A DNA stretch of 40,337 nucleotides from Thermoplasmata archaeon (GTDB lineage: Archaea; Thermoplasmatota; Thermoplasmata; Lutacidiplasmatales; UBA184). Location of the stretch: contig JASHSI010000056.1 in NCBI GenBank assembly GCA_030040915.1, positions 1-40,337 of the forward strand. The letters run 5' to 3'. The position numbers were made by a program, and so were the translations under genes. Positions 1-40,337 of this stretch are shown here, one piece after another. Below the pieces are notes generated by a model. The model was given only the letters and a program-made list of their open reading frames with translations, ran no database searches and was not told the DNA's origin. The number at the start of each line of letters is the position of its first letter. The first letter of the stretch is position 1.

Positions 1-306
1 TCGGCCGTGGTGCTCGGCAACCTCCCCCTGGTCCTCGCCACGATGGTCCCTCGCTACCTAGCGCTCGTTCTCCCGCAGCTCGCCGGCCGGTGGACCGAGG
101 CGTCGTACCTGCTCCCGACCGTCATGCTCGTCCTGGGAGGAGCCGCCGAGGCGGTCGGGGTGTTCATCCTCCTCGTCGCCGGCACGGACTGGATCCCGGA
201 GCGGCTCCGTTTCCGGCGCTACCGCCTGTGGATGTGGACCGAGACCCTGCTCTGGTGGTCGGTCCTGGCCGTCGGCCTCTCGGTCTACGCGGTCTGGTAC
301 GCCTGA
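1..306 (+). CDS. membrane protein, C-terminal part (partial)
   Basis: The frame is open from the first base, so the gene begins outside the window. The visible 101 residues hold about three hydrophobic segments: one around residues 5-25, one around 38-60, and a last one near the C-terminus ending VGLSVYAVWYA. A basic loop (RLRFRRYRLW) precedes the last helix. The pattern of basic loop, tryptophan-rich helix and a short tail recalls DUF420/YozB-type membrane proteins, but this is only a resemblance. It ends 90 nt before the next gene on the same strand. Confidence 0.6.
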   Translation, partial: SAVVLGNLPLVLATMVPRYLALVLPQLAGRWTEASYLLPTVMLVLGGAAEAVGVFILLVAGTDWIPERLRFRRYRLWMWTETLLWWSVLAVGLSVYAVWYA

Positions 307-396
307 GCGGTTCCCGCGGCTGGAGCTGGAACCTCGTGCTCCGCACGGGGCCGTCCCGGCGCAAAGCCCTTGAATCCGTGACCTGGTGTCCGATCG

Positions 397-888
397 ATGG
401 GGATCCTGACCGAGCCGATGCTCGCCCTCCTCCGACGCGAGGGGCTCTCCTACGTGGCGACGGTCCGTCCGGACGGGACGCCGAACCTCTCGCCCAAGGG
501 CTCGACGATCGCCCTCGACGACGAGACGCTCGCCTTCGCCGACGTCGAGTCGCCGCGGACGATCCGCAACCTCGTCGTGAACCCGGCGATCGAGATCAAC
601 GTCGTGGACCCGTTCGTCCGCAAGGGGTTCCGGTTCCGGGGGAACGCCCAGGTCCTGCGCTCGGGAACCCAGTACTGGGAGGTCATGGAGCGGTTCAAGG
701 CCGCCGGAGCGGACGTCCGCGGGATCCGGGCGATCGTGATCATCAAGGTCGCGTTCGCCGCGCCGGTGCTGGCCCCGATCTACTCGCGCGGCGCCGAGGA
801 GCGCGCGGTCAAGGAGCTGTGGACCGGATACCGCGACCGCCTCAGGCGGGGCGAGGCGGACCCGGGCGCCCCTCCCTCGGACATCTGA
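397..888 (+). CDS. pyridoxamine 5'-phosphate oxidase-like FMN-binding protein
   Basis: A 163-residue protein of the split-barrel PNPOx-like family. The N-terminal signature LSYVATVRPDGTPNLSPKG (residues about 17-35) and the later AFADVESPRTIRNLVVNP are typical of this fold, in which a dimer binds FMN or another flavin (F420 relatives are also known in archaea). The C-terminal 20 residues are basic and disordered-looking. Family membership is clear, but the substrate cannot be read from sequence; it is too short and divergent to call a true PdxH. The ATG at 397 lies about 90 nt after the preceding membrane gene. It is a soluble cytoplasmic protein by composition. Confidence 0.8.
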   Translation: MGILTEPMLALLRREGLSYVATVRPDGTPNLSPKGSTIALDDETLAFADVESPRTIRNLVVNPAIEINVVDPFVRKGFRFRGNAQVLRSGTQYWEVMERFKAAGADVRGIRAIVIIKVAFAAPVLAPIYSRGAEERAVKELWTGYRDRLRRGEADPGAPPSDI

Positions 889-916
889 CGGCAGCGCCGC
901 CCCGGTGGGGCGCCGC

Positions 917-926
917 GAATCTAAGT
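917..926 (+). promoter_or_regulatory. TATA-like element before the 955 gene
   Basis: AATCTAAGTA is an AT-rich island in GC-rich sequence, centred about 33 nt upstream of the ATG at 955. This is the spacing expected for an archaeal promoter giving a leaderless or nearly leaderless mRNA. Confidence 0.5.
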
Positions 927-954
927 AGGGCCGGGCGGCTCGCGCTCCCAGGCC

Positions 955-1413
955 ATGCCGACGGGCGAGGGCAGCCTCCTCCACCAGCAAGCGCTCACCG
1001 TGTCCGGCCTTCTGACCGGCCTCACGCTGACCGCCCTCGTCCTGATCCTCAACTCCCCCCATTCGTTCGAGTCGGCGATCGGGCCGCTGACCGGCGTGCA
1101 GTTCTTCCAGCTGGTCGTGACCTACGTGGCCATCCTTGGGGCCCTCAGCAGCGTCACGATGCTTGCGTTCCTCGAGATCGCCGGGGGCCTCGCCCAGAAG
1201 CTCAGCCCGCTCGACACGCTCGGGACGACCTTCTTCCTTTCCACGGTCTTCGGGTTCATGGGCGTGCTCCCGTTGCTTCTCTCCCCGTTCACGGAGTACG
1301 GTTCGGGCGTCGTCCTGGTCGTGGAGGTCGCCCTGGTGATCGCCTACTTCGTGACGCGCCGTCTGCCCCCCCGGGCCCGACCCCCACCTTCCGCGCGAAT
1401 CTCGGGGGGTTGA
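955..1413 (+). CDS. four-helix membrane protein of unknown function
   Basis: 152 residues with four hydrophobic segments, roughly at residues 12-32, 50-72, 88-108 and 113-133, and a basic proline-rich cytoplasmic tail (RRLPPRARPPP). I do not recognise a family. The ATG at 955 fits the TATA-like element at 917-926 and lies 66 nt after the PNPOx-like gene. High third-position GC in this frame supports it as coding. It is probably an integral cytoplasmic-membrane protein; no catalytic motif is visible. Confidence 0.65.
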   Translation: MPTGEGSLLHQQALTVSGLLTGLTLTALVLILNSPHSFESAIGPLTGVQFFQLVVTYVAILGALSSVTMLAFLEIAGGLAQKLSPLDTLGTTFFLSTVFGFMGVLPLLLSPFTEYGSGVVLVVEVALVIAYFVTRRLPPRARPPPSARISGG

Positions 1414-1508
1414 CGGGCTCGCCGGCCACCGGACCGGCGGTCGCACGGACCCGCGGGATCGACCCCGCTCTCGGCGCGGGCGGGTCGTTCCGCCCGCGGA
1501 ACCAAGGT

Positions 1509-1606
1509 CTAAATACGATCGGAAAGCAGCACCACTCACCCGCCCGCGCCGGTCCCGGACTCCCTGGGCCGGTTCGCCGGTACGGGGCTAATTTTCAGGA
1601 GGTGAA
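1509..1606 (+). promoter_or_regulatory. promoter with strong Shine-Dalgarno for the 1615 gene
   Basis: CTAAATAC at 1509-1516 is a good TATA box. AGGAGGTGA at 1598-1606 is a near-perfect Shine-Dalgarno 8 nt before the ATG at 1615. Most neighbouring genes look leaderless, so a roughly 75-nt leader with a strong ribosome binding site stands out and suggests high expression. Confidence 0.65.
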
Positions 1607-1614
1607 TACTAGAA

Positions 1615-2013
1615 ATGTCCGATTTGACTGAGCAGCGATTGGGCTACGGGTTCGGTCTCCTGGGCGGTCTCCTGATCGCCCTCGGGGGGCTCATCAGTCT
1701 CGCGGTGGGCGCCGCCGACTTCGTCCTCGGCCGCCCCACCGTGGCGATGGGCGCCATGGGTGCCGCCGTCGTCCTGTTCGTGATCGGTGCCCTGGCGATC
1801 TTCTTCGCCTGGCTCGGCCGCCGGACGTGGAGCGACCGCCCGCTCGCGAGCGGGGTCCTCCTCGTCGTGCTGGCGTTCGTGTCGTGGGTCGCGATGGGCG
1901 TCGGCGCGGACCTGCTCGCACTGGTGGGCACCCTCTTCGTGGTGCTCTCTGGGGTCCTCTACCTCATTGAGCCCGCGAAGAAGGCGGCCCACGCGGTCGT
2001 AAGCGCGGCATAA
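1615..2013 (+). CDS. four-helix membrane protein of unknown function
   Basis: 132 residues with four hydrophobic segments (about 12-35, 42-66, 78-98 and 100-120) and short polar ends. No known domain is recognised; it resembles the small alanine/glycine/valine-rich tetraspan proteins common in Thermoplasmatota. The start is fixed by the strong Shine-Dalgarno at 1598-1606, and the stop is followed 17 nt later by a perfect hairpin (2030-2060) that probably ends the transcript. The gene therefore seems to be a monocistronic, well-expressed unit. Confidence 0.75.
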   Translation: MSDLTEQRLGYGFGLLGGLLIALGGLISLAVGAADFVLGRPTVAMGAMGAAVVLFVIGALAIFFAWLGRRTWSDRPLASGVLLVVLAFVSWVAMGVGADLLALVGTLFVVLSGVLYLIEPAKKAAHAVVSAA

Positions 2014-2029
2014 GGGGGGAACTCCCTCG

Positions 2030-2060
2030 CCCGGTCCGCGATGGACCATCGCGGACCGGG
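2030..2060. terminator. perfect 15-bp inverted repeat with 1-nt centre
   Basis: Arms CCCGGTCCGCGATGG and CCATCGCGGACCGGG flank a single A. It lies 17 nt after the stop codon of the 1615 gene and is followed by CCCTTT. It could be a 3' hairpin/terminator or, given the 1-nt loop, a dyad operator or recombination site. Confidence 0.5.
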
Positions 2061-2375
2061 ACAACCCTTTCGGCCGCCGCCCGGGCCGGCGGGCGGGTCG
2101 GACCCCTCCTCCCCCGGCCCGGAGGACCGCCGACCACAGGAGCAGGGACCACACACGCCCGCTTCGATCGAGGGGGGTCGATCCACCTCGGGCGACCCCG
2201 GTGAGCGAACTCAACCCGAAGGGGTGACCGAACCGCCGTCGGCCGTGGGGACCGTGGCGGCCCCGGGGAGCGTGCTCCCCGAAGCGCTTGCCGGGATATC
2301 GGCCACCGCGATCCCGGTCATGACCCGAGGCATCCCCGGCCCGGCGGGAGGCGCCCGATGGCGCGCCGAGCGTGG
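2061..2375. other. 315-bp stretch without a supported gene
   Basis: Open frames cross this stretch on both strands, as expected at this GC content, but none has a recognisable domain or a start with promoter support. It contains a small GGGGAGCGTGCTCCCC dyad near 2264-2279. I see no RNA gene in it. Confidence 0.4.
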
Positions 2376-3038
2376 TCACGGGCCGGACGGCCGCGTCACC
2401 GCCGAATAGACCACGACGCAGGCGGACGACCCATCGACCGACCCGGTCGCGTTCGGGTTCGTGTTGACCAGGATGAGGTAGAACCGGTCCGTGAAGTTGA
2501 GTGGAACAGCGAAGTGCGCCGAGGTGACGTTCCCGCTCGCGTGCCCGTAGGAGACGACCCGGCCGACGACCGGCCAACCGGGGTAGTCGAGCGAGTCCAT
2601 TACGTATCCCTGGACCACCGCCGAGGCGGTGAAGCCCCCTTGGACCGAAGCCGAGCGATTCAGGGAGAACTGCCGGTACTCGTAGTAGTGGTCGCCCGGG
2701 ATGCTCCAGTTGGTACCCGCGGCGGCGAGGACCAGCGGTGGCACGGGCTTCGGGGCGGGCGTCGCCCCGAACTGCGGGGTGAGCCCGACGGTCAGGACGA
2801 GCGCCACGACGAGAACCACGCTGACCCCACCGAACGCCCCGGCCGCGACCCGTCGCGTCCGCCGGCTGGTGCTCGCCCACGCCCCGGAAGCGCTCCCGAT
2901 CGGGTCCGTGGCGAACGCTCGCCACCGCCGCCCCCGCCCGACCCCCCGTCCAGCCGATCGAGCTCGCTCCAGGGAACGGGGCGGGACGTCGACGCAGGCC
3001 GGCGCCGCGCGGGGCGGCGGGCGAGAGTGGGGCGCCAT
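2376..3038 (-). CDS. membrane-anchored extracellular protein, unknown function
   Basis: The protein has a long arginine/proline-rich N-terminal part, one strong transmembrane segment (GGVSVVLVVALVLTVGL), then an exported-looking domain of about 130 residues rich in N-x-S/T sequons (NWS, NRS, NVT, NFT, NATG). No family recognised. The ATG at 3038 was chosen; an upstream ATG at 3089 adds 17 residues, and a start much nearer the membrane helix is also possible because the first 80 residues look poorly conserved. The region just upstream is occupied by the left end of an IS66-type element (3121), so its promoter may have been replaced. The segment 3031-3050 is repeated in inverted orientation at 7840-7859. 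Confidence 0.55.
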   Translation of the reverse strand: MAPHSRPPPRAAPACVDVPPRSLERARSAGRGVGRGRRWRAFATDPIGSASGAWASTSRRTRRVAAGAFGGVSVVLVVALVLTVGLTPQFGATPAPKPVPPLVLAAAGTNWSIPGDHYYEYRQFSLNRSASVQGGFTASAVVQGYVMDSLDYPGWPVVGRVVSYGHASGNVTSAHFAVPLNFTDRFYLILVNTNPNATGSVDGSSACVVVYSAVTRPSGP

Positions 3039-3050
3039 ATTACGGAGGCC
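3019..3050. repeat. left copy of a 32-bp composite repeat (pairs with 7840-7871)
   Basis: GGGCGAGAGTGG (3019-3030) is followed by a 20-bp block, GGCGCCATATTACGGAGGCC (3031-3050). At 7840-7871 the same 20-bp block is inverted while the 12-bp motif keeps its orientation. The 12-bp motif is also the target-site duplication of the casposon. Confidence 0.8.
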
Positions 3051-3120
3051 GAAAACCGACACCACCCCCGCCGAACCTCCGTGCTTCAACCCGCCAGCAA
3101 GGCCTTCTTCAGCCTTCGAA

Positions 3121-4656
3121 CGTAACCCGTCACGAATGGGCGTGAGGTAGACCAGAACAGTTGGTGTTCCGCACCATCGTCAGTACTTTATCCGGGAAGC
3201 TCTTCCCCCTTCGGTGTGAGTAAACGCCGCCAAGTCGGGCCGGTCACCTTCACCGACGAGGAATGGCACGCCCACTTGGAGTTCGATGAACGCCGAGAAC
3301 GGCAGCTCCGCGCCCTCGAGGTGGAGCTCGCCCAGCTCCGCACCCGAGTGTCCCCACCACCGGAGTGGGCGAAACCCAACGTCCCGAGGAGGCGCGTCAG
3401 AAGCGGGGGGCTCGAGAGGGTCACGAGGCGCACCATCGCCCCGCCCCCCTTCGGATCGATGCCACGGAGGAGGTCGAGCTCGATCGGTGTCCGAAGTGCG
3501 GCGATCCGCTCGGGGAGCCGTTCGCCGTGGATGAACGGCTCGTCGAGGCGATCGTCCCGGGTCACGTGCGCGTGACGCGCTACCGGGTCGGTCGCTATCG
3601 GTGCGAGCGCTGTAGGAAGGTTCGTCGCGCCACGATGGACCCCGAGGTGGCGCCGCCGAAGGCGCGGTTCGGCTGGGGAACTCACTTCCTCGTCGGTCGG
3701 TGGTCGACCGAGGGGCTCACCCACTCGATGATCCAGGACCTCCTGCGGACCGACTACGGTCTGAAGGTGAGTTCGGGGACGATCGACGGGATGCTCCGTC
3801 GATCGGCCGAACCGTTCGCCCCGGTGCACGCCGAGATCGCGAAGTTGGTCCGTCAGGGGAAGAGCGTCCACGTCGACTGGACCGGATGGCGCGTGGATGG
3901 GGTGAACCACCACCTGTGGGACTTCTTGGCGCCGGCGGAACGGGCGGCGCTGTTCATGGTGGCCCGCTCCGCGGGCCACACGGTGCCGGAGCAAGTGTTG
4001 GGGAAGCGTCGGAGGGATCGGGTCTTGGTCTGTGACGGGGGGACGGCGTTCAACACGCTCTCGGGTCGCAAGCAACGCTGCTGGGTCCACCTCCTCCGCC
4101 ACGCGCGGCGCGGGCTCGAGCGGTGGGAGACGGTCTCCGATGCCCCGGACTGGCGCGGGCTGAGGGTCCTCGAGAAGATCGCTCGGGGCGTACTGACGGC
4201 GGCGAAACTCCCGGTGGGTCCCGAGCGAGAAGCGGAAGGACGACGGCTGAGGGCCCACCTCGGTCGATGGTTGAGGGTCGAGCGGGAGGGAGAGGCGGCC
4301 CAGGCGCTGCAGAAGTTCCTCACCAAGCACTCGGAGGAGCTGTGGTGGTGGGCGGAGGGCGAGGTGGCCGCGCAGAACAACCCGGCGGAGCAAGGGCTGC
4401 GGCCGCACATCGCGAAGAAGCGAAAGCTCTCGTGGGGATCGAGGACGGTCGGCGGGGCGGCCCGATTCGCGGAGCTCGCGAGCGTGGCGCAGACGGCGAA
4501 GATGCGAGGGCTGGTCCTCGGGGAGATTGGTATCCGACTCCTCGGTGGACAAACGAACCCTCTTGGACTGGGCACGGGCCCTCCGCGGTAGGCCGGTTGG
4601 TTACACATTCAGTTGTGATTCGTGACGCCCGTCACGCCCGAACGTGAAGGGTTACG
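3121..4656 (+). mobile_element. IS66-type insertion sequence, copy 1
   Basis: A 1.5-kb element around one transposase gene. The ends are imperfect inverted repeats of 27 bp: CGTAACCCGTCACGAATGGG at 3121 and its degenerate complement at 4630-4656 (outer end reading CGTAACCCTTCACG inward). No clear 8-bp target duplication is seen. The second IS in the window (5388-7031) has a related left end: CGTAAC, then 57 nt later AGTACT, an AT-rich TATA-like word and ATCCGGG. Confidence 0.7.
3216..4591 (+). CDS. IS66-family transposase, in two frames (-1 shift)
   Basis: DDE transposase of the IS66 (TnpC) type. The N-terminal frame starts with GTG at 3216 and encodes a leucine-zipper-like helix (ERRERQLRALEVELAQLRTRV). 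The rest lies in the -1 frame: GHEAHHRP, a zinc-binding region CPKCG and CERC, then catalytic regions VHVDWTGW, VLVCDGG and AQNNPAEQGLRP, the last being the IS66 glutamate motif. The switch most simply occurs at the run of six G at 3405-3410, a plausible slippery site; a plain indel is the alternative. A TATA-like AGTACTTTATCC lies about 30 nt before the GTG. Length, about 458 residues after the shift, is normal for the family. Confidence 0.75.
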
Positions 4657-4794
4657 AGAGGGCTGAACTTCTTGGACGTGGTCAAGCAGTCGATAACTGA
4701 AATTGGTCACCCAACGATAGGTCCACCGTCAGTGTTGGTCACAAAGGTGAGCTGATACCGCGCAATTCATTAAGACGCTGTGTTTAGACGTCTG

Positions 4795-5373
4795 CTAGCC
4801 AAGCGAGTATCCAACACTCCCGCCGTACGGCTGTGAATGCTCAATCCAGAACGACGTACCCGCGAGAGACGAATTGGTTGTAAGCCCAGTGTCAAGGACG
4901 AAACGGAAGGTCATGTCTATCGGAACCATCCCGCTCGGCAAGACGCTCCAACGTCCCGTAGACATGTTCCAAACGCCGTCAGCGGCAGTCCCATTGAGGG
5001 CCGTAACACACGCTCCCTGACCCAGGGAAACTGTGTTGGACTCCGGATAAGAAAACTGCGAAGCATTGCTCACCGCAAAGAATAGATTCGAGATCGGCAA
5101 ATTCTGAAAAGAGGTTTCAATCGAGAACGAGTAGCAAACCTCACCTGCAACAGATTTGCAACCGACCGAGCCAGGGTTTACTCCAGTCCATCCAGCCGGG
5201 GCAAATGCAGAGGGGCCAGTAGGCTGCCTCGAAATAATGACCTCGTACGCTAATCCCCCAATCAGAAGTAACGTGATGATGACTCCGACACCTACGACAA
5301 GCCATTTTTGGTTACGATTGGTCGCCCGTGGCTGAGATAACGAGGCACTACTCCTCGGGCTAACTTCGTTCAT
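4795..5373 (-). CDS. membrane-anchored extracellular protein, unknown function
   Basis: 192 residues from the ATG at 5373: a polar N-terminus, one transmembrane helix (WLVVGVGVIITLLLIGGLAY), then about 130 residues of exported domain with N-x-S/T sequons (NAS, NGT, NMS, NSS) and two cysteines around GCKSVAGEVC. No family recognised. The architecture matches the protein at 2376-3038 (basic N-terminus, single TM, glycosylation-type ectodomain), but I see no convincing sequence similarity. Base composition is clearly less GC-rich than the host genes, suggesting transfer. The left end of the second IS (5388) lies 14 nt upstream of the start codon, so the native promoter has probably been displaced; the longer frame to 5424 would begin inside the IS. 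Confidence 0.65.
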   Translation of the reverse strand: MNEVSPRSSASLSQPRATNRNQKWLVVGVGVIITLLLIGGLAYEVIISRQPTGPSAFAPAGWTGVNPGSVGCKSVAGEVCYSFSIETSFQNLPISNLFFAVSNASQFSYPESNTVSLGQGACVTALNGTAADGVWNMSTGRWSVLPSGMVPIDMTFRFVLDTGLTTNSSLAGTSFWIEHSQPYGGSVGYSLG

Positions 5374-5387
5374 CAGCGTTTCAAGGC

Positions 5388-7031
5388 CGTAACTGTTCAC
5401 CTTTCTGCCGGGTCTGATTAACAACTGTCGCTGTTTCGACGAGACCGGAAGTACTAAATCCGGGGCGCACTTCCCCTCCTGCCGAGGGGTCCGCGCTCTC
5501 GGCGGCGACCAAGTTCCTGTTCGCCCCCACCGACGAGGAAGACGCCGAGCCTCTTACCATCTACCCGCCCGAACGCCGAAGGATCCGCGAGCAACTCGAG
5601 CGCTCGGAGCGTCTCGAGCAGGAGGTTCGTGAACTCCGCGAGAAGAACCGACGCCTCCAAGAAGAGCTTCGCCGCTACAAGGCCTGCGCCCCGATACTCG
5701 CCGCCTCCGATCGCACCTCCGAGGCCGGAAGCATCCCCTCGAGTCGAGTGTTTTACCGTCGACCGGTCCATCGAGACTCGCATCCCATGGGGGGTCAGCC
5801 GGGGCACCCAGGGCGGGCGCGCGAACGGCCCGTCCCGAACGCCCCTCCGCTCAAGCTCACCCTGGAACGCTGCACCGAATGCGGTTCGAAGCTCGGCGAA
5901 CCGTTCGCGGTCCGCCGACGGACCATCACCGAGTTCCCTCGACCTCAGCCCCTGGTCTTCGACATCGAGGTCGCCCGCTACAACTGCCCCGGATGTCAGC
6001 GGCGTGTCGAGGCCGAATGCCCATACCCACCCCATCAGCAGTACGGATTCTCGCTCGTTTCCCGGGTCGTTCAGCTCCGACTTCTGGGGCTGAGCACCGC
6101 GAAGATCGTGGACTACCTCGAAGGGGCCCACGGGGTGCGGCTTTCGACCGCCTCGGTCCTCAAGATGGAGCGCTGGTCCGCCGAGTCCCTCGGCCCTCTC
6201 TACGAGGCCCTCAAGGCGCTGATCCCGCACCAGCCCGTCGTTCACGCCGACGAGACGAAGTTCCGGGTGGGAGGGGACAACGGTTGGTGGTGGTCCTTCT
6301 CGACGCCGGAAACGGTGGTCTACCGGATCGCCCCGAGCCGGGGTCACGATGTCGTGGAAGAGGTGCTCCACGGGGCCCGTGGAACGATCGTCCACGAGGG
6401 ATGGAATCCCTACAACGTGATCGACACCGCCGATCACCAGTTCGACCTCCTCCGCGCGAATCGATGGCTGGAGCGCGAGGAGATCCTCCATCGCCTCGAG
6501 CCTCGACCGCTCCTCCAGGCGGTCCCGGCGAAGCTGACCAGCGCGGGACCCCCTCCCCAAGAGTTCATCGAGTTCGCCGACGAGACCCGACGACTGCTCC
6601 GGTTCGCCATCGAATGGTCCTACGAGCACCCCGAGATCTCTCGACGCAAACGGCGGCGATTCTACCGCTGGATGCGGTGGATGATGGCGGACCATCTTCG
6701 GAGGGACTGGCACGACCCCGGGGCAGCCCGGATCGCGAGCGAGCTGTGGAAGCGCCGGGGGATGCTGTTCACGTTCCTGGGGAACCCCGGGGTGAGCTGG
6801 AACAACAACCCGGCGGAGACGGAGGTCCGCCAGGGAGTTCTCTACCGCAAGGTCAGCGGGGGTCGAAGATCGTGGGATGGAGCGCGGTCCCTCGAACGAC
6901 TGATGTCGATCTATCGGACGTGCCGGGAACGAGGGTTACAGTTCGCGAGGGTGCTCGCGGACGCGCTGTCAGGCTCGGGCTACCCAGCGTTTGGAGCGAC
7001 GTCAGCCCCGGCACAAAGCTGACTAGCTACG
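5388..7031 (+). mobile_element. IS66-type insertion sequence, copy 2 (divergent)
   Basis: Left end CGTAACTGTTCACC at 5388; right end GCTGACTAGCTACG at 7018-7031, whose complement matches the left end at 10 of 14 positions. It sits between two divergent genes (starts at 5373 minus and 7055 plus). The region around AGTACTAAATCCGGG (5450-5464) lines up with AGTACTTTATCCGGG in copy 1, so the two elements share ancestry but their transposases are clearly diverged. Confidence 0.6.
5508..7022 (+). CDS. IS66-family transposase without a canonical start
   Basis: IS66-type DDE transposase of about 500 residues. Order: coiled coil (RIREQLERSERLEQEVRELR, near 5580-5660), glycine-rich GGQPGHPG linker, zinc region CTECG and CPGC, then VVHADETKFRV, TIVHEGWNPYN and the glutamate motif WNNNPAETEVRQGVLYRKVSG. 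The frame is open from 5418, but no ATG, GTG or TTG occurs before GTG 5748, which lies after the coiled coil. Either a rare start (for example CTG 5517) is used or the true start has been lost and the copy is inactive. The coordinates given begin at TKFLFAP, where coding similarity to copy 1 becomes visible. Confidence 0.7.
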   Translation, partial: TKFLFAPTDEEDAEPLTIYPPERRRIREQLERSERLEQEVRELREKNRRLQEELRRYKACAPILAASDRTSEAGSIPSSRVFYRRPVHRDSHPMGGQPGHPGRARERPVPNAPPLKLTLERCTECGSKLGEPFAVRRRTITEFPRPQPLVFDIEVARYNCPGCQRRVEAECPYPPHQQYGFSLVSRVVQLRLLGLSTAKIVDYLEGAHGVRLSTASVLKMERWSAESLGPLYEALKALIPHQPVVHADETKFRVGGDNGWWWSFSTPETVVYRIAPSRGHDVVEEVLHGARGTIVHEGWNPYNVIDTADHQFDLLRANRWLEREEILHRLEPRPLLQAVPAKLTSAGPPPQEFIEFADETRRLLRFAIEWSYEHPEISRRKRRRFYRWMRWMMADHLRRDWHDPGAARIASELWKRRGMLFTFLGNPGVSWNNNPAETEVRQGVLYRKVSGGRRSWDGARSLERLMSIYRTCRERGLQFARVLADALSGSGYPAFGATSAPAQS

Positions 7032-7054
7032 GGGCTTCAGACCACGGACTCGGG

Positions 7055-7744
7055 ATGTACCAGGTCCCCGAAGACCGAGAGAAGTTCACAAAGCGCGTTT
7101 GGGAGCGGTTGATTGAAGCGGCGGATAACCCCTACAACGACCCATCAGAGGGTTTCGAGCACCTGCCCGCGACCGCCCATTTCGCGTTGACGACGCCCGC
7201 ACTGCTCCCGCGAGTAACGAAGATCGGCGGGATTCGTCCGTTCGGCTTCTTGACGATTCGTTATCTCGACCCTGCCGCGCTCCCCGTGGGTGCAGAGGCG
7301 TTCGAGCTACTACCATTCGTCTCCCCGAAGGAACCTGCTTGGATGGACCTCGTCGAAGAGGACGGGGCGAAGACGTGGGCTCAGATCGTCGAGGGGTTCG
7401 CCGAGCACCGCGACCAAAAGTATGTCGTTGGACCCGATGGGCGGAGCGTCCGCCGCTCGGTCTTCGTCCGCAAGGACGCGCTGGTCGGTCTCGGGAAGGA
7501 GGGCGGGAAGTATGCGGCGCGGCTCAAGCTCGGACATGCCTCGGGGGTCACTCCGTCCGTATTCGTGGATTGGAAGCGCCGCCTCCTCGCAATGGGCCGT
7601 GCCGAAGCCCGTCGGTTGGGGCTGCCCTGGCCTTCGGTCACTCGGTGGAAACGGTCGCTCAAGAAGAACGGCGATCTGCGCGGGGACGCCCTCAAGCGGT
7701 TGAGGACGGCCCTGGTCGCACCTCCCGTTCGCCCCACGGCGTAG
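7055..7744 (+). CDS. hypothetical protein
   Basis: 229 residues from the ATG at 7055, starting 23 nt after the right end of the second IS. I do not recognise a family. The C-terminal 70 residues contain a repeated helix-turn-like arrangement (VTPSVFVDWKRRLLAMGRAE, then WPSVTRWKRSLKKNG), which could bind nucleic acid; this is inference. Codon use is host-like. The gene ends 113 nt before the casposon target site. The adjacent IS has probably separated it from its original promoter. Confidence 0.6.
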   Translation: MYQVPEDREKFTKRVWERLIEAADNPYNDPSEGFEHLPATAHFALTTPALLPRVTKIGGIRPFGFLTIRYLDPAALPVGAEAFELLPFVSPKEPAWMDLVEEDGAKTWAQIVEGFAEHRDQKYVVGPDGRSVRRSVFVRKDALVGLGKEGGKYAARLKLGHASGVTPSVFVDWKRRLLAMGRAEARRLGLPWPSVTRWKRSLKKNGDLRGDALKRLRTALVAPPVRPTA

Positions 7745-7839
7745 ATCGTGGGCTGGCCCTCATCGGCGGGTCGGCAGGACGGGCGGGGACGGGGGGTATT
7801 TACAGGACGGATGGGCGGGGCTGGCTGGTGTCGCTTACG

Positions 7840-7871
7840 GGCCTCCGTAATATGGCGCCGGGCGAGAGTGG
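7840..7871. repeat. right copy of the 32-bp composite repeat
   Basis: The 20-bp block GGCCTCCGTAATATGGCGCC (7840-7859) is the reverse complement of 3031-3050. Similarity extends upstream over TGGTGTCG (30 of 34 bases in total). It is followed directly by GGGCGAGAGTGG, the casposon target duplication. Confidence 0.8.
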
Positions 7872-7872
7872 G
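7858..7872. repeat. casposon target-site duplication, left copy
   Basis: CCGGGCGAGAGTGGG occurs here and at 23119-23133, immediately outside the two inverted repeats. The unambiguous core is 11 bp, GGGCGAGAGTG; up to 15 bp are shared because the repeat ends in a G run. Known casposon duplications are about 14-15 bp. Confidence 0.85.
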
Positions 7873-7938
7873 GGGGTATCCCCCTCACCAAGACCCATGC
7901 CTCCTTGACGGGTGGTCAGGGGGTCTCGGGCTACGGCT
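7871..7938 (+). repeat. casposon left terminal inverted repeat
   Basis: Begins GGGGGGTATCCCCCTCACCA and matches the complement of 23053-23120 at 67 of 68 positions (mismatch at 7926). The near identity implies recent insertion or continued selection on both ends. Confidence 0.93.
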
Positions 7939-8032
7939 ACGCTTCGTCGCCAAGACACTAGTTCCGCCTTGGTTGGAGGAGTCATCCCATCGGAACCCGT
8001 CCCATCGCCCGATCCCGCGAGACGGTTCCGCT

Positions 8033-8692
8033 CTATGGTTCCGGGAGGCCAGCTCCGTCGAATCTCTTGAAGACCATCGTAGCTTCGTGGGGCAGGTGGT
8101 CGTCTATCGACTCAATCCACGAGACCAACTCGGTGAGTGAGCAGCTCTCACGACCGATCCGCAGCTCTCTCCGATTCGCGTGGTAGTAGCGAAAAGCGCT
8201 GCGGCCCCAAGCGGGTTCATCAGCTTCGTCAAGGCTTGAGATTACCCAGCCCATGGGCAACTCGCTCGCAGCGCTTTCCAGCCACTCGTCGAGTCGTTCG
8301 TCCACGTGGGCAAACGCGTTTCTTGCCCGTATCGCAGCTCTCGGAGGCGACCCTTCTACAGCGAGTGCTTCTCTGAGCGCCGTCGCCCGGCCTCGCGCCC
8401 GATTGGCCACCTTCCCACCTTGCGACTTAGCCGGGTTCGGCCACAGTATGTTCGACACGGCGGTACCTGCGGCAAGTACTCCGTGGATGCGGAGCCAGAC
8501 TCTCCGATTCCAGAACCTCCGCCCCTCGTCATCCGACGGTGGGTTCTGCCCGATAAGGGCACGTAGTTCCGCGAATGCTGTAAGGGCCTGAGCGCACTCC
8601 TCCCGAAGTTCAATCATGAAGGTTGTCAAGACTTCCGCTCGATCCTCGGTGCCTTTGGGCCCAGGTTGACCCGACCCTGGCATTTCCCTCAC
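8033..8692 (-). CDS. HEPN-type protein, putative toxin RNase
   Basis: 219 residues, mostly helical. RARNAFAHVDERLDEWL carries R124-N-x-x-x-H129, the Rx4H active-site signature of HEPN ribonucleases, placed as usual at the start of a late helix. Family evidence rests on this motif and the helical pattern, so RNase activity is inferred. It is the last gene of the minus-strand casposon operon, 33 nt after the three-TM protein. The start is GTG 8692 or ATG 8683; GGTGAG just before the ATG could serve as ribosome binding site. In context (TIR and membrane protein upstream) it is a plausible effector killing or stalling infected cells. An alternative is a HEPN antitoxin-like or nucleotide-binding role. 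Confidence 0.6.
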   Translation of the reverse strand: MREMPGSGQPGPKGTEDRAEVLTTFMIELREECAQALTAFAELRALIGQNPPSDDEGRRFWNRRVWLRIHGVLAAGTAVSNILWPNPAKSQGGKVANRARGRATALREALAVEGSPPRAAIRARNAFAHVDERLDEWLESAASELPMGWVISSLDEADEPAWGRSAFRYYHANRRELRIGRESCSLTELVSWIESIDDHLPHEATMVFKRFDGAGLPEP

Positions 8693-8725
8693 CAGAAGCG
8701 TCCGGGGATTCCGTGATCCCCCAGG

Positions 8726-9256
8726 TCAAATGAGGTAGAGCGTGAGGCCGATGAACAATAGCAGAAGGGCCGCCGGTACGATGGACTCTACAACCGTACT
8801 CGACGTGTATACGCGCCCCCTGGCTGCCTGAGCCATTTCGGAACCTGTTGTGCGGAAGTTCCATTCGACCGTGAAGACCGCCACCGGCAGTCGCTCTTCC
8901 AGCCGGTTAATGACATGGAACTTCGCTCGATTCAACTGGTTGGAGGCGTAGATTGCGGCGAGCCACGACGCAGTCACAATCACCCCCACGAGGCTCACCC
9001 AAGGCGCAAGTCTCGGAGGAATGACGGGCGAGCCTACGAAAGCCCCTCCGACTCCAATGCCAGCGACGGAGAGGATTACCGATGTGAGCACAAGGTAGTA
9101 CTCGTTCATGGTGGCCCGGCGGTCGCTGACAGCGTCGGCTCTTTCGACGGCAAGACGGTACTGCTTGAGGACGTGCTCTCGATATTCAGGCCCGTACTCA
9201 GTGGGCGTAAGATGAAAGAGTTGGTCCTTTCCGTCTGAGGGTGCTTCTACAGTCAT
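8726..9256 (-). CDS. small three-TM membrane protein, putative defence effector
   Basis: 176 residues. A soluble N-terminal helix (YREHVLKQYRLAVERADAVSDRRATMNEY) is followed by hydrophobic segments at about 54-75, 84-105 and 157-176, with a roughly 50-residue loop between the last two. The helix sequence, QYxLxVExADxxSxRRxxxNxYY, recalls the RipA/SLATT-type small membrane proteins often found beside nucleotide-signal or TIR genes; I recall this resemblance rather than having checked it. Start ATG 9256 lies 3 nt after the TIR stop, so the two are probably co-translated. A membrane-disrupting effector gated by a TIR-made nucleotide is the natural hypothesis. Confidence 0.7.
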   Translation of the reverse strand: MTVEAPSDGKDQLFHLTPTEYGPEYREHVLKQYRLAVERADAVSDRRATMNEYYLVLTSVILSVAGIGVGGAFVGSPVIPPRLAPWVSLVGVIVTASWLAAIYASNQLNRAKFHVINRLEERLPVAVFTVEWNFRTTGSEMAQAARGRVYTSSTVVESIVPAALLLLFIGLTLYLI

Positions 9257-9259
9257 GTC

Positions 9260-9763
9260 CTACCCTGAGTCGAGGTGCCCTCTAATCTCGTCTCGATTCC
9301 AGTACAAGATTGGAGCCCCATGCTCCAGGAGGGGTGGTGGGATTGGGTCGTTTCGGTCACGGAAGATTCTAACCCCGATGACCTTCTTTCCCTGTCGGTA
9401 GCTCTCCTCCAATTCCCAGTTGACTGCTTCACGCGTCGCGGTGTCAGGTCCAATCATGCAGATGGTCATTGACGTCAATCCGATCTGCTCCCGGCAGTTT
9501 GACTTCCAAGCCTCGTCGAACGGCTCCTTTACAGAGTAATCGCGGAACTCCATTCCGAAGTCCGAATCCTTCGCCTGGGCTCGGAGGAGGTTGACTTGGG
9601 CCTCGTCCGCCACGTGGAAGCTGATGAAGACGTTCCTAGTTCGCGGGGGACCAGTTTCGGCCGCCTTGGTCTCCTCCAAACCGGTCTTGAAGACCTTCAG
9701 GCTCGCCGACGGAATCAGAGGGCCGCCTCCGCCGTATCCCCCACCCCCGCCAGTAGCCCCCAT
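9260..9763 (-). CDS. TIR-like protein (ThsB/MTH538 type)
   Basis: 167 residues. A glycine-rich N-terminus (residues 2-15) precedes a TIR-like fold: NVFISFHVADE (44-54), FRDYSV (73-78), SMTICMIGPDTATREAVNWE (98-117) and GKKVIGVRI. E117 in NWELEES is placed like the catalytic glutamate of TIR NADases. The FISFH... and WE motifs match the DUF1863/MTH538 subgroup that includes ThsB, the sensor that makes an NAD-derived signal in Thoeris. The start is ATG 9763, overlapping the queC stop as TGATG; a TTG one codon upstream is possible. No ThsA (SIR2/SLOG or macro-domain) gene is present, so the downstream membrane or HEPN protein would have to be the effector. Confidence 0.8.
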   Translation of the reverse strand: MGATGGGGGYGGGGPLIPSASLKVFKTGLEETKAAETGPPRTRNVFISFHVADEAQVNLLRAQAKDSDFGMEFRDYSVKEPFDEAWKSNCREQIGLTSMTICMIGPDTATREAVNWELEESYRQGKKVIGVRIFRDRNDPIPPPLLEHGAPILYWNRDEIRGHLDSG

Positions 9764-10413
9764 CAAGCACCACTCTTCTTGGCCGAGCGCCGAGCTCGGC
9801 TCGATTTTCTGCGGAGACGTGCAGCGTCGCTAACGGCGTGCGCTCGGTCTCTGCAACTCGAACAGCGGTTGCATGGCCGACGCTCTCCTCGTTGGCATGA
9901 GTACGTTTCTTCAATCGGTGCCCTCAGGCTGAGACCGAGGGCGACAACCTCGGCCTTTGACAAGGAGAGCAATGGCGCCGTAACTACCATTTTGCCTCCG
10001 AGGCCCTCCGAGAGAGAATCCTGAGCGCGGCTGATGAAGTCCTTGGTCTGGTCTGGGTAAAGCGCGTTTGCGACCAGACCGAGGGCAACCGAGCGAGCGC
10101 CAGCGGGATAGCCGATTGCGCCTCCAATCGACACCAAGACGAGATTCCGAGCGGGGAAGAAGGGGTCTGCGGCCCACCGGCCCCCCTTGCGAGTCAGACC
10201 GCTAGGAACCTTCCTCAAGCCTGTCGCGTCCACCCTTATTGGGTTCGGGAGCTTTGCCTCACGGCAGAATCGTCGTAGGGAAGACCACTCTTGTTTCTCC
10301 GCTAGCTGTCCGTAGTCGACGTGCACGGGCAGGACATCGAGGCGTTCTCTCTTGAGCAAGGAGAGCAACACCGAGGAGTCGAGACCACCTGAAGCCAGGA
10401 CAACGATCTTCAT
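9763..10413 (-). CDS. queC: 7-cyano-7-deazaguanine (preQ0) synthase QueC
   Basis: 216 residues with all QueC hallmarks: ATP pyrophosphatase P-loop SGGLDSS (8-14), the FFPARN motif (85-90), and the zinc knot C173, C181, C184, C187 near the C-terminus, followed by a basic lysine/arginine tail. It converts 7-carboxy-7-deazaguanine to preQ0 with ATP and ammonia. No queD, queE or folE lies nearby, so precursors must come from the host, which as an archaeon makes preQ0 for archaeosine in tRNA. Placement 3 nt after the glycosylase and next to a DpdA-like gene argues that this copy feeds DNA modification. Confidence 0.9.
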   Translation of the reverse strand: MKIVVLASGGLDSSVLLSLLKRERLDVLPVHVDYGQLAEKQEWSSLRRFCREAKLPNPIRVDATGLRKVPSGLTRKGGRWAADPFFPARNLVLVSIGGAIGYPAGARSVALGLVANALYPDQTKDFISRAQDSLSEGLGGKMVVTAPLLSLSKAEVVALGLSLRAPIEETYSCQRGERRPCNRCSSCRDRAHAVSDAARLRRKSSRARRSAKKSGA

Positions 10414-10416
10414 CGA

Positions 10417-11112
10417 CTACCGCTCCCTCATGTACTCCCAGATTGCGAGGTCAAGGGCTCCGGATTCTAACCCCGAATTGAATGCCAGCGAGGCGTACGC
10501 ACCCTCAATCTTCGCGTAGCAAGACGCGGACCCAGAGTATGCTGTTTTCTCCCCTACCAACCCACTCTCGGCCATGAACCGGCGCAAGTGAACGTCGAGA
10601 ACCGCTACATCGCGCCCTCTGCCGATGTTCCGGAGGAAGTGGGATGCCTCCTTCAAACCAAGTCCGGGCACGGTACCGGCTAGGGCAGCTCTTGCCTCCT
10701 TTGGGTCAGGGAATCTCTCCAAGAAGCCCATGACTCCTCCGCACCCGGAACGGCCGTAGAAGAGGTGGCCGGCGGCTGACAGCCGACGAGCCTTTTGGCT
10801 AGCGAACCGACAGGAACCGACCCCTACCGTCAAGACTTCGCGGATCTCGTCGACTCGAACGTCCGACGGAGCAGACGACAACCGCGTTAGGATTCCGTGT
10901 CTCGTCAGCCGTTCAAGGCAAGCGTTGACCGCCTCGAAGCGGGTCATAGGCGAAAGGAGGCAGAAGCACATCTCTCGCCACGCTTGCCCCTCGGAGATCT
11001 TCCCGAAGCGGTTGCTGCTCTCGACTTCCCGGGCAGCCCTCCGGTACCGCGAAAGAACCCCGAGAGGTAACAGGGTGCAAGTCGGACGTGGGTAGCGGAC
11101 GCTATCCTGCAC
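10417..11112 (-). CDS. Ogg2-type DNA N-glycosylase/AP lyase
   Basis: 231 residues, HhH-GPD superfamily, closest in motif to archaeal Ogg2 (MjaOgg) enzymes. PGLGLKEASHFLRNIG (149-164) contains the hairpin and catalytic lysine K154; VAVLDVHLRRF (169-179) contains the catalytic aspartate D173. The normal role is excision of 8-oxoguanine with strand cleavage. Here the gene starts with GTG 11112, overlapping the end of the DpdA-like gene by 11 nt, and is followed 3 nt later by queC. This placement inside a deazaguanine DNA-modification cluster suggests it acts on a modified guanine (removal, proofreading or attack on foreign modified DNA), but that is inference; ordinary 8-oxoguanine repair remains possible. 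Confidence 0.82.
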   Translation of the reverse strand: MQDSVRYPRPTCTLLPLGVLSRYRRAAREVESSNRFGKISEGQAWREMCFCLLSPMTRFEAVNACLERLTRHGILTRLSSAPSDVRVDEIREVLTVGVGSCRFASQKARRLSAAGHLFYGRSGCGGVMGFLERFPDPKEARAALAGTVPGLGLKEASHFLRNIGRGRDVAVLDVHLRRFMAESGLVGEKTAYSGSASCYAKIEGAYASLAFNSGLESGALDLAIWEYMRER

Positions 11113-12172
11113 GGCTCACTCGCCCCTGTATTCCAATTTCGCTTGCGGCTTTCAAGAGCTCAACGACCTGCTCCTTGCCCACGAATTCTTGGAGGAAGTC
11201 CGAGACCGTCATGTCGCGGATCATTCCGCGCAGTTTCGTTCCGAAGTCCTGGTAGAAGAGGAGGTTGTGGAGAGCTGCTCGCTCCCGGTCTGGTCCTGGA
11301 AGGTCAGCGCAGAATCGACACTTGCACCCAGTACTGCGGAGGAGAACCGGATCGGTCACCGTCAGCGTTCGGACATCCACCGCGCCCTGGATCCAGTCCA
11401 AGCTATCGAAGGAGTCCGCCCCGGCGAGGGCATAGCAGGCCATTACCACCGGATTTCCGCAACCAAGAACGTGCAGCATCGAGTGCTCGTCGCGTTGATT
11501 CATCGCCCGCCGAATCGCGCTGACGGTTCGCACCCGCTCAAGAAGACTTGGCCCGCATTCGCGATCTGGAATCGCAATACCTACGGGAGCTTCATCGCTT
11601 GCCGCCAATCGTGCCTTCTCGACAATGGATTCTCTAGTCCCCCCGTGGATAATTCGCAGAACCGGGCCCCGCAGCGGGACTACTGCCCGCCCTCTCTCTT
11701 CTGAGCCCTCCCCTCTCGTGCCGGGTGATGTCGGGCCGTCGTACGTAAGCAGGAGGTCATGCGGGAGCGCTCTGGCGGCGTCCGCGTAGTCGTCAGCGGA
11801 CCAGTCCGTGATTCCGAGGACCTGACATTCGAACATGCCGCTATCCAGAAGGATGGTGCAGCCAGCTCCTCTGAGGCCGGCTAGGAAAGTTGTCGCTTTC
11901 GAAATACCCCCCTCGACTCGCTTGCTGCAATCGTACGCGGAAATCAGGGCTCGGGGATACGCCGCCTCTGTCAACAGGCGCACGAACTCCTCAGGCCGAC
12001 CTGCCGAGCAAGTAGATGAGACGGCGGGAAAGTATGTCGGAGTCGCCAGGTTTGGAACCCCTAACCCGACCGCGCTCCGCGCAAGCCCTAGCCGGTGCAG
12101 AATCCGGGCCGCGCTCACACCGGTCGCGGGGAACTTCTCGGACGATAATCCTACGCTTCGAGAAGCCGGCAT
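11102..12172 (-). CDS. DpdA-like DNA 7-deazaguanine transglycosylase (TGT family)
   Basis: 356 residues of the tRNA-guanine transglycosylase barrel family. Visible: D110 in ILLDSG and D256 in ADSFDSLDW at the positions of the two catalytic aspartates, the HVLGCGNP loop, and the zinc site C283-x-C285-x2-C288 with H302. There is no PUA or other tRNA-binding domain, unlike archaeal ArcTGT, and with queC and polB as neighbours a DNA-directed enzyme exchanging guanine for preQ0 is most likely. Start ATG 12172 overlaps the polB stop as TGATG; the much longer open frame upstream is a shadow of polB. The tRNA-modifying alternative cannot be excluded from sequence alone. Confidence 0.78.
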   Translation of the reverse strand: MPASRSVGLSSEKFPATGVSAARILHRLGLARSAVGLGVPNLATPTYFPAVSSTCSAGRPEEFVRLLTEAAYPRALISAYDCSKRVEGGISKATTFLAGLRGAGCTILLDSGMFECQVLGITDWSADDYADAARALPHDLLLTYDGPTSPGTRGEGSEERGRAVVPLRGPVLRIIHGGTRESIVEKARLAASDEAPVGIAIPDRECGPSLLERVRTVSAIRRAMNQRDEHSMLHVLGCGNPVVMACYALAGADSFDSLDWIQGAVDVRTLTVTDPVLLRSTGCKCRFCADLPGPDRERAALHNLLFYQDFGTKLRGMIRDMTVSDFLQEFVGKEQVVELLKAASEIGIQGRVSRAG

Positions 12173-14214
12173 CAGCTTCGCGAAAGGACCCCGCTCTCCG
12201 CGCTCTCCTCCCCTTCCTCCGCCGTCTTGAGGTACGGGTCCTCGAACTTCGGGGTCCACGGCTTCGACTCCATGTCCTCCACCCCCCGGGCCAGCCCCAT
12301 CAGGAACGGGTCCGTCGGCTCGGTCCGATGGGGCCTGGTAGCCGGGTTGTCGGATGGGGTCCACTCGTTTGGCGGGTGCAGGTCCCACCGCTTCCCGATG
12401 GCCGTGAGCTGGAGGTCCTTCGGCAGGACGCGGAACCGCCGCCAGAGGTCCATCCGGTCGTTTGAGAGGGCTGCCCCTATCCCGATGAACCGCTCCCGGC
12501 CGACGACCTGCAGGGTGTGGTCTCCCCTCGTCCAGGCCATCAGGACATCGTCCCACGGGATGTCCCGCTCGGCGAGTCCGCGGGCCCTGGTCGTCCACTT
12601 GCCGTCGGACCCGAGCAGGCGGTAGACTCCGGACTGGACCAAGGTCGCCGCTTCGAACCGTTCCAGGTCCCAGTCTCCCATCTCCGCCGAGACTCGGAGG
12701 TCCAAGGGTTCGGTACTCAGGATTCCGTCAGTCGAGAAGGCGAGGATCGGCTCCGGCTTCTGGCAGGCTGCCGAGTAGACCCTCGCCCGGCACGTCGAGG
12801 CCATGAAGCCGGCGTACTCGATCTGGTGGAAGGTCGGGCGACGGCCCATGCCCTTCTTCCCGCCGAACTGAGCCATCCCTGAGACCGATTGGGCCAGTTT
12901 CCCGTAGATGGCGTTCAGGGTGAGCTTGAGGGCCATCGCAGCAGGGTTGCCCTCGCGCTCGAACCGCTTGCGGAGAGCGTACTTATCGCGGAGCAGTTCG
13001 AGAGGGTGGAAGTCCGGGTCGTTCGGGGCGAAGTGCCATGCGTCGAGGACTCGGATAGACCGCTTGGGGAAGCCGCCGTCTCTTAGGGCGGCGGATAGCT
13101 CGGGCGACCAGATCCACGCCCGGCCTTTCGGCGGGAAGAAGATCGCGCCGTCCGGCGCCCTCCAAGGGAACGGGTAGAACTCCCGGCCCAAGGGAAGGTC
13201 CCAGTGAAGGTGGTAGAGCGAGAAAGGGAGGTCCGGTCGGTAGAGCCGATCCCGGCTCCACTTCCCCGAGGCGATGTTGGGCAGTTCGAGGGCGGCCGAA
13301 GGGTACGCCGAGTTGATGTCGTAGTCGTAGAGCGGGCCGGGGATGCATCCGTAGACTGGGACCTCGATCCGACCGCCGAAGTAGGCGCAACGGGCGGCGC
13401 TCCGGATCTCTGTCCGGATCTCCGGATCGATGTACTTCTTGAACTCGATATCCGAGAGGAACTTCCATGCGGCCGCTCCCGCCCCGTAGTACTGGAAGAG
13501 CTCGATTCCGGCGGTGTCGAAGGCGGCCTTCAGCTGGGTAGTCAGTCGGACCATGAGGCGTAGCTCGGCCTCGTTGTACCGGCGCATGAAGTCGGCTTGG
13601 TCGACAGAGAACTTGGAACGCAGATCCTTGCCCTGAGCGACCAGAGCGTAGTCGGGGTCGTCCTCTCCGACCCAGTCTTCGCACGCCTTGATGAACGCGA
13701 CGTTGTAGAACCCAAGCGTGTCGTAGATCCGTACCGAACGGCCCTTGATGGTCCGGTTGGTCGCCGGGTCGAGCTCGGAGACCTGGAACCACTTCCGAGG
13801 TCTCCATTCGAGGCGGAAGTGTCCGGTCTTGACCTCATGGTGCTCATGCAGGTGTTCGAGCTTCGCCAGGGTCAGGTCGCGCAGGAAGTTGTTCACGTCG
13901 TAGTCGAAGCCGTAGCTGACCCCGCAGAAACGGCTCCCGAACCTCTTCGGCGCGTCGAGGATGAACCGAAAGCAGCGGTAGCTGGAGAGACCGTTCGCCC
14001 AGTCCTCGATGCGACCGCCGGCCGAGTCCTGGAGAAGCGCGTAGACGTGGGTTCCGTCGGGCCGGTTGAAGCCCTCTCCATCGAAGGCGACGAACAGACC
14101 ACGTCGGGCGGGTGATAATCGGCGGGTCCGTCTGCGCTTCTCCTTGTGCGCCGCTTCCCATTTGGGCATGTACCTTTGCTGGTACCGCCGTTTTGCCTCG
14201 CCGGTCAGGGGCAC
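12172..14214 (-). CDS. polB: casposon family B DNA polymerase
   Basis: 680 residues. Proofreading domain: Exo I FVAFDGEGF (D45, E47), Exo II SYGFDYDVNNFL (100-111). Polymerase domain: motif A LYDYDINSAYPSA (D299), motif B KLTLNAIYGKLAQ (430-442), motif C LAFSTDGI (491-498). Size and spacing fit the small, virus-like (protein-primed type) PolB group used by casposons, thought to copy or repair the element. Motif C reads STD where DTD is usual, so one metal-binding aspartate seems replaced by S494. The first 35 residues are strongly basic. GTG start at 14214, 2 nt after the HNH stop. Confidence 0.9.
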   Translation of the reverse strand: MPLTGEAKRRYQQRYMPKWEAAHKEKRRRTRRLSPARRGLFVAFDGEGFNRPDGTHVYALLQDSAGGRIEDWANGLSSYRCFRFILDAPKRFGSRFCGVSYGFDYDVNNFLRDLTLAKLEHLHEHHEVKTGHFRLEWRPRKWFQVSELDPATNRTIKGRSVRIYDTLGFYNVAFIKACEDWVGEDDPDYALVAQGKDLRSKFSVDQADFMRRYNEAELRLMVRLTTQLKAAFDTAGIELFQYYGAGAAAWKFLSDIEFKKYIDPEIRTEIRSAARCAYFGGRIEVPVYGCIPGPLYDYDINSAYPSAALELPNIASGKWSRDRLYRPDLPFSLYHLHWDLPLGREFYPFPWRAPDGAIFFPPKGRAWIWSPELSAALRDGGFPKRSIRVLDAWHFAPNDPDFHPLELLRDKYALRKRFEREGNPAAMALKLTLNAIYGKLAQSVSGMAQFGGKKGMGRRPTFHQIEYAGFMASTCRARVYSAACQKPEPILAFSTDGILSTEPLDLRVSAEMGDWDLERFEAATLVQSGVYRLLGSDGKWTTRARGLAERDIPWDDVLMAWTRGDHTLQVVGRERFIGIGAALSNDRMDLWRRFRVLPKDLQLTAIGKRWDLHPPNEWTPSDNPATRPHRTEPTDPFLMGLARGVEDMESKPWTPKFEDPYLKTAEEGEESAESGVLSRS

Positions 14215-14216
14215 GG

Positions 14217-14677
14217 CTACAACCTCCGCCTCCGCTTAGCCCGGTCGTCAGCTACGTGGAGCAGGCGATTGAGGATCGGGTGGTAGCCGGTGCAACCTAA
14301 GGGCGGAGGTTCGAGCGAACCAAGGCCCATCGCCATCGAGAGCTTCCGGAATCCACGGTAGCAGTACATCGCCTGGTCGGAAACGAGTCGGTCGCCCTTG
14401 ATGGCGTTGCAGCGACGGCAGATGGGGCGGACGTTCATCGGGGAGTCGGGACCTCCGAGGGCGCGAGGGAGCTCGTGGTCCTTTGTGAGATCGGGCGACC
14501 CATCGAATCGACAGCGACCTTCAGGTAGACTCCCTCCACCGTCTCCGCTCCACCCTCCAACGTCGGGTAGAGTTGCGCCGCTGACGGCCGGCTGTAACCC
14601 ATGAAGTCGAGGAACGCTTGTTCCTTTGCGGCCTCGGCCGGGGATGGCCTTCGCTTGCCGTGGTGGGGAGGAGTCAT
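14217..14677 (-). CDS. HNH endonuclease, apparently frameshifted
   Basis: The C-terminal frame reads CRFDGSPDLTKDHELPRALGG then NVRPICRRCNAIKGDRL, a clear HNH domain (DH, N and CxxC zinc ligands). That frame has no good start. The neighbouring frame supplies a normal-looking N-terminus from ATG 14677 (MTPPHHGKRRPSPAEAAKEQ, then DFMGYSRPSAAQLYP) that runs out near 14500. Joining them near the VYLK/GRCRFDG transition (about 14503-14520) gives a protein of about 153 residues. Either a frameshift has inactivated it, recoding occurs, or a sequencing error is present. HNH nucleases are common casposon partners of Cas1 and PolB. It ends 2 nt before polB. Confidence 0.6.
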
Positions 14678-14737
14678 GCCCATCCTGCGGAGCTCCCTCA
14701 GGACAGCCGTCTTGCTGAGGTCCCGGAACTCCGGGTG

Positions 14738-14962
14738 TCAGTCCCGTACCTTTTTGACCCACTCGTTCAGCCAGGCTCGGCGAGCTCTCGCCCGGGCCCG
14801 CCCTTTGGCGAGCAGTTCGTACCGATACCCCCGTGCCCGCTGCTGGTACTGCCGACGCGAAACCTCCTCGCCTGTCGCGACGACACGGTAATGTCGCTCG
14901 GGTCCGGGGATTCGTTCGTAGCCTGGGACGAGCTGTGGAGACTTCCTCCTTCGGGGTACCAC
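14738..14962 (-). CDS. small basic protein
   Basis: 74 residues, highly basic in the second half (RRQYQQRARGYRYELLAKGR, then RARARRAWLNEWVKKVRD). No family recognised; the YQQRARGYRYE segment resembles the RRYQQRYMPKWE start of the element's own PolB, which may be chance composition. It begins 2 nt after the zinc-ribbon gene stop and precedes the HNH gene, so it belongs to the same operon. DNA binding is a guess from charge. Confidence 0.55.
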   Translation of the reverse strand: MVPRRRKSPQLVPGYERIPGPERHYRVVATGEEVSRRQYQQRARGYRYELLAKGRARARARRAWLNEWVKKVRD

Positions 14963-14964
14963 CG

Positions 14965-15282
14965 TCAGCCACCCCCATCCGGGCCTCCGACCTCAGCCAC
15001 GTACTCGGCCCGGCTGAGCCTCGGCTGCGGGTACTCCCCGCGTGGACGCGTTCGGCGATGGCGGGACTCGTTCGCGATCCACGTCCTGACTCGCGAAGCG
15101 GCCCGAGACCTGGACGGGAACCTTCCCTCGAATCCGCAGACCGGACAGATGGCCCAGAACTCGGATTCGGTCGGGTCCGACAGGATGGGGACTCCCTCCG
15201 ACCCGCAGGCGGGGCAGCGGTGCAGGTCGACCGGAGGAGCTACGGGTCTTCTGGAGGGGAGGTCGATGGCCTCACTCGACAT
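14965..15282 (-). CDS. zinc-ribbon protein
   Basis: 105 residues. HRCPACGSEGVPIL and ICPVCGFEG form a two-CxxC zinc ribbon at about residues 21-52. The remainder is arginine-rich (SRSRAASRVRTWIANESRHR). Such small zinc-ribbon proteins are frequent in casposons and archaeal viruses and usually act as DNA-binding or adaptor proteins; the specific role is unknown. ATG 15282 has GGGAGCGAGGG upstream. It lies in the minus-strand operon between the 85-residue gene and the small basic gene. Confidence 0.7.
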   Translation of the reverse strand: MSSEAIDLPSRRPVAPPVDLHRCPACGSEGVPILSDPTESEFWAICPVCGFEGRFPSRSRAASRVRTWIANESRHRRTRPRGEYPQPRLSRAEYVAEVGGPDGGG

Positions 15283-15327
15283 GGCCCTCGCTCCCTACAC
15301 CCGGACGTTCGGACGGGGGGAATGCAC

Positions 15328-15585
15328 TCACAGGAACCCCGTCCAAACGTTCCAACGGGCTCTGGGCGACGATGGGGAACGTTCCCCCGACCGGGGGTTG
15401 TTCGCGGGTGGGGACGTTCCCTGTTGCTCCTCGGGAGAATCCTCGGGAACGGTCCCGGGAACGTCAGGGAACGTTTCGGGAACGCTCTCATCGAACGCCG
15501 AGTGCATTTCCTCGGTCGAGGGCCATCGTCCATTGGCCCGGAAGAAGTCCCCGCGCCAACGGAGCTTTTCCGAGCAATACGGCAT
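15328..15585 (-). CDS. small hypothetical protein carrying repeated GGGAACGTT DNA motifs
   Basis: 85 residues, no family recognised. The first 35 residues (MPYCSEKLRWRGDFFRANGR, then WPSTEEMHSAFDE) look folded; the rest is proline/serine/glutamate-rich and low in complexity (VPETFPDVPGTVPEDSPEEQ). The low-complexity part is encoded by DNA with several GGGAACGTTCCC-type palindromes, so the DNA may be constrained as binding sites rather than the protein. ATG 15585 follows GGGGGGT, 13 nt after the stop of the 53-residue membrane protein. Confidence 0.55.
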   Translation of the reverse strand: MPYCSEKLRWRGDFFRANGRWPSTEEMHSAFDESVPETFPDVPGTVPEDSPEEQQGTSPPANNPRSGERSPSSPRARWNVWTGFL

Positions 15586-15800
15586 GAGTTACCCCCCTTC
15601 AGATGGTGACGATCCCGGTGAGAACCAACGCGACGGCCGCGAAGATTACGAGGCCAAGCAGTCCGAGCAGGGCGAAGCCGAGGGCGGCTGCGACCAGGGC
15701 CCACCCGATGTCGTACGTCGCCTCGGCCCGAGGAACGTTCCCTGCGGGTGTCGCTGTCATGGCGGTGGGCACTCCTCGGCCAACCGGGGGAACGCTCCCT
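15378..15800. repeat. dispersed GGGAACGTTCCC-like palindromic motifs
   Basis: Copies or near copies: GGGAACGTTCCC at about 15378, GGGACGTTCCC at about 15411, GGGAACGGTCCC then GGGAACGTCAGGGAACGTTT at about 15450-15475, GGAACGTTCCC at about 15733, GGGAACGCTCCC at about 15790. They cover two short coding regions of the casposon. The clustering suggests binding sites for an element-encoded regulator or replication protein (inference). Confidence 0.55.
15599..15760 (-). CDS. 53-residue membrane peptide
   Basis: A short gene read directly from the sequence: MTATPAGNVPRAEATYDIGW followed by about 30 consecutive hydrophobic residues (ALVAAALGFALLGLLGLVIF and AAVALVLTGIVTI). One long or two short transmembrane helices. 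It sits in line with the operon, starting at the end of the AbrB-like gene (an ATGA overlap in one reading frame) and ending 13 nt before the next gene. High third-position GC supports coding. Function unknown; small hydrophobic proteins in mobile elements can be holin-like or toxin-like. Confidence 0.6.
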   Translation of the reverse strand: MTATPAGNVPRAEATYDIGWALVAAALGFALLGLLGLVIFAAVALVLTGIVTI

Positions 15801-16034
15801 CACGTTCCTCTGGGGAATCCTCGGGGTTTCGAGACGTCCCCCCACCCCTCCGGGGTCCGTACCCCCGAGCGCTGGTACCAGCAGGAGGTTCCTCCCGAGC
15901 CGGAGGGTCACGCGATCCCCAGGTTTCAGTCCGCGAGCGCGTGCCCAGCGTAGGGGGATCGTTACCGCGATGGAAGTCGGGCCGGTTCGGTAGAGGGTCG
16001 CTCCGACCTCGCCCGTTTCGACGGTCGCGTCCAT
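15757..16034 (-). CDS. AbrB/SpoVT-type regulator, end uncertain
   Basis: From ATG 16034: GATLYRTGPTSIAVTIPLRW then ARGLKPGDRVTLRL and NLLLVPA, a complete swapped-hairpin AbrB domain of about 55 residues. After this the original frame stays open to 15240 through two other genes, which is unlikely to be real. The -1 frame instead ends at TGA 15757-15759, overlapping the next start as ATGA. The coordinates use that end, implying a tail in another frame or a frameshift; the true stop is undecided. Being first in the long minus operon and facing a dyad-rich divergent promoter (16057-16100), it is a good candidate autoregulator. Confidence 0.6.
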
Positions 16035-16056
16035 ATTCGTGTCCAGATAACGATAA

Positions 16057-16100
16057 GGCTACAGTTCGCATCACCCCTCCAACTGTAGGTTACTGTAGCC
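16057..16100. promoter_or_regulatory. divergent operator with three ACTGTAG half-sites
   Basis: GGCTACAGT (16057-16065) pairs perfectly with ACTGTAGCC (16092-16100), and a further AACTGTAG (16081-16088) lies between, also dyad to CTACAGTT at 16059-16066. The array fills the gap between the AbrB-like gene (minus) and the 16101 gene (plus) and touches the latter's start codon. Probably the binding site of the AbrB-like protein or another element regulator. Confidence 0.7.
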
Positions 16101-16859
16101 ATGACGGGGATACCACTGAGCGACAGGAAGCTGGAGCGACTGTTTCTCGCCTGCCTCAAAGGGAAGAGCCTTGGGCTAGGGCCGACCGACCTTGTCACCT
16201 GTTATGTCCAACTCCACAGGAAGTCCGAGAAGACAGGCTGGACTCACCTCGAACGGGTAAGGAAGGGAATGGCGGGCGGGACACTCCGGCGAATCGTTTC
16301 GTTCAAGGGGCCCAATGGGGAGCGTTTCGGGGATGCGGAGAACGCCGAGTTCTTGCAGCGAAAGGCCGACGTGGAAGAGAAACCGCCCGAGGTCGCGAAC
16401 GCGATCTGGCACCTCGGGGGCCGCTACCAGAATTGCCCCGTTCGTCTGAGCTGGGAGTACTGCCCGTACACCAACCGACTTCGACAGGTCGCAGTGGTCA
16501 GAGTCGGAGTAGCGGACTTCATGCGATGCAGCATCTGCCATCGGTTTCACTTCATGGGGCTAAGCCCGAAGGTCAGCAACACCCGCCCCCAAGTGTGGGA
16601 GCTTGACCCTGGCATTTGCTGGCGGGACTACGAGGACCAGCTTACGGTCGAACTGATCGGCGATCCCAACCGGCCGGACCCAAAGATCAACCGGATGCAG
16701 CCCACAGAAATCGAGCGGGTGCGAAAGGGCGGGAGGTGGATTGGCATGAGACTTCGCATTTCCTGGGACGAGGACCCGTACAAGCGGATGTACCTCGGGC
16801 AGTGGGAGCATCGAAAGAAGACCTTGACCGCGTCGACAAACGTTCCTGTCGAAGGGTAG
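16101..16859 (+). CDS. hypothetical casposon protein with one CxxC
   Basis: 252 residues, not recognised. It contains FMRCSICHRFHFMGLSP near residues 140-156 (C-x2-C with a following H, a possible zinc site) and a conserved-looking WEYCPYTNRLRQVAVVRVG stretch; the C-terminus is rich in W, R and K (RKGGRWIGMRLRISWDEDPY). ATG 16101 lies directly against the operator array and is probably leaderless. It is divergent from the main operon and precedes cas1, so a role in transposition, replication or regulation is possible but unproven. Confidence 0.65.
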   Translation: MTGIPLSDRKLERLFLACLKGKSLGLGPTDLVTCYVQLHRKSEKTGWTHLERVRKGMAGGTLRRIVSFKGPNGERFGDAENAEFLQRKADVEEKPPEVANAIWHLGGRYQNCPVRLSWEYCPYTNRLRQVAVVRVGVADFMRCSICHRFHFMGLSPKVSNTRPQVWELDPGICWRDYEDQLTVELIGDPNRPDPKINRMQPTEIERVRKGGRWIGMRLRISWDEDPYKRMYLGQWEHRKKTLTASTNVPVEG

Positions 16860-16884
16860 TACCCTACTCGGGTGGCGCTCCGGG

Positions 16885-17022
16885 CTATGCCGACGAGGTC
16901 TTAGCCGCCCTCTTCCGCCGTCGTCGGTACTTCCTCATGTAGGCAGCCCGCTCGGCCCGGTGCCTCTCGAACCACGCCTTGGTCTTCGCGGCTCGCCTCT
17001 TCTTCGAGCGGAAGGGGCACAT
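16885..17022 (-). CDS. 45-residue very basic peptide
   Basis: Read directly: MCPFRSKKRRAAKTKAWFER then HRAERAAYMRKYRRRRKRAA and KTSSA. More than 40% lysine plus arginine, no cysteine pair, likely nucleic-acid binding. The RAAYMRKYRRRRK part resembles the AKRRYQQRYMPKWE start of PolB in style (basic, tyrosine-rich), so it may share a DNA- or primer-binding role; this is weak. GGGAGAG lies 9 nt upstream of the ATG. It stands alone on the minus strand between two plus-strand genes. Confidence 0.5.
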   Translation of the reverse strand: MCPFRSKKRRAAKTKAWFERHRAERAAYMRKYRRRRKRAAKTSSA

Positions 17023-17087
17023 GCTACCGCTCTCCCAAGTAGGCCCGACCCATGAGGCTGTCGTTCCCGTGGTATGGTCGCCCGAAG

Positions 17088-17124
17088 CCCTTATTATGCG
17101 GGGGTTGTTACGCGTAACAACCCC
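17088..17124 (+). promoter_or_regulatory. cas1 promoter with perfect 24-bp palindrome
   Basis: CTTATTATG (17089-17097) is a TATA-like box. It is followed by a perfect 24-bp palindrome at 17101-17124 (half-site GGGGTTGTTACG), flanked on both sides by TATGCG, ending 1 nt before the casposase ATG at 17126. The palindrome lies between TATA and start codon, the classic place for an archaeal repressor operator; in RNA it would form a hairpin. Confidence 0.75.
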
Positions 17125-17125
17125 T

Positions 17126-18460
17126 ATGCGTCCCCTCCTAATCTCAGGCTTTGGAACTTGCCTCTACACTCGGAAGGGGCTTGTCGTGGACGAACGGGAG
17201 GCTGGAACCGCGACCGAGTACCCACCCCATCAACTTCCCTTCGACTGGGTTGTCGTGGACAACTACACCGGCTACGTCTCCTGGTCCGCCCTTCGGTTCC
17301 TGATGGCCCACACGATCCCGGTCGTCCACATGGCCTGGAACGGAAACCTCTACGGTGTCACAGCCCCGCCCGGACCCATCAGCGCCAGGGTCAAGCTCGG
17401 CCAGTACCGGACCTACACCGACGCGTCCCGGCGGGTAGCCTGCGCGTCGGCCTTCCTTCGGGCCAAACTCGCCCTCTCTATCCGGCATATGTCCGATATG
17501 GCCCATATGTATGGCATATGTCCGACAGGGCTGAAGGAGGAGGTTGAACGCTATCCCGAAACCCGTTGGACCGACATCAATCGGCTCCTGGAGTTCGAGG
17601 CGAAGTGCGCGAACATCTACTGGCGCGAGTACCGAAAAGCGGTCGAGGCCCTCTGGCCGGGATCCGGCTTCATCAGCCGGGGCAACACGTCGTACTCGTG
17701 GACCCGAAACGCGGCCGACCCCATCAACGCCCTCCTGAACTACGGATACGCGATCTTGGAGGCCCGGTGCAGGGTCGCGGTCGTCCGGGCGGGATTCGAC
17801 CCGACCATCGGCTACCTCCACTCGATAGCGCCCTCCAAACACCCCCTGGTCTACGACTTCCAGGAGCTCGGGCGCGCCTTGGTCGATTCGGTCGTACTCG
17901 AAATGGTCCGGGCCGACCCCGCCATCCGGAAGAAGGGGGCCTTCGTCCGGACGACGGACTGGGGACTCCGGCTCGCCCCCGATACAGCCAAGGCGCTCAT
18001 CGCCCGGCTCTCCTTCGCCTTCTCCCGGAAGGTCAAGTACGAGAGGGTCCCGGTGACGTGGGAGACGGCCCTCCTTCGGGAAGCTCAGCGGTTCGCGGAG
18101 GAGGTCTCGATGGAGCGCCGGAAGCCTCGGGTCTTCGCATTCGACCTTCCGCTTCCCGAGGTCCACCCCCCGACTCTCGGAGCCTCGGACCTGGCTGAGA
18201 AGATCGGGGGCCTCTCGGTCCCCGAGGCCCGGAAGCTCGGGATCCCGAAGACGACCCTCTGGTACCAACAGAGGCGGCTACGGCAGGGGGCGCCGCTGAG
18301 GGTGTACCGGAAGGTGGCCCGGCGGATTGAAGGCGCGGCCATTTCACATACTGATGCGACCGCACCTACCGTTTCGCGAGGGGTCTCCCTCCCTCCTAAA
18401 TACCCCAGACCCCCCATCGCGAAAGAAGAGCAGTCGCGAGGTCAACGGCATCGAGAATGA
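17126..18460 (+). CDS. cas1: Cas1 casposase (casposon integrase)
   Basis: 444 residues. N-terminal strand domain (PLLISGFGTCLYTRKGLVVD, then LPFDWVVVDNYTGYVSWSAL), then the helical Cas1 domain: LLEFEAKCANIYW with E158, NALLNYGYAILEARCRVAVV (201-220), AGFDPTIGYLHS with H232, and LVYDFQELGRALVD with D244/E247. These match the metal-binding E, H, D triad of Cas1. A C-terminal extension carries a helix-turn-helix (LSVPEARKLGIPKTTLWYQQ, about 375-394), as in casposases but not CRISPR Cas1. No cas2 or array is near. It integrates the element's inverted-repeat ends into the tRNA-adjacent target. ATG 17126 was chosen from the promoter/operator position; the upstream open frame lacks Cas1 similarity. 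Confidence 0.93.
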   Translation: MRPLLISGFGTCLYTRKGLVVDEREAGTATEYPPHQLPFDWVVVDNYTGYVSWSALRFLMAHTIPVVHMAWNGNLYGVTAPPGPISARVKLGQYRTYTDASRRVACASAFLRAKLALSIRHMSDMAHMYGICPTGLKEEVERYPETRWTDINRLLEFEAKCANIYWREYRKAVEALWPGSGFISRGNTSYSWTRNAADPINALLNYGYAILEARCRVAVVRAGFDPTIGYLHSIAPSKHPLVYDFQELGRALVDSVVLEMVRADPAIRKKGAFVRTTDWGLRLAPDTAKALIARLSFAFSRKVKYERVPVTWETALLREAQRFAEEVSMERRKPRVFAFDLPLPEVHPPTLGASDLAEKIGGLSVPEARKLGIPKTTLWYQQRRLRQGAPLRVYRKVARRIEGAAISHTDATAPTVSRGVSLPPKYPRPPIAKEEQSRGQRHRE

Positions 18461-18582
18461 CGCCTAGGGGTGGTCGACAACTCCAGCTCGACGAAAGTTC
18501 GTCCAGCCAATACAAGAGGGTCCCTCTCGCAAGAGATCATCTGAATCATGAACCCCGTCGTTTGAAGCCGGAGCGGGGCACG

Positions 18583-20091
18583 ATGTTGGGATTCGAGGAC
18601 AAGCTCTGGAAGGCCGCGAACCAACTTCGAGGAAACCTGGATTCGTCCCAGTACGGCCGGGCAGTTCTGGGACTCATCCTTTGCAGGTATCTCTCAGAGT
18701 CACCGGGTTCCTCCGCTTCAGCCTCGAACAAGCTCGATGCAAGAGGAGAGACACGCCCCTCCAGCGTGAACGGCTTTCAGCGTCCGGGGGACATGAATTG
18801 GGACGCAGTAATGCGGGCCTGCGCGGGAGACCGGCTCGCAAGAACCATCGACGCAACACTAGAGAAAATAGCAAAGGCAAATCCCACGCTCTCGGACGCG
18901 CTTCCTACTGACTTCTCTGAGCTCGAGATAGACCCGAGAAGACTCGAAAGCCTCGTTCGCCTGATAAACGAGATCCGGCTCGATGCAGGAGGAGACTCAG
19001 AGACCCGGGACATCCTCGGGCGGGTTTACGAGTATTTCCTCGGGGAGTTTGCCCGTTCCGCGGGACGAAAAGGCGGCGAGTTCTACACTCCACGATGTGT
19101 TGTGACCTTGCTTGTCGAAGTACTTGAACCGGTGAGCGGAATAGTTTACGATCCGTGCTGTGGGTCTGGCGGGATGTTCGTCCAAAGCGAGGCTTTCTCC
19201 CTGCGCCATGGGGGCCGCCGACGCAGCTTGAGGCTGGTCGGTCAGGAACTCAACCCCTCGACCTACCGACTAGCGCGCCTAAACCTTGCGCTTCATCATC
19301 TGGAGGCGGACTTGGGGTCTCGCCCCTCGGACACGTTCCACTCCGATGCTCACCCCGACTTGCGGGCTGATTTCGTGATGGCCAATCCTCCATTCAATAT
19401 GCGAGAATGGGGCGCGCGGGAAATGACGAACGATCCTCGGTGGCGCTTCGGCTTGCCATCTCCTTCAAACGCAAACTATGCCTGGATCGAACATATTGCA
19501 TTCCATCTTTCAGAAGAAGGTCGAGCCGGAATCATCCTGGCTAACGGGAGCCTTACATCTGATTCCCCCTCCGATGTTTCGATCCGGCGGAACCTCCTGG
19601 AGTCCAATCTCATCGAGGCAGTGGTCGCACTTCCTGGCAAGCTATTCTACAGCACGATGATTCCAGCTTGCATTTGGTTCCTGAACAAGAACAAGTCTAA
19701 CAAGGCGCCCTCGATCCAAGAGGATCAGGTGCTCTTCGTCGACGCCCGTAGCCTGGGTGAGATGGTAGACAGGACCCATCGACAACTCGGCGATAACGAT
19801 ATCAGATTGATTGCTGGGACCATCTCAGCATGGCGGCGAGGCGGAGCGGGGTCCCGATACTCTGACGTTCCGGGATTCTGCAGGGCCGCGCCTCTCTCTG
19901 AAATTACTTCGCACCACCACTCCCTCTCACCTGCCCAGTACGTCGGATCTGCAGCACTCAGCGAAGCTCAGAGTCTCCAGAGCGAGGACTCGATTCGGGA
20001 GCTTGCAAGGGAACTAGACAAGGCGATTGCCAAGCAGGGTGCGACCCTCTCGCGGATACGAGATGCACTCAAGGGGCTTCGGGACCGGTAA
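18583..20091 (+). CDS. hsdM: type I-like DNA methyltransferase subunit HsdM
   Basis: 502 residues from ATG 18583. N-terminal HsdM helical domain (FEDKLWKAANQLRGN), then GGEFYTPRCVVTLLVEVLEP, AdoMet motif I VYDPCCGSGGMF, and catalytic motif IV MANPPFN: an N6-adenine methyltransferase of the gamma class. The frame is also open from ATG 18457, which overlaps the cas1 stop as ATGA and would add 42 residues of low-complexity sequence, so coupling to cas1 is possible. GC content is visibly lower than in the host genes. It acts with the downstream HsdS; no HsdR translocase is encoded. Confidence 0.9.
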   Translation: MLGFEDKLWKAANQLRGNLDSSQYGRAVLGLILCRYLSESPGSSASASNKLDARGETRPSSVNGFQRPGDMNWDAVMRACAGDRLARTIDATLEKIAKANPTLSDALPTDFSELEIDPRRLESLVRLINEIRLDAGGDSETRDILGRVYEYFLGEFARSAGRKGGEFYTPRCVVTLLVEVLEPVSGIVYDPCCGSGGMFVQSEAFSLRHGGRRRSLRLVGQELNPSTYRLARLNLALHHLEADLGSRPSDTFHSDAHPDLRADFVMANPPFNMREWGAREMTNDPRWRFGLPSPSNANYAWIEHIAFHLSEEGRAGIILANGSLTSDSPSDVSIRRNLLESNLIEAVVALPGKLFYSTMIPACIWFLNKNKSNKAPSIQEDQVLFVDARSLGEMVDRTHRQLGDNDIRLIAGTISAWRRGGAGSRYSDVPGFCRAAPLSEITSHHHSLSPAQYVGSAALSEAQSLQSEDSIRELARELDKAIAKQGATLSRIRDALKGLRDR

Positions 20092-20095
20092 GTTA

Positions 20096-21361
20096 GTGAC
20101 GTGGAAGACTCTGCCACTGGGTCAAGTCGCCAGCGTGGAAAGGGAAGTCGTTGACCCTCGGACGCTCGGATCCGAGATTGTCGACCTCTATAGCATACGT
20201 GCGTACGACGAGGATCGTATCCCTGTCACCGTCCCAGCACATCGGATTCACAGCGACAAGTTCGTCGTCCCTCCTCAATCCATCCTTGTTTCAAGAATCA
20301 ATCCTCACATTCCTAGAGTCTGGATGCCGGAGGTTACCGCGGAAAGACTATCTCTTGCTTCAACTGAGTTCCTCGTCCTACGGCCCTCTCCGCTCATAGA
20401 TGGCGCTTTCTTGGCATATCAGTTGATGAATTCCAGATCGAATCAACAGTTCCGGGCCCGCGTGACGGGAACGTCGGGCAGCCATCAGAGGGTCAAACCG
20501 GAAACGGCCCTAGAGGTGCGAGTAGGCGTTCCCAGCTTCGACGTGCAACGTCGGATCGCGCAAGCAATAGAGCCGTTTGACGATTCTGACAGGGCCGAAG
20601 TCCGATTTGGGAGACTGATCCAGAAGGTTCTTCGCGACGCCTTTCGAGCGATGCTAGGCCCCACCCTCGAACCCCCCTCAGTTGGGTCAAACCGTCGTAA
20701 CGGCCCATCTGGAAGACAGTCCCGCCAGGCCGGAAATCGAGTTCGGCTGGCCGAGGTGGCTGAGTTTGCTCGAGGCGTTTCGTACAGCAGCGAGGACCTA
20801 GCGGCTTCTGACACGGCTCTGGTGTCGCTCGCCTGCGTCGACCGCCGGTGGGGGTTCAAGCTTGAGGGACTAAAGTCCTATGCGGGAAGATACGCACCTG
20901 AGCAGAGGCTCCTGCCCGGGGAACTAGCCGTATCCCACACCGATCTCACCCAGGACGCCCTGGTTCTTGGCCGGCCGGTGATCGTTCAGTCCAGCCCAGA
21001 CTACTCGACCCTTGTCGCTTCCCTCGACATGGTGGCTGTTCGTCCTCGCAATGAGAGTGTCACGACCGAGTTCCTCTATGGTTTGCTCTCTACCCCAGAA
21101 TTCGCAGCCCACGCCTACGGCTATGCAAATGGGACGACTGTTCTGCACCTGAGTCCCCGATGCCTCGAGGAGTTCGAATTCACCTTGCCAGGTGCGGAGG
21201 CGATCCAGACCTATACGAGATTCGCGCGACCGCTTCACGCCTGGCTGGTGAACGAAGGCCAAGTCAGGATTCTAAAGGCACGAATGCGGTCAGGATTGGT
21301 CGAGCGGGCCTTCAACAGTCTTTCCGGGAGCCCCGATCCCCGAGGGTCTGCCCGCGCCTAG
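20096..21361 (+). CDS. hsdS: specificity subunit HsdS
   Basis: 421 residues from GTG 20096, 4 nt after the hsdM stop; ATG 20063 overlapping hsdM is the alternative. Two target-recognition units are visible: the first begins WKTLPLGQVASVEREVVD and ends with the conserved helix around VQRRIAQAIEPFDDSDR; the second begins VRLAEVAEFARGVSY and ends SPRCLEEFEFTLPGAEAIQT. Each pair of TRD and helix reads one half of a bipartite recognition sequence and positions HsdM. It meets the nuclease gene tail to tail with a 4-nt overlap (21358-21361). Confidence 0.87.
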   Translation: MTWKTLPLGQVASVEREVVDPRTLGSEIVDLYSIRAYDEDRIPVTVPAHRIHSDKFVVPPQSILVSRINPHIPRVWMPEVTAERLSLASTEFLVLRPSPLIDGAFLAYQLMNSRSNQQFRARVTGTSGSHQRVKPETALEVRVGVPSFDVQRRIAQAIEPFDDSDRAEVRFGRLIQKVLRDAFRAMLGPTLEPPSVGSNRRNGPSGRQSRQAGNRVRLAEVAEFARGVSYSSEDLAASDTALVSLACVDRRWGFKLEGLKSYAGRYAPEQRLLPGELAVSHTDLTQDALVLGRPVIVQSSPDYSTLVASLDMVAVRPRNESVTTEFLYGLLSTPEFAAHAYGYANGTTVLHLSPRCLEEFEFTLPGAEAIQTYTRFARPLHAWLVNEGQVRILKARMRSGLVERAFNSLSGSPDPRGSARA

Positions 21362-22719
21362 CCAGGAACCTCTGGTTCGACTGACTCATCCAAGTCGCCG
21401 CCCACGACGTGAACAGACCCCGAATCCTCCTCTTCGAGCATGGCCAGCAGCTCCAGGTCCAGGTTACCGCAGCTGTTCTTCGCAACATTCCTGTCTCGGT
21501 CCATCCCGCTACGCCCGTATATCGGGTGTAACTGGAAGTTGTCTGAGCCCGGGTACTTTTCCCTGTACGCACTAACGAGGGTTCTGAACTCGTCCATCTG
21601 CGGTTTCGAGACCCGGACCCGGAGCATCTCTCGCCGATTCCTATCCCATTGGACGAGGTAAAGGTCCTTCCAGCCCAGAATCCGCTTCCAATCACGCCCG
21701 CAGTCCCATCTGGGACGGTCTTGTCCACCCATATGGGCTACTGACTTGATTTCGGATCCGTCCTCTAAATCGAGCCCCCTCGCATTGCTTCCAGTTCCCC
21801 TAATTCCGGTGACCAGGGAAACCATGTGCTGTGCGAGAATGTCGAACCCGGTATTGATGGGTTGTTGTGTAAGCTTCCTCCACTGCGTAAGCCGCCTCAG
21901 CCGTTCAACGCCGAGCTCGGAAAAGATCCCTGCGGCGAGCATCAACCTCTCCCGGAGGTCTGTTGGCAGGGGAATCTCCTTTTCCTTCTCACCCAAGATT
22001 CGATTGCCGGCGTGGCCAGCAATCACCGAGATATCGGGAGGGTCCGGAATCGTGACCTTGAAGACTTCAGGAGTGGCCGTTCCGTCGCCGTTGAGATCTC
22101 GCGCAAGATAGACTAGCCTCGGCTCAAGGGAGAGGAAGACGGGATGGAACCGCTCTCGACTTCGGTCGGGATATATGCGGAGATTCAGTTGTCTGCTTCT
22201 CCATTTGGACCCGGAACCATTGAGCTGCTCTGCCCAGTAAGATTTGAAGACTCTGCGAACGGCCTCGGAGGACGGCTTGATTTGCCAGATCTCAAATCGC
22301 GGCCTGCCGAGTTGGTCTCGGTCAAAGAAAGCGATGAAGCAATTCTCGCATCTGAGAAACCGCTCCAGTTCTTCCTTGTTACCGAAGGTGAAGAGGATGT
22401 GGCTATCTTCTTTCGATCCCTTCTGGTCGATTCTCCGTCCAGACTTGATTTCGTCTCCAGAAGCTAGGTCCTTGCCCTTACCGTGCGAGTCCGACCCCTC
22501 TTGACCAGTAATGAGCGACACCGCATGCTGAGAGAGGTAGCCGTCATCGAACTGAGCGGATTGCCCCGTCAACTCCGACCAGCGGCGGAACCTTATGCGC
22601 GTACGGAAGAACTCGTCCTCGACGAATCGAGTTGAGAGCGTGATTCGCTCCCGCTCAGGGAGTCCGCTAGTGGTCGGGTCCTCGAGCAGCTTGGTCTGAG
22701 CCCCTTCTGGCGACGGCAC
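21358..22719 (-). CDS. restriction endonuclease with two PD-(D/E)xK repeats, MamI-like
   Basis: 453 residues from GTG 22719. The protein is an internal duplication: QHAVSLITGQEGSDSHGKGK with DLASGDEIKS (D84, E90, K92) and QHMVSLVTGIRGTGSNARGL with DLEDGSEIKS (D317, E323, K325). Both repeats have D-x5-E-x-K, the nuclease active-site pattern, and each is preceded by a WR(E/K)LT segment. From memory the second repeat resembles MamI, an enzyme cutting a bipartite site (GATN4ATC) and working with an HsdM/HsdS-like pair; this was not checked by search. Convergent to hsdS. It would restrict unmethylated DNA without an ATP-driven HsdR. Confidence 0.72.
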   Translation of the reverse strand: MPSPEGAQTKLLEDPTTSGLPERERITLSTRFVEDEFFRTRIRFRRWSELTGQSAQFDDGYLSQHAVSLITGQEGSDSHGKGKDLASGDEIKSGRRIDQKGSKEDSHILFTFGNKEELERFLRCENCFIAFFDRDQLGRPRFEIWQIKPSSEAVRRVFKSYWAEQLNGSGSKWRSRQLNLRIYPDRSRERFHPVFLSLEPRLVYLARDLNGDGTATPEVFKVTIPDPPDISVIAGHAGNRILGEKEKEIPLPTDLRERLMLAAGIFSELGVERLRRLTQWRKLTQQPINTGFDILAQHMVSLVTGIRGTGSNARGLDLEDGSEIKSVAHMGGQDRPRWDCGRDWKRILGWKDLYLVQWDRNRREMLRVRVSKPQMDEFRTLVSAYREKYPGSDNFQLHPIYGRSGMDRDRNVAKNSCGNLDLELLAMLEEEDSGSVHVVGGDLDESVEPEVPG

Positions 22720-22764
22720 AACTCAGCGAAGGGGCAAGGCGAGGTGAATAGGACCCTGCACAAT

Positions 22765-22790
22765 ATGTGCATGATGTTTCATCTGCACAT
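22765..22790. promoter_or_regulatory. operator-like inverted repeat between nuclease and AbrB-like genes
   Basis: ATGTGCATGATG and CATCTGCACAT form an imperfect dyad (one inserted base) with a TTT centre. It lies between the nuclease start (22719, minus) and the AbrB-like start (22806, plus), where a controller protein would act on both genes. Confidence 0.6.
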
Positions 22791-22805
22791 GCACCATGGC
22801 AGGTC

Positions 22806-22994
22806 ATGGAACGCCCGGCTCCGGTTCGCGCAAGGTCCCACAGAGGTGCAGGAGGACTCGATCTGACCATCCCCGCGCGGGTCTGCAAGCTACACTCGAT
22901 CCGACCCGGCGATGTCTTTATGGTTTCTGTCGAGGCAGATAGGGACGGGCAGCTCACCCTGACTTATCGGAGAGTGCACTCGTCTCCGCCATAG
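22806..22994 (+). CDS. AbrB-like transcription regulator, putative RM controller
   Basis: 62 residues from ATG 22806 (in-frame ATG 22767 adds 13 and would overlap the operator). RARSHRGAGGLDLTIPARVC then IRPGDVFMVSVEADRDGQLT is the swapped-hairpin AbrB/MazE fold. It is divergent from the nuclease and preceded by the dyad at 22765-22790, an arrangement typical of controller genes of restriction systems, delaying nuclease expression until DNA is methylated (inference). It ends 58 nt before the right inverted repeat and is the last gene of the casposon. Confidence 0.65.
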   Translation: MERPAPVRARSHRGAGGLDLTIPARVCKLHSIRPGDVFMVSVEADRDGQLTLTYRRVHSSPP

Positions 22995-23020
22995 CTCCGA
23001 TTCCAAGTTCCCAGTATGCC

Positions 23021-23110
23021 CGTCAACCCGCTCGGGTCTTGGTGAGGGGCGAAGCCGTAGCCCGGGACCCCCTGACCACCCGTCAAGGAGGCATGGGTCT
23101 TGGTGAGGGG
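23021..23110 (-). repeat. subterminal direct repeat of the right casposon end
   Basis: GGGTCTTGGTGAGGGG occurs at 23034-23049 and again inside the inverted repeat at 23095-23110, each preceded by CGTCAA. The spacing of about 60 bp suggests paired casposase binding sites. The left end lacks a good second copy (only GTCGCCAAGACAC at about 7946). Confidence 0.7.
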
Positions 23111-23120
23111 GATACCCCCC
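23053..23120 (-). repeat. casposon right terminal inverted repeat
   Basis: Complement of 7871-7938 with one mismatch in 68. It ends GATACCCCCC at 23120, directly against the target-site duplication. Confidence 0.93.
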
Positions 23121-23133
23121 GGGCGAGAGTGGG
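23119..23133. repeat. casposon target-site duplication, right copy
   Basis: CCGGGCGAGAGTGGG, identical to 7858-7872. Its last bases (23130-23133) are the discriminator and the final three bases of the tRNA-Val acceptor stem, so the target is the tRNA 3' end. Confidence 0.85.
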
Positions 23134-23202
23134 CTCGGCCGGATTCGAACCGGCGGTCTTCGCTGTGTGAGAGCGACGTCTTAACCGCTGGACTACGAGC
23201 CC
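23130..23202 (-). tRNA. tRNA-Val (anticodon CAC)
   Basis: Reads GGGCTCG acceptor, D arm, anticodon stem TCGCT/AGCGA around loop CTCACAC (anticodon CAC, valine GTG codons), T arm GCCGG-TTCGAAT-CCGGC, CGAGCCC acceptor, discriminator A at 23130. Intact, no intron, no encoded CCA. A TATA-like GTTTTAGC lies about 30 nt upstream. Its 3' end is the casposon target. Confidence 0.95.
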
Positions 23203-23276
23203 TCGCTTGGCGAGGATGCGGTCGAGCTAAAACGAATGCGCCACTTCGGAGTTCCGCGGGGATTCACCCTCGCCCC

Positions 23277-24617
23277 TCAGCCGGTCCACTCGGTCACGGT
23301 GGGAGCTCGTGGGGCGACGGCGCCGCGCCCGAGCCAGACGGTGTCGTCGCGCTGCGCGCCAAAGCTGACCCACTCGACGGGAACGTGCGTCTCCGCGGCG
23401 ACGTAGTGGAGGAAGGCACGGAGCGGGCCCGGTAGGGCCCTTGCCCCCTCCCGTCGCAGTCGCTCCTTGAGCCGCTCGGTGAACCCCGGCCACGCCGGGA
23501 ACTTCTCGTAGATCGGGGTCACCTTCTCGAGCTCCTCCGCGACGGAAGGAGGGTAGCGGCGCAGGGTCTCGCCCGACGACGCGAGGTACTGGGTGCAGAC
23601 CGGGACCTCCTCGAGCCCACCGAGAACGTCCACCTTCGTGATCGCGAGCGACGTGAACCCGTTGAGGCGGGCCGCGTAGCGGAGGAGCACGAGGTCGAGC
23701 CAGCCGCACCGCCGGGGGCGTCCCGTCGTCGCCCCCCGTTCCCCGCCCTCTCGGCGCAGGTACTCCCCGAGCTCTCCCTGGACCTCGGTGGGGAACGGCC
23801 CCGCGCCGACCCGGGTCGAGTACGCCTTCGAGACCCCGATCACCTCGTCGAGCTCGGCGGGCGGGATCCCGCTCCCGACGAGCGCCCCCGCGCTCGTCGG
23901 GTGGGAGCTCGTCACGTACGGATACGTGCCGAAGTCGACGTCGAGCAGCGCGCTCTGGGCGCCTTCGAGGAGGATCGGCTCGCCGGATTCGATGGCCCCC
24001 CACAGGATCGGCTCGGTGGCCCGGATCATCGGCGCGAGCCGCTGCCCCACCTCGGAGAGCTGGCCGAAGAGGGCCTGCGGGTCCGGAAGGTCCTTCAGGA
24101 ACGACTTGCGACGGAACAGGAGGTCGAGCTTCGTTCGGAGCGCCTCCGGTCGGGTGAGATCGACCATGCGGAGGCCGAACCGACCGTACCGGTCCTCGTA
24201 CGCCGGGCCGATCCCCCGACGGGTGGTCCCCAGCCCGGGATCGCCGGGGTTGGCGGTGCGCAGGGCCTCCTCCCAACCGTCCTCGAGCTCGTGGAGCGGA
24301 AGGATGACGTGGGCCCGCTCGGAGAGGATGACGTCGCCCTTCAGCCACCCCTTCGCCGCGAGCTCGGCGAGCTCCTTCTCGAGGCTCATCGGGTTGATCA
24401 CCATCCCCGGGCCGCTGATCGCCGAGACACCCGGGTGGAGCGCCCCGCACGAGAGCTGGTGGAGGACGACGCTCCGCTCCCCGAGGTGGATCGAGTGGCC
24501 GGCGTTCGGTCCGCCGCCGGTGCGGACCACGTGGCGGAAACCGCTCGCGAGGTAGTCGGAGATCTTGCCTTTCGCCTCGTCCCCGAACTGGGCCCCGACG
24601 ACCACGGTGACCGGCAC
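23277..24617 (-). CDS. purA: adenylosuccinate synthetase
   Basis: 446 residues. VTVVVGAQFGDEAKGKISDY (residues 3-22) is the GTP/IMP-binding N-terminus with the catalytic aspartate D13, and GGGPNAGHS contains the catalytic histidine. Further signature: GTTRRGIGPAYEDRYGRFGL. It joins IMP and aspartate using GTP in AMP synthesis. GTG 24617 was chosen because family similarity begins there and a TATA-like CTTTTTAC (24643-24650) lies about 30 nt upstream, giving a leaderless mRNA; the open frame to 24782 is not coding by family length. Divergent from the aminotransferase gene. Confidence 0.93.
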   Translation of the reverse strand: MPVTVVVGAQFGDEAKGKISDYLASGFRHVVRTGGGPNAGHSIHLGERSVVLHQLSCGALHPGVSAISGPGMVINPMSLEKELAELAAKGWLKGDVILSERAHVILPLHELEDGWEEALRTANPGDPGLGTTRRGIGPAYEDRYGRFGLRMVDLTRPEALRTKLDLLFRRKSFLKDLPDPQALFGQLSEVGQRLAPMIRATEPILWGAIESGEPILLEGAQSALLDVDFGTYPYVTSSHPTSAGALVGSGIPPAELDEVIGVSKAYSTRVGAGPFPTEVQGELGEYLRREGGERGATTGRPRRCGWLDLVLLRYAARLNGFTSLAITKVDVLGGLEEVPVCTQYLASSGETLRRYPPSVAEELEKVTPIYEKFPAWPGFTERLKERLRREGARALPGPLRAFLHYVAAETHVPVEWVSFGAQRDDTVWLGRGAVAPRAPTVTEWTG

Positions 24618-24642
24618 GGCCTGCTCCGACCGGCCCCACGGC

Positions 24643-24650
24643 CCCGGGTA
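24643..24650 (-). promoter_or_regulatory. TATA box of purA
   Basis: CTTTTTAC on the minus strand in otherwise GC-rich DNA, about 30 nt upstream of the GTG start. Confidence 0.55.
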
Positions 24651-24799
24651 AAAAGGGCTATGCGGCCGGACCGGGGGGCCGCGCTGGGCGGGCCCGCCCG
24701 GCGGCGACCCACTCCACGAGCGCGCGAACGGCGGCCGGCCTCGGCGAGCGACGCGTCGCAGGGACAACCCTAAAGAAGCCACCCCAAGCTGACGCCGAG

Positions 24800-25927
24800 G
24801 TGGTCGCGCAGCGCGCCCGCGAGGTCGAGCTCTCGCTGCTGCGACGGATGTTCGAGGGGGCCCCCCCGGATGCGATCAACCTCGGGCTGGGCGAACCCGA
24901 TTTCGATCCGCCGAAGGTCGTCCTCGACGCCCTCTGCGAGGCCGTCCGCAACGGCCAGAACCACTACGGGCCGTCGGCCGGGCTCCCCGCCCTCCGGAGC
25001 AAGGTCGCGGAGTCGTACCGCGACCGGGACCCCTCCACCGCGGTCGAGAACGTCCTCATCACCGGGGGCGGCTCCGAGGCGCTCATGGCGACGGCGCTCG
25101 CGATGTACGATCCCGGGGACGAGGTCCTCGTGCCGGATCCGGGGTTCGTCCTCTACGCCCCCCACGCGCGGCTCGCCGGCGCCGTCCCCGTCCTCTACGA
25201 CCTCGACGAGAAGCACGGGTACCGACCGGACCTCGACTCGCTCGCTCAGCACCTGAGCCCGAGGACCCGGGCGATCGTGGTCAACAGCCCGTCGAACCCG
25301 ACCGGGGGGGTGTTCGATTCTACGACCGTGGACCGGATCGTCGCCTTCGCGGAGGAGCACGACCTGTCAATCGTCTCCGACGAGGTGTACGACACGATGG
25401 TCTACGACGGGAAGTTCGCCTCGTTCTGGGGACGGAGCGACCGGGTCGTCGTCGTGAACTCCTTCTCGAAGCGGCTGTGCATGACCGGGTGGCGCCTGGG
25501 CTTCCTCGTCGCGCCCCGCGCGGTCGCCGTGGAGATCAACAAGCTGCACTACCACATGATGGCCTGTCCGTCGACCCCGGCCCAGGCGGCCGCGCTCGCG
25601 GGCCTGAGCGCGGGCCCGAACGTGTCCGCCCCGATGATGCGGGAGTTCCGCGCCCGGAGGGAGCTCGTCGTCCGGCAATTGAACCGGATCCCGGGGCTCA
25701 CGTGCACGAAGCCGGCGGGGGCGTTCTACGCGTTCCCGCGATTCGGCTGGAAGGGCGGCTCGACCGAGGTCGCGATGTCCCTGTTGAAGCGCGGGCTCCT
25801 CGCCACCCCCGGCGAGGCGTTCGGGCCCCTGGGGACCTCCCACCTGCGGCTGTCGTTCGCCGCCTCCCGGGACTCCCTCCGAAGGGGCCTCGCGATCCTC
25901 CGCGACTACGGCGAGGCGGCGAGCTAG
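24800..25927 (+). CDS. class I/II PLP aminotransferase
   Basis: 375 residues, fold type I, AspC/AlaT-like group. INLGLGEPDFDPP (26-38) at the N-terminus, GGGSEAL, VNSPSNPTGG (161-170), SDEVYD (193-198) and the PLP lysine K224 in SFSKRLCMTGWRLGF. The substrate is not determined by these motifs; aspartate, alanine or aromatic amino acids are all possible. GTG 24800 lies about 30 nt after a TATA-like CCTAAAGAA (24768-24776), so the mRNA is probably leaderless. Divergent from purA. Confidence 0.87.
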   Translation: MVAQRAREVELSLLRRMFEGAPPDAINLGLGEPDFDPPKVVLDALCEAVRNGQNHYGPSAGLPALRSKVAESYRDRDPSTAVENVLITGGGSEALMATALAMYDPGDEVLVPDPGFVLYAPHARLAGAVPVLYDLDEKHGYRPDLDSLAQHLSPRTRAIVVNSPSNPTGGVFDSTTVDRIVAFAEEHDLSIVSDEVYDTMVYDGKFASFWGRSDRVVVVNSFSKRLCMTGWRLGFLVAPRAVAVEINKLHYHMMACPSTPAQAAALAGLSAGPNVSAPMMREFRARRELVVRQLNRIPGLTCTKPAGAFYAFPRFGWKGGSTEVAMSLLKRGLLATPGEAFGPLGTSHLRLSFAASRDSLRRGLAILRDYGEAAS

Positions 25928-26035
25928 TGCTCGACCGGTGGGTCGGCCGGCTCTTCGTCGGGATGTCGATCCTCCACCGAGGGCCGGAACGGGAGGCGCT
26001 CCGTCGCCTCGGCGAGGAGCTCGCCGCGCCGGCGA

Positions 26036-27199
26036 TCAGCCGGCCGCGCTCCCGCACAGCTCCTGGTACAGCCGCCGGTGGGACTCGACCGCCCGGTCCC
26101 AGCTGAACTCCTCGACGCGGGAGAGGCCGATCGCCCGGAGCGCCTCCGCCGCCCCCGGATCGGATAGGACCCCCCCGATCGCTTCAGCGAGAGCCGCCTC
26201 GTCCCTCGGGGGGACGAGCCGTCCCGCGCGCCCGTGGTCGAGGACCTCCGGCACCCCGCCGACCGCCGTCGCGACGATCGGGACGCCCGCGGCCATCGCC
26301 TCCAGGAGCACGAGGCCGAACGCCTCGTAGTCGGACGGCAGGACGAAGGCGGCCGCGCCCCGGAACGTCGCGCGGTACTGCGCCGGATCGGCGATGTATC
26401 CGCTCCAGACGAGCTCGTCGGCGACGCCCACCTCCCGGGCGAGCCGCTCGAGGTTCGACCTCGACCCCCAGTCCCGGCCCATCAGGACGACGGGAAGGCG
26501 CGTCTCCTTCGGGAGCCGGGCCAGCGCCCGGACGAGCGTCGGGAGGCCCTTGTTCGAGGCGATGCGCCCCGCGTAGAGGAGGTAGCGGGGGGGGAGGCCC
26601 TCCGGCGCGTGGTCGGTGGACGGGTGCCTCCACAGTTCGAGATCGATCCCCGGCGGGATCTGTCGGATCCGCCCCGCCGGGACGAACGCGCGGAGGGCCT
26701 CCGCCTCCATCGCGGTCTCCACGAGAACGGCCGCGGCGCCCCGGTAGGCGAGGACCCCGAACAGCTGGTCCTGGACCCTCAGGAGACCGCGCTTCATCGG
26801 GCTCTCGCCCGGGTGCGCTGGGTGGTAATGGGCCGACACCACGAGGGGACAGCCGATCTTCCGGGCCGCCGCCGCGGACTCGAGGACGTGCCCGTAGCGA
26901 TGCGAATGGGCGTGGATGACCTCCGGTCGGTCCCGGGTGAGCCCTTCGACGAGCCCGACCATCATCGGCATGGTGAGGCCCGGGATCAGGCGGCGGTACA
27001 CCGGGAAGCGGTGGGCCGGGACCCCGTTGACGGCGGGGGCGTAGTCGCTCCGCCGCTCCCATCGGCCCTCGTCGTAGAGGTCGCTCGTGTAGACCTCGAC
27101 CGACTCGCCGAGCCGATGGAGTCGGGTGGAGAGCTCCTTCACCGTCGTCTCGACGCCCCCGGGCGCGTCGAACCGGAGGCTGACCTGCGCGATCCTCAC
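26036..27199 (-). CDS. GT4-family glycosyltransferase (second of a tandem pair)
   Basis: 387 residues, GT-B fold. N-terminal RIAQVSLRFDAPGGVETTVK with the GGVE acceptor-side loop, HAHSHRYGHVLESAA, linker YLLYAGRIASNKGLPTLVRA, and the nucleotide-sugar site DYEAFGLVLLEAMAAGVPIV (the E-x7-E motif) with ATAVGGVPEVL. It transfers a sugar from an activated donor; substrate unknown, likely a surface glycan or glycolipid. The GTG start overlaps the stop of its upstream paralogue by 4 nt (GTGA), indicating coupled translation. Much of the longer open frame upstream is the paralogue's shadow. Confidence 0.88.
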   Translation of the reverse strand: MRIAQVSLRFDAPGGVETTVKELSTRLHRLGESVEVYTSDLYDEGRWERRSDYAPAVNGVPAHRFPVYRRLIPGLTMPMMVGLVEGLTRDRPEVIHAHSHRYGHVLESAAAARKIGCPLVVSAHYHPAHPGESPMKRGLLRVQDQLFGVLAYRGAAAVLVETAMEAEALRAFVPAGRIRQIPPGIDLELWRHPSTDHAPEGLPPRYLLYAGRIASNKGLPTLVRALARLPKETRLPVVLMGRDWGSRSNLERLAREVGVADELVWSGYIADPAQYRATFRGAAAFVLPSDYEAFGLVLLEAMAAGVPIVATAVGGVPEVLDHGRAGRLVPPRDEAALAEAIGGVLSDPGAAEALRAIGLSRVEEFSWDRAVESHRRLYQELCGSAAG

Positions 27200-28377
27200 C
27201 GGCCGGCCACCCGCCCGAACAGGGCCTCGAGCCGATCGACCACCCGGTCCCAGGAGTACCTCGGGACGATCTCGGTCCGGCCGTACTCTCCCATCCGCTC
27301 GCGCCGGGACGGGTCGTCCCACAGGTCGGTGATCGCCTTCGAGAGGGCCCCCTCGTCGAGCGGGGGGACGAGCGTCCCGGCCCGACCGTCCTCGACGAAC
27401 TCGGGGATCCCCCCGACCCGCGAGGCGATCACGGGGGTCCCCTGGGCCATCGCCTCGAGGAGCACGAGGCCGAACGCCTCGTACTCGCTCGGTAGGACGA
27501 ACAAACGCGCCTCGCGGAACGCGGAGGCGAGCTGCGATCCCTCCGCGATGAAGCCGGGGAGGTGGACCCTGCCGGCGAGGCCGAGCCGGGCGACCTCGGC
27601 CTCGACGAAGGGGCGCTGGCCCCCGTCGGCTCCGACGATCACGAGGTTCGCCGAGGCGTCGTGCCGGGCGAGCTCCCCGAACGCTCCCAAGAGCGGGCCG
27701 AGCCCCTTGTTCTTGGCGAGTCGGCCTACGAACAGAAGGAACGGGCCGGTGAGGCCGAGCGAGTCGGCGAACGAGGCCGCGCCCTCCGGAGCGGGCGGGG
27801 GCGAGGCGTACCCCGGCGGGATGAGCTCGATCGGAGGGAGCGGGACCCTGAGCTCGCGGAGGAGTCGCTCCTCTTCCCGGCTCTGGACGACGAGCGCCCG
27901 GGCCGCCCCCACCACCGGGCCCGCGAGCGAGCGGTCGTAGAACGAGCGGACCCTCCGCCTCAGCCAGTGCCCCTCCATCGACCAGATTGGGTGGAAATGA
28001 GCGGTCAGGACGAACGGGGTCCCGGTCCGGCGGGAGAACCGGCGTGCGACCGCGGCCTGGTTCGTCCCGTACGTGTGGACGTGCACTACGTCCGGTCGAT
28101 CCCGGGCGAGCGTCTTCTCGAGGCCCCGGAAGAACGGGTAGTGGAGGTCGCCCGGGAACGACCAGACCGGGAGCCGCTCGATTCGTACCCCCTCCCGCGT
28201 CCCCGACCTCGGGAAGCCCGGGTCGAGCCGCCTCCACGGGAACTCCCGCTCGAGGTCGCTCGTGTAGACCCCGACATGGTGGCCGCGAGCGGCGAGGCGC
28301 CGGGAGATCTCCTGGACATGGACCTCGACCCCGCCGGGGGCCGGAGGGTAGCGGGTCGAGAGCTCGGCGATCCGCAC
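27196..28377 (-). CDS. GT4-family glycosyltransferase (first of a tandem pair)
   Basis: 393 residues, same architecture as its downstream neighbour: RIAELSTRYPPAPGGVEVHV, VVHVHTYGTNQAAVA, FLLFVGRLAKNKGLGPLLGA, EYEAFGLVLLEAMAQGTPVI, SRVGGIPEFVEDGRAGTLVP. The pair is an evident gene duplication. GTG start at 28377, 12 nt after the M20 peptidase stop (28390). Probable cell-surface glycosylation role; donor and acceptor not predictable here. Confidence 0.88.
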   Translation of the reverse strand: MRIAELSTRYPPAPGGVEVHVQEISRRLAARGHHVGVYTSDLEREFPWRRLDPGFPRSGTREGVRIERLPVWSFPGDLHYPFFRGLEKTLARDRPDVVHVHTYGTNQAAVARRFSRRTGTPFVLTAHFHPIWSMEGHWLRRRVRSFYDRSLAGPVVGAARALVVQSREEERLLRELRVPLPPIELIPPGYASPPPAPEGAASFADSLGLTGPFLLFVGRLAKNKGLGPLLGAFGELARHDASANLVIVGADGGQRPFVEAEVARLGLAGRVHLPGFIAEGSQLASAFREARLFVLPSEYEAFGLVLLEAMAQGTPVIASRVGGIPEFVEDGRAGTLVPPLDEGALSKAITDLWDDPSRRERMGEYGRTEIVPRYSWDRVVDRLEALFGRVAGR

Positions 28378-28389
28378 GGGCCGAAAGGC

Positions 28390-29454
28390 CTAGCCGGCCC
28401 GACCTTGGCTCAACCGCTGGGCGTACTTCTTGTACACCTCGGCCGCGCGGGCGACGGCTTCGATCTTGACGTACTCGTTCGCCTGGTGGGAGAGCTCCTC
28501 CTCCCCGGCGCCGAAGATCACCACCTTCGGGTTGACCTGGGTGTAGTGGACCGCCTCGGAGGCGTGGACGAGGACCGCGGACTCGGCCCCGGCGACCTCC
28601 CGGAGGATCCGCACGTGCTCGGCGTTCGGGTCGATCTGCACCGAGGGCATCGAGAGGACCCGGCGCAGTGTGAACGGGGTCTTGATCCGGCGGAGGTGCT
28701 CCTCGATCTCCCGGTAGAGGTCGTCGGGGTGGTACGGGGGCGGGAAACGGATGTCGACCTCGGCGGTCGCCCGGTTCGGGACCACGTTGATCCGGGTCCC
28801 GCCGTTCAGGGTGCCGATGTTGATCGTGACCGTGCCGAGCTCGGGGTGGGCGATCCGACCCTTGAACCCCTCAAGCCCCCGCAGGATGCGCATCATCTTC
28901 GAGACCGCGTTCTCCCCGAGGTGCGGCATCGCCCCGTGGGCCGCCTTCCCCCGGGTCTCGATGGCGAGGTCGAGGACCCCCTTCTCCGCGTAGGCGACCC
29001 GAAGGCCGGTCGGTTCGCCCACGACGATCGCCTTCGCCCGCCGCATGGGGAGGGTCTTCGACAGGGCGAGCGCCCCCTGCATCGAGGTCTCCTCGTCGGT
29101 GGTGAGGGCGAGCACGACGGGGATCTTTCGGGCGACCAGATCCTGCGCGGCCTGCATCATCGCGATCACCGTCCCCTTCATGTCGGCGGTGCCGCGGCCG
29201 TACATCCGCCCCGAGGCGAGCTGGCTCTGCGAGAAGCTCCAGTAGTCCCCGACCGGCGGGGTGTCGAGGTGGCCCGACAGGACCACCCCGCCCTGCCCGT
29301 ACTCGGCGAGGAGCGCGGGGGTCTGGGAATCCCCGAGCAGCGTGTTGCGCATGCGGATCTGGTCGGTGAACGACTGGACGTAGTCGAGCACCTCCTGCTT
29401 GTCGGAGAACGGGTCGCTCGGGATCTTGACGAGATCCGCCAGCATGTCCACCAT
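28390..29454 (-). CDS. M20-family metallopeptidase/deacylase (ArgE/DapE-like)
   Basis: 354 residues from ATG 29454. Zinc ligands in order: VVLSGHLDTPPVGDYW (H with D), MYGRGTADMKG (bridging D), LALTTDEETSMQGA (catalytic E and ligand E), VVGEPTGL, and a late EELSHQANEYV histidine. The dimerisation lid domain lies between (AHGAMPHLGENAVSKMMRIL). Substrate could be an N-acyl amino acid, N-succinyl-diaminopimelate or LysW-type lysine intermediate; not distinguishable. An upstream TTG at 29466 with AAGGAGGT before it is an alternative start. Followed closely by the two glycosyltransferases. Confidence 0.87.
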   Translation of the reverse strand: MVDMLADLVKIPSDPFSDKQEVLDYVQSFTDQIRMRNTLLGDSQTPALLAEYGQGGVVLSGHLDTPPVGDYWSFSQSQLASGRMYGRGTADMKGTVIAMMQAAQDLVARKIPVVLALTTDEETSMQGALALSKTLPMRRAKAIVVGEPTGLRVAYAEKGVLDLAIETRGKAAHGAMPHLGENAVSKMMRILRGLEGFKGRIAHPELGTVTINIGTLNGGTRINVVPNRATAEVDIRFPPPYHPDDLYREIEEHLRRIKTPFTLRRVLSMPSVQIDPNAEHVRILREVAGAESAVLVHASEAVHYTQVNPKVVIFGAGEEELSHQANEYVKIEAVARAAEVYKKYAQRLSQGRAG

Positions 29455-29695
29455 CTGGCGCTTCAACGGAGGATGGACCTCCTTGCACCGGGCCCGGCTG
29501 CCAAAATAGGATCCCAGCGCTCCCACAGGGGCCACAAAGTTTAATCCTTCCCTACCTGCCGTGTCACGGCCGGACACGGTTCGCCTCGGCCGCTGCGGAC
29601 AGTGGTCCCTCCTCCCCGAGAGGCCCCCCTGCGGGAGACGCCCCGATTTCAGAATCCTTATGGATGACCCCGGGCATCGGCACTCGGCCGACCCG

Positions 29696-30472
29696 ATGAG
29701 CGCGGAGGAGATGCGCATCGTCGACACCCGCGACGAGCCGCTGCAGGGCGCGATGATGGTGGTCGGTTTCCCGACGCACGGGCTCGTCGGCTCGGTCGCC
29801 GCCTCCTACCTCGTCCACGCGCTCGACATGACGAACGTCGCCTACCTGACCAGCGACCGGTTCCCTCCGACGGTCATCATGGAGGAGGGGGTCGTGAGCG
29901 CCCCGGTGCGCTTCTACGTGAGCAAGCTCGTCTGCGGCGTCGACCGCTCCTGCGAGCAGCTCCTCGTAGGGATCTCCGACATCCAGCCCCCTCCCGAGGC
30001 GCTGCCCGAACTGTCCCGGGCGCTCCTCGACTGGGCGGAGCGCAAGGGGATCCAGCTCCTCGTGGTCGTCGAGGGCCAGCCGGTCGACGAGGGGATCACC
30101 GGGGACGCGCGGGTCGTCGCGATGGCGAACCGGGCCGCCGCCCCCCTCCTCGGGAAGTACAGCTTCGAACCCGCGAACGGGGTGATCACGGGGTTCGCGG
30201 GGGGACTCCTCCTCGCCGCGATCGGCCGGCAACTGCCGGTCCTCTGCCTCGTCGCCCAGGCCCACAAGGACTACCCGGACGCCCGGGCCGCGGCGAAGGT
30301 GATCGAGTCGGTGAACCCGCTCGTCCCGCTCCTCGTCCTCGACACCCGGCCGCTCCGCCAGAAGGCGGAAGAGATCGAGTCCGAGGTGCGGCGGACCCTC
30401 CGCCAGCAGGAGAAGGCGATGGCCGGGATGCGCTCCCCGGAGGTCGCGGGGCCGGGTGAGATGTATCGCTGA
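29696..30472 (+). CDS. PAC2-family protein (proteasome assembly chaperone-like)
   Basis: 258 residues. MMVVGFPTHGLVGSVAASYL (about 20-39) is the PAC2 N-terminal signature, with SDRFPPTVIMEEG, VVVEGQPVDE, and NGVITGFAGGLLLAAIGRQL then LVAQAHKDYPDARAAAKVIE later. Archaeal members (PbaB type) assist 20S proteasome assembly or bind ATPases. The C-terminal 40 residues form a charged helix (RQKAEEIESEVRRTLRQQEK). ATG 29696 was chosen for conserved similarity; a TATA-like TCCTTATGG lies about 40 nt upstream. It overlaps the next gene by 17 nt. Confidence 0.85.
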   Translation: MSAEEMRIVDTRDEPLQGAMMVVGFPTHGLVGSVAASYLVHALDMTNVAYLTSDRFPPTVIMEEGVVSAPVRFYVSKLVCGVDRSCEQLLVGISDIQPPPEALPELSRALLDWAERKGIQLLVVVEGQPVDEGITGDARVVAMANRAAAPLLGKYSFEPANGVITGFAGGLLLAAIGRQLPVLCLVAQAHKDYPDARAAAKVIESVNPLVPLLVLDTRPLRQKAEEIESEVRRTLRQQEKAMAGMRSPEVAGPGEMYR

Positions 30473-30962
30473 GACGGCCGACCGGGCGGTCCCTTCCCCG
30501 GTCCCCGCCGATCCGGGCCCGACCACCCTACGGCCGTTCGACGGCCGGGACCTCTCGACGATCGCGCAGATCGTCGCCGACTCGCTCCACGAGCACTACG
30601 ACAGCTCGCTGTACTTCTCCCTTAGCCAGGCGTGGCCAGACGGCTTCCTCGTCGCCGCCGACGCCTCGAACCGGCCGATCGGCTTCCTCCTCGGGGTGAG
30701 CCAGGTCCCCGGGGAGGCGCGCATCCTCATGTTCGCCGTCGACCGCCGCCACCGCACCCGGGGAATCGGCACCCGGCTCATGGACGCGTTCCTCGACAAG
30801 AGCCGCGCGAAGGCGATGCGGCGGGCCACCCTCGAGGTACGGGTCGGCAACGCCACCGCGATCCGCTTCTACGCCCGCTTCCGCTTCTCGGTCACCGACC
30901 TCCTCCGGGGATACTACTCGGACGGCGAGGACGGCTACCAGATGGCCCGCGACCTCGCCTAG
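30456..30962 (+). CDS. GNAT acetyltransferase
   Basis: 168 residues, RimI-like. TTLRPFDGRDLSTIAQIVAD, then ARILMFAVDRRHRTRGIGTR, where V-x-x-x-x-R-x-R-G-I-G-T is the acetyl-CoA pyrophosphate loop, and ATLEVRVGNATAIRFYARFR as the C-terminal GNAT signature. Likely acetylates a protein N-terminus or small amine. GTG 30456 overlaps the PAC2 gene by 17 nt, so the two are co-transcribed and possibly coupled. Confidence 0.85.
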   Translation: MRCIAETADRAVPSPVPADPGPTTLRPFDGRDLSTIAQIVADSLHEHYDSSLYFSLSQAWPDGFLVAADASNRPIGFLLGVSQVPGEARILMFAVDRRHRTRGIGTRLMDAFLDKSRAKAMRRATLEVRVGNATAIRFYARFRFSVTDLLRGYYSDGEDGYQMARDLA

Positions 30963-31010
30963 CGCCCACGGCGCGACCGCGGGCTGAGCCGGAGCTTCCC
31001 GGAGGAACGG

Positions 31011-31018
31011 CTTAAACC
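31011..31018 (+). promoter_or_regulatory. TATA box of the CBS-HPF gene
   Basis: CTTAAACC starting 35 nt upstream of ATG 31046; spacing implies a leaderless transcript. Confidence 0.65.
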
Positions 31019-31045
31019 CCCATTCCGGCTCCCCGTCGACCCCAC

Positions 31046-32278
31046 ATGCCCGAGAACTGGCCGAGCGCGCGGGAGCTGATGACCCCCCGACCGATCACCC
31101 TCTCGACCGACGCCCCGGTCTCGAAGGCCCTCGGCCTGATGCGGAGCGAGGGGATCCACGAGATCCCGATCCTCCGCAACGGCCGCCTCGCCGGGATGAT
31201 CACCTACGATTCGATCGCCCGCCGGTCGAACCTCACCCTGAGCACCAAGGTCGAGCACCTCATGGTGCTCCCCCCGCTGATCACGGCGTCGACCCGCTAC
31301 CCCGAGATCGCGCGGGAGCTCCTCTCGGTGGGGCTCCGGGGCGCCCCGGTCGTCGGCAAGAAGGGCGAGCTCCTCGGCATCGTCTCGCGGACCGACCTCA
31401 TCCGCGTCCTCCCGGACCTCTCGGAGATCTCCCAGCACCGGATCGAGGAGGTGGCGAGCCCCGCGAACGTCGTCCTCCGTGAGGACGACCCGTGCGCTCC
31501 GCTCCTCAATCAGGTCCGCATGCTCGAGGAGCACCCGATCCCGGTCCAGGACCGCACCGGACGGATTGTCGGGGCGGTCGGCCTCGCCGACCTCGGGCGC
31601 CTCCTGTGGCGCCGGAGCGTCCCCGGGAAGCGGGACGCGCCGGTCCCGACCGACATCAGCGGGGTGACCGTGGGCGCGATCATGAACTCCCCACCGCTCA
31701 CCGTCCCGCCCGGCGCGACGGCCGGCGACGCCGCCCGGGCGATGAGCCGGGCGAAGGTCTCGAGCGCCTTCGTCGTCGACGGCGAGCGGGCGGTCGGAGT
31801 GGTCGCCCAGTCGGACCTCCTGGGGCTCGCGGTCGGCCGCGGGGAGGTCCCGCCGGAGCTCTCCGACGTCTACGTGCAGATTCACGGGCTGCGGGGCTCC
31901 GGCGATCCGGACGCCCTCGCCGAGATCGACCAGCTCGTGGCGAAGGGGCTCAAGCGCGTCGCCCACCACGCCCACCCGACGCTCCTCAGCATCGGTGTCT
32001 CCCCCCACGCGGCCCGCTCGGGGGACGCGACCGTCCACGCCCGCCTCCAGACCGACCGGGGGATCTACTTCGCGACGGTCACGGGGTGGAACTTCTACGC
32101 TTCCGTCACCGCCGTCCTCGACGATATCTCCGAGCAGGTCCAGCGCGATCACGAGTCCGCCGAGCACCGGAGGAAGGGCCAGCCCGGTCGCCGCCGCCCG
32201 GTCGACGAGGCGCCGGCCGACCCCGAGATCGAGCGGAAGATCCGCGCCGCCACGTCCGACTCGGACGCGGACGAGTAG
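31046..32278 (+). CDS. four-CBS-domain protein fused to a ribosome-hibernation (HPF/RaiA)-like domain
   Basis: 410 residues. Four CBS units: about 8-62 (ELMTPRPITLSTDAPVSKAL), 68-125 (VEHLMVLPPLITASTRY), 135-190 and 208-265 (AIMNSPPLTVPPGATAGDAA). Residues about 278-375 (VYVQIHGLRGSGDPDALAEI, then TVHARLQTDRGIYFATVTGW, FYASVTAVLDDISEQVQRD) follow the beta-alpha-beta-beta-beta-alpha pattern of HPF/RaiA. The tail is charged and disordered. Known families: CBS pairs bind adenine nucleotides; HPF binds the 30S decoding region. Inference: a nucleotide-sensing ribosome-silencing factor. Start supported by the TATA at 31011. Confidence 0.8.
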   Translation: MPENWPSARELMTPRPITLSTDAPVSKALGLMRSEGIHEIPILRNGRLAGMITYDSIARRSNLTLSTKVEHLMVLPPLITASTRYPEIARELLSVGLRGAPVVGKKGELLGIVSRTDLIRVLPDLSEISQHRIEEVASPANVVLREDDPCAPLLNQVRMLEEHPIPVQDRTGRIVGAVGLADLGRLLWRRSVPGKRDAPVPTDISGVTVGAIMNSPPLTVPPGATAGDAARAMSRAKVSSAFVVDGERAVGVVAQSDLLGLAVGRGEVPPELSDVYVQIHGLRGSGDPDALAEIDQLVAKGLKRVAHHAHPTLLSIGVSPHAARSGDATVHARLQTDRGIYFATVTGWNFYASVTAVLDDISEQVQRDHESAEHRRKGQPGRRRPVDEAPADPEIERKIRAATSDSDADE

Positions 32279-32310
32279 CGGGAGCGGCGCGGGGGACGCG
32301 GAGCGAGACC

Positions 32311-32721
32311 ATGATGCCCGGAGGACCCCGGAACGCTCGCCAGATGCAGATGATGATGCGCCGGCTCGGAATGACCAGCGAGGAGGTCGAGGGCGTCACC
32401 GAGGTGATCGTCCGGACGAAGGACCGGGAGCATGTCTTCCGTTCGCCGGAGGTCACCAAGGTGAGCGTCCAGGGCGTGACGACCTACCAGGTCGTCGGCG
32501 AGCCCGAGATCCGTCCGCGCTCGGCGGACCCCGTTCCCGGCGCGCCCGCGGCCGCCGCCCCCCCGGCCCCGGCGGGTCCTCCGGAAGAGGACATCGCGCT
32601 CGTCATGGAGCAGGGGGGCGTCTCTCGCGCGGAGGCGATCGAGGCGCTCGGCCGGTCGGGCGGCGAACCGGCCGAGGCGATCCTGAAGCTCCTCTCCCAG
32701 AAGGGTTCGGGTGGCCGATAG
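32311..32721 (+). CDS. nac: nascent polypeptide-associated complex protein (archaeal NAC)
   Basis: 136 residues. N-terminal basic helix (NARQMQMMMRRLGM), NAC domain EVIVRTKDREHVFRSPEVTK then TTYQVVGE, an alanine/proline linker, and a C-terminal UBA domain EEDIALVMEQGGVSRAEAIE. It binds ribosomes and emerging chains. The NAC/UBA arrangement is diagnostic of archaea. The ATG 32311 follows the CBS-HPF gene by 32 nt and the gene overlaps the next by 11 nt, forming a translation-related cluster. Confidence 0.93.
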   Translation: MMPGGPRNARQMQMMMRRLGMTSEEVEGVTEVIVRTKDREHVFRSPEVTKVSVQGVTTYQVVGEPEIRPRSADPVPGAPAAAAPPAPAGPPEEDIALVMEQGGVSRAEAIEALGRSGGEPAEAILKLLSQKGSGGR

Positions 32722-33172
32722 TCCGGGCGGACCCTTCCGGGAGTGCGTCGAGGGGTACGTCTTCGCGGGCCGGCCGCCTCGTCTCCTCCTCCTCCGACGC
32801 CCGCCGGAGCGGGAACGGATCTGGGTGCCGGTCAGCGGGAAGGTCGAGACGAGCGACCCCAATCTTGAGGCCGCGCTGCGCCGGGAGCTTGAGGAGGAGA
32901 CCGGGTTCCGGGAGTTCGCGCGAATCTTCCCCCTCGACTGGGAGGTGACGTTCGAGGGTCCGGACGGGCGGACGTGGCGATTGCACGGGTTCGGGGTCGA
33001 GCTCGACCGGGCCGAGCCGCCCCGACTGAGCGAGGAGCACGACGCCTTCGAGTGGGTCGACCCTGCCGAGGCGATCCAGCGCCTGCACTACCCGGACAAT
33101 CGGGAGGCGGTGGAGCGCCTCCTCGAGCGGCTCCCCCGAGGCGCGACGGCTCGGCGTTCGGCAAACCTATAG
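32711..33172 (+). CDS. NUDIX hydrolase
   Basis: 153 residues. WVPVSGKVETSDPNLEAALR then RELEEETGF is a NUDIX box in which the core R-E-x-x-E-E-x-G is intact; the G-x5-E start of the motif is altered, with the loop around TSDPN. Probable pyrophosphatase of a nucleotide such as dihydroneopterin triphosphate, Ap4A or an oxidised NTP; substrate unknown. GTG 32711 overlaps the NAC gene by 11 nt. Confidence 0.83.
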   Translation: MADSPGGPFRECVEGYVFAGRPPRLLLLRRPPERERIWVPVSGKVETSDPNLEAALRRELEEETGFREFARIFPLDWEVTFEGPDGRTWRLHGFGVELDRAEPPRLSEEHDAFEWVDPAEAIQRLHYPDNREAVERLLERLPRGATARRSANL

Positions 33173-33173
33173 C
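33165..33173 (+). promoter_or_regulatory. TATA box of dph2
   Basis: ACCTATAGC, about 31 nt upstream of ATG 33204. Confidence 0.6.
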
Positions 33174-33203
33174 CCGCCCCCCGGGTCCGTCGTCCGAGCG
33201 ACC

Positions 33204-34274
33204 ATGGAAGGAGCCGAGGGTCCCTGGCCGTCGGCCGGGAAGGCGACCGGACCCATCCCCGGGACGGTCCGCCCGGAGGCGGACGTCTTCCCGCGCTTCG
33301 ACGAGCCTCTCTTCGAGGCGGTCCGCCGCGCCCACCCCACCAAGATCGCCCTGCAGGTGCCGGCCGGGCTCGTCCGGAACGCGCACGACCTCGCAGCGGA
33401 GCTCCGGCGGGCGGTCGACCGGCCGGTCGTGGTCGTCTCCCGGGCCTGCTTCGGGGCGTGCGACTTCCCCGCCCCGGACGAGGTGCCCGGGGCGGACGCC
33501 CTCGTCGTGCTCGGTCACTCCCCGATCCCGAACGTCCCGAGATGGGCCCCGACCTACTTCGTGGAGATGCGCTATCCGCCCGGCGAGGCCGAGCCGCTCG
33601 CGGAACTGCTGGTCCAACAGGACCTCCCGAAGAGGCTTGGGCTCGTCGCGTCGGTCCAGCACCTCGACCTCGTCGAGCCCCTGGTCCGGGCGGCCGCCGA
33701 CCGTGGGTTCGAGCTCCGGACCGGTGCGGGGGACCGCCGCCTCGCCTACGCGGCGCAGGCGCTCGGGTGCAACTACACCGGGGCCGAGTCGATCGCGGAC
33801 TCCGTCGCCGGCTTCCTCTTCCTCGGGACGGGCCGGTTCCACCCGATCGGGCTCGCCCTCGCCGTCGACCGGCGGGTCTGGAGCCTCGATCCGCTCCAGG
33901 GGACGCTCGAGCCGCCCCTCGACCGCGCCTCGATCGTGGCCGACCGCTTCCGCACGATCGCCCGTGCGATGGACGCGAAGCGGTTCGGGGTCCTCGTCTC
34001 GAGCTTCGCGGGCCAGCACCGGGGCGGCCTCGCCTCGGCGCTCGTGGAGAAGGCCCGACGACGGGGGCGCGAGGCGGAGATCCTCGTCTTCGCCCGACTC
34101 GATCCGGCCGACCTTGTTGGCCGGGACCTCGACGCCTACGTCAACACGGCCTGTCCCAGGATCGCGATCGACGACGCCGCGCTCTACCCGCGGCCGATGC
34201 TCACGCCGCCAGAGTTCCTCTCGGCGATCGGGGAGCTACCGCTCGAGCCGTACCGGTTCGACACCTACCACTAG
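33204..34274 (+). CDS. dph2: diphthamide biosynthesis radical enzyme Dph2
   Basis: 356 residues. Three dispersed cysteines of the unusual [4Fe-4S] radical-SAM site are visible: SRACFGACD (C82/C86), ALGCNY (C189) and NTACPRIAIDD (C317), spread over three similar domains. The archaeal Dph2 homodimer transfers a 3-amino-3-carboxypropyl group from SAM to the histidine of elongation factor 2, the first step of diphthamide. The TATA at 33165 supports this start. Found in archaea and eukaryotes only. Confidence 0.93.
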   Translation: MEGAEGPWPSAGKATGPIPGTVRPEADVFPRFDEPLFEAVRRAHPTKIALQVPAGLVRNAHDLAAELRRAVDRPVVVVSRACFGACDFPAPDEVPGADALVVLGHSPIPNVPRWAPTYFVEMRYPPGEAEPLAELLVQQDLPKRLGLVASVQHLDLVEPLVRAAADRGFELRTGAGDRRLAYAAQALGCNYTGAESIADSVAGFLFLGTGRFHPIGLALAVDRRVWSLDPLQGTLEPPLDRASIVADRFRTIARAMDAKRFGVLVSSFAGQHRGGLASALVEKARRRGREAEILVFARLDPADLVGRDLDAYVNTACPRIAIDDAALYPRPMLTPPEFLSAIGELPLEPYRFDTYH

Positions 34275-34315
34275 CGTGCCGCCGCCGGGCCGGGTCCCGT
34301 TCGAGCGGCCCCGTC

Positions 34316-34738
34316 TCACATCGGGGGAGGCGGGGGCGGGGGCGGCGGCGCGAACGGTGGAGCGCCGGGCATCGGGGCGTAGACGACCACGGGCGGCTCC
34401 GGGGCCTTGTAGGTGATCGCCAGGATGCCGCCGATGAGCGCGAGGATGAAGCCGATCAGGAAGCCGCCGAGGAAGGCGAACGGCAGGCTGAGGACCGCCA
34501 TGACGATCATCAGGGCGCCCCAGATCGCCTTGTGGGACGGCATCACGAACATGAGGATCGCCCAGATGAACGACAGGACCGCGACCCCGAGCGCGCCCGC
34601 GACGAGGATCGCCCCGACCCCGGGGAAGAAGATCGACAGAATCGCGCCGATGTACGCCTCGGCCAAACCTCCGATAAGGATGAAGACCGCGCCGACGATC
34701 GACAAGACTCCCGCCGCTACTGGTACCTTTCCTGCCAC
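34316..34738 (-). CDS. four-helix membrane protein with proline-rich tail
   Basis: 140 residues: four hydrophobic segments (about 8-28, 32-55, 57-75 and 78-110 merging the last) and a C-terminal tail YAPMPGAPPFAP followed by nine prolines. Similar to the DUF6114-like or DUF4064-like small membrane proteins of Thermoplasmatota, but no firm family. Such tails may bind cytoplasmic partners. Convergent with dph2. ATG 34738. Confidence 0.7.
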   Translation of the reverse strand: MAGKVPVAAGVLSIVGAVFILIGGLAEAYIGAILSIFFPGVGAILVAGALGVAVLSFIWAILMFVMPSHKAIWGALMIVMAVLSLPFAFLGGFLIGFILALIGGILAITYKAPEPPVVVYAPMPGAPPFAPPPPPPPPPM

Positions 34739-34831
34739 GGGGACCTCAGTTTCCGGACCAGTTCGTGGTTGAAAAACCCACCGACGGAGGGGAATTCCCC
34801 CGCCCGGAGATTTTTGGGCGTCCCCCGGATA

Positions 34832-35419
34832 TCATCCGAGCGTCGATTCGAGGAAATGGTCGAACAGCCGCAGGTCGCCGGAAAGCTCCGGGTGGAAGGT
34901 CAGGCCCCAGACCCGGCCGCGCCGGACGCCGACGACCTCCTTCCCCTGCCAGGCGAACGCTTCGGCGCCGGGGCCGACCCGAAGGATCCTCGGGGCCCGG
35001 ATGAACACTCCGGGGAACTTGGCTCCCGTGAGCCCGTTGACCTCCACAGGTCCCTCGAACGAGTCGCGCTGCCGGCCGTAGTCGTTCCGCCGGACGGTGA
35101 CGTCGAGGACCGGGATCGGGACCGGGTCCCGCGGACCCGCCACCGTCTCGATCTCGCGGCTCAGGAGGATGAGCCCGGCGCACGTCGCCAGGACCGGTAG
35201 GCCCTCCTCAATCCGGGACCTCAGCGGGTCGCGGAGCCGCGTCTCGTCGAGCAGCCGCGAGATCGTGGTGCTCTCCCCGCCGGGCATCGACAGCGCCTCG
35301 ACCTCGGCGAGCTCCGCCGGCCTGTGGACGAGGGTTACCGACCCCGGCCCCGCCACGCGCTCGAGGGAGGTCCGGTGCTCGGGGACATCCCCCTGGAGCG
35401 CCAGCACGCCGAGCTTCAC
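34832..35419 (-). CDS. pdxT: pyridoxal 5'-phosphate synthase glutaminase subunit PdxT
   Basis: 195 residues. KLGVLALQGDVPEHRTSLER, GGES (47-50), nucleophile C80 in ATCAGLILL, and H176/E178 in GLTFHPELSGD complete the class I glutamine amidotransferase triad. It supplies ammonia to PdxS for PLP synthesis; pdxS is not in this window. GTG 35419 overlaps the HMG-CoA reductase stop (GTGA), so it is translated from the same mRNA. Confidence 0.93.
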   Translation of the reverse strand: MKLGVLALQGDVPEHRTSLERVAGPGSVTLVHRPAELAEVEALSMPGGESTTISRLLDETRLRDPLRSRIEEGLPVLATCAGLILLSREIETVAGPRDPVPIPVLDVTVRRNDYGRQRDSFEGPVEVNGLTGAKFPGVFIRAPRILRVGPGAEAFAWQGKEVVGVRRGRVWGLTFHPELSGDLRLFDHFLESTLG

Positions 35420-36726
35420 CGCGCGGCGGGGCGGCGTAGCTCCTCCAGGACCTCGCGCGCCCGGTCGATCCGGATCGCGTGTTCCTCCACGAGGCGCGCG
35501 ACCACGCGGTCGACCTCGTCGGGCCGGGCGCCCGCCGTGGCCGCGATGTTGCGCGCGTGGAGCTCCATGTGGCCCCGCTGGATCCCCTCCGTCGCGAGCG
35601 CGCGGAGGGCGGCGAAGTTCTGGGCGAGCCCGACGGCGGCGAGGATTCCCGCGAGCTCCTGGGCCCCCTTCACGCCGAGGAGCTTCACGTTCGCCTTGGC
35701 GGTCGGGTGCACGGCCGTCGCGCCCCCGATGAGGCCGACCGCCGTGGGAAGCTCGATCGTCCCGACGAGGTTCCCGTCCGCGTCCTTCTCGTAGGTGGTG
35801 AGCGGCCGGACCACCTCGCTCCCGTCGCGGGCGAGGAAGGCGGCGTAGGTGTGGGCGCCGCTCTCGATCGCCCGGAAGTCGTTCCCCGTGGCGATCACGA
35901 CCGCGGAGACCCCGTTCATGATCCCCTTGTTGTGGGTGGCGCATCGGTACGGGTCGACGACGGCGAGGGTGTAGGCGTCGAGGATCGCCTCGACGACCTC
36001 GGCGCCGCTCGCCTGGTCGGTCTTCAGGAGGGCCGCGGGGAAGACCGCGCTCGCCCGGGCAAGCCGCTCGACCGCGAGGTTCGATATGATGCGGAGCACC
36101 GCCCGTCCCCGGGCAAGGCGGGCGATCTCCGGCGCGAGGGCCTCGCACATCGTGTTGACCGCGTTCATCCCGCCGGCGTCGCGCGCGTCGACGAAGAGGT
36201 GGACCACGAGCATCGTCCCGCGGGGCGAGGCGATCAGGCGGACCTCGACGCCGCGGGCCCCCCCGCCGAACTTCACGAGCATCGGGTCCTTCGCGTTCGC
36301 CTTCGAGAGGAGCTCCTCCTTCGCCGCGAGGATCCGCAGCCGGGCCGCGGCCGGGTCGGCCGAGCCAAGGACCTGGATCTGGCCGATCATCACCGGCTCG
36401 GTGGTCTGGACCTTGAACCCCCCTGCGGCCCGTGCGACCTTCGCCGCGTTCGAGGCGGCCGCGACGACGCTCGGCTCCTCGATCGCCATGGGGACGAGGT
36501 AGTCCTTCCCGTTGATCCGGAAATTCGTGGCGATGCCGAGCGGCAGCGCGAACGCCCCGACGACGTTCTCGATCATCCGGTTGAAGATGCCCGGATCGAC
36601 GCCGGGGGGGAACTCGTAGGACCTCGCCTCCGCGTCCGAGAGCCCGGCCCACTCCTGGATGAACTTCCGCCGCTCTTCCGTAGAGAGCTTGTAGAACCCG
36701 GAGAGCTCGCTCGTCCGCTCCGCCAT
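35416..36726 (-). CDS. class II 3-hydroxy-3-methylglutaryl-CoA reductase
   Basis: 436 residues. Class II features: PLGIATNFRINGKDYLVPMA then IEEPSVVAAASNAA (catalytic glutamate E83/E84), DARDAGGMNAVNTMCEAL (cofactor/aspartate region), THNKGIMNGVSAV (catalytic lysine) and GHMELHARNIAATAG (catalytic histidine). It reduces HMG-CoA to mevalonate for isoprenoid lipids. Thermoplasmatales and Archaeoglobus use this bacterial-type class in place of class I. Starts 9 nt after the grpE stop and overlaps pdxT, so grpE-HMGR-pdxT is one operon. Confidence 0.93.
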   Translation of the reverse strand: MAERTSELSGFYKLSTEERRKFIQEWAGLSDAEARSYEFPPGVDPGIFNRMIENVVGAFALPLGIATNFRINGKDYLVPMAIEEPSVVAAASNAAKVARAAGGFKVQTTEPVMIGQIQVLGSADPAAARLRILAAKEELLSKANAKDPMLVKFGGGARGVEVRLIASPRGTMLVVHLFVDARDAGGMNAVNTMCEALAPEIARLARGRAVLRIISNLAVERLARASAVFPAALLKTDQASGAEVVEAILDAYTLAVVDPYRCATHNKGIMNGVSAVVIATGNDFRAIESGAHTYAAFLARDGSEVVRPLTTYEKDADGNLVGTIELPTAVGLIGGATAVHPTAKANVKLLGVKGAQELAGILAAVGLAQNFAALRALATEGIQRGHMELHARNIAATAGARPDEVDRVVARLVEEHAIRIDRAREVLEELRRPAAR

Positions 36727-36735
36727 CTGGGTTCC

Positions 36736-37359
36736 CTACGGGGTCGCCCCCTCGTGGTCGGTGGTCGACTCCTTCTCCGCGCGCGCGGCCGAATCGGTCG
36801 GCTTTGGCGGGGCCCTCGCCACGAGCACCTTCGCCGGGCGAAGGAGCCCGCCCTTGAAGCGGTAGCCCTGCTGGACGATCTCGAGCACCGTTCCCGGTGG
36901 GTGGCCCGGAGGGCCGAACGCCTCGGCGACGATGTCGAAGTCCTCGGAGTTGATGCGGCCGGTGATCCGTGCGATCGGCCGCAGTCCTTCGCGGTTCAGG
37001 AACGCATCCCACTCCTGGGCGAGGAGCTCCATGCCCTTGCGGACCGGGTCGGTGACCGGGGCGTCCCGGACGAACTGGCGGGCCTTCTCGAACCCCTCGA
37101 GGATTGGGAGGAGGTTGCTCAGCACCTCCGCCTCGCCAGAGCTGCGGAGCTGCTCGCGCTCTTTCGCCGTGCGCCGGCGGAAGTTCTCGAAGTCCGCGTA
37201 GAGGTACTTGAACCGGGTCTCCCAGTCGACCGGCGCGGTCGGCTCGGCCGGGGGTGCGGGCGGAGGGGGGATCGGGGTGGAACCGGCGTCCTTCGCCTCG
37301 GCCGGGGGGACCGGGGGAGGGGATTCCGGCTTCCCGGCCGGGGGCGTCTCCTCGGTCAT
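36736..37359 (-). CDS. grpE: GrpE nucleotide exchange factor
   Basis: 207 residues. A disordered proline-rich N-terminus of about 45 residues replaces most of the usual long coiled coil; then DWETRFKYLYADFENFRRRT, LLPILEGFEKARQF, GMELLAQEWDAFLNREGLRP and the beta-domain EAFGPPGHPPGTVLEIVQQGYRFKGGLLRPAKV, here split for reading. It releases ADP from DnaK. DnaK systems in archaea were acquired from bacteria. A TATA-like CTATACG (about 37385-37391) precedes the ATG by about 30 nt. Confidence 0.9.
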   Translation of the reverse strand: MTEETPPAGKPESPPPVPPAEAKDAGSTPIPPPPAPPAEPTAPVDWETRFKYLYADFENFRRRTAKEREQLRSSGEAEVLSNLLPILEGFEKARQFVRDAPVTDPVRKGMELLAQEWDAFLNREGLRPIARITGRINSEDFDIVAEAFGPPGHPPGTVLEIVQQGYRFKGGLLRPAKVLVARAPPKPTDSAARAEKESTTDHEGATP

Positions 37360-37440
37360 CGTCGGCTCCCGTCCGGCCGGCGCTCGTATAGGAGTTGTGG
37401 TGCCGGCGGGACGCCTCTGCGACCGGCCCGTCGCCGATCC

Positions 37441-37617
37441 CCTAGGTGTGGCCTGACAAGAGATGCGACCGGTTGAACTGACAGGAGATGTGACCGGCCC
37501 CGAGCGCTCTCTCCAGGCAATCCTCCTGAGAGATCGAGAGGCCGCGAAGGCGCCGAATACCCGGTCATATGTGTTGACAGCTTAACCGGTCAGATGTCCT
37601 GTCAATGCACACCTAGG
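37441..37617. repeat. palindromic MITE-like element
   Basis: Arms of about 57 bp (37441-37497 and 37561-37617) are imperfect inverted copies, both beginning CCTAGGTGTG from the outside. Each arm contains two tandem units of the type TGACARGAGATGYGACCGG. The centre of about 63 bp has no gene. Repeated TGACAGGA...GACCGG units resemble ends of IS21-type elements, so a non-autonomous derivative or relict is likely. This accounts for most of the gene-free 37360-37719. Confidence 0.75.
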
Positions 37618-37719
37618 GGGACGCGTTCGCTCGGCCAGGGGGTCGACGGGCAGGGCCCGGCGGTTCGCCAATGTCGCTCATGTAGTCGGAGCGGTGTGGC
37701 AAATCCGGGGCGCGGGGCG

Positions 37720-37956
37720 ATGACCTACAAGGCCTACCTCGACAACATCCAGGTGAGAACCGGTCACGACCCCGAGTACTTCCGGGCGGAGGCAGAAAAG
37801 CGCGGGCTGTCGAGCCACGCCGAGCTCCTGAAGTGGCTCAAGGGCGACTGCGGACTCGGTCACGGCCACGCGAACACGATGATCCTCTACATCCGACATC
37901 CCGAGATCGCGCATCAGAAGCTCCGGGCCGACGCGAAGAAGGTCCGGACCAAGTGA
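37720..37956 (+). CDS. DUF4287-type small protein
   Basis: 78 residues: MTYKAYLDNIQVRTGHDPEY, then KRGLSSHAELLKWLKGDCGL and GHGHANTMILYIRH. This matches my memory of the DUF4287 domain (a helical domain found alone or beside Maf/DUF5655-like domains). Function unknown. ATG 37720 follows GGGGCG and is the only start consistent with the domain; a longer open frame upstream runs into the MITE-like repeat. Confidence 0.75.
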   Translation: MTYKAYLDNIQVRTGHDPEYFRAEAEKRGLSSHAELLKWLKGDCGLGHGHANTMILYIRHPEIAHQKLRADAKKVRTK

Positions 37957-40095
<2,139 letters not shown>

Positions 40096-40122
40096 GAAAC
40101 CCGGGGGCTCCGCGTCGTACCG

Positions 40123-40337
40123 ATGGAGATCCCGGCCCTCACGGAGGCGCTCGAGGCCTTCGGCCTCCCGCCCGGGGAGCTCCCGAAACGACCGGTGGTC
40201 CACGGGGCGCCCGGCACGCTCCTCTCTTTTGCCCTCCCGGGACCCCGAAAATCTCCGCGGATCCTCGCGGTCTGGGTCCGCCCGGACGGCGTCCGGTTCG
40301 TGGGCGCGCCGCTCCACTACCCCGTGGAGGGACCGAG
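40123..40337 (+). CDS. hypothetical protein, N-terminal part (partial)
   Basis: The ATG lies 27 nt after gyrB and the frame is open to the window end (71 codons): MEIPALTEALEAFGLPPGEL then KRPVVHGAPGTLLSFALPGP. No family recognised from this fragment. Position suggests co-transcription with gyrB. Confidence 0.5.
   Translation, partial: MEIPALTEALEAFGLPPGELPKRPVVHGAPGTLLSFALPGPRKSPRILAVWVRPDGVRFVGAPLHYPVEGP

Follow-up and report, generated by a model that had tools for sequence, protein, structure and literature searches.

A casposon-borne archaeal operon predicted to apply the deazaguanylation module of type IV CBASS to a TIR protein

Introduction

In type IV CBASS the CD-NTase starts with MGGS, and Cap9 couples 7-carboxy-7-deazaguanine (CDG) to its N-terminal glycine; in the qatABCD system the QatB protein has an MGTS start that is essential (PMC13279940, PMC11996544). 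The Ogg2 glycosylases also bear on the locus reported here. Residues that form their DNA wedge have been assigned their roles (PMC5069365), and the C-terminal lysine of these enzymes senses 8-oxoG, its deletion killing 8-oxoG cleavage while sparing the AP-lyase activity (PMC3397491).

The window analysed here, a whole stretch of 40,337 nt from a Thermoplasmata archaeon (contig JASHSI010000056.1), holds an operon that resembles type IV CBASS in its Cap9-like QueC, its Cap10-like TGT and a partner protein with an MG/Gly N-terminal tail, and also in having a membrane-protein neighbour, as the CBASS locus L040 does. Unlike type IV CBASS, however, it has no CD-NTase, its MGG-type protein is a TIR protein, and an Ogg-fold gene is present in 83 of the 85 loci compared. 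With qatABCD the operon shares a QueC-family protein and a partner with an N-terminal glycine motif, but no KAP ATPase, QatB or TatD was seen, and the operon QueC is short with a near-canonical active site. Its TIR domain is closest to the ThsB models and structures of Thoeris, whereas ThsA was not found among the genes examined beside the TIR gene (by Pfam these are 8xMP, casposon and restriction-modification genes only) and the TIR protein comes with a glycine tail and with QueC, TGT and Ogg genes. In contrast to dpd DNA modification, the operon has no DpdA match and its neighbours are TIR and membrane genes.

Results

As shown in Table 1, the TGT, Ogg-fold, queC, TIR and membrane-protein genes lie head to tail. 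The ATG of the TGT gene overlaps the polB stop codon as TGATG, the Ogg start overlaps the TGT gene by 11 nt (11102-11112) and queC follows after 3 nt (10414-10416), which agrees with both spacings given in the original prediction made from this DNA. That prediction had recognised the TGT-Ogg-queC set but neither the membrane protein nor the TIR gene, whose product has an MG/Gly tail: the unit reaches past 10417, through QueC, TIR and the membrane protein, to 8726. PADLOC recognised the TGT, QueC and ThsB-like TIR genes only, and Ogg had no model match. A gene of the 8xMP family also follows the TIR gene in loci L041 and L042; 57 of 79 loci have a membrane gene of SLATT, DUF4231 or 8xMP-like type, and at some others a TPR-S/TRAF-binding gene stands in its place.

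Table 1. Features of the operon and of the casposon that carries it (window coordinates)
Feature	Position	Strand	Match or remark
Casposon DNA polymerase B_2 (polB)	12172..14214	minus	PF03175, 2.8e-12
TGT-fold, Cap10-like gene	11102..12172	minus	Pfam TGT PF01702, 2.8e-7
Ogg2-fold HhH glycosylase/lyase gene, divergent	10417..11112	minus	231 aa; Ogg-HhH PF22175, 3.8e-27
queC, Cap9-like	9763..10413	minus	QueC PF06508, 1.8e-35
ThsB-like TIR gene	9260..9763	minus	ATG at 9763, stop at 9260; starts MGATGGGGGYGGGG; PF08937 (ThsB_TIR), 1.9e-15
Gly-rich N-terminal tail of TIR protein	9722..9763	minus
8xMP membrane protein gene, candidate effector	8726..9256	minus	PF24838, 2.2e-27
Casposon HNH endonuclease	14217..14978	minus	PF01844/PF14279
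Cas1 (casposase)	16979..18460	plus	PF01867, 4.1e-43
Casposon left terminal inverted repeat	7871..7942		72 nt, 97% complementary to 23049-23120
Casposon right terminal inverted repeat	23049..23120		beside tRNA-Val 23129-23202
Target-site duplication, copy 1	7858..7872		CCGGGCGAGAGTGGG, 15 nt; identical to 23119-23133; overlaps repeat end by 2 nt
Target-site duplication, copy 2	23119..23133		tRNA-Val 3' end

The operon is cargo of a complete-looking casposon (7871-23120). This element is like the known casposons in its Cas1, PolB and HNH genes, its inverted repeats and its target duplication at a tRNA 3' end; it differs in what it carries, an immune-type operon together with HsdM/HsdS and a MamI-like enzyme. 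The HsdM, HsdS and MamI-like endonuclease genes occupy 18457-22719, with no HsdR among the genes scanned, and two IS66 transposase genes (3365-7022) lie just outside the left casposon end. Since 11 of 101 family genomes have Cas1 relatives and Ogg was found in none of the other genus and family genomes among those listed, the operon looks newly acquired by the host lineage. No casposon genes were found within the L041 sequence examined.

A scan with a TGT profile over one genome per species (84,980 species) gave 153 confirmed relatives, and the best 80 of these 153, four Rhizobiaceae plasmids and the window make up the 85 loci studied. The order TGT-Ogg-QueC-TIR is kept in 77 of them, the remainder being mostly contig ends: in four, on short or cut contigs, both queC and TIR are missing, another two are without Ogg, and in the last two no TIR is recognised in that position. 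Ogg adjoins the operon TGT in 83/85 loci, which, with the full order in 77/85, places the arrangement far beyond chance. The hosts are Thermoplasmata, Thorarchaeota, Acidobacteria, Planctomycetes, Proteobacteria and others, and plasmids carry the operon too. In a seeded search for CD-NTase genes the 85 loci gave no match, the only one being at the separate CBASS locus L040, and SMODS had no match in the host assembly. In a proteobacterial branch (L035-L038, L058 and others) there is a PfkB-like gene, and a second TIR is fused to the TGT N-terminus. Among viral contigs, single-sequence Ogg and TGT scans found nothing, as did a TGT search of phage records; a scan of viral contigs with a TIR profile gave two loci, one of them complete. 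The complete one (L134), on an IMG/VR contig 82,665 bases long, has the whole PfkB-TIR/TGT-Ogg-QueC-TIR-SLATT set.

The transglycosylase had been called DpdA-like, and the Ogg gene beside it had been taken as part of a guanine-replacement pathway. The comparisons do not bear this out. Searched by sequence against the PDB, the TGT protein finds Cap10 (9ntn) as its best match, at 7.1e-9 with the single sequence and 3.9e-23 with a profile (arcTGT 6.4e-11), and the Cap10-CdnD-NDG complex, again 9ntn, is the top fold match of its AlphaFold model (pLDDT 84.8). In an NCBIfam scan DpdA gave no match and arcTGT fell far under its cut-off. The protein is nearer to Cap10 than to any nucleic-acid TGT, and no other dpd genes were present among the neighbours scanned. 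Because the TGT and QueC are Cap10- and Cap9-like, and because CBASS Cap9 modifies a protein N-terminus and not DNA, the gene set does not correspond to a DpdA-type DNA pathway. Even so, D110-S111-G112 and F255-D256 of the TGT are invariant in 32/32 relatives, and these acidic residues would serve a transglycosylase that inserts 7-deazaguanine into DNA, with Ogg excising the base or restricting modified viral DNA. A CxCxxC zinc-type motif is present in the TGTs of the window and L041-L044 and absent from the other 27 aligned.

The Ogg-fold protein bears on the same explanation from its own side. Its AlphaFold model (pLDDT 93.0) matches MjaOgg (3knt), and K154 and D173 (numbered from the GTG at 11112), which had been noted as intact, are invariant in 32/32 relatives. 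The window protein shares with the OGG2 enzymes MjaOgg and SsoOgg the fold, the catalytic Lys and Asp and the RF wedge (R102-F103), but the operon Oggs form a clade of their own, separate from 29 canonical archaeal Ogg2 (support 100/100), and lack the lysine that discriminates 8-oxoG. The last residue is K or R in 29/29 canonical archaeal proteins (FK/YK/FR tail), and this tail is absent in 32/32 operon Oggs. With the sensing lysine lost, 8-oxoG is an unlikely substrate, and 8-oxoG repair was rejected as the role of the protein on this ground.

Excision of a guanine replacement from DNA draws further support from the retained catalytic and wedge residues of Ogg and from the near-constant pairing of Ogg with the TGT. 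Against it, apart from the Cap10 likeness and the missing dpd genes, are the lost 8-oxoG sensor and the fact that the TIR protein, its MGG tail and the membrane gene are left unexplained, and we regard it as very unlikely. What survives of the original prediction is the coupling of the two families, for which an absence of co-occurrence elsewhere had been named as the contrary outcome: the pairing in 83/85 loci is widespread, while excision of a modified guanine as DNA editing is mostly replaced by the reading developed below; this Ogg might still restrict modified viral DNA.

For QueC, a six-row profile that included one CBASS member matched Cap9 best (3.5e-35). With a 31-row profile (A7) canonical QueC scored slightly over Cap9, which counts against the Cap9 identity. 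In 30 of 31 relatives the motif reads YGQ(x)5E, without the canonical His of YxQxHxxE, as has been published for Cap9 (PMC13329287). A canonical QueC with YGQRHxxE and YPDC is encoded elsewhere in the host assembly, on contig C127. The spacing of the zinc cysteines was considered as a mark of Cap9 and dropped, the host's canonical archaeal QueC being spaced identically. A search for the PF01242 QueD family found it in 0 of 16 host-genus genomes (16/16 searched), most of which have QueC and arcTGT. Given the absence of this usual family, the source of CDG is a difficulty for the deazaguanylation reading, and in the host genus CDG is either made by another enzyme or salvaged.

The operon QueC retains its PP-loop, zinc cysteines and PxRN residues, and so could make a free small molecule, such as preQ0 or an amide, to serve a TIR defence as its signal or cofactor, while TGT and Ogg act on tRNA or nucleosides. 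The weak match of the Ogg fold to the queuine-salvage glycosidase DUF2419 (rank 8, rmsd near 10) fits with this. We consider it unlikely: the canonical His is lost, and a free product gives no reason for the MGG start to occur only in the TIR protein next to QueC.

The profile of that TIR protein matches the ThsB structures 6lhy and 9b7d, as well as ThsB-type TIR models, and a glutamate (E117), the catalytic residue of TIR enzymes, is invariant in every aligned member. With start codons inferred from sequence and not measured, in 76 of 79 loci the TIR gene that immediately follows queC can be read as starting with MGG and a Gly/Ser tail. The MGG start was found in 0/30 other TIRs of these loci, 0/38 TGT-fused TIRs and 0/6 outside TIRs, and in none of 48 TGT, 85 Ogg, 83 QueC, 40 membrane and 33 PfkB genes, that is, in 0 of more than 350 control genes. 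The CD-NTase of the type IV CBASS locus L040 starts with MGGSGGG. Three loci count against the pattern: the window TIR reads MGATGGGGG, not MGG, though glycine 2 is kept; its closest relative, L041, reads MTAGGGGG, without glycine at position 2; and L052 reads MAGSGGG. These deviations, and the fact that Gly-rich linkers are common, favour a flexible linker, or a site of modification unrelated to QueC, within a loose defence island. The fixed order in 77/85 archaeal and bacterial loci and the missing MGG in the controls speak strongly enough against it that we hold it to be highly improbable. From these sequences we infer that the TIR protein is the predicted acceptor of an N-terminal deazaguanine, and would be a second kind of signalling enzyme that serves as substrate of the module.

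Discussion

The operon is real and recurrent and, judged by its sequences, of immune type, and the TIR form appears new among the systems with a deazaguanylation module. No TIR version of such a system came up in the part of the literature searched, and an earlier mention is possible. Homology and gene context point to a defence role. Our preferred reading, to which we give a probability of roughly 70%, is a TIR-based immune operon that would use the protein-deazaguanylation module of type IV CBASS, with the TIR protein replacing the CD-NTase as substrate.

In the scheme we propose, the Cap9-like QueC would activate CDG with ATP and couple it to the first glycine of the flexible TIR tail, and the Cap10-like TGT would bind the tagged N-terminus and assemble a complex with the TIR protein, as the solved Cap10-CdnD complex suggests. 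Ogg is taken as DNA-contacting since its DNA-facing residues and its K/D pair are kept and the 8-oxoG sensor is lost. The protein may bind DNA or a 7-substituted deazaguanine and is probably the DNA-contacting or sensing part, which might sense invading DNA or act on a guanine-like base; this is the weakest step of the scheme. Once licensed, the TIR protein may make or destroy an NAD-derived nucleotide, by analogy with Thoeris, and the 8xMP/SLATT membrane protein may be the effector, by analogy with SLATT precedents.

A bolder version, which we think quite unlikely, is that the TGT swaps the TIR-borne deazaguanine into invader nucleic acid, leaving the TIR protein glycosidically joined to DNA or RNA, and that Ogg excises or senses that base. 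It leans on the intact DSG and FD residues and on the N7-side pocket of Ogg, opened by the loss of the lysine.

If the protein-deazaguanylation reading holds, tagging an N-terminal glycine with a nucleobase would seem to be a portable module of immunity that licenses two unrelated classes of signalling enzyme, CD-NTases and TIR proteins. About 80 loci are now known for this predicted TIR-type deazaguanylation operon. They raise the question of what an Ogg-fold enzyme probably unable to recognise 8-oxoG does in immunity, and the casposon with its immune-type operon ties casposons to defence cargo. A variant on a Rhizobium plasmid (L039, 4962-7917) is possibly related to the module as well: it has dgt, an Ogg-fold gene, a small Gly-rich protein with an MSGSG start, a PfkB-like gene and QueC, and these genes adjoin multiubiquitin/ThiF genes.

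Follow-up and report, generated by a model that had tools for sequence, protein, structure and literature searches.

A probable Thermoplasmatota orthologue of the ribosome hibernation factor HibA, encoded next to the NAC gene

The hibA locus and its gene neighborhood

The window (the whole stretch of 40,337 nucleotides analysed here, contig JASHSI010000056.1 of the Thermoplasmata archaeon assembly GCA_030040915.1) contains an open reading frame for a 410-aa protein with an ATG start and a TAG stop, the exact coordinates of which are 31046-32278 on the plus strand. The features of this region are as follows:

29561..30472, plus strand: gene of the PAC2 / proteasome assembly chaperone family, with an uncertain start codon (PF09754, 5.3e-39)
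30456..30962, plus strand: Ard1/RimI-type N-terminal acetyltransferase gene, upstream of hibA (4pv6 ARD1, 4e-31; TIGR01575, 1.1e-20, below cut-off)
31012..31016, plus strand: TATA-like element TTAAA, 30-34 bases upstream of the ATG (from the sequence)
31046..32278, plus strand: hibA, 410-aa HibA family protein with four CBS domains, an HPF/RaiA domain and a C-terminal tail (full-length match to 9sr9_H)
32311..32721, plus strand: NAC (nascent polypeptide-associated complex) gene (TIGR00264, 110.8 bits against a cut-off of 80, 4.4e-32)
32711..33172, plus strand: NUDIX hydrolase gene, overlapping the end of NAC (PF00293, 1e-16)
33204..34274, plus strand: Dph2-type diphthamide synthesis gene (TIGR03682, 1.6e-72)

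The genes from PAC2 to Dph2 (29561-34274) form a cassette on one strand, mostly concerned with proteostasis and translation. Farther downstream, a minus-strand ORF (35416-36726) appears by eye to be HMG-CoA reductase-like.

The full-length hibA frame is kept throughout the genus with 50-74% identity, which rules out a chance or artefactual frame, and the start codon aligns at offset 0 in all 30 of the genus loci fetched first. The long ORFs that overlap hibA (e.g., 31492-32721) are G+C-rich open frames and were rejected; NAC is only the end of one of them. Judged by query coverage, full-length homologues are present in 36 of the 37 genus genomes, with a partial one in the remaining genome (G015), and in 23 of the 24 other genomes of the class. 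A phylum-wide profile search matches 138 of 145 genomes, a figure that includes many CBS-only rows and is accordingly not counted for HibA. The named homologues, with 55-73% identity, come from Thermoplasmata metagenome-assembled genomes (MAGs), including that of Candidatus Lutacidiplasma silvani (Candidatus Lutacidiplasmatales), and the host belongs to a Thermoplasmatota family close to Candidatus Lutacidiplasma that is represented here by MAG records. A search of the literature on Lutacidiplasma or hibernation identified nothing useful among the matches listed.

In the window's genome, which is 85% complete, there is no second match to the HPF model and no locus other than hibA with more than two CBS matches. 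Second copies are seen in two other genomes: a divergent one in G022 (L051:1757-2962), which shows 38% identity to the window protein and lacks the tail motif described below, and a partial one in G007 with 41% identity. An in-frame TAG is listed within the HibA matches of G036 and G008 (L014:1504-2742, L027:1501-2727); as judged from the frames, the codon is probably the normal stop of the gene, close to where the match ends.

The gene context is well conserved. In the first 30 genus loci, hibA is accompanied, always on the same strand, by NAC (29 loci), PAC2 (28), the Ard1/RimI-like acetyltransferase (28), NUDIX (23) and Dph2 (23); the only NAC miss is a locus (L029) that ends 10 bases past the hibA stretch, and several misses of the other neighbors also fall at locus ends. 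In two loci from another family of the order (L038 and L041), an Ard1/RimI-like homologue is located about 1.5 kb from hibA on the opposite strand.

The initial annotation had placed the gene immediately before NAC, and the TIGR00264 match (110.8 bits) together with the gap of 32 bases between the hibA stop and the NAC start bears this out. The NAC model was run over 61 genomes and the matches were compared with the hibA positions. NAC directly adjoins hibA in all 35 genus genomes with a NAC match (two of the 37 have none) and in none of the 21 other class genomes with such a match (three of the 24 have none, and G059, counted among the 21, lacks a clear HibA). The two genes are also adjacent in two further genera of the family (L075 and L076); the L077 locus ends too soon. 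In 34 of the 35 family loci, the NAC start lies -4 to +40 bases from the hibA stop, five of them having an overlap of four bases, and this spacing is consistent with the two genes probably being co-transcribed. The adjacency thus suggests co-expression, but given that it may stem from one evolutionary event, it is weak evidence of a joint function. In addition, 34 of the 35 family loci contain an A+T element about 28-34 bases before the hibA start, a pattern picked after reading the loci. Such spacing fits a near-leaderless transcript, so that hibA probably begins a transcript of its own.

Domain architecture and relationship to HibA

The protein encoded by hibA consists of the following parts:

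31067..31414, plus strand: CBS1 and CBS2, the first Bateman pair, about residues 8-123 (PF00571 matches at 31067-31225 and 31253-31414; model)
31436..31606, plus strand: CBS3, about residues 131-187, with Gly179 in place of Ser/Thr and Asp182 kept (model elements 151-187; alignment)
31607..31663, plus strand: CBS3-CBS4 loop, about residues 188-206, at the site that in Pyrococcus abyssi HibA carries the 'PTC loop' (alignment; pLDDT < 50 at 190-199)
31670..31828, plus strand: CBS4, about residues 209-261 (PF00571, 49 bits)
31865..32179, plus strand: HPF/RaiA domain, about residues 274-378 (models, Foldseek, structural realignment)
32180..32275, plus strand: family-specific C-terminal tail, about residues 379-410, with a helix at 393-403 and the motif [DE][LIV]Ex[KR][IL]R (alignment, models)

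The four tandem CBS domains span about residues 6-264. The Pfam profile PF00571 matches the window protein with an E-value of 1.3e-36, and CBS matches are present in all 26 homologues. Three of the CBS stretches pass alone; CBS3 (about residues 130-190) is too weak for a Pfam match of its own and takes the form of a CBS unit in the full-length AlphaFold2 model (nine sequences, mean pLDDT 77.8). In this model, the four CBS units are followed by a strand (276-280), a helix (288-306), three strands (311-320, 328-336 and 340-347), a helix (350-378) and a short helix (393-403). The model superposes on four-CBS modules over about residues 1-267, e.g., on 9znf_4 (Z 25.9, rmsd 3.2, 250 aligned), on the AMP-bound SSO3205 (3ddj; Z 25.4, rmsd 3.7, 260 aligned) and on Dri (Z 22.5, rmsd 4.4, 253 aligned), so that the modelled module resembles the ribosome-bound CBS factors SriA/SriB and Dri as well as AMPK-gamma.

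The HPF/RaiA domain is at the limit of detection by sequence profiles. Ribosomal_S30AE matches the window protein with an E-value of 0.034 and 15.3 bits, below the cut-off of 23.7 bits; across the family, 20 of the 26 members match at E <= 1, the best with 1e-7. The C-terminal 140 residues (271-410), when predicted alone, adopt the HPF topology, with a pLDDT of 90-95 for most 10-residue blocks of the core. A Foldseek search of the PDB with this model identifies 35 matches at E <= 0.001; judging by their titles, all are of the HPF/RaiA/pY type. In the VIA structural realignment, rows 1-33 are of the same type, with Z from 12.7 to 8.0 (e.g., 6h4n_x, Z 12.6, rmsd 1.9, 95 aligned), followed by row 34 with Z 7.2. 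On the strength of the lone prediction, Foldseek and the realignment, another fold for this domain is rejected. The initial annotation had proposed to compare residues 278-375 with HPF; this range is close to that of the predicted domain, about residues 274-378, which is followed by a tail to residue 410.

A search of the PDB with the family profile (26 homologues) identifies 9sr9_H as the best match, with an E-value of 5.8e-59; a single alignment (profile 6-374, chain 4-380) covers both domains. The window sequence alone retrieves the same best match (E-value 2.3e-17), with an identity that is low by eye. This chain of 392 aa was named 'Dehydrogenase' by its depositors, but we infer that it is P. 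abyssi HibA, which has the same length in PMC13324472 and the residues named in that paper for its two deleted insertions, 283 SAL 285 and 324 KFRGVHL 330, both present in the chain. The fold library, with releases up to 8 April 2026, does not list the 9sr9 entry, and the model was compared with other HPF and CBS structures. The long CBS3-CBS4 loop of HibA is found in the window protein, about two residues shorter than that of 9sr9_H by manual count on the alignments, and its residues W188, G194, K195 and D197 are invariant across nine sequences. The loops at both archaeal HPF insertion sites are, by eye, of similar or greater length in the alignments with 9sr9_H. Thus, the Pfam CBS matches, the lone HPF fold prediction and the full-length match to 9sr9_H confirm the fusion of CBS domains with an HPF/RaiA-like domain that the initial annotation had proposed. 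That the C-terminal fold is merely HPF-like, in a CBS regulator unrelated to hibernation, would agree with the sub-threshold Ribosomal_S30AE match; it is hardly tenable in view of the matches to known folds, all apparently of the HPF/RaiA/pY type, and the homology to 9sr9_H over the full length.

The HibA family comprises archaeal ribosome hibernation factors and was described in April 2026 ('A family of ribosome hibernation factors widespread in Archaea', Nat Commun, PMC13324472), with the CBS + HPF architecture reported in 47% of archaeal genomes. In P. abyssi, the HPF domain sits in the 30S channel and the CBS module takes three positions on the 50S subunit; the module is more than a sensor because it binds the ribosome itself, occupying tRNA sites of the 50S (PMC13324472). 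According to the paper, the P. abyssi and T. barophilus proteins bind ribosomes, inhibit translation, preserve 70S and speed up recovery, and deletion of hibA in Thermococcus barophilus results in slower recovery and fewer 70S ribosomes (PMC13324472). An SBDS-type protein, the second factor on idle ribosomes in that study (PMC13324472), is also encoded in the window's genome.

By analogy with the two characterized HibA proteins, and given the architecture, the predicted fold and the full-length homology, the gene is very probably the Thermoplasmatota orthologue of hibA. Its product would park ribosomes and block translation, so that 70S ribosomes stay intact and escape degradation until the cells grow again, and the CBS module may allow an adenylate to modulate this activity. 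The fusion guessed from the raw sequence therefore belongs to a real archaeal ribosome hibernation family, and HibA is extended, with evidence at the fold level, to a Thermoplasmatota family.

Adenylate-binding motifs and the C-terminal tail

The adenylate ribose/phosphate motif of CBS domains is G-x-x-[ST]-x-x-D, and it was read in 35 sequences of the family and 19 others of the class. In the family, CBS2 has Ser in 35 of 35 sequences and Asp in 32. In CBS3, Gly replaces Ser/Thr in all 35 family members and in 15 of the 19 other sequences, and the Asp is kept in all 35. CBS4 is more variable, with Ser in 14, Gly in 11 and Ala in 10 of the 35, and Asp in 28. The window protein retains Asp182 and Asp257 and has Gly179 (CBS3) and Ala254 (CBS4) at the canonical Ser/Thr positions; the motifs of 9sr9_H read T..D in both domains. 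Given these replacements, the nucleotide site may differ from that of P. abyssi: judging from the motifs, the window family could still bind adenylate via the aspartates, could bind it at CBS1/CBS2 instead, or could have lost binding.

The isolated CBS module of P. abyssi HibA binds AMP, ADP and ATP with Kd values of 12 uM, 65 uM and 113 uM, respectively, and nucleotide is seen at the CBS3/CBS4 interface (PMC13324472). In the main text of the same paper, native ribosome-bound HibA has no visible nucleotide, and AMP or ATP do not clearly change its ribosome binding, classes or positions. The 'direct energy-state control' put forward in the initial annotation is therefore unsupported as stated. 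A switch in which AMP or ATP at the CBS module directly toggles ribosome binding would fit with the adenylate binding of CBS modules, with the AMP preference of the P. abyssi module and with the resemblance of the model to AMPK-gamma and to the AMP-bound SSO3205 module (3ddj). Nevertheless, the largely unchanged P. abyssi classes and positions, along with Gly179 and Ala254 in the window protein, make such a switch unlikely. Alternatively, the CBS module might be a regulated docking part: depending on nucleotide state, it would be handed from the ribosome to a partner that sequesters it, or back, which would make energy control indirect. This was proposed from pulldowns in the discussion of the HibA paper (PMC13324472). 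In line with it, a variant of the GNAT acetyltransferase Pat2 co-purified with the haloarchaeal CBS+HPF protein HVO_2384, the sole result for HVO_2384 in the cited passages of PMC12607858, and an acetyltransferase gene adjoins hibA in 28 of 30 loci. Any partner in the window lineage is putative, however, and the neighbor is Ard1/RimI-like, so docking of this kind is possible but doubtful.

In the tail (32180-32275), a basic linker leads to a conserved [DE]LEx[KR][IL]R helix, and the end is acidic. Measured from residue 366, i.e., including the end of the last HPF helix, the C-terminal part is 40-53 residues long in the family (median 43) versus 14-34 (median 17) in non-family sequences. The pattern [DEGV][LIV][EA]x[KR][ILA], picked after reading the sequences, occurs in all 35 family tails and in none of 20 others (the 19 class sequences and the paralogue L051); by eye, the motif is also present in L075 and L077. 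Among 32 non-redundant members, the mean pairwise identity is 0.53 for the motif versus 0.31 for the preceding linker. With the 27-residue tail as the query, hibA itself is the sole match in the window's genome, although short divergent helices would escape such a search.

The C-terminus of P. abyssi HibA is located near the mRNA exit channel and the SD:antiSD duplex (PMC13324472), so that the tail would start there, and our guess is that its helix binds a partner. A speculative reading, for which the chances appear slim, is that the family has a variant HibA in which the adenylate site has moved to CBS1/CBS2 or has been lost, and the new helix, carried on its basic linker, spans the distance between the 30S mRNA exit channel and a partner, be it the UBA domain of NAC, another ribosome or the 3' end of 16S; if true, ribosome parking would be coupled to the nascent-chain machinery. 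No earlier report of the NAC link or the tail was found in one open-access library or by word look-ups in the main text of the HibA paper, and the word NAC is absent from that main text (PMC13324472). The conserved tail and the hibA-NAC adjacency are thus possibly lineage-specific novelties. The tail, the NAC spacing and the changes in the CBS3/CBS4 motifs are relevant to the question of what the CBS module senses, if it senses anything.

Comparison with known systems

The fold of the C-terminal domain is common in bacterial HPF/RaiA/pY proteins and long HPF, which lack a CBS module. In long HPF, the HPF domain is N-terminal and a dimerization domain occupies the C-terminus; the window protein has no such domain, its HPF part being C-terminal and followed by only about 32 residues with one short helix. 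In archaea, aRDF is described as the 30S-30S dimerization factor of P. furiosus.

Several ribosome-bound CBS proteins are similar to the N-terminal part of the window protein. Dri of Pyrobaculum calidifontis (PDB 9e6q, 9e7f) is likewise a ribosome-bound CBS protein, but as presented in the HibA paper it contains two CBS modules (eight CBS domains), with an HPF domain not described there (PMC13324472), whereas the window protein has one four-CBS module followed by HPF. SriA-SriD of Methanosarcina acetivorans are, according to the titles of PDB entries 9znf, 9zng and 9zni, CBS proteins on 70S ribosomes; the matched chains, of 257-281 residues, are too short for a four-CBS module plus HPF, and the literature search returned no paper on them. 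By its description in mBio 2025 (PMC12607858, in the passages cited), HVO_2384 of Haloferax volcanii, with tandem CBS domains and a C-terminal hibernation-factor-like domain, is comparable in architecture. The CBS domain-containing protein of PDB entries 9l96, 9l98, 9l9c and 9l9v (406 aa) matches the family profile over both domains (E-value 3.1e-44) but has a much longer CBS3-CBS4 loop than the window family.

The closest counterpart is HibA itself. The initial annotation was right in joining CBS domains to a ribosome-silencing fold in archaea; given that this architecture has been published for P. abyssi and T. barophilus HibA (PMC13324472), the idea of the fusion is not new. Both the fusion and the hibernation role are already in print, and the window protein is a further member of the family; its added value beyond the known HibA is small but testable. 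Like P. abyssi HibA, the window protein combines four CBS domains, a CBS3-CBS4 loop and an HPF/RaiA domain in the same order (410 versus 392 aa); it differs from P. abyssi HibA in the extra conserved tail, in Gly/Ala at the Ser/Thr positions of CBS3 and CBS4, and in the presence of NAC and Ard1-type neighbors.
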